The position numbers and the translations under genes were made by a program. This document shows, piece by piece, positions 1 through 64,000 of a stretch of 64,000 nt of DNA. The DNA lies in assembly GCF_010550675.1 (NCBI RefSeq), contig NZ_JAAGOA010000013.1, positions 124,001 to 188,000 on the forward strand. Reading direction: 5' to 3'. This stretch comes from Phytoactinopolyspora halotolerans (GTDB taxonomy: Bacteria; Actinomycetota; Actinomycetes; Jiangellales; Jiangellaceae). Under the pieces are notes generated by a model. It had not been told where the DNA came from, ran no database searches, and saw only the letters and a program-made list of their open reading frames with translations. The first letter of the stretch is position 1, and each line of letters opens with the position of its first letter.

Positions 1-1183
1 GGACCCACGGAATCACGCCTTCGTAGGAGGTGTAGTACGAGCGCTCCCGGCCGTAGCGGTTGCGGTACCGGACGTGGATCTGGTCGCCGTACCCGTTCAG
101 GACGGCGTTCCGGGCCTTTTTCGGCAGCGACTCGAACGGCGCGTCGGTACGGAATCCGATGGTCTCCGCCAGGGCTGTCACCAGTCGCTTGAAGTAGTCC
201 GAGGTCTGTGCGGGTGCCCACGGTGCCAGCGCCCCGTCGTCCAGGCTGGCGGACGGATCCGGAACCACGAGCTCCTCGTCCACCTCCATCCGCGTGCCCA
301 GCCCGGAACACTCCGGGCAGGCGCCGAACGGCGAGTTGAACGAGAAGGTCCTCGGCTCCAGCTCCTCGAAGGACAGGTCATCGTACGGGCAGTACAGGTG
401 CTCGGAGTAGACCCGTTCGCGGTTCTCGTCGTCCTCCGGAAGGTCGACGAAGTCGAGGTTGACCAGGCCGCCGGACAGCCGGAGCGCGGTCTCGACCGAG
501 TCGGTCAGCCGACGCACCGCCGACGGCTTGACGGTGAGCCGGTCCACCACCACCTCGATGGTGTGCTTCTCCTGCTTTTTCAGCTTGGGGACATCGGTGA
601 GCTGATAGACGGTCCCGTCGACGCGAGCCCGGCTGTAGCCCTGCGATTGCAAGGTGCGGAACAGGTCGACGTACTCGCCCTTGCGCTCCCGGACCACCGG
701 CGCGAGCACCTGGAAGCGGGTTCCCTCCTCCAGCTCCACTACCCGGTCGACGATCGATTGCGGCGTCTGCCGCCCGATCGGCCGCCGACACTGGGGACAG
801 TGCGGCCGACCGGCCCGGGCATAGAGCAGGCGCAGGTAGTCATAGACCTCGGTGATGGTGCCGACCGTGGAGCGCGGGTTGCGCGACGTCGATTTCTGGT
901 CGATGGAGACCGCAGGCGACAGTCCTTCGATGAAGTCGACGTCCGGCTTGTCCATCTGCCCCAGGAACTGCCGGGCATATGCGGACAGCGACTCGACGTA
1001 CCTGCGCTGCCCCTCGGCGAAGATGGTGTCGAAGGCCAGGCTCGATTTCCCAGAACCGGACAGACCGGTGAACACGATCAGGGAGTCCCGTGGCAGGTCC
1101 AGCGAGACGTCCTTCAGGTTGTGCTCACGCGCCCCCCGTACGACGAGGCGGTCACCCGTGTAAGTGGTGGTCCGTTCGGTCAT
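1..1183 (-). CDS. uvrA: Excinuclease ABC subunit UvrA, N-terminal part (cut by window edge)
   Basis: UvrA is the damage-recognising ATPase of nucleotide excision repair; it loads UvrB on DNA. About 394 N-terminal residues are visible and the rest lies before base 1. The Walker A motif [10 protein letters not shown] is near residue 40, followed by the typical stretch [20 protein letters not shown] and the Q-loop region [17 protein letters not shown]. The insertion domain keeps [15 protein letters not shown], but the first half of the zinc motif reads CPYDD, so only three of the four classic cysteines are seen; I believe this is common in actinobacteria. The start is ATG at 1183, with GGAGAG about 9 bases upstream. 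uvrB lies 14 kb away on the same strand. Confidence 0.97.
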
Positions 1184-1387
1184 CAGCCGGCTCTCTCCGA
1201 TATCGTCATATTCTCCTCATGCACATCAGTGTGCATGTCGGCACGCAGGTCAGGCGTACCCATCGCATGGTATGTGCCCTCACCGACAAAGTTGGCGCTC
1301 GTGCGCCGTCTCGTTGGCCGACGCGACGTCGGTCACGGTAGGTTAGCGAACGTGGCTGCCACGTCTTCCAGGTCTTTTCCGAACACC

Positions 1388-2101
1388 GTGAGCGATAGCG
1401 ACGAATCGGCCGGCCCTATCACGGCCGCGACCGACCGGCTGATCATCACCGCGGGCACGCTCAACGCTGAAACGCTGACCGGTCCTAGCTTATGCCCCGG
1501 GTGGAGCCGCGCCCACGTGCTGACGCATGTCGCTCGCAGTGCGGATGCGTTGACCAATCTCCTGACGTGGGCCCGAACCGGCAAGGAGACACCCGCGTAT
1601 CCGAGCCGGGAAGCCCGCCAGGCCGACATCGAAGCCGGCGCCGACCGGTCCCTCGACGACCTGATCGAGGACGTCAAGATCGCCTCGGACAGGTTCGCGT
1701 CCGCCGTGACCGAACTGCCGGCGGACGCCTGGCAGCATGAAGTCCGGATCGGCACCGGCACCGGCGGCAAGACCATTCCGGCTCGTCGCACGTTGTGGCT
1801 CCGGTTGCAGGAGCTTGAGGTACACCACGTCGATCTCGACGCGGGATACACCTGGAACGACTGGCCGGAGATGTTCGTCAAGCGGGCACTGGCGGAAGCG
1901 GTCCGCAACCTCGGCCAGCGCGATGACGCGCCGCAGCTCACCCTGGTGATCGATGGCGGCGCCGCACGCATCGGGCCGAGCGGCGGAACCACCGTCTCCG
2001 GCTCGGCGCGTCCCATGCTGGCCTGGTTGCTCGGCCGCTCGTCGGGTCAGGAGCTGACCACGCCCGACGGTCCGCTACCCGCACTACCGGCGCTGCTGTA
2101 G
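1388..2101 (+). CDS. Maleylpyruvate isomerase family mycothiol-dependent enzyme
   Basis: Protein of about 237 residues with the DinB-like fold of mycothiol-dependent maleylpyruvate isomerases. The metal-site histidine pattern is visible as HVLTHVARSAD near residue 40, with acidic and histidine ligands expected around LQELEVHHVDLDAG (about residue 145); a C-terminal SCP2-like region follows. Members use mycothiol as cofactor for isomerisation or thiol-transfer reactions; the substrate here is unknown. The GTG at 1388 gives a family-typical N-terminus; another in-frame GTG at 1352 is possible. The stop codon abuts the ATG of the metallo-beta-lactamase-fold gene, so the two are probably co-transcribed, divergent from uvrA. 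Confidence 0.85.
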   Translation: MSDSDESAGPITAATDRLIITAGTLNAETLTGPSLCPGWSRAHVLTHVARSADALTNLLTWARTGKETPAYPSREARQADIEAGADRSLDDLIEDVKIASDRFASAVTELPADAWQHEVRIGTGTGGKTIPARRTLWLRLQELEVHHVDLDAGYTWNDWPEMFVKRALAEAVRNLGQRDDAPQLTLVIDGGAARIGPSGGTTVSGSARPMLAWLLGRSSGQELTTPDGPLPALPALL

Positions 2102-2758
2102 ATGTACTCCGGCCACGTCTCCCCCGGCGGACCACCCGCGGTCCGAGAGCTGGCAGAGCTCATCGTCAACAAGGTCTCGGTCGGCGGAAGCGGCTGGGAC
2201 AACAACGCCTACGTGCTGCGTTGCCGGGACACCGGCGAGGAGTTGCTGATCGACGCGGCCGACGAACCGGAGCGGATCCTCACCACTTGCGGCGAAGGAC
2301 CTCTCGTTCGGATCGTCACCACGCACCGACACCGCGACCACTGGCGCGCGTTGGCCGAAGTGGTCGAGCGGACGGAAGCGATCACGGTGGCGCACGCAGA
2401 TGACGCGCCGGCAATCTCGGTACCGACCGCCGAAGAGGTCCGCGACGGCGACCGGGTCCGGTTCGGTCGGATTGAGCTAGAGGTCATCCATCTGGTCGGG
2501 CATACTCCAGGGAGCATCGCGCTGCTCTACGACGACCCGACCGGCTCACCGCACCTATGGACCGGAGACTCGCTCTTTCCGGGCGGTGTCGGAAAGACGA
2601 CGTCGCCGGAGAACTTCGCGTCCTTGATCGGCGACGTGGAGCGCAAGCTCTTCGGCCGGCTGCCCGATGAGACCTGGGTCTACCCCGGCCACGGCGACGA
2701 CACGACACTCGGCCACGAGCGCCCGCATCTCGCAGAGTGGCGAAGCCGCGGCTGGTGA
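2102..2758 (+). CDS. MBL-fold metallo-hydrolase (glyoxalase II-like)
   Basis: A 218-residue metallo-beta-lactamase-fold hydrolase. The signature HxHxDH is present as THRHRDH (about residue 75). Further metal ligands follow in GHTPGS (residue 135), TGDSLF (155) and YPGHGDDTTLG near the C-terminus, the order seen in glyoxalase II-like thioester hydrolases. It is probably cytoplasmic, as no signal peptide is present. It starts one base after the stop of the mycothiol-dependent enzyme gene, implying translational coupling and perhaps a joint role in thiol-adduct metabolism; that link is inference. A perfect 6-bp hairpin just after the stop may end the transcript. Confidence 0.9.
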   Translation: MYSGHVSPGGPPAVRELAELIVNKVSVGGSGWDNNAYVLRCRDTGEELLIDAADEPERILTTCGEGPLVRIVTTHRHRDHWRALAEVVERTEAITVAHADDAPAISVPTAEEVRDGDRVRFGRIELEVIHLVGHTPGSIALLYDDPTGSPHLWTGDSLFPGGVGKTTSPENFASLIGDVERKLFGRLPDETWVYPGHGDDTTLGHERPHLAEWRSRGW

Positions 2759-2763
2759 CGCAC

Positions 2764-2779
2764 CCCGCCTTGAGGCGGG
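2764..2779 (+). terminator. Short perfect hairpin after the MBL-fold gene
   Basis: CCCGCC-TTGA-GGCGGG forms a perfect 6-bp stem with a 4-base loop five bases after the stop codon. There is no T-run, as is common in GC-rich genomes. It could act as a weak terminator. Confidence 0.5.
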
Positions 2780-2807
2780 ACGTACCCCGTCTTGAAGTGT
2801 GTGGGCA

Positions 2808-2857
2808 GCACGAGGCCCCGGCGCAGGCGTTTCTGTGCCGGGGACCGTGGCTCGTGC
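2808..2857 (-). terminator. Large hairpin downstream of the HNH gene
   Basis: Outer arms GCACGAG (2808-2814) and CTCGTGC (2851-2857) enclose inner arms CCCCGGC (2816-2822) and GCCGGGG (2837-2843). It lies between the convergent MBL-fold and HNH genes and probably terminates the HNH transcript or both. Similar hairpins can also mark the edges of repeat elements. Confidence 0.6.
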
Positions 2858-2893
2858 AGGGGCGAGCTTCTGCTTGCTGACATACGGGCGTTG

Positions 2894-4768
2894 TCAGGTT
2901 TCGGGTGGGGGTTGGTGGTCGTGTCGGGGTCGGGTGTTGCGTCTGGGTGTGCGGTCCGGGTCCACCCACGGGGGCGGGAGGAATTCGGGGTGCCCGTCGG
3001 TGCCGAGGCGGACTTCCCAGCCGCCGTGGTGGATGACGCGGTGGTGGTGCGTGCAGACCAGGACGAGGTTCTCCAGGTCGGTGGGGCCACCGTCGGCCCA
3101 ATGGACGATGTGGTGTGCTTGGGTCCAGGCCGGGGGTCGGGTGCAGCCGGGGAAGGCGCAGCCGCGGTCGCGGGCGATGAGGGCGGTGTAGATGCCGGGA
3201 GTGACCAGTCGTTCGGTGCGTCCGACGCGCAGGGGGACGCCGTGCTGGTCGACCAGGACGGTGGTGATGTCGGCGTCGCAGGCCAGGCGGCGTAGTGATT
3301 CCGAGGAGATGGGTCCGCCGTGGGTGAGTTCGGCCGGGGCGACACCGAAGCGTCGGGCCCAGGTGTCCTGGAGCCACCGCGGGGGTGTGTCGGGGTGCGT
3401 ACAGCCACCCGCGGTGAACACCCCACCCTCCCTACCAACGCCAGCGCCACCAGCGCCACCAGCGCCGTCGTCACGGCCGTCGCCGGCGTCACTGTGGGCG
3501 CTGCCCACATGGGCGTCCGCGCCGGAGCCGTCCGCGTCAGCGTTGTCGACGTGGGCGCTGTCACTGCCGTCGCCGTCGCTGCCGTGGTTGTTCTGGCTCG
3601 TGGTGTGGTCGAGCAGGGTGTTCAGGTTGGCGAGCAGGAGGAGTTGGGTGGGGTGGCCGTGGCGGGTGGGTAGGGTGTCGGTGGCCAGGGCACGGCGGGC
3701 GAGTTCGGTCAACGCATCGGCCAGGCGCTGGTCCGCGGCGCGCTGGTCTTTCTCGCCGTCCTTGCCCGGTTCGGGCGCGGCCAGCGGGTCCAGTGCGCTG
3801 CGCACGATCGCCGCGGCCTCGGTGCCCAGCAGCCCGGTGATGCGCACGGTGCCGTCCCCCCGATCACAGATACGCAGCGACCGTTTACGCTGGGCGCGCT
3901 CGTCGCGGTCTTCCAGACTGTCACTGGTGAGCACATGCAGCAGGTGATCGGCCAGGCGCTGCAGCGTGGCCGGGTCGTACTCGCGGGCGAACGCGGCCAG
4001 GTCGTCCTCCGCGCGGGCGGCGTCGTCGGCGGGGATGTCGGTGGGGATCTTCGCCATGGTCTTGGCGATCACCACGGCATGCTCATACGAGATCGCTCCC
4101 TCGACCATGCCGGCCAGGGTGGCCGGCATACCGCGTGCGTTTTTCACCGCGGTCACGCTGGCGCCCCAGTCCTGCACCGGCGCCGGGGGTGTGAGCCGAT
4201 GCCCGAGATCCACACACGCCTTCGCCACACCGGGGCGCAGATTCAACACCTCACGCAGCCACGCCGTACACGAGGACGCACCCATCCGCCGCCCAAGATC
4301 CCGCGTGTCGGACTCGGCGACCAGCCGGGTGAACAACTCCGCCTGCCGAGCCGCCACCGCATGCACCCGCCGGATCGCCACCGCCAGATCGTCGTCGTTC
4401 AACCCCGCCGCATCCACCTCACGACCCTGGGCGAACCCGGCATCCAAGGCGTCGAGCACATCGAACACCAGATGCCCACCACCACCGCCACCGCGCTCGC
4501 CGGCCAGGTCCGCATCCTCGGCGACGCCGTGATCGCCCTGGCCGGAACCGCCGTGGTCGGCGCCGTGCTCATCCCGGGCGTCGCCGCCGTCACCCTGGCC
4601 GCGGCCGCCCCGGCGGCCCCGGTCGCCCCGGCCACGGTCGCTCTGGCCGGAGGTTTCCGCGGCCGTGCCCGCGAACCCGTCGGCGCTGCCGGATGCGCGC
4701 GAGGCGGACCCGGCTCCGGCGGCCTCGCCGGAGCCATCGGGGCTGCTGTAGTGACTGGAGTCGAACAT
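2894..4768 (-). CDS. HNH endonuclease / DUF222 protein (REP13E12 family)
   Basis: A 624-residue protein of the actinobacterial 13E12-repeat family: a central DUF222 helical domain (about residues 115-330) and a C-terminal HNH nuclease domain. The HNH core reads GCAFPGCTRPP, then QAHHIVHWADGG and NLVLVCTHHHRVIHHGGW, giving the zinc cysteines and catalytic histidines. The first 90 residues and a stretch before the HNH domain are low-complexity Gly/Asp/Ser/Ala. Family members are multi-copy and nuclease-like, but their biological role is not established. ATG 4768 is preferred over ATG 4777 because a TACAAT -10 box overlaps the latter and places the transcript start at 4768 (leaderless). Confidence 0.88.
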   Translation of the reverse strand: MFDSSHYSSPDGSGEAAGAGSASRASGSADGFAGTAAETSGQSDRGRGDRGRRGGRGQGDGGDARDEHGADHGGSGQGDHGVAEDADLAGERGGGGGGHLVFDVLDALDAGFAQGREVDAAGLNDDDLAVAIRRVHAVAARQAELFTRLVAESDTRDLGRRMGASSCTAWLREVLNLRPGVAKACVDLGHRLTPPAPVQDWGASVTAVKNARGMPATLAGMVEGAISYEHAVVIAKTMAKIPTDIPADDAARAEDDLAAFAREYDPATLQRLADHLLHVLTSDSLEDRDERAQRKRSLRICDRGDGTVRITGLLGTEAAAIVRSALDPLAAPEPGKDGEKDQRAADQRLADALTELARRALATDTLPTRHGHPTQLLLLANLNTLLDHTTSQNNHGSDGDGSDSAHVDNADADGSGADAHVGSAHSDAGDGRDDGAGGAGGAGVGREGGVFTAGGCTHPDTPPRWLQDTWARRFGVAPAELTHGGPISSESLRRLACDADITTVLVDQHGVPLRVGRTERLVTPGIYTALIARDRGCAFPGCTRPPAWTQAHHIVHWADGGPTDLENLVLVCTHHHRVIHHGGWEVRLGTDGHPEFLPPPWVDPDRTPRRNTRPRHDHQPPPET

Positions 4769-4775
4769 GTGTCTC

Positions 4776-4799
4776 ATTGTAGGCGATCTTACCGCCTAC
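4776..4799 (-). promoter_or_regulatory. Predicted leaderless promoter with inverted repeat for the HNH gene
   Basis: On the minus strand a TACAAT -10 box (4781 to 4776) is followed by 7 bases and then ATG at 4768, the spacing of a leaderless transcript. An inverted repeat, GTAGGCG (4779-4785) and CGCCTAC (4793-4799), overlaps the -10 box and could be an operator. No good -35 box is seen. Confidence 0.55.
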
Positions 4800-5220
4800 A
4801 TCCACAGGTGTTCGTACGCTAACCGCGTAATAAGGGAATCAAACCGTGCCACACAGAGGATGTCGCTGTAATGCGTACCGAACCGAGCGCACCTGCCGCG
4901 ACTATGACGATGAGTTCAGTGGTAAGGCACCTGGTTGGGAGGCTCGACTAGAAGGCCGCCACTCCTGACTTCCCACCGGCGCCAGCGGCCGCCGCCACTG
5001 GCACAGGAACCGATAACGGCCCATTGATCGACATCATCCCTACGATGCGCGGGTGAAACGCACCAAACGCGACCGCTGCAACTCGCCGCCAGACGCCTCA
5101 TCCCGGTGCCGTCTCAGTCGCTCGGGTGCCAGGCCGACGTGCTCCGCCAGGATCCCCGCCGCCTATCGGCGGTGACCCGGGAACAAGGCCACGGAGCCGC
5201 GTAGCCCTCCGCGTAGCCTG
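4800..5220. other. Intergenic stretch without recognisable gene
   Basis: No coding signal is convincing on either strand between the HNH promoter and the pseudogene remnant. The last 60 bases contain two in-frame stops (5202 and 5214) ahead of the conserved part of the pseudogene, and a short repeat CCGCGTAG (5197-5204 and 5209-5216). It may hold the decayed 5' end of that gene. Confidence 0.4.
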
Positions 5221-5765
5221 CTCACCGACACTACGCCGGACAGCTTGCCGAGGCGCTGGACCTTCAGACTGGCAAGGCGGTCATTGTCCACGCATCTGCC
5301 CTTGCCGATGCACGCAAGGCCATGAGGGCACTGCTCTTGAGCAACCAACGACGGCTCCACTTCAATGACGAGGGCACCGCGCCGCCGAAGATCATCAGTA
5401 CCGTCCGGGATCTGAGACCTGCCGGCCGCATCTATGCGAGCAGCGGCGGACGAGACGCACGCGACGAGTGCCTCCGAGCCATGGTCCCAGGGCTGGCCGC
5501 GTCCGTTGTCGACTGCGTCCGGTGTCGACCGCGTTGCCATCGAGTGTGACGAGTCAATAGCCAAGCTCGATCGACAAGTCCTGTACCAGGCGACAAAAGC
5601 CCTATGCACCTCTCGGCCACCCGAGTATGTGCACCTGAGAGCTCACGAAGAGTTTCTTCTCTGTCTCCCGGACGCGATCGCATGGTGCTGGGCCAAAGGT
5701 GGCGTATGGCGCCGCGGTCGTCCGGTCCGCCACATGCCCACGTCACTCCGACCGTCGTCGTGTGA
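5221..5765 (+). pseudogene. Frameshifted remnant of a conserved hypothetical actinobacterial protein
   Basis: Protein-like sequence runs in one frame from about 5229 (YAGQLAEALDLQTGKAVIV, then LLLSNQRRLHFNDEG) to 5514. It continues in the next frame (SGVDRVAIECDESIAKLDRQ, then LRAHEEFLLCLPDAIAWCWA) to about 5730. The break is a 16-bp tandem duplication: 5499-5514 and 5515-5530 differ at only two bases, and deleting one copy restores a single frame reading AASGVDRVA. The N-terminal side is closed by stops at 5202 and 5214. The residue pattern resembles a family of uncharacterised actinobacterial proteins (possibly DUF3800-like), recalled rather than searched. Function unknown. Confidence 0.65.
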
Positions 5766-5824
5766 TGTGCCGTGTTGCCTCGGCCCGCCCCACAGGACAA
5801 CCCATGCCGACCCCGCAGGCACGG

Positions 5825-8800
5825 TCAAGAACGTGCGAATCGGACAGTCACGATCTGGAACGGTCGCATCTCCAGATCGATGCTGCCATCGTCGCGCGTT
5901 GAACGGGCCTCGTCGCTACCTGACCGGCCCAGCGGGCGCTCGAGGAGGTCGGTGCGGTACGCCCGCCACGCATCGAAGGACGGGGTGACGCGTGCTGTCG
6001 CGCGTCCGCCGAGTGACTCGTACAGCCGCACGACGACGTCGCCGGACCGGTCCTCGGCCAGCTTGACCGCCTCCACCACCACCGCCGGATTGTCCACAGT
6101 GATCAGCGGCTCGACCGCACCGCTCCCCCGGACCTCGCGCACCGGCAGGTTCAGCCGGTAGCCCTCGCGCACGGCGTCGCCGATCGAGGCACCCACCCGC
6201 AGCGAGCATCGCAGGACGTGCTCCCCCTGGTCCGCGTCCGGGTCTGGGAACAGCGGCGCACGCAGCAGCGACAGCCGCACCGTCGTCGTCGTGCCACCGT
6301 CGCCGCCGTCGTCGTCGCGCCGTGTCGTCCGGGCGACGTCGTGCCCGTACGTCGAGTCGTTCGCCACCGCCACGCCGTAGCCGGACTCGCCGACGTGCAC
6401 CCACCGGTGTGCGCAGATCTCGAACTTGGCCGCATCCCAGGAGGTGTTCGCGTGCGTCGGCCGGAAGACGTGACCGAACTGGGTCTCCGACGCCGAGCGG
6501 TCCGCATGCACATCCAGCGGGAACGCCAGCTTCAGCAACTTCTGCCGCTCGTGCCAGTCGATCGTCGTCTCGATGTCCACGGTCGGTTCGTCGCCGTCGA
6601 GGGTGATCACCTGCGTCACCGACGACGAGGCGAAGGTCCGCCGCACGCGCACGCCACGCCTGCCGCCGTCCAGCTCCACCACATCCACCTCGTCGGCATC
6701 GACCAGCGCGGTCGCGGCGTGCCGGTCCAGCTGGTCGACGTCCCACGCGTCCCACTGCGTCGGCGTGTCGCGGAAGAGCTGCAGCATATTCGCCGGCGTG
6801 CCCGATGGGATCACCTCGCGCCCGGCGGCAAGGTCACGCACCGACGTGATCAGCCCACGCTCGTCGACGACGACCCGCACCGCGGCGTTCTCCAACACGA
6901 AGTCCGACCCGGAGACGGCCGTCGACGCCACGACGTCCTCGACACCACCGGTGGCGCTGGTGGCACCAATAGCGCTGCTGGTGGTACTCGCAGCGCCCAT
7001 GCCGTCGCCGTCGGCAGGGACGCGAGGGCTGCGGCCGGCACCGAGCGCGGGCGCCCCGCCGGCCGGGAACGGGCCCGCGTTGAACATGATCCGGTCGTCG
7101 CCGTCGTCCGCCAGCGCCCGCAGCGACGCGTCGATCAACTCCTCCACGTCGGCGCCCACCTGCGCGTAGTTCCGTTCGGCCTCGCGGTGCACCCAGGCGA
7201 TCGACGAACCGGGCAGGATGTCGTGGAACTGTTGCAACAGCACCAGCTGCCAGAGCCGCTCCAGCTCGTCGTACGGGTACTCGCGACCCTGCCGGACGGC
7301 CGCCGTCGTCGCCCAGAGTTCAGCTTCCCGCAACAGATGCTCGCTGCGCCGGTTGCCACGTTTGGTCCGCGCCTGCGAGGTGTAGGTGCCGCGGTGAAAC
7401 TCCAGATACAACTCGCCCGACCACACCGGCGGGTCGGCGTACTCGGCTTCGGTGGCGGAGAAGAAGTCGGCCGGGCCGGCCAGCTCGACCGTCGGCGAAC
7501 CTTCCAGTGACCTCAGCCGCGCCGCGGCGGCCAGCATCTCCCGGGTCGGTCCACCACCGCCGTCGCCGTACCCGAACGGAACCAGCGACGTGCGAGCCCG
7601 CCCCTTCTCCGCGAACTGCCGCTGCGCGCGGGCCAGCTCCGCAGCGCTCAGCTCCGAGTTGTACGTGTCCACCGGTGGGAAATGGGTGAACAGCCGGGTG
7701 CCGTCGATGCCCTCCCACAGGAACGTGTGGTGCGGCATCGTGTTGGTCTCGTTCCAGGAGATCTTCTGGGTCAGGAACCACCGGCTGCCGGCGGCGCGCA
7801 CAATCTGCGGCATCGCCGCCGAATACCCGAACGAGTCCGGCAGCCAGACCTCTTGCGGTTCCACTCCGAACTCCTCGGCGAAGAACCGCTTGCCGGCGAC
7901 GAACTGCCGCGCCATCGCCTCGCCGCCAGGCATGTTGGTGTCCGACTCCACCCACATGCCGCCGACCGGAACGAACCGGCCCTCCCGCACCCGGGCACGG
8001 ATCCGTTCGAACAATTGCGGGTAGTGATCCCGTATCCACGCGTACTGCTGCGCCGACGACGCCGCGAACACCAGCCCGGGCTCCTCGTCCATCAGGGTGA
8101 GCACGTTCGAGAAGGTCCGCGCACATTTGCGCACCGTCTCGCGGACCGGCCACAACCAGGCCGAGTCGATGTGCGCATGCCCGACCGCCACGACCCGGTG
8201 CGCACTGGCGTAGGCCGGCTGCGCCAGCACGTCGCGCAGGGCTGCGCGCCCGTCCGCCGCCGTGCCGGCCACGTCGTCCGGATCGACGGCGCGCATCATT
8301 TCCTCCAGCGCGCGCAGGATCTCCGCTCGTCGCGGAAGGTCGGCCGGCAATTCTCGCATCAAGCCGGCCAGTGTCCACACGTCCCGCTCGAGCTCCCACA
8401 CCTGCACATCCAGCTCGGCCACATCCAGCTGCCGCAGCCGGTACAGCGTCTCGTCGCCGGCGGTCTCCGGATCACCCAGCGGCGTCGGCCGAAAGGAAAA
8501 CCCGTCGGCGACGTCGGGGTTCGCCGCCGCCTCCACGTACACGTCGATCTCCGCTCCCGGCGCGGCGTCGGCCAGCGGCACGTACCGGTTGCGCGGTTCG
8601 ACGGCCTTGATGACGCCACCGTCGGGCGCGTAGACCGTCGCCTCGGCTTGGAACCCCGGTTGCGTCTCACTGAACCCGAGATCGAGCAGCAGTTCGACCC
8701 GCGCGCCGTCGGCGTCGCCACCCCAGCCGTCCGGCACCCTTCCGGCCAGACGGAACCACACCGTCTCCCACGGCCGGCCCCAGCGCTGTCCGATCGCGGC

Positions 8801-8965
8801 CGGCTCGAACGGCTGGGTGACGGCCTTCTCGAACGGTACCGGCTCTCCGGGCACGGCCCACGCCTGCACCGCCAGCGGCGACGTCCGGCGGTAGACGGCC
8901 GGCCGGATCCGCTCCCGGACGAACCGGTCCAGCCGGGCCTCCACCAAGCGCGAGTTGTCATGCAT
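5825..8965 (-). CDS. Alpha-mannosidase, glycoside hydrolase family 38
   Basis: A 1046-residue GH38 enzyme that hydrolyses alpha-mannosides by a retaining mechanism. After an N-terminal beta/helical region (1-250) the catalytic domain begins with the zinc motif AVGHAHIDSAWLWPVRE (about residue 265). The nucleophile Asp lies in WLPDSFGYSAAMPQ (about 375). The conserved middle helical bundle and C-terminal beta-sandwich follow, with an extra Ala/Gly/Ser-rich insertion near residue 660. There is no signal peptide, so it acts in the cytoplasm on imported mannosides. ATG at 8965 has GGAGT upstream. It is the last gene of the operon with the binding protein and two permeases, 89 bp after the second permease. 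Confidence 0.95.
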   Translation of the reverse strand: MHDNSRLVEARLDRFVRERIRPAVYRRTSPLAVQAWAVPGEPVPFEKAVTQPFEPAAIGQRWGRPWETVWFRLAGRVPDGWGGDADGARVELLLDLGFSETQPGFQAEATVYAPDGGVIKAVEPRNRYVPLADAAPGAEIDVYVEAAANPDVADGFSFRPTPLGDPETAGDETLYRLRQLDVAELDVQVWELERDVWTLAGLMRELPADLPRRAEILRALEEMMRAVDPDDVAGTAADGRAALRDVLAQPAYASAHRVVAVGHAHIDSAWLWPVRETVRKCARTFSNVLTLMDEEPGLVFAASSAQQYAWIRDHYPQLFERIRARVREGRFVPVGGMWVESDTNMPGGEAMARQFVAGKRFFAEEFGVEPQEVWLPDSFGYSAAMPQIVRAAGSRWFLTQKISWNETNTMPHHTFLWEGIDGTRLFTHFPPVDTYNSELSAAELARAQRQFAEKGRARTSLVPFGYGDGGGGPTREMLAAAARLRSLEGSPTVELAGPADFFSATEAEYADPPVWSGELYLEFHRGTYTSQARTKRGNRRSEHLLREAELWATTAAVRQGREYPYDELERLWQLVLLQQFHDILPGSSIAWVHREAERNYAQVGADVEELIDASLRALADDGDDRIMFNAGPFPAGGAPALGAGRSPRVPADGDGMGAASTTSSAIGATSATGGVEDVVASTAVSGSDFVLENAAVRVVVDERGLITSVRDLAAGREVIPSGTPANMLQLFRDTPTQWDAWDVDQLDRHAATALVDADEVDVVELDGGRRGVRVRRTFASSSVTQVITLDGDEPTVDIETTIDWHERQKLLKLAFPLDVHADRSASETQFGHVFRPTHANTSWDAAKFEICAHRWVHVGESGYGVAVANDSTYGHDVARTTRRDDDGGDGGTTTTVRLSLLRAPLFPDPDADQGEHVLRCSLRVGASIGDAVREGYRLNLPVREVRGSGAVEPLITVDNPAVVVEAVKLAEDRSGDVVVRLYESLGGRATARVTPSFDAWRAYRTDLLERPLGRSGSDEARSTRDDGSIDLEMRPFQIVTVRFARS

Positions 8966-9054
8966 ACACGAACTCCTTCTCTGCGCCCATGACCATCAAC
9001 CCCCAGACCGGAGACGGCCTGGACGAGGAATCGGTGATCTCTGGGCGATACGGG

Positions 9055-9924
9055 TCAGCCTTTGACGGCGCCGGCCATGGTGAACGATCCGCCCAATACT
9101 CGGGACACCAGCACGTACAGCACCAGCACCGGCAGCGAGTACAGCAGCGAGAACGCGGCCAGCTGCCCGTACGCGACGGACCCGTACTGGCCGAAGAACG
9201 TGAAGATGCTGACCGCCGCCGGCTGCTTCTCCGGGCTCAGCAGCAGCACGAACGGGACGAAGAAGTTCCCCCACGCCTGGATGAACACGAAGATGAACAC
9301 CACCGCGATACCCGGACGCATCAACGGCACGACGACGGTGCGCAACGCCCGCATCGCCGACGCCCCGTCCACCCACGCGGCCTCCTCAAGGCTGACCGGG
9401 ACCGAATCCATGAAGTTCTTCATCATCCAGATCGCCATCGGTAGCGACGTCGCCGCCAGGAAGAAGATCGCACCCGGAAGCGAATCGAGCAGGTTGAGCC
9501 GGACGAACAGCGCGTAGACCGGCACCATCATGGCGGTGATCGGCAGCCCCGTGCCGAACAACACCCCGTACATGAACGGCTTGTTGAACCGCATCCGGTA
9601 CCGCGACAGCGGGTACGCGGCCAGCACCGCGGCCACCACGGTGATCAGCGCGCAGCCGGCGGAGAGCACGAAACTGTTCCACAGTGGCCGGAAGGTCTGA
9701 TCGGCACTGAGCACGGCGTCGAAGTTCGCCGCCGACACGCTTCCCGGCACGCTGACCACCAGCGACGCCGACTCGTCGATCGACGCCAGCACCAGCCACC
9801 CCAGCGGCAGCAGAAAGCACAACCCGATGACGAGGAGAATCGTGTTGGAGATGGCGCGCACCGACAACCGGCGCGGCGCGGCCACCGACAGCGGACGGGC
9901 GGCCGGGCGAGTGGATACCGCCAT
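9055..9924 (-). CDS. Carbohydrate ABC transporter permease (MalG type)
   Basis: A 289-residue inner-membrane permease with six predicted transmembrane segments. The first is at residues 25-50, with FLLPLGWLVLASI. The cytoplasmic EAA loop reads EEAAWVDGASAMRALRTVV (about residue 185), which contacts the ATPase. The family imports sugars; alpha-mannosidase next door suggests mannosides. It starts one base after the stop of the MalF-type gene. No ATP-binding subunit is encoded nearby, so a shared MsiK-like ATPase elsewhere probably drives it, as is usual in actinobacteria. Confidence 0.95.
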   Translation of the reverse strand: MAVSTRPAARPLSVAAPRRLSVRAISNTILLVIGLCFLLPLGWLVLASIDESASLVVSVPGSVSAANFDAVLSADQTFRPLWNSFVLSAGCALITVVAAVLAAYPLSRYRMRFNKPFMYGVLFGTGLPITAMMVPVYALFVRLNLLDSLPGAIFFLAATSLPMAIWMMKNFMDSVPVSLEEAAWVDGASAMRALRTVVVPLMRPGIAVVFIFVFIQAWGNFFVPFVLLLSPEKQPAAVSIFTFFGQYGSVAYGQLAAFSLLYSLPVLVLYVLVSRVLGGSFTMAGAVKG

Positions 9925-9925
9925 G

Positions 9926-10864
9926 TCAGTCCACCTCCGGTCGTAGCATCCGGATGTAGACCACCGAGAACACCGCCCCGATCAGCAGCATGATGGTGGC
10001 GATCGCGGTACCGTAGCCGATCCGGCCGAAGCTGAACGCCTCCTGGTAGGCCAGCAGCGGCAACGTCGAGCTGTCCGTGCCAGGGCCGCCCGCGGTCATC
10101 ACGTAGATCAGCGTGAACACCTGCAACGTCATCAGCGTCGTCAGCATGAAGTTGGTGGAGATGCTGCGCCGGATCATCGGCAGCGTCACGTACAGCAGCC
10201 GCTTCGGCCCGCTGGCGCCGTCCACCGTGGCCGCCTCCGTCACGTCCGGCGGCAGGTTGGCCAGCGCGGCCGCGTACACCATCATGGAGAACGCCGCGCC
10301 CCGCCAGACGTTCGCGATGATGACCGCCAGCATCGGGAAGTCGTAGAGCCAGTTCGATTCGCCCAGCCCCACCGCGCCCAGAAGCGCGTTGAGCGTGCCG
10401 TCGGCGTGGAAGAACGCGTACGCGGCGAAAGCGGCCACGATCTCCGGCAGTACCCAGGCGGTCACCACCAGCGTCCCGACCGCGGCACGTACCACCCCCG
10501 TCGCCTGCCGCATCAGCATCGCCAGCGTCAGCCCCAGCACGTTCTGGCCGATGATCGCCGAGGTCAGGACGAAGATGACGGTCAGCCAGACCGACTTGGG
10601 GAAGTTCGGGTCGGCGAACAGACCGGTGTAGTTGTCCAGTCCGACCCACGAGGTGTTCTGCGCGGCGGCCCCGGTCAGCGCGGCGTCGGTGAACGAGCCG
10701 TAGAAGGACCACACCACCGGGCCGGCCATGAAGATCGCCAGCAGAACAAGTGCGGGTCCCATCGGGAGCAGCCGGCCGGCGGTGCGGCCGGCTCTCCGTG
10801 CACGATCGGATCGCGGAGCGGCGCTCCGGCTGACGTCCGGTCCGGTGTCGAGCGTCGTCGTCAT
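9926..10864 (-). CDS. Carbohydrate ABC transporter permease (MalF type)
   Basis: A 312-residue membrane protein with six predicted transmembrane helices. The first follows a basic N-terminal region at about residues 35-58 (MGPALVLLAIFMAGPVVWSF). The EAA loop is TEAATVDGASGPKRLLYVTL (about residue 215). It pairs with the downstream MalG-type permease to form the membrane channel. The gene lies 13 bp downstream of the solute-binding protein gene, so one transcript is likely. Confidence 0.95.
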   Translation of the reverse strand: MTTTLDTGPDVSRSAAPRSDRARRAGRTAGRLLPMGPALVLLAIFMAGPVVWSFYGSFTDAALTGAAAQNTSWVGLDNYTGLFADPNFPKSVWLTVIFVLTSAIIGQNVLGLTLAMLMRQATGVVRAAVGTLVVTAWVLPEIVAAFAAYAFFHADGTLNALLGAVGLGESNWLYDFPMLAVIIANVWRGAAFSMMVYAAALANLPPDVTEAATVDGASGPKRLLYVTLPMIRRSISTNFMLTTLMTLQVFTLIYVMTAGGPGTDSSTLPLLAYQEAFSFGRIGYGTAIATIMLLIGAVFSVVYIRMLRPEVD

Positions 10865-10877
10865 GCGATGGGCGCGC

Positions 10878-12239
10878 TCAGCCGGCGGAGACGACGCCGT
10901 CGGGGCCGACGATGCGTTCCACCGCGCTGTCGTACGCGGCGGCGGCCTCCTCGGGCGACTGCTGGCCGGTCATCACCGACTCCATGGCCACCTGGATCTC
11001 GTTGGAGATCTGCGGGTAGTCCGACGTCGCCGGGCGGAAGTGGGTGAACTCGACGATCTCGGAGAAGAACTCGAACGACGGGTTCGCCTCGGTGTACTCC
11101 GGGTCCTCGGCCACGTCCTGGCGGACGGCGATCTGGCTGGCCTCGACGTCGTAGCTGAGCGAGTTCTCCTTGTTCAGCGCCATGGTGATGAACTCGAAAG
11201 CCAGATCCGGCGCCTTCGACCCGGCGCCGACGGCCAGCGTCCACCCGCCGGACATGCTCACCGCGCCCGGGTCCTGTCCGTTCTGCGTGGGCATCGCTGC
11301 GTTCGCCATCACGTCGTTCCATCCCGGCCACGGCGCCTCGCCGGACTCCAGCCAGTTGCCCGCCTGCCACGACCCGTCGAGGGCGATGGCGAGTTCGCCG
11401 TTCGGCAGCCACTGGCTCGTGACCGTGGCGCCCAGGTTCGGGTCCAGTGCCTGCTGCGGCGTCGGGGCGAGCCCCTCGTCGTAGATGGTCCGGATGAACT
11501 CCAGCGAATCGATGAATCCCTGCGATCCGACCACCCACTTCTGCGACTCCTCGTCGTAGAGCCGGTCTTCGGTGCCGTACAGCAGCATCTCGAAGCCCTG
11601 CATCGACGACGCCTCGCCCATCGCCTTGCCGGAGTAGACGTTCAGCGGGATGACGTCGGGCAGCTCCTGCTTCAGCGTCCGCGCGGTCTCCAGCACGTCG
11701 TCCCAGCTCGTCGGCTCCCACGGGACGGGGATGCCGGCCTGCTCGAACAGCTCGGTGTTGTACCAGAGGGCACGGGTGTCGGTGCCCATCGGGACGCCGT
11801 AGGTGCTGCCGTCGTCGCCGAGACCGGCGTTCTTGGCGTTGTCGTAGAACTGGTCCCAGTCCTCCCACTCGGCGAGGTAGTCGTCGAGCGGCAGCAGGTA
11901 GCCGGCATCGACGTCGGACTTGATCATGAACGTGTCCTCGTACATCACGTCCGGCGCGGTGGACTCGGAGCCGTGCATGAGCGCCAGCTTGGTGAAATAG
12001 TCGTTCTGAGACGCCTCGATCGGCACCAGCTCCACGGTGATGCCGTCGTGCTCGGCCTCGAAGTCCTGCTTCACCTGTGTGAAGTGCTCGTCCGCCTGGG
12101 TGAAGTTACCGAACTTCTGATACACGACACGCAAAGTGTCGCTGCCGCCGCCCTCCGCCTCGCCGGAGTCGGAGCCACACCCTGCCATGATCACCATCGA
12201 CGCCGCGATACTTGCGGCCAAGCCCGCTCTCAGACGCAT
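10878..12239 (-). CDS. Extracellular solute-binding lipoprotein (sugar ABC transporter)
   Basis: A 453-residue family 1 solute-binding protein. Residues 1-20 form a lipoprotein signal ending in the lipobox VIMAGC, followed by a short Gly/Ser/Glu linker, so it is anchored outside the membrane. Motifs typical of the family include TLRVVYQKFGNF near the start and GSWQAGNWLESGEAPWPGW in the ligand-binding region. It probably captures a mannose-containing oligosaccharide, inferred from the alpha-mannosidase in the operon. The start is ATG 12239, with AAAGGAG six bases upstream; an upstream in-frame ATG at 12296 lacks such a site. Confidence 0.93.
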   Translation of the reverse strand: MRLRAGLAASIAASMVIMAGCGSDSGEAEGGGSDTLRVVYQKFGNFTQADEHFTQVKQDFEAEHDGITVELVPIEASQNDYFTKLALMHGSESTAPDVMYEDTFMIKSDVDAGYLLPLDDYLAEWEDWDQFYDNAKNAGLGDDGSTYGVPMGTDTRALWYNTELFEQAGIPVPWEPTSWDDVLETARTLKQELPDVIPLNVYSGKAMGEASSMQGFEMLLYGTEDRLYDEESQKWVVGSQGFIDSLEFIRTIYDEGLAPTPQQALDPNLGATVTSQWLPNGELAIALDGSWQAGNWLESGEAPWPGWNDVMANAAMPTQNGQDPGAVSMSGGWTLAVGAGSKAPDLAFEFITMALNKENSLSYDVEASQIAVRQDVAEDPEYTEANPSFEFFSEIVEFTHFRPATSDYPQISNEIQVAMESVMTGQQSPEEAAAAYDSAVERIVGPDGVVSAG

Positions 12240-12594
12240 GGATACTCCTTTGGTCCACGTCTCGTCCGCCGCCCCGATCCGGAAAGCGGCGGACACCGCG
12301 TGCGACGCGGGTCACGTCCGCGCCCATCGCACGTGGCACAGACGTCGCGCACGTTCGGCGCCAGCACGATTGGCACCGATTCATTGCGCCTGTCCGCGCC
12401 ACCACGTCGTCGTCCATCGCCTTGACCGTCGAGCCGACTCCAGGTGGAGTAAATAAATCAAGTGGATAAACCCTTGTCAAGAGGTACCCGGCCGCGTCCA
12501 CCCCGTCGACGCGGCGCGGCTATATGCACAGAGCCGTGAACCCCGTCTCGGCCGGCACACCCGGTGCCGCCGTCGGCCCGACGCGCGGACCCGC
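12240..12594. other. Regulatory intergenic region between ROK gene and mannoside operon
   Basis: This 355-bp gap holds the promoter of the mannoside operon (12452-12480) and an AT-rich block (12448-12475) that is the likeliest ROK-protein target. No gene is seen. Confidence 0.6.
12452..12480 (-). promoter_or_regulatory. Predicted promoter of the mannoside transport operon
   Basis: On the minus strand a perfect TTGACA -35 (12480 to 12475) is followed by 17 bases and TTTATT (12457 to 12452). The transcript would begin about 200 bases before the binding-protein start. The A/T-rich spacer and flank stand out from the GC-rich surroundings and may be the operator of the upstream ROK regulator. Confidence 0.6.
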
Positions 12595-13824
12595 CTACCC
12601 GGCGATCAACAGCGACGACGGCCGCGGCGAGAAGCTGTGATCCAGCACGAGACACGCGGCACCGACGGCGCCGACGTCCTCGCCCACATTGGTACCGACC
12701 ACGTCCACCCCGTGCACGTTGCGGACCGTCGTCGCCGCGTCCAGCACGGGCGGGATCACCCGCAGATACCGGTCCCGCAGCCGGCTCCAGAACGGTCCGC
12801 CGAACACCACCCGCTCCAGATCGAGCAGGTTCACGATGTCGGAGACGGCCTTCGCCACCCGGACAGCGGAGCGGTCGAGCACCTGTTCCGCCCGCTCGTC
12901 GCCGGAATCCGCGCACTCGCACAGCACCGTGAACCAGCGATCAACCGCCCGAGCGTCGTTATCGGTGGGGACGGACTCCAGCACACCGAGCCCCACGGCC
13001 TCTCTGACCAGCGCCATCGGCTCGCACGACGCGCCGATGCATCCGCGCAGGCCGCATGCGCACATCGGTCCGTCCGGATCCACGACGAAGTGGCCGATCT
13101 CGCCGGCGTTGTCCGACCTGCCGCGAACGACGCTGTCCCGCACCGCCATGCCCGCTCCGACACCCGTACCCAGGTAAAAGAAGACGAAGCTGCCGGCTCC
13201 GGTCGGGCCGCCCGCCCACATCTCCGCCACCACGGCCGCCGTCACATCCTTATCGATCAGAACGGGCAACCCGGTCGCCTCGGACAGCGCCGCGCGCAAC
13301 GGTACGTTGCGCCAGCCCACGAGGTGCGGCGGATCCACCACCTCACCGCGCTGCGAGTCGATCGGCCCCGGTGAGGCGATCCCGATGCCGAGAATCCGCT
13401 CGCGCGCCAGTCCGGATTGATCGATCAGCGCACCGATCGCCTCGGCCATGCCGACGACGATCTTGTCCGGGTCGGTGACCGGTGGGGTCGGCTGTTGGCT
13501 GCGCACCACGACCTGGCCGGCGAGATCGAGCACGACGAAGGTCATCACGGCCGGATCCAGATGTACCCCGACCGCGTAGCGGCCGGACGGCTCGAGCCGG
13601 AGTATGGTCCGAGGTTTGCCCGGACCCGAGCTCTGCTTGCCGGCCTCCGCGATCAGGCCCAGGTCAAGCAGCCTGCGGCAGATGTTCGTCACCGTCTGGG
13701 CGGACAGCCCCGTCGCACTGACCAGCTCTACCCGGCTCAAGCCGTCGTCCGACCTCCTGATGGTGTCCAGGATGACCGCCTGATTGAAGTCTCCCACCCG
13801 CGGAAGATTGGTACCCCGACGCAT
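12595..13824 (-). CDS. ROK family transcriptional regulator
   Basis: A 409-residue repressor-type ROK protein. An N-terminal winged helix (about residues 15-70, SRVELVSATGLSAQTVTNIC) is followed by the ROK kinase-like sugar-sensing domain. The phosphate-binding segment GVGAGMAVRDSVVRG and the zinc motif CACGLRGCIGA (about residue 250) are present. The start ATG 13824 gives the family N-terminus MRRGTNLPRVGDFNQ and has a G-rich site six bases upstream; ATG 13848 or 13857 are alternatives. It lies upstream of the mannoside operon on the same strand and probably controls it in response to a sugar. Confidence 0.92.
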   Translation of the reverse strand: MRRGTNLPRVGDFNQAVILDTIRRSDDGLSRVELVSATGLSAQTVTNICRRLLDLGLIAEAGKQSSGPGKPRTILRLEPSGRYAVGVHLDPAVMTFVVLDLAGQVVVRSQQPTPPVTDPDKIVVGMAEAIGALIDQSGLARERILGIGIASPGPIDSQRGEVVDPPHLVGWRNVPLRAALSEATGLPVLIDKDVTAAVVAEMWAGGPTGAGSFVFFYLGTGVGAGMAVRDSVVRGRSDNAGEIGHFVVDPDGPMCACGLRGCIGASCEPMALVREAVGLGVLESVPTDNDARAVDRWFTVLCECADSGDERAEQVLDRSAVRVAKAVSDIVNLLDLERVVFGGPFWSRLRDRYLRVIPPVLDAATTVRNVHGVDVVGTNVGEDVGAVGAACLVLDHSFSPRPSSLLIAG

Positions 13825-13984
13825 CGAGGCCCCCCAACCCTGTGTCATTCCTGCCACACTTCACCATCGCGCATGGTTCAACGATATTGCCACACCGCGA
13901 TGCCGGCGCGGCGAAACCTGATGCGGCATCCGGGTCCGAGCACGGATCGCGCCCAGACTTGGCCCAGCCGCGCACAGGGCTCGG

Positions 13985-15025
13985 TCAGGGCCGTTCCCCG
14001 TCGTGCCCCGACCCGGCGGCGACCTCCACCTTGTCGATCTGACGGCGACCGTCCCGGCGTGTCTTGAGCAGGCTCGCCACCGTGGTGATGAGCAACGTCC
14101 CCACGATCACCGCGAGCGAGAGCGCGATCGACACCTCCGGGACGTCGTGCAGCGGCTCGCCGCCGTTGATGAATGGCAGGTTGTTCTCGTGCAGCGCGTG
14201 CAATACGAGCTTCACGCCGATGAAGGCGAGGATCACGGACAGGCCGGCCGAGAGGTACACCAAGCGCTCGAGCAGACCTCCGATCAGGAAGTAGAGCTGG
14301 CGCAGACCCATCAGCGCGAAGACGTTCGCGGTGAAGACAAGGAACATCTCCTGCGTGATCCCGAAGATGGCCGGAATCGAGTCGACGGCGAAGAGCAGGT
14401 CAGCCGACGCGATCGCCAAGAACACGATCAGCATCGGCGTGAACAGCCGCCGACCGTCCACGCGCGTCCGCAGCTTGATGCCGTCGTACTCCTGGCTCAA
14501 CGGCACCCGCGTGCTCAGCCGGCGGATCAGCGCGTTGTCGTAGCTCTCCTCGTGCTCCTCGTGAGTGACCTGCTGTTGAGCCAGCTTGACCGCGGTGTAG
14601 ACGAGGAAGAGGCCGAAGATGTAGAAGACCCAGGCGAACTGGTTGATCGCCAGCGCACCGAGCAGAATGAAGATGCCGCGCATCACGATGGCCACCAGGA
14701 TGCCGAACATCAGCACCGACTGCTGGTACTGCCGGGGCACCTTGAACTGGCTCATGATGATGACGAAGATGAACAGGTTGTCGACGCTCAGGCTGTACTC
14801 GGTGAGCCAGCCCGTGAAGAATTCGCCCGACGCCTGCCCACCGCTGACGACGGCCAAGCACACGCCGAACACGATGGCGAGTCCGACGTAGAAGGACACC
14901 CACCCGGCGGCCTCCTTCATCGACGGCGCGTGCGGGCGACGGGTGACGATGAGCAGATCGGCGATCAGGAGGGCGGTCAGGACGACGAAGGTTCCAACCT
15001 CGAACCACACAGGCAGGTCAAGCAC
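13985..15025 (-). CDS. TerC family membrane protein (probable manganese exporter)
   Basis: A 346-residue integral membrane protein with about nine transmembrane segments. Conserved acidic family motifs are ..YSLSVDNLFIFVIIMSQF.. (about residue 78) and SADLLFAVDSIPAIFGIT (about residue 210), which carry the aspartates of the TerC/Alx cation site. Alx/MntP-linked TerC proteins export Mn2+ or supply it to exported proteins. The start is GTG 15025 with GAGAGGA about 12 bases upstream. A yybP-ykoY-like leader immediately upstream strongly supports control by manganese. Confidence 0.93.
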   Translation of the reverse strand: MLDLPVWFEVGTFVVLTALLIADLLIVTRRPHAPSMKEAAGWVSFYVGLAIVFGVCLAVVSGGQASGEFFTGWLTEYSLSVDNLFIFVIIMSQFKVPRQYQQSVLMFGILVAIVMRGIFILLGALAINQFAWVFYIFGLFLVYTAVKLAQQQVTHEEHEESYDNALIRRLSTRVPLSQEYDGIKLRTRVDGRRLFTPMLIVFLAIASADLLFAVDSIPAIFGITQEMFLVFTANVFALMGLRQLYFLIGGLLERLVYLSAGLSVILAFIGVKLVLHALHENNLPFINGGEPLHDVPEVSIALSLAVIVGTLLITTVASLLKTRRDGRRQIDKVEVAAGSGHDGERP

Positions 15026-15082
15026 GAACGTAGAGTTCCTCTCCGGTCAGCTGATACGCGCGGCGTGCGCCGGGCGCTTTCC

Positions 15083-15187
15083 GGAGGTCTCTTCCGCCCG
15101 GCGGTGGCCGGACCGGAGGCACCGGGTGTGTCCGCTGTGGGACTCATCCGAGATGACGACGCCTCCGCGTAGGGATTACTCCCCTCC
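15083..15187 (-). ncRNA. Probable yybP-ykoY manganese riboswitch upstream of terC
   Basis: On the minus strand the leader begins GGAGGGGAGTA (from 15187) and closes with GAAGAGACCTCC (to 15083), so GGAGG pairs with CCTCC as the basal P1 stem. It contains GTCGTCATCTC in the middle. The GGGAGTA element, an internal xGTCxxCATC element and an AAGAxACC-type 3' end are the hallmarks I know of the yybP-ykoY Mn2+ riboswitch, which commonly precedes terC/alx genes. It ends 58 bases before the terC start. Covariance-model scoring has not been done. Confidence 0.72.
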
Positions 15188-15248
15188 ACGTCTCCCGCCG
15201 AGTATTTCACACGGCTGGTGGCAACTGAGAACGATGTCCAGCATTCGG

Positions 15249-15328
15249 CGCCGGGACGTGCAACGTCGGCGCGTCCGACGCTGGGACGTGCAACGGCGGG
15301 GCGTCCGACGCCGGGACGTCCGACGCCG
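15249..15328. repeat. 30-bp tandem repeat, 2.7 copies
   Basis: Two full 30-bp units (15249-15278, 15279-15308) differing at four or so positions, plus a partial 20-bp unit (15309-15328). Each starts CGCnGGGACGT and ends GCGTCCGA. The array abuts the stop codon of uvrB. It is not convincingly coding and could form GC-rich hairpins that end uvrB transcription. Confidence 0.8.
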
Positions 15329-17437
15329 TCATTTCACCCCGGCCTCGTGCATACCGCGCAGTTCCCGCTTCAGCTCGGCGATCTCGTCCCGCAGCCGCGC
15401 CGCCAGCTCGAACTGAAGCTCGGCCGCCGCGTTGTGCATCTGCTCGGACAACTGCTGGATCAGCTCCGCGAGATCGCTGCTCGGCATGCCCGCCAGATCC
15501 GCCGCATGTCGGCCGACGTCCGAGACGCTGTGCATCCCCGGCACCGGCGCCTTGCCCCGGCTGGCCGTGCGGCCCGAGCCCTGGATCAGCTCATCGGTGT
15601 CCGCGTCTTCGCGGGCGAGCATCTCGGTGATGTCGCCGATCCGCTTCCGCAGTGGCGTCGGGTCGATCCCGCGTTCGGTGTTGTACGCGATCTGCTTCTG
15701 CCGCCGACGGTTGGTCTCGTCGATCGCGTTCTGCATCGACGGGGTCATGGTGTCCGCGTACATGTGCACCTGGCCGGAGACGTTCCGTGCGGCACGCCCG
15801 ATGGTCTGGATCAACGACGTTCCCGAACGGAGGAAACCTTCCTTGTCCGCGTCGAGGATGCTGACCAGGGAGACCTCGGGTAGGTCCAGGCCCTCACGGA
15901 GCAGGTTGATGCCGACCAGGACGTCGTACTCCCCCATCCGCAGCTCGCGCAACAGCTCGACCCGGCGCAGCGTGTCCACCTCGCTGTGCAGGTAGCGGAC
16001 GCGGACCCCGTTCTCCATCAGGTAGTCGGTGAGGTCCTCGGCCATCTTCTTGGTCAGGGTGGTCACCAATACCCGTTCGTTCTTCTCCGCGCGCCGGTTG
16101 ATCTCGTGCATGAGATCGTCGATCTGTCCCTTGGTCGGTTTCACCACGACCTCCGGGTCGACCAGACCGGTCGGACGGATGATCTGCTCGGTGACGCCCT
16201 TGCCCTTGTCCAGTTCGTACGGACCGGGCGTGGCCGACAGGTACACCGTCTGCCCGATCCGGTCCAGGAACTCGTCCCACTTCAGCGGGCGGTTGTCCAT
16301 CGCGCTCGGGAGCCGGAAGCCATGCTCGACGAGCGTCCGTTTCCGGCTCATGTCGCCTTCGTACATCCCGCCGATCTGCGGCACCGTGACGTGTGACTCG
16401 TCGATCACCAGTAGGAAGTCCTCAGGGAAATAGTCGAGGAGGCAGTTCGGCGGCGATCCTGGTTCACGCCCGTCGAAGTGCCTCGAGTAGTTCTCGATAC
16501 CGGAAGTGAAGCCGACCTCGCGGATCATCTCGAGGTCGTACGTCGTGCGCATCCGCAGCCGCTGCGCCTCCAGAAGCTTGTTCTGCTTCTCCAGTTCGGC
16601 CAGCCGCTCGGCCAGTTCCGCCTCGATGCCTTGCAGGGCGCGCTCCTGGGTCTCCGGAGCGGCCACGTAGTGCGACGCCGGGAACACGTACATCAGGTCC
16701 TCGTCGCTGATGACCTCGCCGGTCAGCGGATGGAGCGTGGTGATCCGCTCGATCTCGTCGCCGAAGAACTCCACCCGGACGGCGAGCTCGCCATACTGCG
16801 GGATGATCTCCAGCGTGTCGCCGCGGACCCGGAACGTCCCACGGGTGAAGTTCTGGTCATTGCGGGTGTACTGGATCTCCACCAGCCGGCGGAGCAGCGC
16901 CTCCCGGTCGCGTTCCTCGCCGACCCGTAGCCACACCATCCGATCGGCGTACTCCTGCGGGTTACCCAGGCCATAGATGCAGGACACCGTGGCGACCACC
17001 ACCACGTCGCGCCGTGTCATGAGCGCGCCCGTCGCCGAGTGCCGCAACCGCTCGACCTCGTCGTTGATCGACGAGTCCTTCTCGATGTAGGTGTCGGTCT
17101 GCGGGACGTACGCCTCGGGCTGGTAGTAGTCGTAGTACGAGACGAAGTACTCGACGGCGTTGTGCGGCAGCAGGTCGCGGAACTCGTTCGCCAGCTGGGC
17201 GGCCAGCGTCTTGTTCGGCGCCAGCACAAGCGTCGGTCGTTGCACACGCTCGATCAGCCAGGCCGTGGTGGCGCTCTTTCCGGTGCCTGTGGCGCCGAGC
17301 AGGACCACGTCCTTCTCACCCGCGCGGATCCGCTGCTCAAGCTCGTCGATCGCCTGCGGCTGGTCGCCCGACGGCTCCCACTCGCTGACGACCTTGAACG
17401 GTGCTTCGCGACGGACGATCTCGGTGGTAGGACGCAT
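15329..17437 (-). CDS. uvrB: Excinuclease ABC subunit UvrB
   Basis: A 702-residue helicase-like subunit of nucleotide excision repair that verifies damage and recruits UvrC. Walker A is GATGTGKS (about residue 48). The DNA-gripping beta-hairpin region has [13 protein letters not shown]. The DEAD-type motif reads [16 protein letters not shown]. Helicase motif VI is QTIGRAARN. The C-terminal UVR motif (about residues 655-690, [15 protein letters not shown]) binds UvrC. ATG 17437 gives the family N-terminus [10 protein letters not shown], although its ribosome site is weak; upstream in-frame codons extend into unlikely sequence. Confidence 0.97.
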
Positions 17438-17500
17438 ACCACCAACGGTATGTCGTCCCACCGACAACGTCACCGCCGCCGCCACCCACACGCCCCCTCC

Positions 17501-17588
17501 AAATGATCATGTGAAGTGGGTTTTCTCGCGCCGTACCATGTCTGCAGGCATGGTAGTGCACGTAGAAACCTACTTCACATGATCATTT
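17501..17588. repeat. Long nested palindrome containing TGATCATG
   Basis: Two 23-bp arms (17501-17523 and 17566-17588) are inverted copies with one mismatch. Inside lies a second near-perfect palindrome, TACCATG (17534-17540) and CATGGTA (17549-17555) around a CTGCAG centre. It sits 15 bp beyond the amidase stop and upstream of uvrB. It can act as a terminator for the amidase gene, or may belong to a family of GATCATG-type palindromes in this genome (see 27777 and 51814). Confidence 0.85.
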
Positions 17589-17603
17589 AGGGTCGGGTCA
17601 GGG

Positions 17604-19145
17604 TTACTTGAGGAGGGAGAGGCGGACGGCGTCGGCGATGAGGTAGCCGGAGCCGGACGTCCAGCGGCTGACGCCGACGACGTCGCGGGCGCCCCCGGAC
17701 ATGGTGAACGTGCCGATGGCCCGCCACCCGCCACCGCCGGCCCGCTGGTTGACCCGCACGGTCTGGTTTCCACTGGACGTCACGACGACGTACGGCGTGG
17801 AGTCGTTGTAGCCCGTGTCGGACGGATACCAGACCTCCACCCGGTACGTTCCGGACTCGGGCAGGTCGGCGCGGTACCAGACCGGATCGGAGATCGGCTC
17901 CGGCGTGTTGAACAGGTACGCGTCACCGTACTTCTGGCCGGACCACGACGACTGCTCCCAGCTCGAGCCGGCCGTCACGTCACTCGACGGCGCATCGACG
18001 ACGACGTCCCACACCGGGTCACCGCCGCCGGTGTCCTCGGTGACGTACCCCATGTACCGCGTCCAGTCCCAGATCTGTCCGGGGCACGGCGTGGAGGACG
18101 CCTCGTTGTGGCCGATGATGCGCTGCCGCGTCTTCGGGATCCCGTACGTGTCGCAGACGTGCCGGGTCAACGCCGCAGAGGAACGGTACATCGCCTCCGT
18201 GTACCACGAGGCCTGATCGAAGTAGCCCTCGTGCTCGATCCCGATCGACTGCCGGTTGATGCTCGAGTTGCCGGCGTGCCAGGCGTAGTCCTTGTGCCGC
18301 ACCATCTGCGTCACCTGCCCGTCGGACGAGCGGATGCAGTAATGCGCGGAGACGTTCGCCGACGGGTTCTGGAACCACGAGATGGAACCGGCGTAGGTGC
18401 CCTGCATCATGTGGATGACGACGTAGTTGATCGGATAACTGCTCGGCCGGTTGGACGAGGTGTAGTTGCTGGAATGCGCGGCGACCCAGAGCGCCGGCGG
18501 ATAGTCGTCGGTCATGACGCCGACGTCCCGCGTCGCGACGGAGCGGTCCGGCTCCACCGGATTGGCGTCCAGGGCCACGCCGGACGCGTTGACGCCGTTC
18601 CAGAGCGCCTCGTACACGCCGTCGGCATAGAGTCCGGCCACGTAGGAGTCGCCGGCGCCGGAGTAGCGGGCCACGATCGGGTACCAGGCGCCGAGGTCCT
18701 TGCGGGTGCCGGCGGACAGCCCGGCGTCGTCCGCGTACGCGCGCAGCACGGCGGCCGCACCGTCGATGTTCGCGGCCTCGTTGGTCCGCAGTTTCCGCGG
18801 CGAGTGCTTGGTCAGCTCGGCCGCCTCGACGAGCGTGTGGTGAAAAGAGTTGTCGACCAGGTGCATCAGGCCGTAACCCTTGGACTGGCTCGGACCGTCG
18901 TGGCTGGTCAGTCGCGTCTCCGCGTAGCCGACCGCGACGAGCAGGTCCCGCGGAACGCCGTGGCGCGACGCGGCCTGATCGAATGCCCGGTCGAGCGCGC
19001 TGGCCGTACGGGCCTGTGCCGGCAGCACACCCGATCCGGCGACGACGGCCCCGAGCAGGGCGCCGCCACCGAGCGCGAGCGCACGACGGCGCGAGAGGGT
19101 GGGAAACGTGGTGGCCGAAGGGGTGGACGGGGGGACAGCGGACAT
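17604..19145 (-). CDS. Tat-exported N-acetylmuramoyl-L-alanine amidase with golvesin-like C-terminal domain
   Basis: A 513-residue secreted cell-wall enzyme. Residues 1-50 contain a Tat signal (SRRRALALGGG, then cleavage after PAQARTA). Residues 50-170 resemble a lysozyme-like/SLT helical domain (GVPRDLLVAVGYAETRL). Residues 215-370 are an Amidase_2 (T7 lysozyme-like) domain with zinc ligands in YVVIHMMQGTY, YAWHAGNSS and GHNEASSTPCPG. The last 120 residues match the golvesin/Xly binding-type beta domain (GYNDSTPYVV). It cleaves the stem-peptide amide bond in peptidoglycan. Start ATG 19145 has AAGGAG seven bases upstream. Confidence 0.9.
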   Translation of the reverse strand: MSAVPPSTPSATTFPTLSRRRALALGGGALLGAVVAGSGVLPAQARTASALDRAFDQAASRHGVPRDLLVAVGYAETRLTSHDGPSQSKGYGLMHLVDNSFHHTLVEAAELTKHSPRKLRTNEAANIDGAAAVLRAYADDAGLSAGTRKDLGAWYPIVARYSGAGDSYVAGLYADGVYEALWNGVNASGVALDANPVEPDRSVATRDVGVMTDDYPPALWVAAHSSNYTSSNRPSSYPINYVVIHMMQGTYAGSISWFQNPSANVSAHYCIRSSDGQVTQMVRHKDYAWHAGNSSINRQSIGIEHEGYFDQASWYTEAMYRSSAALTRHVCDTYGIPKTRQRIIGHNEASSTPCPGQIWDWTRYMGYVTEDTGGGDPVWDVVVDAPSSDVTAGSSWEQSSWSGQKYGDAYLFNTPEPISDPVWYRADLPESGTYRVEVWYPSDTGYNDSTPYVVVTSSGNQTVRVNQRAGGGGWRAIGTFTMSGGARDVVGVSRWTSGSGYLIADAVRLSLLK

Positions 19146-19221
19146 CTGAACTCCTTCGATCTGACGAAACGATCTCCGGTCGTCCCCGGAATATATTTCC
19201 AAACTTTGGGTGCGTCGACCC

Positions 19222-20763
19222 CTAGATGGGAAATTCTTTCATCGCTTCAGCGAACTCGGCGGAAGCGTGAAGTGTCTCGAGGACCAACTGGAGGCCCTGA
19301 TCCAACTCGGCTTGATCACCAGGCGCCGCGAATCCCAGCGCGAGCCCGGCGAACGACGGCCGCCCGACGAAGTACCGGCCGATCCCCTCCAGCAAGACGC
19401 CCGCATCCGACGCCGCACGGACCAGCCTGTCCTCGTCCGTGCCCGGGCCGAGGATCGCGACCACGTGGGCACCGGCGCGATCGCCGACGACGGTGATGCC
19501 CGCGGCCGAGAGCGTCCGGGTCACCAGCTCGTACCGTGCGGCCAGCTCCCGCCGGACCCGTCGCAGATGCCGGGCGAGATCCCCGAGTTCCGCCATCGCC
19601 GCCAGCACACGCTGCCCGGCCGGCGACGGTCGGACACCGCGCGAGTCCCGGTACGCCACGACGGCCCGGGCCACCTCGTCCGGCGCCACCATCCAGCCGA
19701 CGCCCAGCGACGGCGTCAGGATCTTGCTCGCGCTCCCCACGTGAATCACCACGTCCGGGCCGATCGCCGCCAGCAGCGGCAACGGGGCGACGTCGTAGCG
19801 CAGCTCGCCGTCGTAGTCGTCCTCGATGATCCATGCCCCGTGCTGCCGCGCCCACTCCACCAGCGCGACGCGGCGCGACGCCGGGAGCCGTGCGCCCAGC
19901 GGAAACTGGTGCGCGGGTGTGCAGTAGACGGCCCGCACGCCCGGCGGGATCGCGTCCACCAGCACGCCGTCGGCGTCCACCGGGACCGGCACGACGCGGC
20001 ACCCGGCCGCTTTCAGCACGGCCGCCGCCCGCGCGTACCCCGGTTCCTCCATCGCGACCGTCTCCCCGGCCCCGAGCATGGCCGCCGCGAGCTCGGCGAT
20101 CGCGGCGGTGGTGCCGCCGGTGGCCACTACCGCCGCGCCGTCCACCGACAGCCCGCGGTGCCGCAACAGGTGCTCCTCTACGGCGGCGCGATATGCCGGG
20201 ACGCCGGTCCGCAGCGGCCGTCCGTCCGGTTCGACGTCGCCGGCGCGCCGCCACGCACGGCGCCACACCTCCGGCCGGACACCGGCCGCCCACGGCGAAC
20301 CGGGCCGCAGGTCCACCACGCCCGGGACGCCGGCTCGGTCGTCGGCGCGGACATCGGCGCGAAGACCGGACGGGTCGTCGGCCGGGTCGTCGGCGTGGTC
20401 GTCGGTACGGTTCGCCGGTGTGCCCGCCGGGTGATCCCCCGGCTGATACGCCGGATGGTCGACCACGCCGCGCCGCGCCACCCCGGCGGCCTGTCTCGCG
20501 GCCAGCCTCGCAGCCGGTCTCGTGGCCAGGAAGGTACCTGATCCGCGGTGCGCGACCAGCCAGCCTTCCGCATACAGCTGCTCGTAAGCCGCCGCCGTCA
20601 CGGTACGGCTGACCCGCAGTGACGTCGCCAGCGCCCGGGTCGACGGCAGCCGCTCCCCGACCCGGACCAGCCCGCGGGCGGCAGCGTCACGCAGTTGATC
20701 CGCCAGCTGGCGCGCCAACGGCTCAGCCGAGTCCCGGTTCACGATCAGCGGCAGCTCGATCAC
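19222..20763 (-). CDS. MocR/PdxR-type regulator (GntR helix-turn-helix fused to aminotransferase fold)
   Basis: A 513-residue fusion. Residues 10-75 are a GntR winged helix (LARQLADQLRDAAARGLV, LPSTRALATSLRVSRTV). Residues about 140-500 form a class I aminotransferase-like domain with the PLP lysine expected in HVGSASKILTPSLGVGWMV and the GEGG-type phosphate region. These proteins sense pyridoxal phosphate or aminated ligands and usually control a divergent gene. Here that gene is a pyridoxamine-phosphate-oxidase-like one, starting 72 bp away. A low-complexity Arg/Ala/Asp linker (80-130) joins the domains. The start is GTG 20763. Confidence 0.92.
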   Translation of the reverse strand: MIELPLIVNRDSAEPLARQLADQLRDAAARGLVRVGERLPSTRALATSLRVSRTVTAAAYEQLYAEGWLVAHRGSGTFLATRPAARLAARQAAGVARRGVVDHPAYQPGDHPAGTPANRTDDHADDPADDPSGLRADVRADDRAGVPGVVDLRPGSPWAAGVRPEVWRRAWRRAGDVEPDGRPLRTGVPAYRAAVEEHLLRHRGLSVDGAAVVATGGTTAAIAELAAAMLGAGETVAMEEPGYARAAAVLKAAGCRVVPVPVDADGVLVDAIPPGVRAVYCTPAHQFPLGARLPASRRVALVEWARQHGAWIIEDDYDGELRYDVAPLPLLAAIGPDVVIHVGSASKILTPSLGVGWMVAPDEVARAVVAYRDSRGVRPSPAGQRVLAAMAELGDLARHLRRVRRELAARYELVTRTLSAAGITVVGDRAGAHVVAILGPGTDEDRLVRAASDAGVLLEGIGRYFVGRPSFAGLALGFAAPGDQAELDQGLQLVLETLHASAEFAEAMKEFPI

Positions 20764-20766
20764 ATC

Positions 20767-20811
20767 AGTGGCCTTTCAGAGTTTCGTCGAATTGGCCATT
20801 CAAGAATGCCA
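20767..20811. promoter_or_regulatory. Putative MocR operator between divergent genes
   Basis: Two related sites occupy the 71-bp divergent gap: AGTGGCCTTTCAGA (20767-20780) on the plus strand and AGTGGCATTCTTGA (20813 to 20800) on the minus strand. The second is half of an imperfect palindrome, TGGCCATTC-AA-GAATGCCA. Repeated sites in such gaps are typical MocR targets. Inference from sequence only. Confidence 0.45.
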
Positions 20812-20834
20812 CTCGCTTGGCGATCCTGGACGAC

Positions 20835-21530
20835 GTGACCATCGACGACCAGCTCTCCCCCACGACCCGCAGCACCGTTCGGCGCGGCCGCAAGCGCGCG
20901 CAGACCGACCGCCACCAGCTGTACGATCTGCTCGACTCGTGCCTGATCTGCCACCTGGGTATCGTGCTGGACGGTGCTCCGGTGGTCCTGCCCACCGGCT
21001 ACGGGCGCGACGGCGACACCCTGTACGTGCACGGCTCCACCGGATCGGCCAGCTTGGCCGCGGCGACCGCCGGCGCGCCGGTCAGCGTCGCCGTGACCCG
21101 CGTGGACGGGATCGTCTACGCCCGCTCGGTCTTTCACCACTCGATGAACTACTCCAGCGCCGTCGTCCACGGCACGGCCACCGCCGTCACCGACCCGGCG
21201 GTCAAGCTGCACGGGCTGCGGGTTCTCACCGAACACATCGTGCCGGGCTCGTGGGAGCACACCCGGCAGCCGAACCGCAAGGAGCTCGCCGCCACGCACG
21301 TCCTCGCGCTCTCCCTGCGCGAGGCGTCGGTGAAGCTGAGGTCCGGGCCACCGAACGACGAGGACGACGACGTGGCCGGCCATCGCGAGTGGGCCGGGGT
21401 GCTGCCGCTGCATCAGGTCTGGGGAACGCCCGAACCGTGCCCGCTCCTTCCGGCCGGACGGGCAGTACCGCCACGGATAGCCGAGCGCCCGGTTCTGGGT
21501 GCGCGCCCGGACCCCGAGATGGTGCGCTGA
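20835..21530 (+). CDS. Pyridoxamine 5'-phosphate oxidase family protein (flavin split-barrel)
   Basis: A 231-residue protein of the FMN-binding split-barrel family. The flavin-site pattern appears in DSCLICHLGIVLDGAPVVLP and TLYVHGSTGSASL, followed by the YARSVFHHSMNYSSAVVHG strand pair. It matches the pyridoxamine-phosphate-oxidase-like proteins often found divergent from MocR regulators, not classical PdxH. Possible roles are vitamin B6 handling or flavin-dependent reduction. The start is taken as GTG 20835, just after a GGA-rich site; the frame is open further upstream, but that would overlap the shared operator region. GTG-TAC repeats follow the stop codon. Confidence 0.85.
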   Translation: MTIDDQLSPTTRSTVRRGRKRAQTDRHQLYDLLDSCLICHLGIVLDGAPVVLPTGYGRDGDTLYVHGSTGSASLAAATAGAPVSVAVTRVDGIVYARSVFHHSMNYSSAVVHGTATAVTDPAVKLHGLRVLTEHIVPGSWEHTRQPNRKELAATHVLALSLREASVKLRSGPPNDEDDDVAGHREWAGVLPLHQVWGTPEPCPLLPAGRAVPPRIAERPVLGARPDPEMVR

Positions 21531-21652
21531 GTCTCTGCATGCGCGCTCAGTCTCTGCATGCGCCTGAGTATCTGCATGCGCCTGAGTCTGTCCAAGTGGG
21601 CTGAGTCCGCTTGCATGGTGCGCCGAGCGCATGTCCATGGTGCGCTGAGTTC
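21524..21652. repeat. Degenerate 17-22 bp tandem repeats (GCGCYGAGT...TGCAT)
   Basis: About seven imperfect units run from the end of the oxidase gene: 21524, 21541, 21560, 21578, 21596, 21617 and 21639. The best-conserved core is GCGCCTGAGTATCTGCAT. The array is not clearly coding. Confidence 0.75.
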
Positions 21653-21771
21653 ACGCGAACTTGGCGTCGGAAAACGATTGCCAACGTGCAACCACCGCAC
21701 CATGCACCCGCGCGCACACCTGGTATGCACGACGCGGAACGCGCCGTACCAGGATGCTCGGTTCCAGCCGC

Positions 21772-21825
21772 ACTCAGGCTCCATCCGGTGCTCAGGCTCC
21801 ATCCGGTGCTCAGGCTCCACCCGGT
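21772..21825. repeat. 18-bp tandem repeat, three copies
   Basis: Units 21772-21789, 21790-21807 and 21808-21825 match GCTCAGGCTCCATCCGGT with one change in the first and one in the third; a decayed fourth unit follows. The array ends next to the coaE stop codon (21845). It shares the GCTCAG core with the array at 21524. Confidence 0.9.
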
Positions 21826-21844
21826 GCTCAAGCACCGGCAGCGC

Positions 21845-23059
21845 TCAGTCTCCGGTCCGTCGGCCGGCGGCCCAGGCGTCGGCGCGAGCCAGCGCCGCGT
21901 TGATCCACGGCGTCTTCAGCTCCGCGTACTCCTCGATGGAGTCGTATGTATGCTCCGCCAACTCGCGCTTCAGCCCGGCGTAGTCCGCAGCCTCGCCGGG
22001 CATGGCGCGCAGCCAGTCGCGCAGCAGCAACGCGTCTCGCCATGCCGGCGAATCCTCCGGCCGCACGTGCACATTCACCGCGCGTGCGGGATCCGCGTTG
22101 CAGGCCATCGCCTTGTCCCGTTCGGATCCATCGCGGAGCACGTCGTACCAGCGCTCCGGCATCCGCACGAAACCGACCTCGTGCAACTCGTCCGCGACCG
22201 AGCCGGCGGTCGGCAGATCCGCCACGACGACCTGCACATCGAGGACGTCCTTGGCGGGCAGGCCCGGTACCGCGGTGGAACCGATGTGGTCGATCCGGTG
22301 CGCCCGTCGACCGGTCACGTGCCGGATCCGTTCGATCAGCCGCCCGGCCTGCGACTCCCACGTCGGGTCCGCGTGCACGATCGCCGGCCGGACCCCGGGT
22401 ACCCCCGTGACCTGCGGATCGTGCTGGACCGGTGCGCGGGAGGCCGCACGTCGCTCGCGGAGATTGCGCTCGTACGGCACCAGCCGACCGTGCCAGAGGA
22501 CGTCGACGCAGTCCAGCAGCCGCTGCGGCGGGCCACTGTTGTCCAGCCACACGTCCGCCGCCGCACGCCGGGCGTCGTCGTCGGCCTGCGCGCGGATGCG
22601 GGAGCGAGCGTCGTCGGCGTCCATCCCCCGCCCGGTCAGCCGGCGGACCCGCTCCTCGTCCGGTGCGTGCACCACGATCACCAGCGGGTACGACGACGCC
22701 AGTCCGTTCTCCACCAGCAGCGGGATGTCCTCCACGACGACCGCCTCCGCCGGTGCTTGCGCGACGAGTTCGGAGCGGCGCCGATACACCAGCGGATGGA
22801 TGATGCCGTTCAGCGCGGCCCGCCGCTCGTCGCTGCCGAAGACGAGGCGGCCGAGCTCGGCCCGATCGAGGGTGCCGTCCGCCGCCACAACTCCGGCGCC
22901 GAACTCGCTGACGACGGCCTCCAGGCCAGGCGTACCCGGTGCCACGACCTCGCGCGCCAGCTCATCCGCGTCGATCACCACCGCGCCCAGCTCGCCGAGC
23001 CGACCCGCGACAGTCGACTTCCCGGCGCCGATGCCCCCGGTGAGTCCCACACGCAACAT
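21845..23059 (-). CDS. coaE: Dephospho-CoA kinase fused to GrpB-family domain
   Basis: CoaE catalyses the last step of coenzyme A synthesis, phosphorylating dephospho-CoA. The kinase domain occupies residues 1-195 with P-loop GLTGGIGAGKST at residue 5 and the lid region around ERVRRLTGRGM. Residues 215-400 form a GrpB/UPF0157 nucleotidyltransferase-like domain (RIDHIGSTAVPGLPAKDVLD). The same fusion is known in mycobacterial CoaE. ATG 23059 starts exactly at MLRVGLTGG; an upstream in-frame extension to 23107 is unlikely. The role of the GrpB part is not settled. Confidence 0.95.
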   Translation of the reverse strand: MLRVGLTGGIGAGKSTVAGRLGELGAVVIDADELAREVVAPGTPGLEAVVSEFGAGVVAADGTLDRAELGRLVFGSDERRAALNGIIHPLVYRRRSELVAQAPAEAVVVEDIPLLVENGLASSYPLVIVVHAPDEERVRRLTGRGMDADDARSRIRAQADDDARRAAADVWLDNSGPPQRLLDCVDVLWHGRLVPYERNLRERRAASRAPVQHDPQVTGVPGVRPAIVHADPTWESQAGRLIERIRHVTGRRAHRIDHIGSTAVPGLPAKDVLDVQVVVADLPTAGSVADELHEVGFVRMPERWYDVLRDGSERDKAMACNADPARAVNVHVRPEDSPAWRDALLLRDWLRAMPGEAADYAGLKRELAEHTYDSIEEYAELKTPWINAALARADAWAAGRRTGD

Positions 23060-23130
23060 GCCTGTGACTCTATCCCGCACGGCCCTTGACAACTCGTCAG
23101 GGAGCAACGATCGCCGACGGCTGGCGCGTG

Positions 23131-23814
23131 TTATGACTCTGGTGTGGGCGAATCGAGGCCCAGCATCTCCGCGGCGAGGTCGAGCATGACGACCACCTCG
23201 GCCTTCTCCGGCACCACCCCGCGCCGCAACGCGATCACATAGGTCCGCACGCCGTCGGCCAGAATGAAGGTGATCTCGCCGTCGCCGGTGAGCAGGTAAC
23301 CTTCCTTGCCGCCGATCGTCTGCGGTTCGACGTCACGCGAGGTCGAACCCAGCGTGGTGTCGATCCGGCCGGTCGCCGTCTCCTCGTCGACATACGAGCT
23401 GACCGCGATCTCCACAGCGGCCTTCTCCGGCTCTGCGTCGGGTGACGGCGACGGCGACGCGGTCCGACCGCTCACAGGTGCCCCGTACCGACAGGTGAGG
23501 CGGCCGGTACGACCCGAGTCCTCCAGGAAGTCTTCGTTATAGACGCGTTGCGTCTCGCCGTCCAGGGAAGTCTGCAGGATCTGAACCACCCGGCCCGCGG
23601 TCATCAACTCGCTGCACTCGAACGGGACGTCGAGCGTCGAGGTGGGTTCGGGCGTCGCGTCGCTCGCCTCGGTCGCTTCGGCGTCGCCGGTGGGCTCTTC
23701 CGTCCCTCGGGGAACCTCGGGAACCTCGGGCTCCTCGTTCTCGGTGCAGCCGCTCAGGAGCAGGATCACCGGGAGGACGAGAACAGCAAGACACTTCCGT
23801 AGCACTCGACTCAC
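23131..23814 (-). CDS. Predicted lipoprotein of unknown function
   Basis: A 227-residue secreted protein with signal segment KCLAVLVLPVILLLSGC; the lipobox cysteine is at about residue 22. A 45-residue acidic, Thr/Pro-rich linker follows, then a globular region with two Cys (ECSELM and LTCRYG), typical of DUF3558-like actinobacterial lipoproteins, although I am not certain of the family. It probably resides on the outer face of the membrane. Start GTG 23814 gives a compact signal peptide; the open frame extends upstream but without signal-like sequence. It lies between coaE and rpsA on the same strand. Confidence 0.8.
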   Translation of the reverse strand: MSRVLRKCLAVLVLPVILLLSGCTENEEPEVPEVPRGTEEPTGDAEATEASDATPEPTSTLDVPFECSELMTAGRVVQILQTSLDGETQRVYNEDFLEDSGRTGRLTCRYGAPVSGRTASPSPSPDAEPEKAAVEIAVSSYVDEETATGRIDTTLGSTSRDVEPQTIGGKEGYLLTGDGEITFILADGVRTYVIALRRGVVPEKAEVVVMLDLAAEMLGLDSPTPES

Positions 23815-23955
23815 GCGCAATACCGTACCTGCTCGATGAGCACAGATTTCATGATCACCTGTCACGATTCCCACACATCCCGGCCACCGGTCGGTCGCTA
23901 CGGCCCGCTCGGAGTCACACACCGTGGGCGCATCCGACGGCTCTGCGCACGCGAA

Positions 23956-23999
23956 AGGGCTGGAGAGAGCCTCGCCTGTGGCGAGACCTCCCCAGCCCT
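23956..23999 (-). terminator. Terminator downstream of rpsA
   Basis: Arms AGGGCTGG (23956-23963) and CCAGCCCT (23992-23999) enclose a second stem, CTCGCC-TGT-GGCGAG. It lies 21 bases after the rpsA stop on the minus strand and is the strongest hairpin in this interval. Confidence 0.8.
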
Positions 24000-24020
24000 G
24001 TTCGACCGTGGTTGACCGGG

Positions 24021-25532
24021 TCAGTTACCGGTCAACTTCTCCCGCAGCGCCTGCAGCGCCTCGTCCGAGGCGAGCGTTCCGCCCTCGTCAGGCTTCGGCT
24101 CGGCCGGCGAAGCACCCGACGACGAGTACTCCGACGGGTTCTCCGCACGAGCCTCCGCGTCCGCGGACTGGGCGCTCTCGATCTGCGCCTTGTGCGCCTC
24201 CCACCGGGCGTGCGCCTCGGCGTACTGGCGCTCCCACTCGGCGCGCTGCTCCTCGTAGCCCGGCAACCAGTCGTTGGTCTCGGGGTCGAAGCCCTCGGGG
24301 TACTTGTAGTTGCCTTCCTCGTCGTAGTCGGCCGCCATGCCGTACAACGTGGGGTCGAAGTGCTCGGAGACGTGCTCGGCGGTGTCGCCCTCGTTCGCCT
24401 GCTTCAGCGAGAGAGAGATCCGGCGACGCTCCAGGTCTATGTCGATGACCTTGACCATCGTGTCCGCACCGACCTCGACCACCTGCTCCGGCACCTCCAC
24501 GTGGCGCTCGGCCAGCTCGGAGATGTGCACCAGGCCCTCGATACCGTCATCGACCCGGACGAACGCACCGAACGGCACCAGCTTGGTGACCTTACCCGGA
24601 ACGATCTGGCCGATCTGGTGCGTGCGAGCGAACTGCTGCCACGGGTCTTCCAGCGTGGCCTTCAGCGACAGCGACACCCGCTCCCGGTCCATGTCGACGT
24701 CGAGCACCTCGACGGTGACCTCCTGGCCCACCTCGACGACCTCGGACGGGTGGTCGATGTGCTTCCAGGACAGCTCCGAGACGTGCACCAGGCCGTCGAC
24801 GCCGCCCAGGTCCACGAAGGCACCGAAGTTGACGATCGAGGAGACGACACCGGAACGGATCTGGCCCTTCTGCAGCGTCTGCAGGAAGGTGGACCGCACC
24901 TCGGACTGCGTCTGCTCGAGCCAGGCCCGGCGGGACAGGACCACGTTGTTGCGATTCTTGTCCAGCTCGATGATCTTGGCCTCGATCTCCTTGCCGACGT
25001 ACGGCTGGAGATCGCGGACGCGGCGCATCTCCACCAGCGACGCCGGCAGGAAGCCGCGCAGGCCGATGTCGAGGATGAGGCCGCCCTTGACGACCTCGAT
25101 GACCGAACCGGAGACCACGCCGTCGGCTTCCTTGATCTCCTCGATCTTGCCCCACGCGCGCTCGTACTGCGCACGCTTCTTGGACAGGATCAGGCGGCCT
25201 TCCTTGTCCTCTTTCTGCAGGACCAGAGCTTCGACCTCGTCACCGACGGCAACAACCTCGTGCGGATCGACGTCGTGTTTGATCGACAGCTCACGCGAGG
25301 GGATGACGCCCTCGGTCTTGTAGCCGATGTCGAGCAGGACCTCGTCCCGGTCGACCTTGACGACGGTACCGGCCACGATATCGCCGTCGTTGAAGTACTT
25401 GATGGTCTCGTCGATCGCGGCGAGAAAGGCCTCCGCAGACCCGATATCATTGACCGCGACCTGCGGCGATGCAGGTGCCCCGGCGGCGGGTGCTTGTGCG
25501 GTGGGTGTTTCGGCCTCGATGCTGCTCGTCAT
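24021..25532 (-). CDS. rpsA: 30S ribosomal protein S1
   Basis: A 503-residue RNA-binding ribosomal protein that helps mRNA bind the 30S subunit. Four S1 (OB-fold) domains are visible at about residues 55-120, 140-205, 225-295 and 310-380. The last two carry SGVVSSIVNFGAFVDLGGVD and GKVTKLVPFGAFVRVDDGIE. The acidic, disordered C-terminal tail (about 400-503) is typical of actinobacterial S1. The start is ATG 25532 after an Ala/Pro-rich N-terminal extension. Gene order with coaE and polA is the conserved actinobacterial one. Confidence 0.97.
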   Translation of the reverse strand: MTSSIEAETPTAQAPAAGAPASPQVAVNDIGSAEAFLAAIDETIKYFNDGDIVAGTVVKVDRDEVLLDIGYKTEGVIPSRELSIKHDVDPHEVVAVGDEVEALVLQKEDKEGRLILSKKRAQYERAWGKIEEIKEADGVVSGSVIEVVKGGLILDIGLRGFLPASLVEMRRVRDLQPYVGKEIEAKIIELDKNRNNVVLSRRAWLEQTQSEVRSTFLQTLQKGQIRSGVVSSIVNFGAFVDLGGVDGLVHVSELSWKHIDHPSEVVEVGQEVTVEVLDVDMDRERVSLSLKATLEDPWQQFARTHQIGQIVPGKVTKLVPFGAFVRVDDGIEGLVHISELAERHVEVPEQVVEVGADTMVKVIDIDLERRRISLSLKQANEGDTAEHVSEHFDPTLYGMAADYDEEGNYKYPEGFDPETNDWLPGYEEQRAEWERQYAEAHARWEAHKAQIESAQSADAEARAENPSEYSSSGASPAEPKPDEGGTLASDEALQALREKLTGN

Positions 25533-25929
25533 GTGGAAGCGGGCTCCGGACAGTTGTTGTTCTCACGGTTACGCCACAGGCCCTTTGATCGCCGTGCCGA
25601 GGGACGGAGGGTCTTGGAGAACACCGGCCGACCGACATGAACGAGCGCGAGCCTGCTCCGTCCGAGGTCGCGCAGACCCACAGCGCACAGGAAAGATTAC
25701 CCGCACGCTTGCTCTACGGTCAATTGAACGCGCATCGCGATCAGATTACGGACCACGATCCACGTCTCATCCATGTCATCTGTTGTGGCCGGGCCGAAGA
25801 CGGACCCACAACCGCCCCGGCACGGTAGGTGTGGCGGCACAGCGCGGCGTCCATGGTAGCCGCTCGTGTCGCACCATACCGCGCCGCCTACCGTCGCCGG
25901 TGACCGACCGACGGCCAGGCGACTGAGGC
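25533..25929. other. rpsA leader and intergenic region
   Basis: This 397-bp gap contains the predicted rpsA promoter (25694-25723) and a long rpsA leader of about 155 bases. No gene or recognised RNA element is seen on either strand. Confidence 0.6.
25694..25723 (-). promoter_or_regulatory. Predicted rpsA promoter
   Basis: On the minus strand TTGACC (25723 to 25718) is followed by 18 bases and TAATCT (25699 to 25694), a good match to the primary sigma-factor consensus. It implies a leader of about 155 bases. Confidence 0.6.
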
Positions 25930-27624
25930 TCAGTCTTCGTCTGCCGGGTCTAACGTCCGAGAGGGCCGCGGAGTTTCCGGTACGTCCGGTGACGGCGACT
26001 CGTGGCGATCCTCATCATCGTCCGGTTGCCCGTCGCCCTCGTCCTCGGAGCACTCGGACGGCGTGTCGGAGTCTGGGTCGCCCGCCTCGTCGTCGCTGCT
26101 TGTGCCGGACTCGCTCGAGTCCGCGGCGTCCGAATCCTCGGCCGCATCCGCATCAGGGGCCTCGCGATCCGATTCTTCGTCCTCAAGCGGAGCCACCGTC
26201 CGGTCTGGGCACTCCGGCTCGCTCGGATCCGGGTCGGGCGTCTCGGTCGGCTCAGGCGTCTCGGTCGGCTCAGGCGTCTCGGTCGGCTCCGGCGTCTTAG
26301 TCGGCTCCGGCGTCTTAGTCGGCTCGGGCGACGTGGTCGGCTCAGGCGTCTCGGTCGGCTCAGGCGTCTTAGTCGGCTCCGGCGACGTGGTGGGCTCGGG
26401 CGACTTGGTCGGCTCAGGCGACGTGGTGGGCTCCGGCTCCGGGTCCGGCGTCTTGGTCTTGGTCGGCTCCGGATCGGGCTTCTTGGTCGGCTCGGGGGAC
26501 TTCGTCGACGTTGGCGGCTTGGTCGGCTCCGGCCCCGGTGACTTCGTCGGGTCGGGCTCCTTCGTCGACTCTGGCTCCTTGGTCGGCTTCCCGCTGGGGT
26601 CGCGGTCCGTGCCGTCGTCGCCACCGGGCTTGTCTGTGGGCGACGGCTTCCGGCTCGGGCCGGGCGACGTCTCGTCGGAGGAACCGGGCTCGTCGGCACC
26701 GCCCTGCGCCACGGTGACGTCCGGCCCCGGACCGGCGTCGTCCACCGGCGCCACGTCACCCTCGTCATACGCCGCGATCCAGCCCATCACCGTGCGCACG
26801 TAAGCGGCGGAGTTGTTGTACCGGCGAAGCGCCGAACTCAGGCCATGATGCGTGGACAGGTCCCCGCCGCCGTAACACAGGTAGTTGGCGGCGCTCAGGG
26901 TCGCGTCGAACACATTGTGCGGGTCCGCGACGCCGTCGTCGTTGCCGTCCACACCGAACGCCTTCCAGGTGCCCGGTATGAACTGCATGGCCCCCACGGC
27001 ACGGTCCCACCGCGTATCACTGTCCCAGCGCCCGCCGTCGGTGTCCGGGATCGCCGCGATACCGGGGCCGCCGTTCAGCACCGGTCCGAGGATGCGCGGC
27101 TGAGTGTCGCCCCGATCGTTCGCCTGGCCACCGCGAGCGTGGCTGGACTCGACCTTCCCGATGCCGGCCAGAATCTGCCACCGAATGTTGCACGCGGGCT
27201 GCTGCTCGCCCCACGCCGACGCCGCGCGGTTGTACGCGTCGAGCAGGAGACCCGGGATCCCCATCTCAGCGGCGAGTGGTATCCCCGATCCGGATGGGGA
27301 ACCCAGATCGAAGTATGGCGAGCCGTGCTGGCTGGTGGTCTCGCTGTCGGACTCGTCGACCCGCGTCACCGACGCGGTCGCCGACTCGAGCTCTGCCAGT
27401 TCCGGGGCCTGGTCGACGTTTCGCACCTGCGAGTTCATCGACGGAACGTCGCTGAGCGCAGAACCGTTCGCCACGGACGCGGTCGCGTCCCAGCCCGGCT
27501 CCGGTAACGCGTCCCCCCTACCCAGACAGAAGATGCTGACAACCGCAACTAGACCCAACGTCACTCGTGGTGCACGCCGCACGCAGACCTCCGCGTTCGC
27601 CCGCCGCCGTACGCCCCCTGGCAC
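25930..27624 (-). CDS. Secreted lytic transglycosylase with Pro/Thr/Glu repeat tail
   Basis: A 564-residue exported protein. Residues 18-40 form a signal/anchor (RVTLGLVAVVSIFCLG). Residues 130-295 are a lytic murein transglycosylase domain: catalytic Glu in AGIGKVESSHARGGQ, then GAMQFIPGTWKAFGVDGND and AANYLCYGGGDLS. The last 260 residues are a disordered EPTKTPEPTETPEPT-type repeat region followed by an acidic Asp/Glu/Ser tail, probably a cell-wall spanning spacer. It cleaves glycan strands in peptidoglycan. The start is GTG 27624; a direct repeat resembling an MtrA box lies 20 bases upstream. Confidence 0.88.
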   Translation of the reverse strand: MPGGVRRRANAEVCVRRAPRVTLGLVAVVSIFCLGRGDALPEPGWDATASVANGSALSDVPSMNSQVRNVDQAPELAELESATASVTRVDESDSETTSQHGSPYFDLGSPSGSGIPLAAEMGIPGLLLDAYNRAASAWGEQQPACNIRWQILAGIGKVESSHARGGQANDRGDTQPRILGPVLNGGPGIAAIPDTDGGRWDSDTRWDRAVGAMQFIPGTWKAFGVDGNDDGVADPHNVFDATLSAANYLCYGGGDLSTHHGLSSALRRYNNSAAYVRTVMGWIAAYDEGDVAPVDDAGPGPDVTVAQGGADEPGSSDETSPGPSRKPSPTDKPGGDDGTDRDPSGKPTKEPESTKEPDPTKSPGPEPTKPPTSTKSPEPTKKPDPEPTKTKTPDPEPEPTTSPEPTKSPEPTTSPEPTKTPEPTETPEPTTSPEPTKTPEPTKTPEPTETPEPTETPEPTETPDPDPSEPECPDRTVAPLEDEESDREAPDADAAEDSDAADSSESGTSSDDEAGDPDSDTPSECSEDEGDGQPDDDEDRHESPSPDVPETPRPSRTLDPADED

Positions 27625-27643
27625 AGCCTGTTCCGACCCTTAA

Positions 27644-27661
27644 GTCACGAGCTTGTCACGA
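27644..27661 (-). promoter_or_regulatory. Possible MtrA box (GTCACGA direct repeat)
   Basis: GTCACGA occurs at 27644-27650 and 27655-27661, 11 bp apart (one helical turn), just upstream of the transglycosylase start. MtrA, the actinobacterial cell-wall response regulator, is known to bind GTCAC-type direct repeats before cell-wall hydrolase genes. Not tested. Confidence 0.4.
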
Positions 27662-27776
27662 TTGATTGGACTTCGCTACCCATGCGGCAGATGAACTACT
27701 TGAACTTCTTGCGAACGACACGCCCCAGTCGTCCCTTCCCGGCCTGATGTCCGGTCCGGGCGCCGCGCGTCGTCGC

Positions 27777-27824
27777 GATCATGTACCGCTTTGGGCCCCA
27801 TCGGGCCTCAACCGGCGCATGATC
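27777..27824 (-). terminator. Palindromic hairpin downstream of polA (GATCATG arms)
   Basis: Outer arms GATCATG (27777-27783) and CATGATC (27818-27824) enclose a GC stem GGCCC/GGGCC (27794-27798, 27803-27807) with loop CATC. It lies 25 bases after the polA stop and probably ends that transcript. The arms share the GATCATG core with the palindromes at 17501 and 51814. Confidence 0.6.
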
Positions 27825-27848
27825 ACGGCACGGATGGTTCGCGCAGGC

Positions 27849-30539
27849 TCAGTGTGCCGCTTCCTGCCATGTCCGGCCGGAGCCGACCGACACCTCGAGC
27901 GGTACCCGGAGCTCGTAGGCGGCGCCCATCTCGCGCCGGACCAGCTCCTCAACGGCGTCCCTCTCCCCCGACGCCACCTCGAGCACCAGCTCGTCATGGA
28001 CCTGAAGCAACATCCGGGACTGCAGCTTCTCCGTGCGCAGCGCCCGGTCCACACCCAGCATGGCGACCTTGATGATGTCCGCGGCGGAGCCCTGGATCGG
28101 CGCGTTCAACGCCATCCGCTCGGCCATCTCTCGCCGCTGCCGGTTGTCACTGGTGAGATCGGGCAGGTAACGGCGTCGGCCCAGCATCGTCTCGGTCCAG
28201 CCCTCGCCGGCCGCACGTTTCACCACTTCGCGCAGGTAGTCGCGGACGCCACCGAACCGCTCGAAGTACTCGTCCATCAGGGTCTGCGCCTCCGCGACCT
28301 CGATGGTGAGCTGCTTGGACAGGCCGTACGCGGACAACCCGTATGCCAGGCCGTAGTTCATCGCCTTGATCTTGGCCCGCATCTCCGGCGTGACGTCGGC
28401 GGCGTCCACCGTGAACACGCGTGCCGCCGTCTCGGAGTGGAAGTCCGCGCCTGAGGTGAAGGCGTCGATCAGCCCTTCGTCTTCGGACAGGTGAGCCATG
28501 ATGCGCATCTCGATCTGGCTGTAGTCCGCGGTCAGCAGGCTCTCGTAGCGCTCGCCGACGATGAACGCCTCCCGGATGCGCCGGCCCTCGGCGGTCCTGA
28601 TCGGGATGTTCTGCAGGTTGGGGTCGGTGGACGACAGCCGGCCCGTGGCGGCGATGGTCTGGTGGAAGGTGGTGTGGATACGGCCGTCGTCGGCGGTCGA
28701 CTTCAGCAGACCTTCGACCGTGACCCGCAGCTTCGACGCGTCGCGGTGCCGCAACAGCGCCTCCAGGAACGGATGCTCGGTCTTCGCGTACAGATCCGCC
28801 AGCGCCTCCGCGTCCGTGGTGTATCCCGTCTTCGTCCGCTTCGTCTTCGGCATATTGAGCTCTTCGAAGAGGACGACCTGCAGCTGTTTCGGCGAACCCA
28901 GGTTCACCTCGTGCCCGATCGCGTCGTACGCATCGGACGCCGCGCGCGCCACGGCGCCGGCGAACGACGACTCCAGCTCCTCCAGGTAGCCCACGTCGAC
29001 GGCGATACCACGCCGTTCCATGCCGGCGAGCACGCTCACCAGCGGCAGCTCCACCTCGTCCAGGAGCTTGCGCCCACCACGTTTCTCCAGCTCGGCGTCG
29101 AGGGCGTCGGCGAGGTCCAGCACCGCGCGCGCCCGGATCGCCTCGTCCAGGCCGAGTTGCTCCTCGTCGCCCCCGTCCAGGGAGAGCTGCACGTCCGCAC
29201 CTGCGCCGCCCTCCGTGCGAAGCTCCCGGCCGACGAATCGAAGCACCAGGTCGGCCAGGTCATACGAGCGCTGCCCCGGCAGGGCGATGAAGGCGGACAG
29301 CGCGGTGTCCGCGGCCAGCCCTTCCACCTCCCAGCCGCGCGCCGTCAGCGCGTGGATCGGGCCCTTCGCCTCGTGCATCACCTTCGGCCGGGCCGGATCG
29401 GCCAGCCATGCCGCAAGCGCGGCGTCGTCGTCGGGGCTGAGCTTGGCGGTCTCGAACCATGCGCCCGCGCCGTCCGCGGCCGCCAGCGCGATCTCGGTGA
29501 CGTCGCCGGACGCGCGCATCCAGGTGCCGCGCACCGAGACGCCGGTGCGCCCGGTCGCCGCGTGGTCCGCCAACCACGTCGCCACCTGGCCGGGTTCGAG
29601 CCGCCCGGCCTCGATCTCGTACCCGCCACCCGCGGCTTCCGGCTCCTCGGTCCCCAGGTACTCGTACAGCCGGTCGCGCAGCACCCTGAACTGCAAGGTG
29701 TCGAACAGCTGGTGGACCGCCTCCCGATCCCACGGCTGACGCACCAGGTCATCCGTGTGTACCTCCAGCGGAACGTCCCGGACGAGTTCGGTGACCTGCC
29801 GGTTGGTCATGATCTGGCCCAGGTGAGCCCGCAATGCGTCCCCGGCCTTGCCCTTCACCTCGTCGGCGCGCGCTACCAGCTGGTCCAGGGAGCCGTACTG
29901 CACGACCCATTTCGCCGCGGTCTTCTCACCCACGCCGGGGATGTTCGGCAGGTTGTCCGACGGGTCACCGCGTAGCGCGGCGAAGTCTGGGTACTGCACG
30001 GGGCTCAAGCCGTATCGCTCCTGCACCGCGTCCGGTGTCATGCGGGACAGGTCAGAGACGCCACGCTTCGGATACAGGACAGTCACATGGTCATTCACCA
30101 GCTGGAACGTGTCCCGGTCTCCGGTGCAGATCAACACGTCCACGCCGTCGGCCTCGGCCCGCGTGGCGAGGGTGGCGATGACGTCGTCGGCCTCGAATCC
30201 GTCCTTCTCGATCGCGGGGATGCGCAGCGTGCCCAGCACCTCCTTGATCAGCTCCACCTGGCCTTTGAACTCGTCCGGCGAGGTGGTGCGGTTCGCCTTG
30301 TACTCCGGGAACATCTCGGTGCGGAACGTCTGCCGGGAGACGTCGAAGGCCACCGCGACGTGCGTCGGCGCCTCGTCTCGCAACACGTTGATCAGCATCG
30401 AGGTGAACCCGTACACGCCCTCGGTGTGCTGACCGGTGGTGGTGACGAGGTTCGCATCCTTCAATGCGTAAAACGCCCGGTACGCGAGCGAATGACCATC
30501 GAGCAGGAGCAACCGCGGAGTCTCAACAACATCAGCCAC
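27849..30539 (-). CDS. polA: DNA polymerase I
   Basis: An 896-residue repair and Okazaki-fragment polymerase. Residues 1-300 are the 5'-nuclease domain (LLLLDGHSLAYRAFYAL, the Asp-rich ICTGDRDTFQLV, and the helix-hairpin-helix NIPGVGEKTAAKW). Residues 310-500 form a 3'-5' exonuclease-like domain lacking a clear acidic active site, as usual in actinobacteria. Residues 500-896 are the polymerase, with motif A LTADYSQIEMRIMAHLSEDE, motif B around RAKIKAMNYGLAYG and motif C QVHDELVLEVA. The start is GTG 30539 with AGGTGG nearby. Confidence 0.97.
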   Translation of the reverse strand: MADVVETPRLLLLDGHSLAYRAFYALKDANLVTTTGQHTEGVYGFTSMLINVLRDEAPTHVAVAFDVSRQTFRTEMFPEYKANRTTSPDEFKGQVELIKEVLGTLRIPAIEKDGFEADDVIATLATRAEADGVDVLICTGDRDTFQLVNDHVTVLYPKRGVSDLSRMTPDAVQERYGLSPVQYPDFAALRGDPSDNLPNIPGVGEKTAAKWVVQYGSLDQLVARADEVKGKAGDALRAHLGQIMTNRQVTELVRDVPLEVHTDDLVRQPWDREAVHQLFDTLQFRVLRDRLYEYLGTEEPEAAGGGYEIEAGRLEPGQVATWLADHAATGRTGVSVRGTWMRASGDVTEIALAAADGAGAWFETAKLSPDDDAALAAWLADPARPKVMHEAKGPIHALTARGWEVEGLAADTALSAFIALPGQRSYDLADLVLRFVGRELRTEGGAGADVQLSLDGGDEEQLGLDEAIRARAVLDLADALDAELEKRGGRKLLDEVELPLVSVLAGMERRGIAVDVGYLEELESSFAGAVARAASDAYDAIGHEVNLGSPKQLQVVLFEELNMPKTKRTKTGYTTDAEALADLYAKTEHPFLEALLRHRDASKLRVTVEGLLKSTADDGRIHTTFHQTIAATGRLSSTDPNLQNIPIRTAEGRRIREAFIVGERYESLLTADYSQIEMRIMAHLSEDEGLIDAFTSGADFHSETAARVFTVDAADVTPEMRAKIKAMNYGLAYGLSAYGLSKQLTIEVAEAQTLMDEYFERFGGVRDYLREVVKRAAGEGWTETMLGRRRYLPDLTSDNRQRREMAERMALNAPIQGSAADIIKVAMLGVDRALRTEKLQSRMLLQVHDELVLEVASGERDAVEELVRREMGAAYELRVPLEVSVGSGRTWQEAAH

Positions 30540-30614
30540 GGCGCCACCTTAGTCCCCAGCCATGACAATGTCGCCCGGCAGTGCGAACCTGCGCATGCGG
30601 CAGGATCGTCTGTC

Positions 30615-31061
30615 ATGAACCATGCACAGCACGGCGAGCGGCCCACCGATCCCACCCTGGACGACTTCCCACGCTCGGCGATGGACGAGCGGATGGGCAT
30701 CATGTATCTGGAAGGCACGCCGGAGCGGGTCGTCGCTCGCATGCCGGTGGACGGCAACACGCAGCCGATCGGGTTGCTGCACGGCGGCGCATCGTGCGTG
30801 CTCGCCGAGAGTGTCGGCTCGATGGCTGCCTGGTTGCACGCCATGCCGGCCGACCGGGTACCCGTCGGCGTCGACATCAACGCCACCCACCATCGAGGCG
30901 TACGCGCAGGTCACGTCACCGCGGTCGCCACGCCGGCGCATCGGGGCCAGACGTTCGCCACGTACAACGTCGCCATCGACGACGACGCCGGTCGCCGCGT
31001 CTGCACGGCCCGCATCACCTGCTACCTGCGGCCGGCCCAGGACATCGCGCCTGGCCAGTAA
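30615..31061 (+). CDS. Hotdog-fold thioesterase (PaaI/YdiI type)
   Basis: A 148-residue hotdog-fold acyl-CoA thioesterase. The family pattern is clear: GLLHGGASCVLAESVGSMAAW in the central helix (about residue 55), preceded by RMPVDGNTQPIG and followed by NATHHRGVRAGHVTAVATP. It hydrolyses acyl- or aroyl-CoA esters in the cytoplasm. The exact substrate is unknown. It is divergent from polA, with 75 bases between the starts. ATG 30615 gives the full domain. Confidence 0.92.
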   Translation: MNHAQHGERPTDPTLDDFPRSAMDERMGIMYLEGTPERVVARMPVDGNTQPIGLLHGGASCVLAESVGSMAAWLHAMPADRVPVGVDINATHHRGVRAGHVTAVATPAHRGQTFATYNVAIDDDAGRRVCTARITCYLRPAQDIAPGQ

Positions 31062-31241
31062 CCGTGACATATCGGTCTGGAAACATCCGTATCCGCACCT
31101 GCACCGTGCGGCGATACTCCTGGCCGTGCCGGGTATGCTCTGCCGAACCGTCGTTCGTACCCGTGGTGTACCGGACGCCAATAGGCGGATACTTGAACCA
31201 GTCACGAGCAACCCTCAGTGACGGAAGGGAGCTGGCATCCC

Positions 31242-32356
31242 ATGACAACATCGGCCGCGGCCAACAGCCTGTTCTCCGATGTGCCTCACACACCCGGCGC
31301 TCCGAAGCGGGACCCGATCCTCATCGCCGACGACGTCGTGCGGCGTTTCGGCGGGCTCACCGCGGTCGACGTCGAGCATCTGGAGATTCAGCGCGGCGCG
31401 ATCACTGCTTTGATCGGCCCGAACGGCGCGGGGAAGACGACCTTCTTCAATCTGCTCACGGGTTTCGACCGACCGGATGCCGGGCGCTGGACGTTTCACG
31501 GCCATCAGGTGTCCGGCCAGCCGCCGTTCCGTATCGCCCGAGCCGGTCTGGTCCGTACCTTTCAGCTGACCAAAGCGCTGACGCGACTGTCCGTCATCGA
31601 GAACATGCGGCTCGGCGCCACCGACCAGACCGGTGAGCGGGCCTGGCGGGCCGTCCTCCCCTGGCTGTGGAACAAGCAGGAGCGAGCCCTCACCGAACGT
31701 GCCGACGAGCTGCTCGCCCGCTTCAAGCTCGACCACATGCGGGACGAATATGCCGGCGAGCTATCCGGCGGACAGCGAAAGCTGCTGGAGATGGCCCGCG
31801 CGCTGATGGCCGAACCGACCATGGTCATGCTCGACGAGCCGATGGCCGGGGTGAACCCGGCGCTGACACAGTCACTGCTGGAGCACGTCAAAGACCTGCG
31901 CAACCTGGGCATGACGGTGCTGTTCGTCGAGCACGACATGGACATGGTGCGAGACATCTCCGACTGGGTGGTGGTCATGGCCGAGGGACGGGTCGTCTCC
32001 GAAGGGCCTCCCGATGCGGTCATGTCCGACCCAGCCGTCATCGACGCCTACCTCGGCACGCACCACGACGCACCGCTCACCGAAGCCGAAGAGGAACGTC
32101 AGCTGGCCGAGATCGAGTCCAGCCTGTACCCGGACGAGCCCACACCCGAGTCCTCCTCCCAGGGCTCCGGCGACGCGGCCGGCTCGGACGACGTGGATCA
32201 TTCCGACGAAGCGGATGCCGCGGCCAGCGCCGGTGACGCCGACAACGCGGATGACGCCGAGGAAGCAGACGACTCCGACCACGCACAGCAGCAAACTGAC
32301 AGCACCAGGACGCAAGAGATGAAGGCAAGCGAGGCATCCACTCGTGGGGAGGCGCG

Positions 32357-32360
<4 letters not shown>
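31242..32360 (+). CDS. livG: Branched-chain amino acid-type ABC transporter ATP-binding protein (LivG) with acidic tail
   Basis: A 372-residue ATPase. Walker A GPNGAGKTT (about residue 60), LivG-type loop ARAGLVRTFQLTKALTRLSV, ABC signature LSGGQRKLLE (about 175), Walker B MVMLDEPMAGVNP and switch VEHDMD. The core ends near residue 285 at AYLG. The remaining ~85 residues form an Asp/Glu/Ala/Ser-rich tail, rare in this family and perhaps a sign of salt adaptation. ATG 31242 has GGGAG ten bases upstream. It overlaps livF by four bases (ATGA), so the two are translationally coupled. Confidence 0.94.
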
Positions 32361-33133
<773 letters not shown>

Positions 33134-33264
33134 GTTCGGCGAGGCGAACTTCGAGATCACCGCTCGATCACATCTGCATGTCGCCCGGCCCAGAGTGCTG
33201 GCATCAGCATAATCCCAGGTGTAGCGTCCCGTTCACGAATCCATGTACGGAGGGGAAGGAAGAG

Positions 33265-34614
33265 ATGAGACGCACTCGATTGATCCGAGGTGCCGCAGCG
33301 GCCGCTGCGCTCATGCTCACGCTCGCCGCCTGTGGCGACGACGACGGCGACGAGCCCGAAGCGGAGGACACGGCAGAGGAGACTCCGGAGGAGGAAGAGC
33401 CGGAACCGGAGGACGAGACCGATGAGGACGGCGAGGAAGCCGAGGTTCCGGAAGTCGACCGGCCCGGTCGCGACGAGGTCCTGGACATCGGCTACGTCCT
33501 GCCCGAGTCCGGCCCGCTGGCGTTCCTCGGCGCCCCGATGATCACTGGCGTCCAGATGGCCGTCGAGGAGATCAACGAGGCCGGCGGCGTCAACGGCAAC
33601 GACGTGACGCTGGCCAGCGGCGACGAGGCGGGCGACGCGCCCATCGCGCAGCAGAACGCCGCACGGATGATCAACGGCGGCGCAGACGCCATCATCGGTG
33701 CGGCGGCGTCCGGGATGTCGCAAGAGATCATCCAGATGCTCTTCGACAACCAGATCGTGCAGTGCTCGGGGTCGAACACGTCCCCGGCGTTCAGCGACCA
33801 GGACAACAACGGCTTCTACCACCGGACCGTGCCGCCGGACGAGGCCGTCACGCCGGTCATCGTCGATGAGCTGTTCAACGACGGGCACCAGAACATCGCC
33901 ATCGCCGCTCGTGCCGACGACTACGGCGTCGCCCTGGCCGATCTGATCCAGCAGGGCGTCGAAGACGGCGGTGGCACCGTCGTGTCGCGCAACGACTACG
34001 ACCCGAACACCACCGACTTCTCGGCTGAGGTGTCCGACATCACCGGCGCTAACCCGGACGCCGTCGTCCTGGTCTCCTTCGGTGAGGCCGCGACGCTGAT
34101 CCGGCAGCTGATCGAGGCCGGGGTCACCGGCGACCAGCTGTACGGCAGCGACGGTCTGTTCGGCCCGACCCTGACCGACGATGTGAACCCGGACGACGCC
34201 GGCTTCATCTCGGGCATGAAGGTGATCGGTGCCGCCGGTGGCGCGGAGTTCAACGAGCGCCTCGAGGAGGCCTTGCCCGACGCCGAGTCCGGTAACTACA
34301 TCTACGGCGGCCAAACGTATGACTGCGTCATCACGATCGCTCTCGCCTCGATAGCGGCGGACTCGACTGATCCGGTGGACTTCAACGACGAGATCGTCAA
34401 TGTCACCAAGGACGGCACCGAGTGCTCGAGCTTCGAGGAGTGCAGCGCCCTCCTCGAAGACGGCGAGGACATCGACTACAACGGCGCCAGCGGCCCGCTG
34501 CAGATGGAGGGGACCGACCCGACGGTCGGCCGTTACGCCATCGCACAGTTCCAGGACGATGGGTCACTCGAGGTGGTGCGTGACCAGGACATCGACCTGG
34601 CCGAGCTCAGCTGA
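33265..34614 (+). CDS. Branched-chain amino acid-type ABC transporter substrate-binding lipoprotein
   Basis: A 449-residue type I periplasmic-binding protein. The lipoprotein signal ends LMLTLAAC (Cys about residue 22) and is followed by a striking ~45-residue Asp/Glu linker. The Leu/Ile/Val-binding fold runs from IGYVLPESGPLAFLG to the C-terminus, with a hinge near YGSDGLFGP. An inserted Cys-containing loop (TECSSFEECSALL) resembles secreted-protein disulfide loops. The ligand is not defined by sequence. Start ATG 33265 has AAGGA six bases upstream. A strong hairpin follows the gene. Confidence 0.93.
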   Translation: MRRTRLIRGAAAAAALMLTLAACGDDDGDEPEAEDTAEETPEEEEPEPEDETDEDGEEAEVPEVDRPGRDEVLDIGYVLPESGPLAFLGAPMITGVQMAVEEINEAGGVNGNDVTLASGDEAGDAPIAQQNAARMINGGADAIIGAAASGMSQEIIQMLFDNQIVQCSGSNTSPAFSDQDNNGFYHRTVPPDEAVTPVIVDELFNDGHQNIAIAARADDYGVALADLIQQGVEDGGGTVVSRNDYDPNTTDFSAEVSDITGANPDAVVLVSFGEAATLIRQLIEAGVTGDQLYGSDGLFGPTLTDDVNPDDAGFISGMKVIGAAGGAEFNERLEEALPDAESGNYIYGGQTYDCVITIALASIAADSTDPVDFNDEIVNVTKDGTECSSFEECSALLEDGEDIDYNGASGPLQMEGTDPTVGRYAIAQFQDDGSLEVVRDQDIDLAELS

Positions 34615-34657
34615 CCATCGGACGGCGATGATCTGACGCCTGACTGATCCGCACACA

Positions 34658-34691
34658 GTGGGCCGGGGCCTTATTCAAGGTCCCGGCCCAC
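34658..34691 (+). terminator. Strong terminator after the liv binding-protein gene
   Basis: GTGGGCCGGG (34658-34667) pairs with CCCGGCCCAC (34682-34691), with CCTT/AAGG continuing the stem around an ATTC loop. It lies 44 bases after the stop codon. Confidence 0.85.
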
Positions 34692-35304
34692 GCACGTGTG
34701 GGTCCCTCGGCCGCGCCGGGCGACAACGGGACCAACCAAACTCCCGGCCCACGCACGCGTGAGCGGCACCAGCGGGCGACCTGGGGCGCGCACCAGCGAA
34801 CGTCGAGAGCCGCACCGGCGAGCGACCGGGTGGCACCTGCGGGCGACCGGAGCGCACCAGCGGGCTACGACGGTCGCGTCGGCGAAGGCGTGTCGTCCTT
34901 CGCCCCCCCCAATCACCTTGCCAAGCAGCAACCGTGTGAACTGTCGTGTGAGTTCCTACCGGTTCACGGAACCGTGTGCTGCGCCGTGGGACTTCTCGCC
35001 GCTATACGCGGTCTGGATGCGCACGACGGCCCGCACGACCGGCAACATCCTGAATCCGGCGGTCAAGGCTCACACAGCCGCGCACACGACCGTGTCTCGA
35101 GCGGTCGGGCTCACCACGACCGTTCGCACGATTCGGTTGTGGGCCGCATCGTGTGAGTTACGACGGTTATCCGGCCGACAGTGCAGTCTGTCGTGTGCCG
35201 GTCAGGAGGTCGACACCAGACCGTGCAGTCTGTCGTGCGACAAGACGGGCGCTCGGACGGGTCTCGTGCCGGCCTTGTGGTGTCGGGCCGGTGTTCCGGC
35301 ATCG
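34692..35304. other. Gene-free stretch with short degenerate repeats
   Basis: No open frame looks like a protein. CCCGGCCCACGCACG occurs at 34682 and 34744 as a direct repeat of the terminator arm. Degenerate GCACCAGCGGGCGAC-like units run from about 34760 to 34865, and GTGCAGTCTGTCGTG is present exactly at 35181-35195 and 35223-35237. It separates the two oppositely oriented halves of the liv system, whose 3' ends face each other here. Confidence 0.6.
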
Positions 35305-36297
35305 CTACCGGGCGCCGAGGACCATCTCCTTCTTGCTACCGAGGATGCCTTGCGGGCGGAAGATCATCAACGCCATCAAGGCGAAGCCGACCAGGGTCAG
35401 CACGGTCGCTCCGATCGAACCTCCGGCGGACATGAAGTCCGGCAGCAGGTCGGCGCGCGCCGCCTGCCGCAGTGCTGTGCTGATAGCGGCGAACAGGAAC
35501 CAGAACAGGACCGCCCCGAGCAGCGGACCGAACCGGGACGCCGCGCCGCCCAGAATCAGGATCACGTACGCGTAGAACGTCACCTGGGGCTGGTACGTGT
35601 CCGCGTTGACCGTCTGGCTGCCCATCGAGAAGAGGATGCCGCCGGCCGCGCCGATCGCTCCACCCAGCATCAGGCTCTGCAGCTTGTAGCTGAACACGTT
35701 CTTGCCGAGCGAGCGCGGGACCTCCTCGTCCTCGCGGATCGACTTCACCACCCTCCCCCACGGGCTGCGCATCAGCAGTATCACGACGAGCGTGGCCAGC
35801 AGGGCCACCGCCCACGTGACGAGGAGCGTCCACAGCTGGCCGTGCGGATACGAGACCCGGCCGATGCCGTACGACCCGACCGGGATGGGATTGATCCGCT
35901 GGAACTCGGGGGCGATCGACTGCAGGCCGAACGGACCGCCGGTGATGTCCTGGACAGAACTGGACCGCACGATCAACCGGAGCACCTCGGCGACGGCGAT
36001 CGTCGTGATCGCGAAATAGTCGGCGCGAAGCCGGAGCGTCGGAATGCCGACGATCAGCGCGAGAACCAGCGACGCCGCGAGGCCCACCAGGATGCCCAGC
36101 CATAGCGGTCCACCGTAGGTCACCGTGGTGATGCCGACCCCGTAGGCTCCGACCAGCATGAAGCCGACCTGACCGAAGTTGAGCATGCCGGTGAAGCCGA
36201 AATGCACGTTCAGGCCTATCGCCAGCAACGCGTAAGCGGCCGCCTGCGGCCCGAGCGCGGTGCGCAGGCCGTCGCTGAGGACTACAACCCAATCCAC
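35305..36297 (-). CDS. livM: Branched-chain amino acid-type ABC transporter permease (LivM)
   Basis: A 330-residue membrane protein with about nine transmembrane segments. Typical LivM motifs are GLNVHFGFTGMLNFGQVGFM (residue 28), a TLRLRADYFAITTIAVAEVL segment and the ATPase-contact region AIREDE-like KSIREDEEVPRSLGKNVF (about 200). It forms the channel with LivH. It lies 10 bp downstream of livH and is transcribed away from the ATPase and binding-protein genes, which face it from the other side. Confidence 0.95.
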   Translation of the reverse strand: MDWVVVLSDGLRTALGPQAAAYALLAIGLNVHFGFTGMLNFGQVGFMLVGAYGVGITTVTYGGPLWLGILVGLAASLVLALIVGIPTLRLRADYFAITTIAVAEVLRLIVRSSSVQDITGGPFGLQSIAPEFQRINPIPVGSYGIGRVSYPHGQLWTLLVTWAVALLATLVVILLMRSPWGRVVKSIREDEEVPRSLGKNVFSYKLQSLMLGGAIGAAGGILFSMGSQTVNADTYQPQVTFYAYVILILGGAASRFGPLLGAVLFWFLFAAISTALRQAARADLLPDFMSAGGSIGATVLTLVGFALMALMIFRPQGILGSKKEMVLGAR

Positions 36298-36306
36298 GTC
36301 CCGCTC

Positions 36307-37689
36307 CTATCCGACCCGCTCGCGTCTGCCGAGGATGCCCTGCGGACGCACCAGCAGAACCACGATCAACGCCAGCAGCGCCCACATGTACTTCAGCTCC
36401 GACGGGAACCACAGCACCGACAGCTCCGTGACCAGTCCGATGACGATGCCACCGGCCATCGCGCCGTAGTACGTACCGATTCCGCCCAGAATGACCGCCG
36501 CGAACATCAGCAGCAGCAGCCGGAAGCCCATGAACCAGTCGACCGAGACGGCCGAGCCGAAGAAGATGCCGCCGGTCGCCGCCAGCCCCGCACCGGTGAT
36601 CCAGACGGTCAGGATCACCCGGTCCACGTCGATGCCTGAGGCCGAAGCCAGTGCCGGATTGTCGGCCACAGCCCGGATCGCCTTGCCCGTCCGGGTGCGC
36701 TGCAGCATCGTCGCCACAGCTGCCAGGATCAGCGCGGAGGCGGCCATGATGACCATGTCGCGCGGCGTCAGCGAGATCGGCCCGATCGAGACCGCTGACT
36801 GGCCGACGAAGTCCCGGTAGGTCCGCGGCGAACCACCGAATACGAGCAGGAGCACGTGGCGGATGGCCAGGCCGAGCCCGATGGTGATGATGAGCAGCTG
36901 AAAGATTCCGAGCCGCCGTCTTCGCAACGGCCGGAAAAGCCATCGTTCGAGGCCGCCGCCGAACAGGCCCACGGCGAGAATCACGATGGCTCCGGCGAGA
37001 ATAAGTGGGATATAGGGCCCACCGTCGCCGGCGAGCCCCACGTTGAGGTACCAGGTGAGCATGGCGCCCAGCGCCACGAGCTCGCCGTGGGCGAAGTTGA
37101 TCAGCCCTGTGGTGCTGAAGATGAGCGAGAGGCCGACCGCGGCCATGGCGATGATCAGCCCGAACTTGAGGCCGTTCGCCGTCGCGCGGGCGATGGACTC
37201 GAGCTGTTGCCGTCCGGTGTCGCCCTCTCCCACCTGGAAGACGGCGGGAACGGTCCGGCCGCTGGTGACCCGGACCTCCAACGGGTTCCGTTCCGCGTCC
37301 CGCAGCTCGACGTCCTCCGGCAGCGTGGCCTCGTCCAGCAGGACGGAGTACGTGCCGGGACCCGGAACGCCGACCTCCCACTGACCGTTCTCGTCGGTGG
37401 TCGCTTCGCCCACCTCGTTGCCGTCGCTGTCGCTGACGATCAGCACCACGTCCGGCACAGGTTCGCCCTCGCCGTCGCGGATGGCACCGCGTATGCCCTC
37501 GTCCGACTCTTGCTGTGCCGGCAGAATGCGACCCGGTGGCGCCAGGGACGTGTCGGCTGCGTGGGCGGGTGCCGTCGCGGCAGCAGCAGCCGGAACACCT
37601 ACCAAGACGGTGACCAGCCACATGGCGCCCATCGCCGCAGCGACGAGGCGAGTCCGTAACAAGCGCGTCTCCTCCCGGTATGTCTGCAT
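36307..37689 (-). CDS. livH: LivH-type permease with N-terminal carboxypeptidase-regulatory-like domain
   Basis: A 460-residue protein, about 160 longer than classical LivH. Residues 1-45 form a signal peptide (LVAAAMGAMWLVTVLVGVPA). Residues 64-130 resemble a carboxypeptidase regulatory-like beta-sandwich (IRGAIRDGEGEPVPDVVLIV, then TTDENGQWEVGVPGPGTYSV). The LivH membrane domain starts near residue 165 and has IFSTTGLINFAHGELVALGA and RAVADNPALASASGIDVDRV, the ATPase-contact loop. The extra domain would sit outside the membrane, close to the binding protein. Similar extended LivH proteins occur in other actinobacteria, as far as I recall. livM follows 10 bp downstream. Confidence 0.92.
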   Translation of the reverse strand: MQTYREETRLLRTRLVAAAMGAMWLVTVLVGVPAAAAATAPAHAADTSLAPPGRILPAQQESDEGIRGAIRDGEGEPVPDVVLIVSDSDGNEVGEATTDENGQWEVGVPGPGTYSVLLDEATLPEDVELRDAERNPLEVRVTSGRTVPAVFQVGEGDTGRQQLESIARATANGLKFGLIIAMAAVGLSLIFSTTGLINFAHGELVALGAMLTWYLNVGLAGDGGPYIPLILAGAIVILAVGLFGGGLERWLFRPLRRRRLGIFQLLIITIGLGLAIRHVLLLVFGGSPRTYRDFVGQSAVSIGPISLTPRDMVIMAASALILAAVATMLQRTRTGKAIRAVADNPALASASGIDVDRVILTVWITGAGLAATGGIFFGSAVSVDWFMGFRLLLLMFAAVILGGIGTYYGAMAGGIVIGLVTELSVLWFPSELKYMWALLALIVVLLVRPQGILGRRERVG

Positions 37690-37828
37690 ACTCCGGCTTG
37701 TCCGAAGGGTGGACGGCCAGTGGCAGGCACATTACGTCCCCAGCGCGCCGCAGCGCACCTGCCAACACGGGCTGACCACGTGTTGTTAGGACACTGTGAC
37801 CGTGACTTCCGGGAATGGTACCGGTCCG

Positions 37829-39121
37829 TTACGGACCCTCGACTCTCGCCCAAGCTCCATCCCGGATCCGCATGATCGCGGGTGCGGCGCCAACCCTGCC
37901 GCCGTAGTCGTCGAAGGCGAACTCGCCGGTCACCCCTTCGAACCGCACCTCCGCGAACTCGCCCACGCAGCCCTCGCGTGCGCCGGACGCGGAGGGCGCC
38001 GACGGCAGGCACCGCTCGAGCACCGTACCCAGCGCCACGCCGGTGTCATAGGCTGCGGCGCCGTACGGGCCGGGATCCGCCCCCGCGTCAGCCATCCGGG
38101 CGGCGAAGCCGTCGTCCTGACCGGATCCACCCTGCGCAGAGAGTTCACTCTCCACGGCCGTCAACGCGCCCTCGGCGGACGAACCTGCCTCGGCCATGAA
38201 GGCGTCACTCATCAGCACCGAACCACCCAACAGTTGCATGTCCACGCCGCGTCGAGCGATCTCATCCGACACGGCGGCCGCCACGTCAGCCGCCCCGGAG
38301 ACGAAGACGGCGCCGGCCTCATTGGAGCGCGCCTCGTCGATCATGGCTCCCACATCGTCCACGGTGACCTCGCGCTGCCGGGCGGGACCGTCCTGAGTTC
38401 CGTCGCCGTCGGCCGCGTCGTCGTCGGCTGCGTCGTCGTCGGCTGCGTCGTCGTCGGCTGCGTCGTCGTCGGCTGCGTCGTCGTTCTGCTGAGCGTCGCG
38501 CTCGTCAACGCGCAGCACCTCGCCCTCGGCGTCGCGGAAGGCGCCGGCGAAGGCATCAGCTTCATGCTCTCCCCCGGCGTCGATCACGGCCACCGTGCTC
38601 ACATCGAGCGAGTCGACAACGTGCCGGGCCAGTTCCTCGAGCGGATCGTCGTCTCCGACGGATGTCTGGAAGTAGCTCTCGTACGGGCGCAGCGGCGCGT
38701 CGGGGTCGGCGCCACGGGTGTGCTCGCGAGCCGTGTCGGCAGGCGAAGCGAACAGCAACGACGCGGCGTCGAAGACCGGTTGTACGGCGCGGACGGTCTC
38801 GGTCGACAGTCCGCCTACCACGGCCACCGCGTCGTCGTCGACGATCTCGGACGCGCGCTCATCCAGGGTCACATCCTCGGACTGATCATCGACGACCTCG
38901 ACCTCCACCGTCCAGCCGCTGATCTCATCCGTGGATTCGTCCAGCCCGAGCCGGAGGGCAGCCGCGACGCCGTCACCGCTCGCCGTGCCTTGCGGAACCA
39001 GCACAACCACTTTGGCGATCTTGGCCGTATCCTCGTCGTCCGCGCGGCCGAGCATGCCGCACGACGTCATCGATGCGGCTCCGGCGAGAGCGGCCAGGGC
39101 CGCCACCAGCGGCCGACGCAC
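37829..39121 (-). CDS. Periplasmic-binding-protein-like lipoprotein coupled to an ANTAR regulator
   Basis: A 430-residue lipoprotein with lipobox ASMTSC at about residue 21. The rest matches the Leu/Ile/Val-binding type I fold: KVVVLVPQGTASGDG, then a sensor-like stretch VGGLSTETVRAVQPVFD and C-terminal TGEFAFDDYGGRVG. A loop in the middle is a DDDAA repeat encoded by four exact 15-bp units. GTG 39121 begins three bases after the pdtaR stop (TGACCTGTG), with AGGACAG in the pdtaR end, so the two genes are coupled. It may bind a solute for the liv system or act as a sensor; both are inference. Confidence 0.85.
   Translation of the reverse strand: MRRPLVAALAALAGAASMTSCGMLGRADDEDTAKIAKVVVLVPQGTASGDGVAAALRLGLDESTDEISGWTVEVEVVDDQSEDVTLDERASEIVDDDAVAVVGGLSTETVRAVQPVFDAASLLFASPADTAREHTRGADPDAPLRPYESYFQTSVGDDDPLEELARHVVDSLDVSTVAVIDAGGEHEADAFAGAFRDAEGEVLRVDERDAQQNDDAADDDAADDDAADDDAADDDAADGDGTQDGPARQREVTVDDVGAMIDEARSNEAGAVFVSGAADVAAAVSDEIARRGVDMQLLGGSVLMSDAFMAEAGSSAEGALTAVESELSAQGGSGQDDGFAARMADAGADPGPYGAAAYDTGVALGTVLERCLPSAPSASGAREGCVGEFAEVRFEGVTGEFAFDDYGGRVGAAPAIMRIRDGAWARVEGP
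38415..38474. repeat. 15-bp tandem repeat inside the binding-protein-like gene (4 copies)
   Basis: Four exact copies of GCGTCGTCGTCGGCT encode, on the minus strand, the pentapeptide repeat DDDAA. The length is a multiple of three, so copy-number change keeps the frame. Confidence 0.95.
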
Positions 39122-39124
39122 AGG

Positions 39125-39769
39125 TCAGCTGTCCTGCGTTTCCGACGAGTCTCCAGGCACCTCGGCATCGCTCTCGGACAGGATCACCTGAGCCACGCTC
39201 CGCATCGAGGTGCGCTTGTCCATGGCGGCCTTCTGAATCCAGCGGAACGCGTCCGGCTCACTCAAGCCGTAACGCGTCTGCAGGATGCCCTTGGCCCGGT
39301 CCACGAGCTTGCGCGTCTCGAGCCGCTCGCCGAGATCGGCGACCTCCTGCTCGAGCTGGGTGATCTCCTCGTGCCGGGACAGCGCCATCTCGATGGCCGG
39401 GACGAGATCGGACTTGGAGAACGGCTTGACGAGGTAGGCCATCGCACCCGCCTCACGCGCGCGCTCGACGAGGTCGCGCTGTGAGAAGGCGGTCAGGAAC
39501 AACACCGGAGCGATCCGCTGCCCGGCGATGCGCTCCGCGGCCGAGATGCCGTCGAGAACCGGCATCTTGACATCCATGACGACGAGGTCAGGCCGGTGCT
39601 CCTCGGTGAGCCGCACCGCGGTTTCGCCGTCAGCCGCCTCCGCGACGACGTCGTATCCCTCCTCCTTGAGCATCTCGATCAGGTCGAGACGGATGAGGGA
39701 CTCGTCCTCCGCCACCAGAACGCGTCGGGCAGGACTGGCCTGGGTCTCGGGAGTTGGCGTTTCGGTCAC
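39125..39769 (-). CDS. pdtaR: ANTAR-domain response regulator, PdtaR (Rv1626) type
   Basis: A 214-residue regulator. The receiver domain (about 15-135) has acidic residues VAEDESLIR, phosphoacceptor Asp in DLVVMDVKMPVLDGI and the conserved Lys in YLVKPFSKSDL. The C-terminal ANTAR domain (about 145-200) has LVDRAKGILQTRYGLSEPDAFRWIQ, which binds paired-hexaloop hairpins in RNA to prevent termination. Mycobacterial PdtaR works with the PdtaS kinase. The gene order relative to polA matches actinobacteria. It is immediately upstream of, and coupled to, the binding-protein-like lipoprotein. Confidence 0.93.
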   Translation of the reverse strand: MTETPTPETQASPARRVLVAEDESLIRLDLIEMLKEEGYDVVAEAADGETAVRLTEEHRPDLVVMDVKMPVLDGISAAERIAGQRIAPVLFLTAFSQRDLVERAREAGAMAYLVKPFSKSDLVPAIEMALSRHEEITQLEQEVADLGERLETRKLVDRAKGILQTRYGLSEPDAFRWIQKAAMDKRTSMRSVAQVILSESDAEVPGDSSETQDS

Positions 39770-39832
39770 GGCGGAAGCCTACCTGCCACGCAAGGAGATG
39801 TGCAGCACCGGGCTCGTGCCGACGCCGGCGCG

Positions 39833-40603
39833 TCAGCTCTTCGGCTCGATGAACGAGTCGAGGATGGCCACGCTCGCACGTTTGGCTACCGAGATGTTGC
39901 GGGCGTTGTTGTACCGCCACTCGACACCGATCGCGTCGCACGCGCGGGTGAAGATCTCCCGGATGTCGGCCGAGGCATTGGTGAAGTGGTACCGCGGATA
40001 GGGCGGGTAGTCGGTGCCGACGGCCCGGTTGAGTACACGTGTTCCGTCCGAGTGGATCAGCCCACGGATGAGCGGCCTCGGGTCGGCGTCCACCAGCTCC
40101 TGCTGCCACGGAACCAACTCGATCTTCCGCTCATGCTTCCGCCCTGACCCATGCTGCGGAAACAGACAGCCCCAATGCTTGGAGTCCGAATAGAGCTCCG
40201 TACAACCGACGTGATGAATCCGGCCTACCTTGGTAGGAAGCACCGCGCTCATGGCTTCCTCGCACCAGTCCATCAACTGTGGATAGGCGTCACAACACGC
40301 GATGCGCAGCCGGTACACCCCTTTCTTACTGACCGACAGACAGCCATCGCCAAGGTACAGACCAAGCAGATAGACGTACTCCTCGCGCGGAAGCAACGAC
40401 TCCAGATGGTCCGTGCAGACGGGACAGGCGTACCTCGCGTGTCCGACCGCACCGACCCGATGACCATCGAAGTCCGGAGTGCGCCCCTCCAGCCACTCTC
40501 GTATCGTAAAGCGAGAAATCCCGGTAGCCCTGGAGATCTCTGACTTGTTCTTGCCCTCCGCCCAGAGCTTGTTGACCAGGGCGACTTCGTGCGCCGAGTA
40601 CAT
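39833..40603 (-). CDS. Helix-turn-helix protein with LAGLIDADG-like endonuclease motif
   Basis: A 256-residue protein. Residues 1-40 form a resolvase-type helix-turn-helix (NKSEISRATGISRFTIREWL). A CxxC pair (YACPVCTDHL) follows, and then a LAGLIDADG-like motif YLLGLYLGDGCLS (about residue 75) with a second, weaker one at PLIRGLIHSDGTRVL (about 185). This is the layout of stand-alone homing-endonuclease-like proteins common in actinobacteria. Its role is not known. ATG 40603 has GGAAAGGA about 8-14 bases upstream. It lies between pdtaR and a tRNA gene. Confidence 0.82.
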   Translation of the reverse strand: MYSAHEVALVNKLWAEGKNKSEISRATGISRFTIREWLEGRTPDFDGHRVGAVGHARYACPVCTDHLESLLPREEYVYLLGLYLGDGCLSVSKKGVYRLRIACCDAYPQLMDWCEEAMSAVLPTKVGRIHHVGCTELYSDSKHWGCLFPQHGSGRKHERKIELVPWQQELVDADPRPLIRGLIHSDGTRVLNRAVGTDYPPYPRYHFTNASADIREIFTRACDAIGVEWRYNNARNISVAKRASVAILDSFIEPKS

Positions 40604-40680
40604 CCGCGCTATCCTTTCCGGAGTCGTGATGCCACCTCGGCTAGGTCGGGCGGCGCACAGTTTCACAACTTGAAATGCAT

Positions 40681-40755
40681 GGCCCGGTAGGCAAATCTGG
40701 CAAAGCCGCGGTACTCAAAATGCCGTGTTTGTGGGTTCGAGTCCCACCCGGGCTA
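40681..40755 (+). tRNA. tRNA-Leu (anticodon CAA) with short variable loop
   Basis: A full cloverleaf folds: acceptor GGCCCGG/CCGGGCT (40681-40687, 40748-40754), D stem GGC/GCC, anticodon stem CGGTA/TGCCG with loop CTCAAAA (anticodon CAA at 40716-40718), T arm GTGGG-TTCGAGT-CCCAC. The discriminator is A (40755); CCA is not encoded. The variable region is only five bases (40726-40730), whereas bacterial tRNA-Leu normally has a long variable arm, so the class is unusual. It could also be a minor or inactive tRNA. Confidence 0.75.
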
Positions 40756-41478
40756 CATGAAGTGGGCCTCCGGTCGCCCGTCGAAGAGTCCCCGAGTAGG
40801 CCTGCAGAGCCCGCTCGACATAGGCGACCAGGAGCCGTCTCATCTACGGCGCCCCGGCCACGCGAATTTGCAGGCCTGCCACGTGCCACGCTCCTATCTC
40901 TGCGCCTGCCCCGACGCCCCTCATCGATCCAGAGCACAGAGAAGCTAGGAGTACTGAACCTGACTCGTTACGCGCCGACCAGACTTACACGCCGGCGGGC
41001 TACGACAACTGCTGTAATCGATCATAAAGAGGTTCTATCGAACACGTGATCGATCCTCCAGTGTCATAAGAAGCAGTTGGGAGATGTTCACTCCTAGCGA
41101 AGCTCGGCGGAGGCGCTTATAACCTTCATTGTTATTCACTAAACAATCGAAGGCTAACGGCATCCCGGTGCACTCGATACCCTGGTTCGCGCACGTCGCA
41201 GCGCATTAATTGATGGTTTCATCAGGATTTGCCGCATTCCATGGAGCTCTGGGCTCCTACCATCCCGACCCGCCGTGGTGCCCATGCCTGCTACGTCGTG
41301 ATTGCGAGGCTATTTAGCGGCAACTGTTGGCAAGCGCTTGCCGCAGATGCGTCGCGGCCGGAACTCTGATTCATGGACAATCGGGCGACCGGCGCCCGCC
41401 CAACCGTCGGCAAGGTTGCTGCCAAGTCCCGTTGGCCACGTGACGATGCGCCGACGCCGATCGCATGCGAGGAGTGTC
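40756..41478. other. Gene-free stretch after the tRNA, partly AT-rich
   Basis: No convincing gene is seen in 723 bp. From about 40990 to 41250 the base composition falls clearly below the surrounding GC content, and stops are frequent in all frames. A stretch on the minus strand near 40830-40760 reads protein-like for about 25 residues only. The position beside a tRNA suggests remains of an integrated element. A LacI-type palindrome lies at 41329-41342. Confidence 0.5.
41329..41342. promoter_or_regulatory. LacI-type operator palindrome upstream of the sugar isomerase gene
   Basis: GGCAAGCGCTTGCC is a perfect 14-bp palindrome with the central CG typical of LacI/GalR-family operators. It lies 137 bp before the isomerase start. 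Confidence 0.65.
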
Positions 41479-42339
41479 ATGAAGTTCGCCGTATTCACGG
41501 TCAGCGTCCCGGAGTGGGCGCCCGCCGAGGCGGTGCAGCGCATCGCCGAGGCCGGCTACGACGGCGTCGAATGGCGGGTGACGGACCAGCAGGATTCGCC
41601 GACCGGCATGCCGAGTTTCTGGGCGGGTAACCGGTGCACCTGGCCGGCGTCGTCGTTCCCCGACGATGTGCCGGCGATCAAAGAGCTGACCGACGACGCG
41701 GGACTCGAGATGCCGGCGCTCGGCACGTACCTTCAGCCCGGCCAGTTCGAACAGATCGACACGACGATGCGTGCAGCCGCGCAGCTCGGCGTACGCCAGT
41801 TGCGCGTGAGCTCGGGCGGGTACGAGGCCGATCGCAACGTCACCGGTCAGTGGAATGAGCGGCGCAAGCAGTACGCCGAGGTCGCCCGGCTCGCCGCGCA
41901 GCATGGTGTCCGGGCGAACATCGAGATCCACCACCAGCAGCTCACCCCGAGCCCGCATGCCGCCGCCGCGTTCCTGGACGGGCTCGATCCCGAGCATGCC
42001 GGCGCGATCTTCGACATCGGCAACATGGTCTGGGAGGGCTGGACCGAGTACCGGTTCGGCCTGGAGGCGCTCGGCCCATATCTGGCGCACGTGCAGGTCA
42101 AGAACGGCGCCGTCGTCACGTCCGGTGTGACGCGCGACGACGGCACGGTCGAGTGGAGCAACGCCCAGCTCTCTCTCCGCGAGGGCTTCGCCGACATACC
42201 CGCTTTCCTCACGGCACTCACACAGGTCGGTTACGACGGCTGGGTCTCCGTCGAGGACTTCTCCGACCTCGGTGGGCAGACACGCGCCGAGCGCATCGCC
42301 GACAACCTCGCATACCTGAAGCAGGCGTCCGCCGACTGA
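41479..42339 (+). CDS. Sugar phosphate isomerase/epimerase (AP endonuclease 2-like TIM barrel)
   Basis: A 286-residue TIM-barrel enzyme of the xylose-isomerase-like family. Metal ligands are expected at ANIEIHHQQLT (Glu), GAIFDIGNM (Asp), LAHVQVKNG (His) and WVSVEDFSD (Glu), the usual order. It probably isomerises or epimerises a keto-sugar or inositol derivative in the cytoplasm. ATG 41479 has GGAG eight bases upstream. A LacI-type palindrome precedes it and a shared hairpin separates it from the convergent esterase gene. Confidence 0.9.
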   Translation: MKFAVFTVSVPEWAPAEAVQRIAEAGYDGVEWRVTDQQDSPTGMPSFWAGNRCTWPASSFPDDVPAIKELTDDAGLEMPALGTYLQPGQFEQIDTTMRAAAQLGVRQLRVSSGGYEADRNVTGQWNERRKQYAEVARLAAQHGVRANIEIHHQQLTPSPHAAAAFLDGLDPEHAGAIFDIGNMVWEGWTEYRFGLEALGPYLAHVQVKNGAVVTSGVTRDDGTVEWSNAQLSLREGFADIPAFLTALTQVGYDGWVSVEDFSDLGGQTRAERIADNLAYLKQASAD

Positions 42340-42358
42340 TGCGGCGCTCCTGCGGCTG

Positions 42359-42425
42359 CTTCTTGAACGTGAGTTGCGTATGCCGCCGGTTTTCGGGGCG
42401 TCATGCAACACGCACAGTCAAGAAG
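42359..42425. terminator. Bidirectional hairpin between convergent isomerase and esterase genes
   Basis: Outer arms CTTCTTGA (42359-42366) and TCAAGAAG (42418-42425), with inner pairing of GTTGC...ATG against CAT-GCAAC, flank a GC-rich loop. It lies 20 bases after one stop and 47 bases from the other. Confidence 0.7.
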
Positions 42426-42471
42426 GAGGGACGCCGGAGGACGACCGGGCACGAAGTCGCGACGTCCCGCC

Positions 42472-43509
42472 TCAGCTGTCGCGCCAGCCGGTGATCCGGT
42501 CGAAGACCGGCCACGCATCGGCGGCGAAGAACCGATGATCGCCGTCTCCGACGACCAACTCGGCCCGGTCCGGCGCGCCGAACGCGGCGTAGATCGCACG
42601 GATGCCGTCCATCGCCTCGTGCACGCCGTCGATCGGGAAGATCGGATCGTCACGCCCGGTGCTGACGACGAGCGGCCGCGGTGCGATCAGCCCGGCCAGA
42701 TCGGGAAGGTCGAAGTAGCGCAGCGCTCCCGGCAGGTAATTGTCGCTGCAGTGGTCGATGGTGCCGATGCTGGCCCGATACGTGCACACCGACGACGACG
42801 GCATCAGCGCACCGATCCGCGGGTCCACACACGCCGCGTACCATGCCACGGTCCCCCCGCCGCTGTGTCCCAGGCACGCGATCCGGCCGGTGTCCACCTC
42901 GGGGAACTCCGCCAGCACGTCGATGGCCCGGCACACGTCCCACACGCGCTCGCCGATCATGGTGCGGCCGAGCAATGCTGCGACGTGCACGGCGTGGTGG
43001 CACGTGCCCAGAGCCGCGACCCGTCGTTCCTCCGGCCGCTTGTCTACCCGCTCGCCGAAGCAACGCTGCTCGAGCGTGAGCGCGGCGTAGCCCTGCGCGA
43101 CCGCCTGCATCGCGAAGTCGCGATCGCCGTCCGGCACGCTCGGCGTGGCATCGTGCACGCCCGCCCGGGCCAGCGAGTTGTGCATCCCCGTGGAATGTCC
43201 CTGCAGACAGACGATGACCGGCACGGGACGGTCGGCGTCCGGAACCAGCAGGTGACACGGCACGTCGGCGCCGAGTTCCGCGGTGAAGACGAACCGCGTC
43301 TCGGTGTAGCCGTCCCGCTCGGCCCGCCATTCGATCCACGGCGCGGGATCCACCGGCTCCGGCCAGAGGCCGATGACGTCCCCGAGGCGCACGGCCAGCT
43401 GTGCCCGCCACGCCTCCAGGTCGACGCCGGGACTGTACGCGAGCTCAGGTTTCGCGGTCGCGAGCAACCGCTCGTGTACGTTCTCCGGTGCCAGACTCAA
43501 CTCGCTCAT
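42472..43509 (-). CDS. Alpha/beta-hydrolase (acetyl xylan esterase / dienelactone hydrolase-like)
   Basis: A 345-residue esterase-fold enzyme. The nucleophile Ser lies in IACLGHSGGGTVAW (about residue 225), the acid in LVVSTGRDDPIFPID and the His near the C-terminus in VGDGDHRFFAAD. An oxyanion-type stretch VPVIVCLQGHSTGMH is at about 105. There is no signal peptide, so it acts inside the cell, perhaps removing acetyl or other ester groups from imported sugars. Start ATG 43509 has GGGAGGG. It follows the acyltransferase gene on the same strand with a 75-bp gap. Confidence 0.85.
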   Translation of the reverse strand: MSELSLAPENVHERLLATAKPELAYSPGVDLEAWRAQLAVRLGDVIGLWPEPVDPAPWIEWRAERDGYTETRFVFTAELGADVPCHLLVPDADRPVPVIVCLQGHSTGMHNSLARAGVHDATPSVPDGDRDFAMQAVAQGYAALTLEQRCFGERVDKRPEERRVAALGTCHHAVHVAALLGRTMIGERVWDVCRAIDVLAEFPEVDTGRIACLGHSGGGTVAWYAACVDPRIGALMPSSSVCTYRASIGTIDHCSDNYLPGALRYFDLPDLAGLIAPRPLVVSTGRDDPIFPIDGVHEAMDGIRAIYAAFGAPDRAELVVGDGDHRFFAADAWPVFDRITGWRDS

Positions 43510-43584
43510 GTTCCCTCCCGGTACTCTGCGTGCCCCGGCGCCGAGCCGAGCGCGGCCCAGTCCACCGACCATGATCCGGACATC

Positions 43585-45438
43585 TCACCCACTCTGGTCC
43601 CGTCGCGGTTCGCGCGGCTCGGGGCAGTGCACGCCGCGTGGACGGTAGCCGAGCGCACCGGACGCCCCGAGGACGTCCGCCAGATACCAGGTGATGGCCA
43701 GCCACATCTCGGTCCCCTGCAGCCCTGCCTCGCCGTCGAAGCCGGGACCCGGCACCAGGGCGAAACTGAATCCGGCGCCCGGCCGCCAATACCGGAGCAC
43801 TCGATCGAGCTGCGCTGCCGCCCACGCCTGCACCTCACTCCGGCGGTAATCCGTCTGAGCGCCGGCCAGCCACAGCGGATGCACCACGTCCAGCACATCG
43901 CATGCGGTGCCTCGGTCGTCGCCGAACCAGCGCCCGTCACGGGAGTGTGCCAGCACCGTGTCGATGACCTGTTCCGGATACGGCACGCCCAGCCCGAACT
44001 GCGCGAACGTGCCGCGTGTGAGCCGGTAGTAGCCGTTGACCAGCTGGCGCCGTCCCTGCGCCGCCGTGATCCCGCCCCACATGCCGGTGGCCACGTCGAC
44101 GTGTGTGTGCAGCCAGCCCACCAACGTCTCCAGCGTGCCGCGCCGCCCGAACAGGTGCCGGTTCCAGTACAGGCCGGTGCCGAAGCAGTCGATCCAATCC
44201 CCCGCGTGCCAGGCCCGTTCCTCCCACGGCAACCGCTCCAGCGTCGCGATCAGCTCGTCGGCCGTGATCTCGTCGACGGCCGCGATCGGGTGAGCGAGGG
44301 AGGCGTCGAGCAGGTCGAGCGCATACCCGACGGACAGGATGTGGTAGCGCGCCTCGCCGCCGCCGAGGTCATGCCCGGCGCGATGCAGCCGTCCCGGCTT
44401 GACCTCGCCGTCGTCGGCCGAGACGGCGAGCTGCGGCACCAGCCCGGTCTGCGGATCCTGCCAACCGCGCAGACGCTGCACGATCGTCTCGGAGGGCAGT
44501 TGGAGCGGTGCCCGGCCGTGGAGCAGGTCGGCGATCTCGACGGCGTCACATAGCGCCCGCACCGTCGGCGGCCGGCCCGGACGGTCCACGAACCACCCGT
44601 CACCGCCTTGTGCGGATCCGGCCGGCGCAGCTCCGTCGCGGTCGTTCTCCTCCCGCCGCCAGCAGCGAGCGAGCACGTCGTCGGCCTGTTCTCGGACCAT
44701 CCGGGCGAACGTCCCCAGCCGGTCCAGCCACGATCCGGCGGCCTCGGCACCCGCCGAGCCACTCTTCTTCGTTGCCGGTGCCGGTCCGCCTCGTGGCTCC
44801 CGCCGGTCGCGCAGCCGGCGCGCCGGATTGCCCGCCATCACCGACCACGGCGGCACGTCTTTCGTCACCACCGCACCCGCACCGATCACGCTGTGCTCGC
44901 CGATGGTCACGCCGTCGACGACCACCACGTTGGAGCCGATCCACACGTCGTCGCCGACGCTGATGCCGGCGCTGGTCAGCGGCTGCCGGTGCACCGGTCG
45001 ATCCGGTTCCATCGAGTGGTTGAACCCCAGCAACGACGCGTGCGCTCCGATACGGACGCCGTCGCCGAGCCGGATATCGCCCCGGACCACCGCGTACGGG
45101 TTGATCGTCGAGTCCGCGCCCATCTGTACGTCGCCGGTCACGTAGGCGAACGCCGCGATGTAGGACCGGTCGCCCATCTCCAGCCGGTCGACGTAGCAGG
45201 CGGCATGTGGCGAGACGAAGCACCGTTCCCCCAGCCGGGCACGGCCGCCGGCCAGCGTCTGCTGGTGTTCGAGTTGTTCGCGTTGCTGGACGGCGCCGGC
45301 GGACGACCAGAACGCCCACGCATTGAAGTCGAACTCGGTGGGCGCCGCCCCTCCATCCGTCGTCTCCCGGTCTGCCGGCGCCCGGTCTGCCGGCTCCCGG
45401 TCTGTGGCGGCGCCGGCGATCCGATCCGGTCCAGTCAT
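43585..45438 (-). CDS. Hexapeptide-repeat acyltransferase fused to alpha/alpha-toroid-like region
   Basis: A 617-residue two-part protein. Residues 60-215 form a left-handed beta-helix acyltransferase with hexapeptide repeats (MGDRSYIAAFAYVTGDVQMG, VGDDVWIGSNVVVVDGV) and the acceptor/CoA motif VMAGNPARRLRDRR, as in maltose O-acetyltransferase. A basic/acidic linker follows. Residues 290-600 look like a helical (alpha/alpha) toroid (GWQDPQTGLVPQL, WHAGDWIDCFGTGLYWNRHL, GTEMWLAITWYLADVLG) similar to glycan-acting enzymes, but I cannot name a family. The frame is uninterrupted, so it is a true fusion. ATG 45438 follows AGGACGG. Confidence 0.8.
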   Translation of the reverse strand: MTGPDRIAGAATDREPADRAPADRETTDGGAAPTEFDFNAWAFWSSAGAVQQREQLEHQQTLAGGRARLGERCFVSPHAACYVDRLEMGDRSYIAAFAYVTGDVQMGADSTINPYAVVRGDIRLGDGVRIGAHASLLGFNHSMEPDRPVHRQPLTSAGISVGDDVWIGSNVVVVDGVTIGEHSVIGAGAVVTKDVPPWSVMAGNPARRLRDRREPRGGPAPATKKSGSAGAEAAGSWLDRLGTFARMVREQADDVLARCWRREENDRDGAAPAGSAQGGDGWFVDRPGRPPTVRALCDAVEIADLLHGRAPLQLPSETIVQRLRGWQDPQTGLVPQLAVSADDGEVKPGRLHRAGHDLGGGEARYHILSVGYALDLLDASLAHPIAAVDEITADELIATLERLPWEERAWHAGDWIDCFGTGLYWNRHLFGRRGTLETLVGWLHTHVDVATGMWGGITAAQGRRQLVNGYYRLTRGTFAQFGLGVPYPEQVIDTVLAHSRDGRWFGDDRGTACDVLDVVHPLWLAGAQTDYRRSEVQAWAAAQLDRVLRYWRPGAGFSFALVPGPGFDGEAGLQGTEMWLAITWYLADVLGASGALGYRPRGVHCPEPREPRRDQSG

Positions 45439-45604
45439 CGGTACCGTCCTGCATGCGGCGCAGCCGCGCCGTGCGTCGTGCCACCCGGATGACCTCGTCG
45501 GCCGTCAGCGTACGCAGCGTGATGGAACAGCAGGATGGCGTGCCCTTCTCCCCGGCACCGCGAGCAAGTGCGGTGCAGACGTCAGCTGGTAAACTCACTC
45601 TACG

Positions 45605-45618
45605 GGAATGCGTTTTCC
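45605..45618. promoter_or_regulatory. Imperfect GGAAnnCGnnTTCC palindrome in divergent promoter region
   Basis: GGAATGCGTTTTCC has symmetric ends and a central CG, like LacI/CcpA-type operators. It lies in the 324-bp gap between the minus-strand acyltransferase gene and the plus-strand dehydrogenase gene. The rest of the gap (45439-45762) shows no gene. Confidence 0.45.
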
Positions 45619-45762
45619 ATTGCATGCCCCCGTCCGCGTGCCGGATCGTCCATGTGCCGGCGGCCGACACCGGCCCCACCCCGACAGCGCGATGCAGCCG
45701 GCCGCCGTGCGCCCGCACGTCGTCGCACGGCGCACCGGACTCGACCGGAATAAGGAGTGCCC

Positions 45763-46773
45763 GTGAGCAGCGACCACCGGCCATCCGTCCTGCTCGTCAT
45801 GGGCGACCACGCGTACCGCACCGGCTTCGACGACGAGCGGCTCGCCCGGCTGCGGACGATCGCCGATGTCGGCACACCGCTGCGCGCCGCCGCACTCGAC
45901 ACCGCCGACGAGCGGGTCCGGTTAGCCGAGGTCGACGTGCTGATCACCGGGTGGGGCGCGCCGGTCGTGGACGAAACAGTGCTGGATGCGGCGCCCCGGC
46001 TACGCGCGATCCTGCACACCGCCGGCACCGTCAAGCACCTGGTGACCCCGGCCTGCTACGAACGCGGGATCCTCGTCACCACCGCCGCCGAGGCGAACGC
46101 GATCCCGGTGGCCGAGTACACGCTCGCCGCCGTGTTGTTCGCGGGCAAGCGCGTCCTGCAGTCGGCCGCGCTGTTCCGGCACGACCGCACCGAGAAGGTG
46201 CGCCCGGACGGCGACAAGTCGAACTATCGCCGCACGGTCGGCATCATCGGGTACTCCCGTATCGGCCGGCGCGTCGTCGACCTGCTGCGGCCGTTCGACC
46301 TTGACGTGCTGGTCGCCGACCCGTTCGCCGACGCCGACCGGGTCGAGGCGTCCGGCGCGCGCCTCGTCGAGCTGGATGACCTGCTCCGGCGCAGCGAGAT
46401 CGTCAGTGTCCACGCCCCCGCGCTGCCGAGCACCCGGCACATGCTGGACAAGGAGCGCCTCGCCCTGATCCCCGACGGCGGCACGGTCATCAACACGGCG
46501 CGCGGCGTGATCATCGACACCGCCGCGCTGGAGCACGAATGCTCGTCGGGCAGGCTGTCGGCGATCCTGGACGTCACCGAGCCTGAACCGCTTCCGGCCG
46601 GCTCCCCGCTCTGGGAGTTGCCCAACGTCCTGATCACACCGCACGTCGCCGGTGCGCAAGACACCGAGATCCACCGGCTGGTCGACACCGCGCTGGACGA
46701 GCTGGAACGCTACGCGACGGGTCTGCCGCCGCTGCACACCGTCACCGCCGACGAGCTGCCGCACATCGCCTGA
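45763..46773 (+). CDS. D-isomer-specific 2-hydroxyacid dehydrogenase family protein
   Basis: A 336-residue NAD-dependent oxidoreductase. The Rossmann motif is VGIIGYSRIGRRVVDLL (about residue 162). The catalytic Arg is in INTARGVIIDTAALEH, the Glu in DVTEPEPLPAGSPL and the His in ITPHVAGAQ. It interconverts 2-hydroxy and 2-oxo acids, possibly from sugar-acid breakdown. GTG 45763 is chosen because AAGGAG lies five bases upstream; GTG 45757 is inside that site. The gene ends 12 bp from the convergent SGNH hydrolase gene. Confidence 0.9.
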   Translation: MSSDHRPSVLLVMGDHAYRTGFDDERLARLRTIADVGTPLRAAALDTADERVRLAEVDVLITGWGAPVVDETVLDAAPRLRAILHTAGTVKHLVTPACYERGILVTTAAEANAIPVAEYTLAAVLFAGKRVLQSAALFRHDRTEKVRPDGDKSNYRRTVGIIGYSRIGRRVVDLLRPFDLDVLVADPFADADRVEASGARLVELDDLLRRSEIVSVHAPALPSTRHMLDKERLALIPDGGTVINTARGVIIDTAALEHECSSGRLSAILDVTEPEPLPAGSPLWELPNVLITPHVAGAQDTEIHRLVDTALDELERYATGLPPLHTVTADELPHIA

Positions 46774-46785
46774 CCCGCGTCAGCG

Positions 46786-47820
46786 TCAACCGACGAGCTT
46801 GCGGACCGCGGGCGCGATCGCCGCGGCCATGTGCGCGTAGCCGGTCGTGTCCGGATGCAGCCCGTCGAAGAGCAGGTCGGCGTGGTCCGGTCCCAGCACA
46901 TCGAGCCCGTGCATGAGGTGGAGGTTGTCGTCGCCGTGCTCGCGCAGGCGTCGCACGCCCTCCTCGACGTTGCCCCTGATCTGCGTCAGCGTCATACCAG
47001 CCGCGCTCGGCTCGTTCTCCCGGGACGGCGAGACGATCGGCGAGATCACCAGGATGGGAACCCCCGGATGTCCGTCCCGGATGGTGCTGAGCATGCCGAG
47101 CACGGCCGGCAGGAACGACCGCTCGTTGAAGGTGCCCTGGTTGTGCACGTTGATCCCCAGGCAGGCGACGATCACGTCGGCCGGCATGTCGCGGATCATC
47201 CGCCCGACCATCGGGTCCAGGTGGCACTGGCCGCCGTATCCCAGGCAGGTCAGGTCCATACCCAACTCACGCGCGACCAGGGCCGGCCAGGTGCGGGTCG
47301 GCGACGCGGCCGCGCGGCACTGCGTGATCGAGCTGCCGTACGTGATCAGCTTCGGACGTTCCGGGCGCGGGGCCCGCCACGTCCGTGCGTCGTCGTCGAT
47401 CTCCAGCGCTGCCAGCCGGAAGTCGCCGAACTGCGGTAACCACAGCTCGACCGTCTTCTCCCCCGCCGGCACCTCGAATCCGAACGTCCCGTCCGGCCGG
47501 ACCGGCGACGAGTCCACGTCACGCCCGTCCACCACCAGATCCACCGGTGGCAGGTCCTGCACAGGCGCCATACCGTCCAGGTCGCTCACGACGGCACGGC
47601 CGCGGACGGACGTCGCGTCGGTGCCGAACACGACCCGGACGCCGGCCTGCATCAGCGCCCGCAGGCGCAGTTGCTCGGAGAAGAGGTCCCGCCGGCTGTG
47701 CTGCAGCCGCCACCCGCGCGACCAGTCCGGAGTGTGCTCGACCTCGACCGCACCCTCCCAGGTCAACGTCTCGTCGTCGGCGCGAAGCTGCCGCGTGGTT
47801 CCGGTCGGGGTGATCGGCAT
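46786..47820 (-). CDS. SGNH/GDSL-fold hydrolase
   Basis: A 344-residue esterase-type protein. The N-terminal 150 residues form a beta-sandwich-like region (VDLVVDGRDVDSSPVRPDG). Then comes the SGNH domain with nucleophile Ser in LITYGSSITQC (about residue 165), Gly in LGYGGQCHLDP, block III as CLGINVHNQ (Asn present) and Asp/His in FDGLHPDTTGYAHMA. It probably deacylates a carbohydrate; there is no signal peptide, so it acts in the cytoplasm. ATG 47820 follows GAGGCGGC. Two Gfo/Idh genes lie upstream on the same strand. Confidence 0.88.
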   Translation of the reverse strand: MPITPTGTTRQLRADDETLTWEGAVEVEHTPDWSRGWRLQHSRRDLFSEQLRLRALMQAGVRVVFGTDATSVRGRAVVSDLDGMAPVQDLPPVDLVVDGRDVDSSPVRPDGTFGFEVPAGEKTVELWLPQFGDFRLAALEIDDDARTWRAPRPERPKLITYGSSITQCRAAASPTRTWPALVARELGMDLTCLGYGGQCHLDPMVGRMIRDMPADVIVACLGINVHNQGTFNERSFLPAVLGMLSTIRDGHPGVPILVISPIVSPSRENEPSAAGMTLTQIRGNVEEGVRRLREHGDDNLHLMHGLDVLGPDHADLLFDGLHPDTTGYAHMAAAIAPAVRKLVG

Positions 47821-47989
47821 GCCGCCTCTTCTCGTCGTCGTGGTCTTGCCTGGCACACTCGTGCCGCGGACACTCACACTCGGGCCATTCTTTCGCGCCA
47901 CTCGCGCGAGCGGTGACATGGGACCGGACGATCGACAGCACCGCAGGCCGCCGGGGCCGTGGGAGGGTGGGGCGGCCGCTGGGTCGTCG

Positions 47990-48982
47990 TCAGATCTTCC
48001 AGGCCTCGACGGTTCCCCCGCTGTCCGCGCTGTGCTGAGCCAGCAGCGCGATCCTGGTGGCGTCGATCGACTCGGCGGTGCCGACCTCCGGCTGTGTGCC
48101 GTCGAGCAACGCGCCGACGAAGTCCTCGGCCGGCCGGCGTCCCGGCGGCAACGGCTCGAGCCAGGTGTCCTGGTCGTGCGTCGCGACCTCCAGCTGCCGT
48201 TCCGTCCAGCGCATCTCCGCGGTGCCGCGGGTGCCGACGAGCCGCATCTGGTAACGGCCGTTGCCGTTGCCCGCCTCCGGAGCCAGCCAATGCGCGTCGA
48301 TCGTGGCCGTCACCGGCCCCGCGCGCAGCAGCATCGACGCGTGGTCGTGGAAATCCGGATACTGCGGATAGGCGCGCTTGCCGGTGGCGCCGACGACGTA
48401 GCCGTCCCGCGCACCGGTCAGCGCCAGCACCATGTCGACGTCGTGCGCCGCCAGATCGGCGAGGACGCCACCGTATGCCGGGGTGAAGAACCAGGGCGGG
48501 CGGTTGCCGTGTCTCAGTGCGTGCGGCCCGGTGCTCGCGATCAGGGCCAGCTCACCGAGCGTCCCGGCGTCGAGCAGCCGGCGCGCGGCCAGCGTGACCG
48601 GGTATCCGCGCTTCTCGAACATCACCGACACGATCCGCCCGCTGTCGGCCGCGGCGTCCTCGATCGCGGACAGCTGGTCGAGCGACGTGCACAACGGCTT
48701 GTCCGCCAGCACGTGCGCCCCCGCGCGCAGTGCATCGACGACGACGCCGGCCCGGTCCACGTAGACGCCGTTCACCGCCACCACGTCGACGTCGTGCTGG
48801 TCCAGCAGCTCCCGGTGGTCCGCGTACGTCGGCACGTCGCCGAGACTGTCGGCATACCGGGCGAGGTTGGCCGGGTCGGGGTCGGAAGCGGCGACCAGCC
48901 GCACCTGCGGGCGGTGCGGCAACTCCGAGAACACGTAACTGACGTGCGGGTGGGCCATGCCGGCCACGGCTAGCTGGATCAC
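47990..48982 (-). CDS. Gfo/Idh/MocA family oxidoreductase
   Basis: A 330-residue NAD(P)-dependent sugar dehydrogenase. The nucleotide-binding N-terminus starts LAVAGMAHPHVSYVFSELP, with cofactor-adjacent VADKPLCTS-like ALADKPLCTSLDQLS (about residue 92) replacing the usual EKP. The C-terminal barrel has GGVLADLAAHDVDM. It is close in layout to the enzyme at 58872 (both have the MAHPH/VQHPH start and DKP motif), so they may be paralogues. GTG 48982 has AAGGAG five bases upstream. It is 67 bp downstream of a second Gfo/Idh gene. Confidence 0.92.
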   Translation of the reverse strand: MIQLAVAGMAHPHVSYVFSELPHRPQVRLVAASDPDPANLARYADSLGDVPTYADHRELLDQHDVDVVAVNGVYVDRAGVVVDALRAGAHVLADKPLCTSLDQLSAIEDAAADSGRIVSVMFEKRGYPVTLAARRLLDAGTLGELALIASTGPHALRHGNRPPWFFTPAYGGVLADLAAHDVDMVLALTGARDGYVVGATGKRAYPQYPDFHDHASMLLRAGPVTATIDAHWLAPEAGNGNGRYQMRLVGTRGTAEMRWTERQLEVATHDQDTWLEPLPPGRRPAEDFVGALLDGTQPEVGTAESIDATRIALLAQHSADSGGTVEAWKI

Positions 48983-49049
48983 GAGAGCTCCTTCATGGCG
49001 ACAATCACCGCCGCCTGCGACGAACGATGCCGTGACCGGTGTGGTGATG

Positions 49050-50117
49050 TCACGGGGACCGTTCCAGTGTCTGGGCCGCCACAGGCACGTCCGGCTGGTC
49101 CAGTGTGACGGCCCGCCCCGTCTCGGCCGCCTCGTAGATGCCGCACAGCAGCCGGACGGTGGCCAGGCCGTCGCGAGCGCCGATCGCCGGTGGCCGTCCG
49201 GACCGGTACGCGTCGACGATGTCCCGCCACTGCGCCAGGTGCCCGGCCAGCCCGATCGCCGACGGGTCGGACGCTCCGCTACCGGGCGCCGCGTTCGGCT
49301 CCGGCGGCGCCGGGACGCCGTCGAAGTCCCAGCTGACCACGTCGCTGTTGGCGAACTCCGCCGCACCCCGGCTGGTGAACAGCTTCATGGTGGCGGGGCG
49401 ACCCGGCGGCGTCGCTGTCGAGGTGACGACGGTGCCCAGCGCGCCGGAGGCGAAGCGCAGCGTGGCGACGGTGGTGTCCTCGGCGTCCATGTCGTGCCCG
49501 AGCGTGTCGTACTGGGCGGTGACCTGGGTAACCGGCCCCATCAGCCAGGCCAGCAGGTCAACGCTGTGCAGGCCCTGGTTCATCAGCGATCCGCCGCCCT
49601 GATCCTGCCGCGTGCGCCAGGCCGCGTGGGCGTAGTACGCGTCGTCACGGAGCCAGTGCACGAACGCCTCGCCCAGCACCGGCCGCCCGAGGGTCCCCTC
49701 GTCGACGAGTCGCTTGACGTACTGGCTCTGCGGTTCGAGCCGGCGCTGCGAGATCACGCTGACGAAGAGACCCCGCTCCTCGGCCACGCGCACGGCCTCC
49801 TCGGCCGAGGCGACGTCGACGCTCAGCGGCTTCTCCACCACCACGTGCTTGCCGGCGCGCAGGGCGGTCAGCGTCTGTTCGCCGTGCAGCCCGCTCGGCG
49901 TGCACAGCACCACCACGTCGACGTCGGGATGCGCGATCACCTCGTCCGGGCTGACATGGACCGCGTCTGCCTGGCCGAGTTCCGCGAGCGTCGACGCGGC
50001 GCCACCGCTGGCCGCCACCAACCGGACGTCGCCCTCCAGGTGCCCCAGGGCCTCGACATGCCGGCGACCGATCGTCCCCATGCCGACCACGCCCACGCCG
50101 ATCGGTTCGCTGCTCAC
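49050..50117 (-). CDS. Gfo/Idh/MocA family oxidoreductase
   Basis: A 355-residue enzyme with GVGVVGMGTIGRRHVEALG (Rossmann), VVEKPLSVDVASAEE (catalytic Lys in EKP, about residue 95) and GGSLMNQGLHSVDLLAWLMG (C-terminal catalytic region). It oxidises or reduces a sugar or inositol. The start GTG 50117 has AGAGGA six bases upstream; the frame stays open to 50279 but that extension looks non-coding. A LacI-type palindrome lies about 110 bp upstream, between this gene and the sulfatase. Confidence 0.93.
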   Translation of the reverse strand: MSSEPIGVGVVGMGTIGRRHVEALGHLEGDVRLVAASGGAASTLAELGQADAVHVSPDEVIAHPDVDVVVLCTPSGLHGEQTLTALRAGKHVVVEKPLSVDVASAEEAVRVAEERGLFVSVISQRRLEPQSQYVKRLVDEGTLGRPVLGEAFVHWLRDDAYYAHAAWRTRQDQGGGSLMNQGLHSVDLLAWLMGPVTQVTAQYDTLGHDMDAEDTTVATLRFASGALGTVVTSTATPPGRPATMKLFTSRGAAEFANSDVVSWDFDGVPAPPEPNAAPGSGASDPSAIGLAGHLAQWRDIVDAYRSGRPPAIGARDGLATVRLLCGIYEAAETGRAVTLDQPDVPVAAQTLERSP

Positions 50118-50224
50118 CGCGCTCCTCTCGTCCACGTCCGGCGAGTGCGGCGTGGCCGCGTACCGCCGTCGCACGCCGTTCTCCGCTCTCGGTACCCACA
50201 CCCTACCGGCGCAATCGAGCAGGT

Positions 50225-50238
50225 TGCAACCGCTTGCA
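50225..50238. promoter_or_regulatory. LacI-type operator upstream of the Gfo/Idh - SGNH gene group
   Basis: TGCAACCGCTTGCA is a 14-bp near-palindrome (one mismatched pair) with the same half-site TGCAA/TTGCA as the perfect palindrome at 57521. Confidence 0.6.
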
Positions 50239-50334
50239 GCGCTGTCGGCCTGCTCGTTCCGCGGCCGGCGGCGGAGCACCGTTCAGGCCCGAGGTTCACA
50301 CCGGAGCGGGCACAGCCGCCCACCGATACAGGGT

Positions 50335-51780
50335 TCAACGTGGCGCCGCGTCCGGCCCGGGCACGTAGCGGGCGAACCCGTCTCCCCGTGCCTCACAGTG
50401 CTCGGCCAGGCGTCGGCGGTGCTCCGCCAGGATGCCCTGATGAGCACCGTCGGTGGCGAGGTTCGTCATCTCCCCCGGGTCGCGGCGCAGGTCGAACAGC
50501 TGCTCCCGATGCAGCCCCCAGGAATGGCACATGTACGCGTACCGCGACGTTCGCAGCATGCGGGCGATCAGACCGGACATCACCGGTGGTGGCATCAGGC
50601 CGGGAAACCGCCACTGTGTCTCGACGATCACCTGATCCCGCCACGATGGATGCACGTGCGACGCGGACCCGACCAGCGGGCGCACACTCGTTCCAGCCCA
50701 CGTCGGATCCGGGGCGATGCCGGCGTAGTCGCACAGCGTGGGCAGCAGATCGAGCCCGACCGAGACCAGCTCCTCGCGTACCCGTGCGTCGACCACCCCT
50801 TCGTCGCGATCCGCCGCCCCGCGCACGCGCCCGTCGCGATTCGCCGCCCCGTTCGGCGCGTCGCCCGGCGGCACGACGATGAACGGCACGCCGGCCGACT
50901 CCTCATACAGATTCTTCTTCTGGTTCCACTGATGCGCGCCCTGCATGTCGCCGTGGTCGGAGGTGAAGACGACGACGGTCTCCTCCCTCAGCCCGGACGA
51001 ATCCAGCGCCGCGAGCAACGACCCGATCTCGGCGTCGACCCGCTCGCACAGCCGGAAATAGGCGTACCGGTAGCGTCGCCACCGCTCCTCGTCCCAGCCC
51101 TGCGTCGGGTGGACGGTCCAGGCGTAGCGCTGCACGAGCCGAAGCGCTTCGGGTTCCTCCGAGCCGGGCGCGAAGTTGGGTGGCAACACCGGCAGCTCTC
51201 GCCAGTCGACGTCCGGCACCTCCCCCGACGGTGGGGCCTGACCGCGTGCCCACTCGCAGATCCCGTGCGGCTCGTTGAACGACGCCACCAGCAGGAACGG
51301 CGCGTCTCGCCGATCCGGAGCGGCCAGGTACTCCGCGCATGCGGCCGCCAGGCCCTCATGGCTGCCGCCATAGATCTCGGTGAAACCGCTGGCCACCGAC
51401 CCCTCTGGCGCACCGGCCCACCCGCTCACCGCCGACGCCTCGTGCGCCGCTCCCGGCACGTGCCACTTGCCGCCGTAAGCGCAGTCATAGCCGGCATCGG
51501 CGAAGACCCGTCCCAGCGACCGCTCCGGGAACGGCCGGTCCGGAACCTGCACGTTGTCGTCGATCCCCAGCTCGGACGGCATCAACCCGGTCATCATCGA
51601 CGCCCGGGACGGGGCGCACAGCGGGCTGGTGCAGTACGCGTTGTCGAACCGGACGCCGGCCGCGGCCAGCGAGTCGATCGCGGGCGTGTGCACGTCAGGG
51701 TTACCCGCGCAGCTCATCGCGTCCGCCGACATCTGATCGGCCATGATCAGCAGCACGTTCAGCCGTCCGCCGGTTTTCAC
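50335..51780 (-). CDS. Sulfatase (formylglycine-dependent arylsulfatase family)
   Basis: A 481-residue type I sulfatase. The signature CAPSRASMMTG (about residue 53) carries the cysteine converted to formylglycine. The N-terminal metal Asp is in LLIMADQMSADAMSC, and further site residues lie in YDCAYGGKWHVPG and VFTSDHGDMQGAHQW. There is no signal peptide, so it would act on imported sulfated sugars. It needs a formylglycine-generating enzyme, not present here. The start GTG 51780 has GGAGG eight bases upstream and avoids a large palindrome that the longer frame would include. Confidence 0.93.
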   Translation of the reverse strand: MKTGGRLNVLLIMADQMSADAMSCAGNPDVHTPAIDSLAAAGVRFDNAYCTSPLCAPSRASMMTGLMPSELGIDDNVQVPDRPFPERSLGRVFADAGYDCAYGGKWHVPGAAHEASAVSGWAGAPEGSVASGFTEIYGGSHEGLAAACAEYLAAPDRRDAPFLLVASFNEPHGICEWARGQAPPSGEVPDVDWRELPVLPPNFAPGSEEPEALRLVQRYAWTVHPTQGWDEERWRRYRYAYFRLCERVDAEIGSLLAALDSSGLREETVVVFTSDHGDMQGAHQWNQKKNLYEESAGVPFIVVPPGDAPNGAANRDGRVRGAADRDEGVVDARVREELVSVGLDLLPTLCDYAGIAPDPTWAGTSVRPLVGSASHVHPSWRDQVIVETQWRFPGLMPPPVMSGLIARMLRTSRYAYMCHSWGLHREQLFDLRRDPGEMTNLATDGAHQGILAEHRRRLAEHCEARGDGFARYVPGPDAAPR

Positions 51781-51813
51781 TATCCGGACCTCCGCACTCT
51801 CATACCTGCTCGG

Positions 51814-51872
51814 CCCCATGATCATGAACAGTAACCGTGCTATGTACACGGTTACTGTTCATGATCATGGGG
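51814..51872. repeat. Perfect 26-bp-arm palindrome containing TGATCATG
   Basis: Arms 51814-51839 and 51847-51872 are exact inverted copies around the seven-base loop CTATGTA. It lies between the starts of divergent sulfatase and GntR genes, so it is not a terminator of either. The arm begins CCCCATGATCATG, sharing the core of the palindrome at 17501. Confidence 0.95.
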
Positions 51873-51953
51873 TTGTGCGATCGCTCCCTCAGCATGCCCG
51901 ATGCCACGCCGTGCTCGCGCCCGTTCGGGAGCACTGGATGCGAGTCATTCCCG

Positions 51954-51992
51954 AGTCATGCCATTGACGGGGTATGACCTAGCGCGCAGGAT
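51954..51992 (+). promoter_or_regulatory. Predicted leaderless promoter of the GntR regulator gene
   Basis: TTGACG (51964-51969), 17 bases, then CAGGAT (51987-51992); ATG follows at 51999, six bases on, so the transcript is probably leaderless. The segment AGTCATGCCATTGACGGG nearly repeats at 60741, before the transporter operon, which suggests a shared regulator, possibly this GntR protein. Confidence 0.55.
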
Positions 51993-51998
51993 CTGAAC

Positions 51999-53150
51999 AT
52001 GCCGGACACCACCGCACTGAGCGAGGCGCCGCACGGGACGCGGTTCCGCATGCTCGCGTCGATGATCCGGCGTGACATCGACCGCGGCACGCTCCCGGTC
52101 GGGTCTCGACTGCCGGCGGTGCCAGAGCTCGCCAAGGCGCACGGCGTCGGCGTCAATACGGTGCGGCGTGCGGTGGCTCGCCTGGTGGAGGACGGGTTGC
52201 TGGACCGTCGGCACGGCAGCGGCACCTACGTCCTGCGGACGTCGGCCGATCGGCAGGTACGCCGCGCGGTCGGCGTCCTCGTTCCGTCGCTCACGTACTA
52301 CTACCCGCAGGTGATCGCCGGGATCGAGGAAGCGGCGTCGCGTCGCGGGGTGGACGTCGTCATCGCGTGTTCGTACTATGACGCCGACCGCGAACTCGCC
52401 GAGATCGACCGGTTCCTCGGCTCCAGCGTGGACGGCATGCTCCTGGTCCCCAGTCTGCATCGCGCGCCCGACCCGGCCAGGTACGTCTCGCGGCTAAGCA
52501 AACTGCCGGTCCCGTACTTCCTGATCGAGCGCCGGCTCGACGATCCCGCCGCCGACGCGGCCGACAGCACCGACGTGTCCTCCGTCCGGACCGACATAGC
52601 CGCCGGAGTGCGTGCCGCGATCGCCCACCTCACCGCGCTCGGCCGGCGCCGCATCGGGCACATCGGCCATCTGAGCTCGGCACCTGGAACACGTGTCTTC
52701 CGCGGATTTCTCGACGCCATGCGGGAATTCGGCCTGGAGGTGATCGACGGGGCCGTCCTCCGCCGTCCCACCCTGTCGATGGCCGAGGTCGGGCAATACG
52801 TCACGACATGTGCCCGGGAGCAGCTGGATGCGGTGTTCTGCCTGGGCGATCCGTTTGCCGCCACGCTTGTGCGTGAACTCGGCAAGCACGGCCACCCGGT
52901 TCCTGACGACGTCGCCGTCATCACCTTCGACGACGAGTTCGCCCACGTGGCCGAGGTGCCGTTGACGGCCGTGTCGCCGCCCAAGTACGAGCTCGGTCGG
53001 CTCGCCACCGACCTGCTGGTCCGCCGGCTGGAGGACGGCGGCCCGGCGGTCGCCTGCGACGTGCGCCTGCAGCCCAAGCTCGTGATCCGATCCTCGTGCG
53101 GGGCGCGACCGACCGAAACCATCGACCTCGTGTTCGAACCGACCGGCTGA
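51999..53150 (+). CDS. GntR-family regulator with LacI-type sugar-binding domain
   Basis: A 383-residue regulator. Residues 15-80 form a GntR winged helix (LPVGSRLPAVPELAKAHGVG, NTVRRAVARLVEDGLL). Residues 95-375 are a periplasmic-binding-like sensor as in LacI/AraR (AVGVLVPSLTYYYPQVIAGI, GHIGHLSSAPGTRVFRGF, VITFDDEFAHVAEVPLTAV). Such hybrids bind a sugar and leave DNA. The gene is divergent from the sulfatase and directly precedes the PL8 lyase, so it probably controls polysaccharide-degradation genes. Confidence 0.93.
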   Translation: MPDTTALSEAPHGTRFRMLASMIRRDIDRGTLPVGSRLPAVPELAKAHGVGVNTVRRAVARLVEDGLLDRRHGSGTYVLRTSADRQVRRAVGVLVPSLTYYYPQVIAGIEEAASRRGVDVVIACSYYDADRELAEIDRFLGSSVDGMLLVPSLHRAPDPARYVSRLSKLPVPYFLIERRLDDPAADAADSTDVSSVRTDIAAGVRAAIAHLTALGRRRIGHIGHLSSAPGTRVFRGFLDAMREFGLEVIDGAVLRRPTLSMAEVGQYVTTCAREQLDAVFCLGDPFAATLVRELGKHGHPVPDDVAVITFDDEFAHVAEVPLTAVSPPKYELGRLATDLLVRRLEDGGPAVACDVRLQPKLVIRSSCGARPTETIDLVFEPTG

Positions 53151-53195
53151 CGCGGCACCCGCCGCCCTGGAACCCTTCTCCCCTGGAGGTCACCC

Positions 53196-55658
53196 GTGAC
53201 CAGCCATCACCGTCCCCTGCCCAGACGCAGTCTCCTCATCGGCGCGGCGTCGACCGGCGCCGTCCTGTCCACCGGAGCGATGTCCAGATGGGCGGCACCG
53301 CTCGCCGCCGCACCGCTCGCCGCCGCACCGCTCGCCGCCGCAGCGACCGACGCCGCCTACGCGGCGCTGCGGAGTGCCTGGGTCGATGTCCTCACCGGCG
53401 GACCGCAGGACCTCGGCGATCCCGACGTGCAGGCCGCCATCACCCAGCGTGACACCGCCACCGCCAATGCCCTCGCCCTGGTCGATCCCGACCCGAACCG
53501 GACCGCGGTGTTCACCGACATCCCGTACAACCCGGCGGACACCCTCCGCTCACGCGGCGTCGCGCAGTCGTGTTCGCGGATCAAGGCCATGGCGCTGTCG
53601 TGGGCGACCGAGGGCTCGTCGTACTACGGCGACGCCGCCCTCCGCGACACGATGCTCGACGCCGTCGACACCGTCCTGACCCACAACTACGTCGCCGGCG
53701 AGCCGGAAGACGACAGCTGGTACAACCACGAGATCGCCATCCCGCAGTACCTCAACGACGCCCTGACGATCCTGCACGCACACGTCGGCTCCAGCATCAT
53801 GCAACGGCACACCGCCGCCGTTGACTGGTTCGTGCCGGACCCGCGCTACAACTATCCGCCGAGCCATCCCAAGCACAAGCTCTCCACCGGCGGCAACCGC
53901 GTCGACCTGTGCGAGGTGGTGATCATCCGCGGCGCACTCGACCACACCGAAGCGCGCGTGGCCGACGGACGGGACGCGCTGAGCGGCGTCTTCGAGTACA
54001 CCACGTCCGGCGACGGGTACTACCGCGACGGCGGCTTCATCCAGCACACATCGATCCCCTACACCGGCACCTACGGGCGGGTCCTGTTGCAGGGAGCCGC
54101 GACCCTGATCACGCTGCTGGCAGGTACGCCGTGGGAGGTCACCGATCCCGATGTGGAGATCATGTTCGACGCGGTGGAGAACTGCTACGCACCGACGATC
54201 TTCGACAACCAGCTGTTCTCCAACATGTGCGGGCGCGCCGTGTCACGTAAGAACAGCGTCGAGCACGGCCCGGCCATCAGCATCGCCGACGGCATCCTCA
54301 CGCTGGCCGGCGCCGTGGGAGCCAGCCGGGCCAAGGCCTGGCGCGAGATGTGCGTGGGCTGGTTCACCCGGGACGAGTTCGTCGATCCCACCGCCACCTC
54401 CGACCTGCGGCGGCTCGCCCTGTTCAAGGGCCTGATGAACGACGCCGGTCTGACGCCTACGCCCGAGCCGGTCGGGCACCGGCTCATGTCCAGCGTCGCC
54501 CGCCCGATCCACCGCCGCGACGGCTGGGCGTTCACCGTCGCGATGGCGCGCGAGGGGGTGCACGGTGCCTACGAGGCGAATCGCGAGAATCAGCACGGCT
54601 GGTACCAGAACCGGGGCGCCACATACCTGTACGTGCGCACGGACAACGCGCAGTTCAGCGACGCGTACTGGCCGACCGTCGATCCGCTGCGGCTGCCCGG
54701 GACCACCGCTCAGCGACGCGACGACATGCCGGACGGCGACTGGCGCAAGGCCTACGGGCACTTCGGCGGGGGCGCGTGCGTCGACGGTGAGTTCGCCGCC
54801 ACCGGCATGCGGATGTCGAAGGGGCCGGGCGGACACTCGCTGAGCGCGCTGAAGTCGTGGTTCTGCCTCGACGACTGCATCGTGGCGCTCGGCACCAAGA
54901 TCACGTCCACCGAGAACTACACCGTGCAATCCGTGCTGGAGAACCGGAACCTGCACGAGACCGGCACGAACGCCCTGACCGTCGACGGCGAGGTCTTCCC
55001 GTTGGGGCTGGGCGACGACGAATACCTCGGCCGGCCCGGCTGGCTGCATCTGGAGGACGTCGCCGGCTACGTCCTGCTCGACGCGGCCAACGGCAGCCCG
55101 CTGCGCGCCGCACGCGAGGAACGCACCGCGACCTGGCTGGACATCAACCCGTACTGGTCCACCCACGACGACACGCCGTACACCCGCCGCTACGTCACCG
55201 TGTACTTCGGCCACGGCCGCGCACCTACGAACCGCGAGTACGGGTATCTGCTGCTCCCGGGCGCGACACCCGCCGAGACCGCCGCCCGCGCGGCCGACCC
55301 CGGCGTCGAGATCCTGGCCAAGACCACGAACGTGCACGCGATCCACGTGCCACATCTCGGTTTCACCGGCGCGAACTTCTTCTCCGGCGGCTACACGGTC
55401 CAGCTCGGCGGCGGCGCCACGCTCGGCACCGACAAGAACGCCTCCGTCGTCCTCTCCCAGCAGGGAAACGAGCTGTGGGTCGGTGTCGCCAATGCGACAC
55501 ACCGCCTCGACTCTGTCACGGTCACGCTCAGCGGCACGTCGTACAGTCCGTCGTCGAGCGACCCGACCGTGCAGGTGAGCAAGTCCGGCCGCACGATCAC
55601 CATCACTGTCGACACCAGCGCTCGCGACGGCCGCACCCACCGCGCCATCCTCGTATAG
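53196..55658 (+). CDS. Tat-exported polysaccharide lyase family 8 (hyaluronate/chondroitin/xanthan lyase type)
   Basis: An 820-residue secreted lyase that cleaves uronate-containing polysaccharides by beta-elimination. The N-terminus has a Tat signal (PRRSLLIGAASTG) followed by a three-fold PLAAA repeat encoded by 15-bp units. Residues 50-390 form the alpha/alpha toroid with catalytic residues: Asn in STGGNRVDLC, His in GFIQHTSIPYTGTYG, Tyr in the same stretch, and Arg in CGRAVSRKNSVEHG. Residues 400-820 are the beta-sandwich domains. The exact polysaccharide cannot be read from sequence. The start is GTG 53196 after GGAGG. Neighbouring sulfatase and amino-sugar genes support a glycosaminoglycan-like substrate. 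Confidence 0.94.
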   Translation: MTSHHRPLPRRSLLIGAASTGAVLSTGAMSRWAAPLAAAPLAAAPLAAAATDAAYAALRSAWVDVLTGGPQDLGDPDVQAAITQRDTATANALALVDPDPNRTAVFTDIPYNPADTLRSRGVAQSCSRIKAMALSWATEGSSYYGDAALRDTMLDAVDTVLTHNYVAGEPEDDSWYNHEIAIPQYLNDALTILHAHVGSSIMQRHTAAVDWFVPDPRYNYPPSHPKHKLSTGGNRVDLCEVVIIRGALDHTEARVADGRDALSGVFEYTTSGDGYYRDGGFIQHTSIPYTGTYGRVLLQGAATLITLLAGTPWEVTDPDVEIMFDAVENCYAPTIFDNQLFSNMCGRAVSRKNSVEHGPAISIADGILTLAGAVGASRAKAWREMCVGWFTRDEFVDPTATSDLRRLALFKGLMNDAGLTPTPEPVGHRLMSSVARPIHRRDGWAFTVAMAREGVHGAYEANRENQHGWYQNRGATYLYVRTDNAQFSDAYWPTVDPLRLPGTTAQRRDDMPDGDWRKAYGHFGGGACVDGEFAATGMRMSKGPGGHSLSALKSWFCLDDCIVALGTKITSTENYTVQSVLENRNLHETGTNALTVDGEVFPLGLGDDEYLGRPGWLHLEDVAGYVLLDAANGSPLRAAREERTATWLDINPYWSTHDDTPYTRRYVTVYFGHGRAPTNREYGYLLLPGATPAETAARAADPGVEILAKTTNVHAIHVPHLGFTGANFFSGGYTVQLGGGATLGTDKNASVVLSQQGNELWVGVANATHRLDSVTVTLSGTSYSPSSSDPTVQVSKSGRTITITVDTSARDGRTHRAILV

Positions 55659-55675
55659 CCGACTTCTCCCACAAG

Positions 55676-56074
55676 TCAGCTGCTTGGGTAAAGTTCGACA
55701 TTCGCTCTATGGGATCCGATCAGTTTGGAGTCGCCCGTCAGCAGCGGGCAGTCCAGTAGCTCGGCCAGCGCGATATACGCGGCGTCGTAGACGGTGAAGT
55801 TGTGCCGGAGTTCCCAAGCGCGTTCAGCGATCACCGCCCCGGGATAGCGCTGGATACTGAGGTCGGCGAAATCCGTGCGCGCGTCGTTAGCTCGGTCGGT
55901 CGTGAGCTTGCCGCCGAGAACAAGGCCACGCAACGCGTTTACGAACTCGAAGTCGATGAAATGAGGCGCGTATAGAACTCGTGGGGCAGACAATCGTTGG
56001 CGAAGCACATCGTTGGACCGAGCTTCGATGAGCGCGTAAACGATCACCGAATTGTCGACGACGAGTGCGCTCAC
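55676..56074 (-). CDS. vapC: PIN-domain toxin (VapC/FitB type)
   Basis: A 132-residue RNase-type toxin. The four acidic PIN residues are visible: LVVDNSVIVYAL (Asp 7), FIDFEFVNAL (Glu about 43), VYDAAYIALAE (Asp about 97) and LLTGDSKLI (Asp about 115). VapC toxins cut tRNA or other RNA. The ATG at 56074 overlaps the antitoxin stop by four bases, the normal coupling. It interrupts the carbohydrate island between the PL8 lyase and a Gfo/Idh gene. Confidence 0.93.
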   Translation of the reverse strand: MSALVVDNSVIVYALIEARSNDVLRQRLSAPRVLYAPHFIDFEFVNALRGLVLGGKLTTDRANDARTDFADLSIQRYPGAVIAERAWELRHNFTVYDAAYIALAELLDCPLLTGDSKLIGSHRANVELYPSS

Positions 56075-56304
56075 TCACCCCTCCCGGCACGGGTCGCCGC
56101 CACGATGTCGGACATGTTGAGCCCCGGCGACGGCCTCTGCGCCGCATGGGCCAGCACCTCCGCCACGGTGGGCTGAGCGGCCGCTTCGATGACCATCCGC
56201 CGGAGGTAGGCAGTAAGGCTCATGCCTTCTGCGGACGCGCGCATCCGCATCACGTTGAGGGCGTCGGAGGGCACGTCGCGGATCTGTATGGGTTTAGTCT
56301 CCAT
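56071..56304 (-). CDS. vapB: Ribbon-helix-helix antitoxin (VapB/FitA type)
   Basis: A 77-residue antitoxin. The N-terminal ribbon-helix-helix reads IQIRDVPSDALNVMRMRAS, and the C-terminal tail LAHAAQRPSPG should wrap the PIN toxin, as in FitA. ATG 56304 is the first residue of METKPIQIRDVP; an upstream in-frame ATG at 56328 overlaps an inverted repeat likely to be the operator. The gene overlaps vapC by four bases. Confidence 0.9.
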   Translation of the reverse strand: METKPIQIRDVPSDALNVMRMRASAEGMSLTAYLRRMVIEAAAQPTVAEVLAHAAQRPSPGLNMSDIVAATRAGRGE

Positions 56305-56331
56305 GCATGCAACGATACCATCTTGCATGCA
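56304..56331 (-). promoter_or_regulatory. VapB operator: inverted repeat at the antitoxin start
   Basis: TGCATGCAA (56304-56312) and TTGCATGCA (56323-56331) form perfect 9-bp arms ten bases apart, reaching the vapB start codon. Such repeats are the usual autoregulatory sites of vapBC operons. Confidence 0.7.
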
Positions 56332-56382
56332 CGTTGATCACCAAACTGCTGGACCGGTCATGATCGGCTCAACAGTTGATGA
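56332..56382. repeat. Degenerate palindrome between vapB and a Gfo/Idh gene
   Basis: TGATCAcCaAACTGcTG-like sequence (about 56336-56353) is matched in inverse by CAACAGTTGATGATCA (about 56367-56382), around a GACCGGTC centre. It contains CATGATC and resembles a decayed copy of the GATCATG palindromes. It may serve as terminator of the Gfo/Idh gene that ends at 56383. Confidence 0.5.
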
Positions 56383-57486
56383 TCACGGCAATTGGCCGTC
56401 GAGAGCGTGGTAGAAGGGGTCGTCCACGCCGATCTCGCCGCGCTTGACCGTGCGTCCGGTGAACGCCGACGCGTACAGCGCGGTGATCAGCTCCAACGCC
56501 GCCCGTCCGCTGTCGCCGCTGGTCTCCGGGCGACGTCCGGCCCGGAGATCGGCGACGACGGCACGCAGCTGGGACAGGTGGTTCGTCTCCTCGTCGGGCA
56601 GGTCGTTGGCCCACTCCGCCACCGCTTGCTCGGCGACGCCGTCGGCCGGCGTGCAGGTCCAATCGGAGTTTCGGTACCGGTACAGGTGCGTCAGCTCGAC
56701 GGTCGCCAGCTCGGTGTCGATGCGCAGGCGGCTGACCGATTGCGGTGAGACCGCGCTGTTCACCACGGTGCCCAGCGCACCCGACTCGAACCGGACGACG
56801 GCCGTGCTGACGTCATCGGTCGCGATGTCGCGGCTGGTCGTGGCGGCGAACGCGGAGACCTCCCGCCAGGGGCCGACCATGGTCAGCATGAGGTCGATAT
56901 TGTGGATGCCCAGCGCCATGGCCGGTCCCCCGTCGCCGCGGAAGTTCCCGCGCCACGCCGGTTCGAAATAGTCCGGCCCGCGGAACCAGGTGGTCTGACA
57001 GTGCACCGCCAGCGGACGCCCGAGAACGCCGCCGGTCAACAGCCGTCGGTAGTGCCGGGCGCCGGGGCCATAACGCAGCTGGAAGACGATCGGCGCATAC
57101 GGTCCTCCCTCCCGCTCCCCCGCGACCATCTGGTCATACTCGGCCAGCGACAACGCGGGCGGCTTCTCGCACAGCACCCACGCACCCGAGGCCAGCGCCT
57201 CCGCCACATGCTCGCGGTGGAGCACCGGCGGGGTCGCGACGATCACCAGCTCCGGGGCTTCCGCCGCGAGCATCTCGCCGAGCGCGGTGTATCGGCCGCG
57301 GATACCCCAGCGATCGGCGAACTGGTGCAGCGTCTCCGGCTGGACGTCCACGGCGGCGACCAGGTCGATCTCGTGGCCGAGCTCCCGCACCGCAGGCAGA
57401 TGTCCGACCTCGGCGATCACTCCGGTGCCGACGATGGCCGCGCGGATCGGCTGCTGAGCGGTGTCGGATGGTCCTTGAACGTGCAC
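56383..57486 (-). CDS. Gfo/Idh/MocA family oxidoreductase
   Basis: A 367-residue NAD(P)-dependent enzyme with Rossmann start AAIVGTGVIAEVGHLPAVRE, EKP motif VLCEKPPALSLAEY (about residue 105) and C-terminal GGPAMALGIHNIDLMLTMVG. It probably acts on a sugar or uronic acid. The start GTG 57486 has GAGGAG with nine-base spacing. A perfect TGCAAGCGCTTGCA operator lies 35 bp upstream, and the LacI gene lies just beyond on the same strand, so LacI control is likely. Confidence 0.92.
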   Translation of the reverse strand: MHVQGPSDTAQQPIRAAIVGTGVIAEVGHLPAVRELGHEIDLVAAVDVQPETLHQFADRWGIRGRYTALGEMLAAEAPELVIVATPPVLHREHVAEALASGAWVLCEKPPALSLAEYDQMVAGEREGGPYAPIVFQLRYGPGARHYRRLLTGGVLGRPLAVHCQTTWFRGPDYFEPAWRGNFRGDGGPAMALGIHNIDLMLTMVGPWREVSAFAATTSRDIATDDVSTAVVRFESGALGTVVNSAVSPQSVSRLRIDTELATVELTHLYRYRNSDWTCTPADGVAEQAVAEWANDLPDEETNHLSQLRAVVADLRAGRRPETSGDSGRAALELITALYASAFTGRTVKRGEIGVDDPFYHALDGQLP

Positions 57487-57520
57487 AGGTGGCTCCTCGG
57501 CGCGACGGTCGGCGCAGGCG

Positions 57521-57534
57521 TGCAAGCGCTTGCA
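57521..57534. promoter_or_regulatory. Perfect LacI-type operator between lacI and Gfo/Idh genes
   Basis: TGCAAGCGCTTGCA is a perfect 14-bp palindrome with central CG, the classic LacI/GalR-family operator form. It is 35 bases upstream of the Gfo/Idh start and 91 bases after the end of the lacI-type gene. Confidence 0.75.
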
Positions 57535-57624
57535 GCGGTCTGGCCATGCTGTCGACGGCGTCGCGGCCTGTCAACCCTCGCACGCCACCGGTCGTCCGCA
57601 GGACGGGGAGGTCTCAGGACAGAC

Positions 57625-58650
57625 TCATCGCGACGCCCGCCGCGCCTCGCGCCGCTCGTCGTGCCGCGGGGCCGGACCGGTCGAGCCGCGCACCACGAGT
57701 TCGCCGGACAGCGAAAGCTGCTGGTCACGTGTGATGAGACCGTCCAGCTGGTCGACCAGCAGCCGGACGGCCGTGCGGCCCGCGTCGGCGATCGGGCTGG
57801 CGATCGATGTAAGCGGCGGATACGCCATCGCCGCGAACAGGATGTCGTCACAGCCGCTCACGCTGAACTGCCCCGGTACGTCGAAGCCCCGTTCGGTCAG
57901 CCGGCGCAGGATCCCCATCGCCATGATGTCGTCGAACGCGACGGCGGCCGTGGCGCCGCTGGCCGCCAGCGCGTCGGCGGCCAGCATGCCGCCGGAGAAC
58001 GTCGCCGGATAGGGTCCGAGCACCTCGAACGCCATGCCGAGCTTGCGCGCCTGCCGCCGCGCGCTGTCCCGCCGTTCCCGGTCCGACCACGACGACGCGG
58101 GGCCGGACACGTACACGATGTCCCGGTGCCCGAGGGCGTGCAGATGGTCGACGGTCTGCCGGATGCCGTCCCGGGTCCGGCAGGTGATCGACGCGATGCC
58201 GTCGACCGCGCGGTTGACCAGAACCACCGGCGTCCGCTCAGCGGCTTCCCGGATCACCCCGGCCCGGGACCGCGGCGAGCAGACGATGACGCCGTCGGCC
58301 TGGCCGGCCAGGTCCCGCAGCATCTTCGACTCGCGCTCGGGATGTTCATCGGTGTCCATCAGCAGCACCGAGTAGCCCTTCTCATACGCGGTGTCCTCGA
58401 CCGCCCGCACCAGCGGCGGGAAGAACGGATTGGCGATGTCCGGCAGCAGCACGGCGAGCAGCGCGGTCCGTCCGGTGACCAGCCCGCGAGCCGATCGGTT
58501 GGGTCGGTAACCCAGCCGATCGGCGATCGCGAGAATCTGCTTGCGGGTGTCCGCGCCGATGAGCTCCGGCCTGGTGAAGGCCCGGGAAACGGTGGAGATC
58601 GATACTCCCGCCTCGGCGGCGACCGCCTTCAACGAGGCTGTCCTGGCCAT
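57625..58650 (-). CDS. LacI family transcriptional regulator
   Basis: A 341-residue repressor. The helix-turn-helix and hinge are textbook (SLKAVAAEAGVSISTVSRAF, then IADRLGYRPNRSARGL). The sugar-binding domain includes LLAVLLPDIANPFFPPLVRA and the dimerisation region GFDVPGQFSVSGCDDI. ATG 58650 follows GAGAAGGGA. The DNA-binding helix motif SISTVSRAF and four nearby operator-like palindromes suggest local control of the Gfo/Idh genes, deaminase and transporter. Confidence 0.95.
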   Translation of the reverse strand: MARTASLKAVAAEAGVSISTVSRAFTRPELIGADTRKQILAIADRLGYRPNRSARGLVTGRTALLAVLLPDIANPFFPPLVRAVEDTAYEKGYSVLLMDTDEHPERESKMLRDLAGQADGVIVCSPRSRAGVIREAAERTPVVLVNRAVDGIASITCRTRDGIRQTVDHLHALGHRDIVYVSGPASSWSDRERRDSARRQARKLGMAFEVLGPYPATFSGGMLAADALAASGATAAVAFDDIMAMGILRRLTERGFDVPGQFSVSGCDDILFAAMAYPPLTSIASPIADAGRTAVRLLVDQLDGLITRDQQLSLSGELVVRGSTGPAPRHDERREARRASR

Positions 58651-58725
58651 GCCCGCGTCCCTTCTCTCCGGCGCGAGAGTATCCGCGCGATGGCAGGAGT
58701 CATTCCCTGCCTCCCTATCGCAACA

Positions 58726-58770
58726 TTGACACTCCAGAGCGTGCCATGCAATTGTGTGCAAACGCTCGCA
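58726..58770 (+). promoter_or_regulatory. Promoter and 16-bp operator for the Gfo/Idh - deaminase genes
   Basis: TTGACA (58726-58731), 17 bases, CAATTG (58749-58754), then at once TGTGCAAACGCTCGCA (58755-58770). The same 16 bases recur exactly at 60780-60795 with the same spacing. A repressor bound there would block transcription start. Confidence 0.65.
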
Positions 58771-58871
58771 TCGGAGATGCGTGGCATCCTCCTCCGGCCG
58801 ACCCCCGACGGACGCGTCGCCTCGGACCGCCCCTCAACCGCAACTCACCCCACGATGGACGGTGACGGGAT

Positions 58872-59915
58872 ATGACGATCAGAATCGGCATCGCCGGAGT
58901 GCAGCATCCGCACATGGACGCGATACTCGACGACGCCGCAGCGCACACCGGTGCCGAACTCGTCGGCCTGGCCGAGCGGGACCCCCGGCTCCGCGCCGAA
59001 TACGCACAGCGCTACCGGGTGGCCGCGTTCGAGGACCACACCCAGCTTCTGGACGCGGGCGAGCTCGACGCGATCCTGGTGGGCGACGTCTTCGGCGCGC
59101 GCGGACGGATCATCGCCGACGCTCTCGGGCACGGCTTGCACGTGCTGACCGACAAGCCGATGTGTACGACGCCGGCCGATCTCGACGCCATCCATCACGC
59201 CTGGCGAGGCGGCGACCGGGTGCTCACCATCGCGTTCGAGAAGCGGTTCCTGCCGGCGACACTCGCGCTGTCCGAACTGCTCGATGCAGGCGAACTCGGT
59301 GAGATCGTGATGGTCACGAGTGCCGGGCCGCACAAACTCATCCGCGACGAGCGGCCGGCGTGGATGTTCCACGACGACACGTACGGCGGGATCCTGAACG
59401 ACCTCGTCGTCCACGACATCGACCTGCTCCTGCACCTGACCGGCGCCGCCAGCGGCACCGTGCGCGGCTACGCCGGCAACCGCTGCCATGCCGACGTGCC
59501 GGAGTTCGAGGACCACGGACTCGCCGTGATCCAGGTCGACGACGGACCGCTCGCCTCACTGGACGCGCACTGGATGAGCCCCCAGGCCGCACCCTACTTC
59601 GGCGACATCGCGATGACCGTCGTCGGTACGCACGGCACGGCCGAGCTGCGCTGGATCCACAATCGCCTCATCCTCGGCACACACCACCGTCCGCCCGCCG
59701 AGATCCCGCTGCCGGGGCGGCGCAGTGCGACGCGCGACTTCCTGGATGCGCTCACCGACGGCCGCCCACCCGCCGTGACCGCGCACGCCTCGTTCGCCGC
59801 GACCGCCGTCGCGCTCGCCGCGCAGCGCAGCGCCCGGCTCGGCCACCCTGTGACCTGGGACGTCGACACATACCGGCGGGAGCCGGCCGACGCCCGCACG
59901 TCGACGACGATGTGA
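58872..59915 (+). CDS. Gfo/Idh/MocA family oxidoreductase
   Basis: A 347-residue enzyme. The N-terminus IGIAGVQHPHMDAILDDAAA and cofactor-adjacent HVLTDKPMCTTPADLD (DKP in place of EKP) resemble the gene at 47990, as does GGILNDLVVHDIDLLLHLTG. A paralogous relation is likely. It is first in a transcript with the glucosamine-6-phosphate deaminase gene (10 bp gap) and is controlled by the operator at 58755. Confidence 0.93.
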   Translation: MTIRIGIAGVQHPHMDAILDDAAAHTGAELVGLAERDPRLRAEYAQRYRVAAFEDHTQLLDAGELDAILVGDVFGARGRIIADALGHGLHVLTDKPMCTTPADLDAIHHAWRGGDRVLTIAFEKRFLPATLALSELLDAGELGEIVMVTSAGPHKLIRDERPAWMFHDDTYGGILNDLVVHDIDLLLHLTGAASGTVRGYAGNRCHADVPEFEDHGLAVIQVDDGPLASLDAHWMSPQAAPYFGDIAMTVVGTHGTAELRWIHNRLILGTHHRPPAEIPLPGRRSATRDFLDALTDGRPPAVTAHASFAATAVALAAQRSARLGHPVTWDVDTYRREPADARTSTTM

Positions 59916-59925
59916 AGGAGACCCG

Positions 59926-60732
59926 GTGTCCACTCCTGAGATCACCCGAGCACGGAGCACCACCGTCGACCGGCTCCGCGTGCGCGTCCACGACCACGTG
60001 GACGCCGCCGGCCGGGCCGCCGCCGCGCTGGTCGCGCAGGCGCTGCGGCAGCGGATCGACGATGCCGGCGAGGCCCGGATCATGTTCGCCGCCGCGCCGT
60101 CGCAGGATGCCGTCCTGCACGCACTATGCCGGGAACGCGACGTCGACTGGTCGCGCGTCACCGCGTTCCAGATGGACGAGTACGTCGGACTCGACGCCGA
60201 CCACCCACAGGCGTTCGGCACGTACCTGCAGGAGCACATCTATACCTTCGTCCGGCCCGGCCGCGTCCACCTGATGCGGCCGGACGGCGACGGCGCGCAG
60301 GAGGCCGAGCGCTACGCGGCGCTGCTCGGCGAGGCTCCGATCGACGTGGTCTGCCTGGGCATCGGCGAGAACGGGCACATCGCGTTCAACGATCCGGGTA
60401 TCGCCGACTTCGAGGATCCGTTCGCGGTCAAGGTGGTGGAGCTCGACCCGGCGTCGCGCCGGCAGCAGGTCCACGACGGGTGTTTCCCGTCCGTCGGTGA
60501 CGTGCCCACGCACGCGGTCACGGTGACCGTTCCTGCCCTGCTCAGCGCCTCGGTCGCGATCTGCTCGGTGCCGGGCGCCCGGAAACGTGCCGCCGTCCAA
60601 CGGGCGCTGACCGGCGAGGTCAGCGAGGACTGCCCGGCCAGCGCGCTCCGCCGGCATCCGGACGGGTGGCTCTTCCTCGACCCGGCCAGCACCCCCGATG
60701 ACCTGCTGCGTACGGATGAGACGACCGCATGA
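59926..60732 (+). CDS. nagB: Glucosamine-6-phosphate deaminase (NagB family)
   Basis: A 268-residue isomerase/deaminase that converts glucosamine-6-phosphate to fructose-6-phosphate and ammonia. Family motifs are FQMDEYVGLDADHPQAFGTY (about residue 82), CLGIGENGHIAFNDPG (about 140, with the catalytic Asp/His region) and ICSVPGARKRAAVQRALTG near the end. The first Met lies in a GTG-preceded site (GGAGACCCGGTG). It suggests the island handles amino sugars, as expected of glycosaminoglycans. It follows the Gfo/Idh gene by 10 bp. Confidence 0.93.
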   Translation: MSTPEITRARSTTVDRLRVRVHDHVDAAGRAAAALVAQALRQRIDDAGEARIMFAAAPSQDAVLHALCRERDVDWSRVTAFQMDEYVGLDADHPQAFGTYLQEHIYTFVRPGRVHLMRPDGDGAQEAERYAALLGEAPIDVVCLGIGENGHIAFNDPGIADFEDPFAVKVVELDPASRRQQVHDGCFPSVGDVPTHAVTVTVPALLSASVAICSVPGARKRAAVQRALTGEVSEDCPASALRRHPDGWLFLDPASTPDDLLRTDETTA

Positions 60733-60740
60733 GATACCCA

Positions 60741-60795
60741 AGTCATTCCATTGACGGGCTTGACCCGTGCGTGCAACCTTGTGCAAACGCTCGCA
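60741..60795 (+). promoter_or_regulatory. Promoter and 16-bp operator for the transporter operon
   Basis: AGTCATTCC, then TTGACG (60751-60756), 17 bases, CAACCT (60774-60779), then TGTGCAAACGCTCGCA (60780-60795). The operator is identical to that at 58755, with the same spacing to the promoter. Confidence 0.65.
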
Positions 60796-60894
60796 CAGTT
60801 CCGAGCAGTCAGATGGAGGCACCATGACCGCCCACCTTCGAGTGGCATTCCGGGAATGCGCTCTCCAGCGTCACACTGCCGGCTGTGAGCGACC

Positions 60895-61968
60895 ATGATC
60901 GGCTATCTCGCTCGCCGTCTCGTGCGGCTCATCCTGTCCCTCGTCGCGGTCTCGCTCATCACGTTCGGCCTGCTACAGCTTGTGCCGGGATCGTTCGCCG
61001 ACCTGGCCGACTCCGGCACGTCGGACCTCGGCGGCGACTCGGCGACGTCCGGCAGCGAACTGGCCCAGCGTTACGGCGCCGACGTGCCGGCCTGGGAGCA
61101 GTACCTGACATTCATGCGCGGTGCCGTCACCCTCGACATGGGACCGTCCTACCGCTACCCGCAGGCGACCGTCGAGGACCTGATCTTCGACGCGTTCCCG
61201 GTCTCGCTGTCGCTGGCGGTACCCGCCACGCTGTTGACCCTGCTGATCGCGATCCCGATCGGTGTGCTCGCCGCGGTGAAGAAGGACAAGCTCGCCGACT
61301 ACGGCTCGATCTTCACCCTGACCTCGCTGCAGGCACTGCCCGGATACCTGTTCGCGCTGCTGCTGGTGTTGATCTTCTCCGTGGGGCTCGGCGTGCTGCC
61401 GGTCCGGGGCTGGTCCGGCCCGGAGTACATGATCATCCCGGTGGTCGCGCTCGCGATCCAGCCGATCGCCATGCTGGCCCGGTACGTACGCACGTCGATG
61501 CTGGAAGAGCTGCGCGAAGAGTACGTCATCGCCGCGCACGCCAAGGGCGGGCAGCGGCGCACCGTGCTGGGCCGGCACGTCCTGCGCAACTCGATGATTC
61601 CGCTGGTGACGATCGTCGGACCGATCTTCGCACAGCTGGCGACCGGGACGGTGTTCATCGAGGCGCTGCTCGGCATCCCCGGCCTGGGCAGGCTTTTCAC
61701 CACGGCGGCGCGGACCAGGGACATGCCGTTGCTCATGGGCACGACGTTGTTCTTCGCGCTCGTCTTCCTGCTGATCAACCTGATCGTCGACCTGACCTAC
61801 AGCCTGCTCGATCCTCGCATCCGGCATGAACAGTCCAGTAGCTGGCGACGCACGAGGCGACCGCTCCGGCTGCGCGCATCGAAGAGTCGCGAGCCCGGCA
61901 CGGACCGGCCGGCCGCCCCTGATCGATCACCGGGCGCATCGGACACGATGGAGGTGGTGCGGCCATGA
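60895..61968 (+). CDS. Oligopeptide/dipeptide-type ABC transporter permease (DppB type)
   Basis: A 357-residue permease with six transmembrane segments; the first starts IGYLARRLVRLILSLVAVSL. The conserved LARYVRTSMLEELREEYVIA and AAHAKGGQRRTVLGRHVLRN (ATPase contact) are typical. The C-terminal ~50 residues are basic and disordered. In this setting the family often carries unsaturated oligosaccharides instead of peptides. It overlaps the next permease gene by four bases (ATGA). Confidence 0.93.
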   Translation: MIGYLARRLVRLILSLVAVSLITFGLLQLVPGSFADLADSGTSDLGGDSATSGSELAQRYGADVPAWEQYLTFMRGAVTLDMGPSYRYPQATVEDLIFDAFPVSLSLAVPATLLTLLIAIPIGVLAAVKKDKLADYGSIFTLTSLQALPGYLFALLLVLIFSVGLGVLPVRGWSGPEYMIIPVVALAIQPIAMLARYVRTSMLEELREEYVIAAHAKGGQRRTVLGRHVLRNSMIPLVTIVGPIFAQLATGTVFIEALLGIPGLGRLFTTAARTRDMPLLMGTTLFFALVFLLINLIVDLTYSLLDPRIRHEQSSSWRRTRRPLRLRASKSREPGTDRPAAPDRSPGASDTMEVVRP

Positions 61969-62888
61969 GCGAGCTCATGCACAACGCGTCGACGGGCGAC
62001 GCACTCGGCTCGGCACTCGCGTCCGGCACGTCCGGCGGACAGAGCGAGCTCGGGCGCGGGTGGGCCCGCTTCAAGCACAACAAGCTCGCCCTGGGCAGCC
62101 TGGTGTTCATCGGCCTGCTTATCGTGGTCGCGCTCGCCGCACCCATCCTGGCGCCGTACTCGTATGCCGAGCAGGACCTGACCAACCGGTTTCAGCCGTT
62201 GTTCTCCGACGGGCACCTGCTCGGCACCGACGAGCTGGGCCGGGACGTGTTCTCGCGGCTGATCTACAGCCTGCGCACGGCGCTGATGATCGGCTTCGCC
62301 GCCGAGCTCCTAGCCTTGGCTATCGCCCTGGTCATCGGCATGTGGGCAGCTTATCGGGGCGGCCGCGTCGAGCAATGGCTGATGGCGTTCACCGACGTCA
62401 TGTACGCCTTCCCGACTTACCTGTTCGCGGTGCTGCTCGTCGTCATCATGGGCCGCTCACCGCTGGCGATCGTCGTCGCGATCGCGACCGCGACGTTTGT
62501 GAACCAAGCCAGACTGGTCCGGGCACAGGTACTGAAGATCAAGACGTTCGAGTTCATCGAGGCGTCCCGGTCCATCGGCACCGGCGGCGTGGCGATCACC
62601 ATCCGGCACATTCTTCCGAACGCCGTCGGTCCGTTGCTGGTGGCGACGAGTTTCGGCATCCCGAACGCGATCATCGCGGAGTCCGGCCTGGCGATCCTGG
62701 GGCTCGGTGTCGCCCCGCCGACGCCGTCGTGGGGCGGCATGATCGTCGACGGATACGGCTACGTCCTCGGGAACCCGCAGCTGATCGTGGCGCCGCTCGT
62801 GCTCTTCGGGCTCACCATGCTGGCCTTCACCTGGATCGGCGACGGTCTGCGAGACGCCTTCGACACCAGCGAGGAGGACCGGGCGTGA
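61965..62888 (+). CDS. Oligopeptide/dipeptide-type ABC transporter permease (DppC type)
   Basis: A 307-residue permease partner. The N-terminal helix is HNKLALGSLVFIGLLIVVAL, with the family motif LGTDELGRDVFSRLIYSLR at about residue 85 and the ATPase-contact loop VRAQVLKIKTFEFIEASRSI. The C-terminus GGMIVDGYGYVLGNPQLIVA is typical of DppC. It overlaps the ATPase gene by four bases (GTGA). Confidence 0.95.
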   Translation: MSELMHNASTGDALGSALASGTSGGQSELGRGWARFKHNKLALGSLVFIGLLIVVALAAPILAPYSYAEQDLTNRFQPLFSDGHLLGTDELGRDVFSRLIYSLRTALMIGFAAELLALAIALVIGMWAAYRGGRVEQWLMAFTDVMYAFPTYLFAVLLVVIMGRSPLAIVVAIATATFVNQARLVRAQVLKIKTFEFIEASRSIGTGGVAITIRHILPNAVGPLLVATSFGIPNAIIAESGLAILGLGVAPPTPSWGGMIVDGYGYVLGNPQLIVAPLVLFGLTMLAFTWIGDGLRDAFDTSEEDRA

Positions 62889-64000
62889 ATCCAGTCACCA
62901 CCTCCAGCACCACCGCGGGCGCATCGGCCGACGGTCCCGCGCGGCCGTTGCTCTCGGTACGTGACCTGCGGGTGGCCTTCCGCAGCCGGGCAGGCGAACT
63001 CGTTCCCGCGGCGAGCCTCTCCGTCGACGTACCTGCCAACGGGGCGCTCGCGATCGTCGGTGAGTCCGGCTCGGGCAAGACCGTCAGCATGCGCGCACTG
63101 CTGCGGCTGCTCCCGGACAGCGCCGTGGTGTCCGGCGAGGCGCATTTCGAGGGCCAGGATCTGCTCGCCCTGTCCGAGTCGGAACTCAGGCGCGTCCGCG
63201 GCCCCGGCATCGGGATGATCTTCCAGAACGCCATGTCCGCGCTGAATCCGACCCGCACGCTCAAGGTGCAGCTCACCGAGCACCTGCGCTGGCACGGCAT
63301 CTGCGACCGGAAAGAGGCCGTGCGCCGCGCCGTCGACGCCCTCGACCGGGTCGGCATACCCGAGCCGGAGCGCCGGATCCGGATGTATCCGTTCCAACTG
63401 TCGGGTGGGATGCGGCAGCGGGCCATGATCGCGATGTCGATCGTCGCCGGTCCCCGCCTGCTGATCGCCGACGAGCCGACCACTGCCCTCGACGTCACCA
63501 TCCAGCGCCAGGTGCTGGACGTCCTCAAGGGTCTCCGAGACGACGGCCTGGCAGTGATCATGATCACTCACGACCTCGGGGTGGCCCGGTACCTGTGCGA
63601 CGACGTCGTCGTGATGAAAGACGGGCAGATGGTGGAGACGGCGACCATGGACGGGTTCGTCGCCGCCGCCGAGCAGCCCTACTCGCGCCGGCTCCTGGAC
63701 GCGGCGCCTGACGTCGACCTTCGCGCCGAACCGTCGCGCAGCCGATCCGCCGCGAAGACGACGGCCGCGGAGAAGACGGGCACGGAAACGACAGCCACCG
63801 CGGACGACCATGAGAGCCGCGATGCCACGGACGACGCGGCCGCGACGCAGAACGCGAACCGGCCGGCGCCCGTGTCCCGCAAGGTGTTGGTCCAGGCGAA
63901 CGACCTGGTGAAGATCTTCCACGGCCGCGGCGGCGACGTCCGCGCCGTCGACGACGTCAGCATCACGATCGGGGCCAACGAGACCGTGGGCGTGGTCGGC
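62885..64000 (+). CDS. ABC transporter ATP-binding protein, apparently a DppD-DppF fusion (cut by window edge)
   Basis: At least 372 residues are visible and the frame is still open at the edge. The first ATPase domain is complete: Walker A GESGSGKTVS (about residue 58), Q-loop MIFQNAMSALNPT, signature LSGGMRQRAMIAMSI, Walker B LLIADEPTTALDV, switch MITHDLGV. A charged Ala/Thr/Asp linker follows. A second ABC domain begins (VLVQANDLVKIFHGRGGDVR, then ETVGVVG, heading into a second Walker A). The two ATPases of an oligopeptide-type transporter are thus probably one chain. GTG 62885 overlaps the permease stop. The substrate-binding protein is not in the window. Confidence 0.92.
   Translation, partial: MNPVTTSSTTAGASADGPARPLLSVRDLRVAFRSRAGELVPAASLSVDVPANGALAIVGESGSGKTVSMRALLRLLPDSAVVSGEAHFEGQDLLALSESELRRVRGPGIGMIFQNAMSALNPTRTLKVQLTEHLRWHGICDRKEAVRRAVDALDRVGIPEPERRIRMYPFQLSGGMRQRAMIAMSIVAGPRLLIADEPTTALDVTIQRQVLDVLKGLRDDGLAVIMITHDLGVARYLCDDVVVMKDGQMVETATMDGFVAAAEQPYSRRLLDAAPDVDLRAEPSRSRSAAKTTAAEKTGTETTATADDHESRDATDDAAATQNANRPAPVSRKVLVQANDLVKIFHGRGGDVRAVDDVSITIGANETVGVVG

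Follow-up and report, generated by a model that had tools for sequence, protein, structure and literature searches.

Candidate operators of a LacI-family repressor at three promoters of a PL8 lyase and Opp-type transporter locus in Phytoactinopolyspora halotolerans

Local sugar regulons under LacI-family repressors have been collected in RegPrecise (PMC4052901). As described there, the LacI gene lies adjacent to its targets, the sites are mostly even palindromes with a central CG and lie near promoters, and the operons serve the transport and catabolism of one substrate. Actinobacteria are under-represented in this set. The RegR hyaluronate regulon of Streptococcus, in the accounts of PMC3302838 and PMC3616900, brings together a LacI-family regulator, hyaluronate-lyase-type genes and an importer, and the glycosaminoglycan cluster of Streptobacillus moniliformis (PMC5430744) is described with PL8 lyases, a sulfatase and an SBP-containing ABC importer. 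In actinobacteria, LacI repressors of the AcrC/MalR type are reported to use half-sites of the CTTGCAG type, which lie near promoters or downstream of them and have also been described in direct and inverted repeats (PMC5526262). Here, we have analyzed a window of 64,000 nucleotides from Phytoactinopolyspora halotolerans, by which we mean the whole stretch of DNA, and the locus within it has the features just named for the first three systems. What its sequence points to is a conserved LacI regulon of three promoters, an ordinary bacterial control circuit, in an actinobacterium and two relatives. We found no description of such a regulon in Jiangellaceae among the open-access literature matches listed.

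A repeated 16-mer, its core and a third site

The 16-mer TGTGCAAACGCTCGCA is present exactly at 58755-58770 and 60780-60795, as the initial annotation had reported, and in both copies the distance from the start of TTGAC(A/G) to the start of the 16-mer is 29 bp (TTGACA at 58726-58731, TTGACG at 60751-60756). It very probably marks, in each copy, a candidate operator of the neighbouring LacI-family repressor in a regulon of three promoters. The regulator and the proposed sites are the following.

57625..58650, minus strand, LacI-family repressor (PF00356 45.8 bits, cut-off 27; PF13377 120.2 bits, cut-off 26.5)
58757..58770, plus strand, putative operator A, core TGCAAACGCTCGCA, in the divergent spacer between lacI and gfo-nagB; orthologous site in both other genomes
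60782..60795, plus strand, putative operator B, core TGCAAACGCTCGCA, upstream of oppBC-oppDF-SBP-PL8-PL8; kept in P. endophytica
57521..57534, minus strand, putative third operator S1, TGCAAGCGCTTGCA, upstream of the Gfo/Idh gene 56383-57525

Searching the whole genome (7,303,666 bases in 65 contigs) for TGTGCAAACGCTCGCA with up to two mismatches returned three places, namely both copies and one two-mismatch place on another contig, and no further copy within one mismatch exists in the 7.30 Mb. Thus the search that the initial annotation had proposed revealed no scatter of copies. A scan of the window with up to three mismatches gave three matches against a shuffle mean of 0.68, and at least three were reached in 3 of 100 shuffles; the third match is a three-mismatch site at 57519.

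Chance repetition had been called very unlikely, and this judgement needs to be placed differently. The window contains nine dispersed exact direct repeats of at least 16 bases (copies at least 300 bp apart), compared to a mean of 5.5 in a third-order Markov model (range 2-9 in 30 simulations). Because this number lies within the simulated range, a repeated exact 16-mer is not rare here, and we rejected it as a stand-alone proof. The unlikely part is that two given promoter spacers, A with 221 bp and B with 162 bp, share a 16-mer, for which about 4e-5 is expected by chance from base composition only, together with the conservation described below.

The 16-mer contains TGCAAACGCTCGCA with CG at its centre. 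A 14-bp core, TGCAANCGCTNGCA, together with a TGCAA upstream of it describes the putative operator better than the 16-mer does. S1 is a perfect palindrome (7/7 pairs), while cores A and B pair at five of seven positions each. In the genome of P. halotolerans exact matches to TGCAANCGCTNGCA occur at window positions 50225, 57521, 58757 and 60782 and at C3:48954 and C8:161375, so that four of the six fall within about 10.6 kb of the locus. Allowing one mismatch gives 27 rows, with palindromic matches counted on both strands, versus 105 for the reversed control, and one-mismatch core matches are therefore uninformative alone. Exact rows against control were 10 versus 2 in P. endophytica and 4 versus 5 in Jiangella asiatica. 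The bare core is insufficient as a signal. The place at C8:161375 (TGCAACCGCTTGCA) was set aside, being located within a frame for a lipoprotein-type solute-binding protein, close to where that frame starts. Exact matches to the loose core were also noted at C101:111986 of J. asiatica (TGCAAACGCTAGCA) and at C1:482322 and C5:437646 of P. endophytica.

Conservation and the choice of regulator

For the LacI protein we took ATG 58650 as the start, the listed TTG 58761 being upstream of the start that is conserved; 107 bp separate this ATG from the nearer end of operator A in the divergent spacer. Its relatives of solved structure include CcpA, LacI and PurR, and of the NCBIfam models 18 matched, none at its cut-off. 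By alignment the recognition helix is SISTVSR and the hinge NRSARGL, which fits the rules given in PMC2978694 (hinge Ala and Leu, TVSR). According to that work the Arg at position 20 is associated with a G in the half-site, and residues 15-16 are associated with the next two bases. The half-site TGCAA carries the G expected from the Arg of TVSR.

This correspondence was followed through further LacI homologues whose recognition position 16 is Ser. At 7 of 13 such loci a site within one mismatch of TGCAANCGNTTGCA was found (two of the seven exact), where base shuffles give an expectation of 0.1. Broken down by recognition pair, sites accompany AS in 4/5, SS in 2/4, PS in 1/1 and VS in 0/3 cases, the four AS loci not being independent because they are near-relatives. 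No site of this type was found at the remaining six of the 13 parsed Ser-16 loci, all three VS loci among them. The scan comprised 31 LacI loci; 14 without a parsed recognition helix, the three IS orthologues and one AA locus (L041, with sites one mismatch off) stand outside the count of 13.

Orthologues of the LacI protein are encoded by P. endophytica (86% identical) and J. asiatica (80%), both members of the Jiangellaceae. In 148 relatives, matches at E 1e-60 occurred in 34 genomes including the own one, and beyond the own genome identity above 47% was restricted to these two species. A named genome collection, searched by two short peptide patterns and thus pattern-limited, again yielded only P. 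endophytica (85%, best segment) and J. asiatica (80%) above 44% among the 80 loci kept. The operators are kept alongside the LacI orthologue, S1 and A in three of three genomes and B in two of three, and the S1 palindrome is identical at the corresponding place, upstream of the second Gfo/Idh unit, in all of them. Since the system was found in only three genomes, the A sites are orthologous and not independent observations. In J. asiatica the B spacer and the B promoter are absent, and the nagB stop and the oppB start lie one base apart; one transcript can therefore serve the gfo-nagB and the opp unit. Such a loss would be expected of two units that share one regulon. The initial annotation had proposed that a single repressor defines a compact regulon. 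Genome uniqueness of the 16-mer and conservation with lacI speak for this view, and it has to be widened from two promoters to three by the operator at 57521-57534.

Which protein would act on these sites needs to be weighed. A LacI paralogue with the pair SS encoded in the same genome (C3:45959-46942), or several LacI paralogues acting together, might operate them, which we regard as improbable, although paralogues are a more serious rival than the hybrid regulator discussed below. The C3 paralogue is 46% identical to the local LacI and carries SS-TVSR; TGCAACCGCTTGCA is found about 2 kb away from its gene and again at window 50225. The half-site TGCAA is common to the C3-type sites and to A, B and S1, and paralogues that share the Ser at this point of the recognition helix could recognize sites of similar sequence. 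However, the sites near the parsed SS-type genes (C3, L035 and C34 of P. endophytica) read TGCAAGCGGTTGCA or TGCAACCGCTTGCA and not TGCAA(A/G)CGCTCGCA, and A, B and S1 accompany the IS-type LacI in three genomes. The form TGCAAGCGGTTGCA is found 1-2 kb from SS-type paralogues on the own C3 and on C34 of P. endophytica, and it also occurs beside one in the relative G004. Because it has this form, the site at 50225-50238 was not adopted as a fourth operator of the local LacI; its counterpart is kept in P. endophytica, upstream of a Gfo/Idh gene.

Still less credit goes to the idea that the sites are bound by the hybrid regulator with a GntR-type HTH and a LacI-type sensor encoded at 51999-53150, which the initial annotation had mentioned as an alternative. 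This gene belongs to the same cluster, sits next to a PL8 lyase gene, encodes a sugar-sensing domain and has a 77% identical orthologue in P. endophytica. J. asiatica, however, keeps two of the operators, while nothing in it matches the hybrid at more than 43% identity, which is less than a paralogue in the genome of P. halotolerans reaches (47%), and the CG-centred form of the sites is the one reported for LacI operators in PMC4052901. Since J. asiatica retains the sites without a close hybrid orthologue, LacI is the better candidate, and on this comparative ground its earlier naming as the probable regulator appears to hold. Finally, we hardly credit the view that the 16-mer recurs by coincidence, or with a copied promoter, and has no operator function: the nine window repeats, the AGTCATTCC and ATTGAC that A and B also have in common upstream, and the conserved B flanks (mean column identity 80% between the two congeners compared) would fit it, but both 16-mer copies are intergenic with the low chance expectation given above, half-site and core in spacer A retain 18 of 19 columns across three genomes versus 60 of 159 elsewhere, and a third, palindromic copy stands at a different promoter.

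The upstream TGCAA and the promoters

In addition to the two halves of the core, cores A and B are preceded by a further TGCAA, which overlaps the region where a -10 box would be placed.

58726..58755, plus strand, putative promoter A: TTGACA (58726-58731), 18 bp, AATTGT (58750-58755); -10 weak, predicted
60751..60780, plus strand, putative promoter B: TTGACG (60751-60756), 18 bp, AACCTT (60775-60780); -10 weak, predicted
58747..58751, plus strand, upstream half-site TGCAA, 10 bp before core A, overlapping the proposed -10; 5/5 columns invariant in the A alignment
60772..60776, plus strand, upstream half-site TGCAA, 10 bp before core B

The extra TGCAA stands exactly 10 bp before the core in all five A and B promoters of the three genomes. 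A search of 393 class genomes for exact TGCAA-N5-TGCAANCGCTNGCA returned five places, each an A or B promoter, whereas the reversed-pattern control gives none. With one mismatch there are nine further places, in nine other genomes, versus 12 matches of the reversed control, and these are therefore background. Counted without gaps across the three genomes, the invariant columns of the A alignment are 6/6 in the -35 box, 4/14 in the spacer, 5/5 in TGCAA, 2/5 in the N5, 13/14 in the core and 48/134 in the rest. A dyad, GGCAGGAGTCATNCCCTGCC, was seen upstream of promoter A and is exact in the two congeners only, of the three genomes searched.

The promoters had been described as TTGAC(A/G), 17 bp and CAAnnn. 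The TTGAC(A/G) part with its equal 29-bp offset withstood inspection; CAAnnn is weak and not convincing. A consensus scan of 57400-61000 found no sigma-70-type promoter, and the transcription start sites are thus inferred. AAnnnT, which begins one base later and directly after a TGC, would seem to fit better as the -10 box: its A2 and T6 are present in five of five A and B promoters, and its distance to TTGAC(A/G) is 17-18 bp in these five. In the leaders, an Rfam search for RNA elements (E up to 1) gave a single match, to an animal microRNA family and below its gathering score, which was set aside.

The TGCAA would find an explanation if A and B were three-half-site operators, in the order TGCAA, 10 bp (one helical turn), TGCAA, CG centre and TCGCA. 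We put this forward tentatively and consider it rather doubtful on the alignments at hand. Two overlapping registers might then be open to a LacI dimer, which would cover the -10 box in the first and the start site in the second, and the -10 would stay AAnnnT and not TAnnnT because its bases also serve as an operator half-site. Alternatively, TGC-AAnnnT is merely an extended -10 element. This simpler reading accounts for the TG, the second A and the T, but it leaves the fixed C and the first A (in place of T1) unexplained, for which a repressor half-site fits better. In addition, TGCAA is kept in all five promoters while the preceding spacer of A and the five bases that follow diverge, and exact copies of the extended motif are confined to these promoters in the 393 genomes. 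According to PMC4052901, the known structures make it difficult to see how a tetramer would bind overlapping sites with a spacing of about 13 bp.

Predicted targets, substrate and known systems

The genes behind the three candidate operators, in the window and beyond its end, are listed below.

58872..59915, plus strand, Gfo/Idh/MocA oxidoreductase, first gene behind operator A
59926..60732, plus strand, NagB-like amino-sugar-6-phosphate deaminase (PF01182; NCBIfam NagB models matched below cut-offs)
60895..61968, plus strand, OppB-type permease, first large gene behind operator B
61965..62888, plus strand, OppC-type permease (profile matches)
62885..64000, plus strand, OppD-OppF fusion ATPase of 630 aa, extending past the window end
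6803-8614, 8695-11139 and about 11100-14099 of L004, SBP_bac_5 and two PL8 lyases following OppD-OppF
56383..57525, minus strand, Gfo/Idh/MocA oxidoreductase behind S1, with its listed TTG start inside the operator

Since the listed TTG of the last gene lies inside S1, its true start is probably GTG 57486. The pair of a Gfo/Idh and a NagB-like gene and the Opp-type ABC operon agree with what had been annotated behind the two promoters; the transporter operon had been drawn too short and runs beyond the window into the SBP and two PL8 genes, one of which carries CBM96. From this arrangement we predict a regulon of two Gfo/Idh genes, a NagB-like deaminase gene, an Opp-type ABC transporter and two PL8 lyases. 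The neighbourhood also contains one more PL8 gene, the third (53196-55658), as well as a sulfatase gene (50335-51849). In J. asiatica an Amidohydro_1 gene comes first behind S1, and calling it NagA-like is a reading of this Amidohydro_1 match; with the protein as query (E 1e-5), no NagA match was obtained in the window and the next 14 kb.

Of the proteins with solved structures, chondroitin AC lyase is the best match for each of the three PL8 proteins; behind it come xanthan lyases, hyaluronate lyases and an unassigned secreted lyase, in an order that varies. The solved-structure relatives of the NagB-like protein are glucosamine-6-phosphate deaminases. As judged from such similarities, a polymer of uronic acid and amino sugar resembling hyaluronan or chondroitin is the likely substrate, and a xanthan-like substrate of the PL8 proteins is possible.

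We infer the following course of regulation. A dimer of the LacI protein would bind the CG-centred core TGCAA(A/G)CGCT(C/T)GCA around the transcription start of the three promoters, which drive gfo-nagB (A), oppBC-oppDF-SBP-PL8-PL8 (B) and the second gfo (S1), and would block transcription there until an intracellular sugar, derived from imported polysaccharide fragments, releases the repressor. Operator A, lying in the divergent spacer, might in addition regulate lacI. The sites, where they lie, their uniqueness and their conservation together with lacI are observations; that this LacI binds and represses, what the inducer is, how far the operons extend and which substrate is used are predictions.

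The analysis offers a specific assignment of a putative regulator to its operators for a PL8-lyase and ABC-transport locus in Jiangellaceae, and if the three-half-site reading were true, the locus would be a compact natural example of overlapping LacI sites. What is unusual is that a third half-site is conserved one helical turn upstream of the core, where it coincides in part with a poor -10 box. In the regulons of PMC4052901 the described distances between sites peak at 13, 22 and 32 bp, while here TGCAA lies 10 bp upstream of cores A and B. Compared to the AcrC/MalR-type repressors as described in PMC5526262, both the half-site and the target genes differ. The described RegR cluster has a PTS and GH88, whereas the importer here is an Opp-type ABC system and GH88 was not found in the cluster; the one GH88 match in the genome, on contig C4, scores 24.7 bits (36.2 with frame neighbours; cut-off 26.6). 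The S. moniliformis cluster is described with GH88 and Kdu/Kdg enzymes, whereas the locus of P. halotolerans carries Gfo/Idh genes, a NagB-like gene and an SBP_bac_5 of the Opp type.

A putative LacI site and an inverted repeat

50225-50238, TGCAACCGCTTGCA, 5' of a Gfo/Idh gene
58692-58711, inverted repeat GGCAGGAGTCATTCCCTGCC, within the spacer between lacI and gfo

The site ahead of the Gfo/Idh gene is kept in the congener P. endophytica. Its motif lies 1-2 kb away from LacI paralogues with the residue pair SS in the recognition helix (P. halotolerans contig C3, P. endophytica contig C34) and further occurs on P. endophytica contigs C4 and C9, and this distribution suggests that the locus receives a second LacI input. 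The inverted repeat is matched in P. endophytica (with one free base), and neither genome holds a second copy at up to two mismatches.

Small ORFs and a direct repeat

60824-60898, 24-codon ORF between operator B, a candidate LacI operator, and oppB
31769-31788 and 57705-57724, direct repeat of 20 bp without mismatches
39833-40666, ORF that, read by eye, starts with an HTH-like part and contains a stretch resembling LAGLIDADG (YLLGLYLGDG)

The stop codon TGA of the 24-codon ORF overlaps the oppB start codon as ATGA. At the equivalent position in P. endophytica lies an ORF of 41 codons with the identical overlap, and both share the stretch RVA..E.ALQR; the ORF is possibly a translationally coupled leader. 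One copy of the direct repeat falls in an ORF labelled ABC-ATPase-like by eye and the other in lacI, apparently as coincidental coding sequence. From its motifs, ORF 39833-40666 is possibly a free-standing homing endonuclease.

Gfo/Idh genes of the PL8 cluster

The polysaccharide lyase family 8 cluster, which has no GH88 gene, holds four Gfo/Idh genes (47990-50279, 56383-57525, 58872-59915). These might have a role in oxidative glycoside cleavage.
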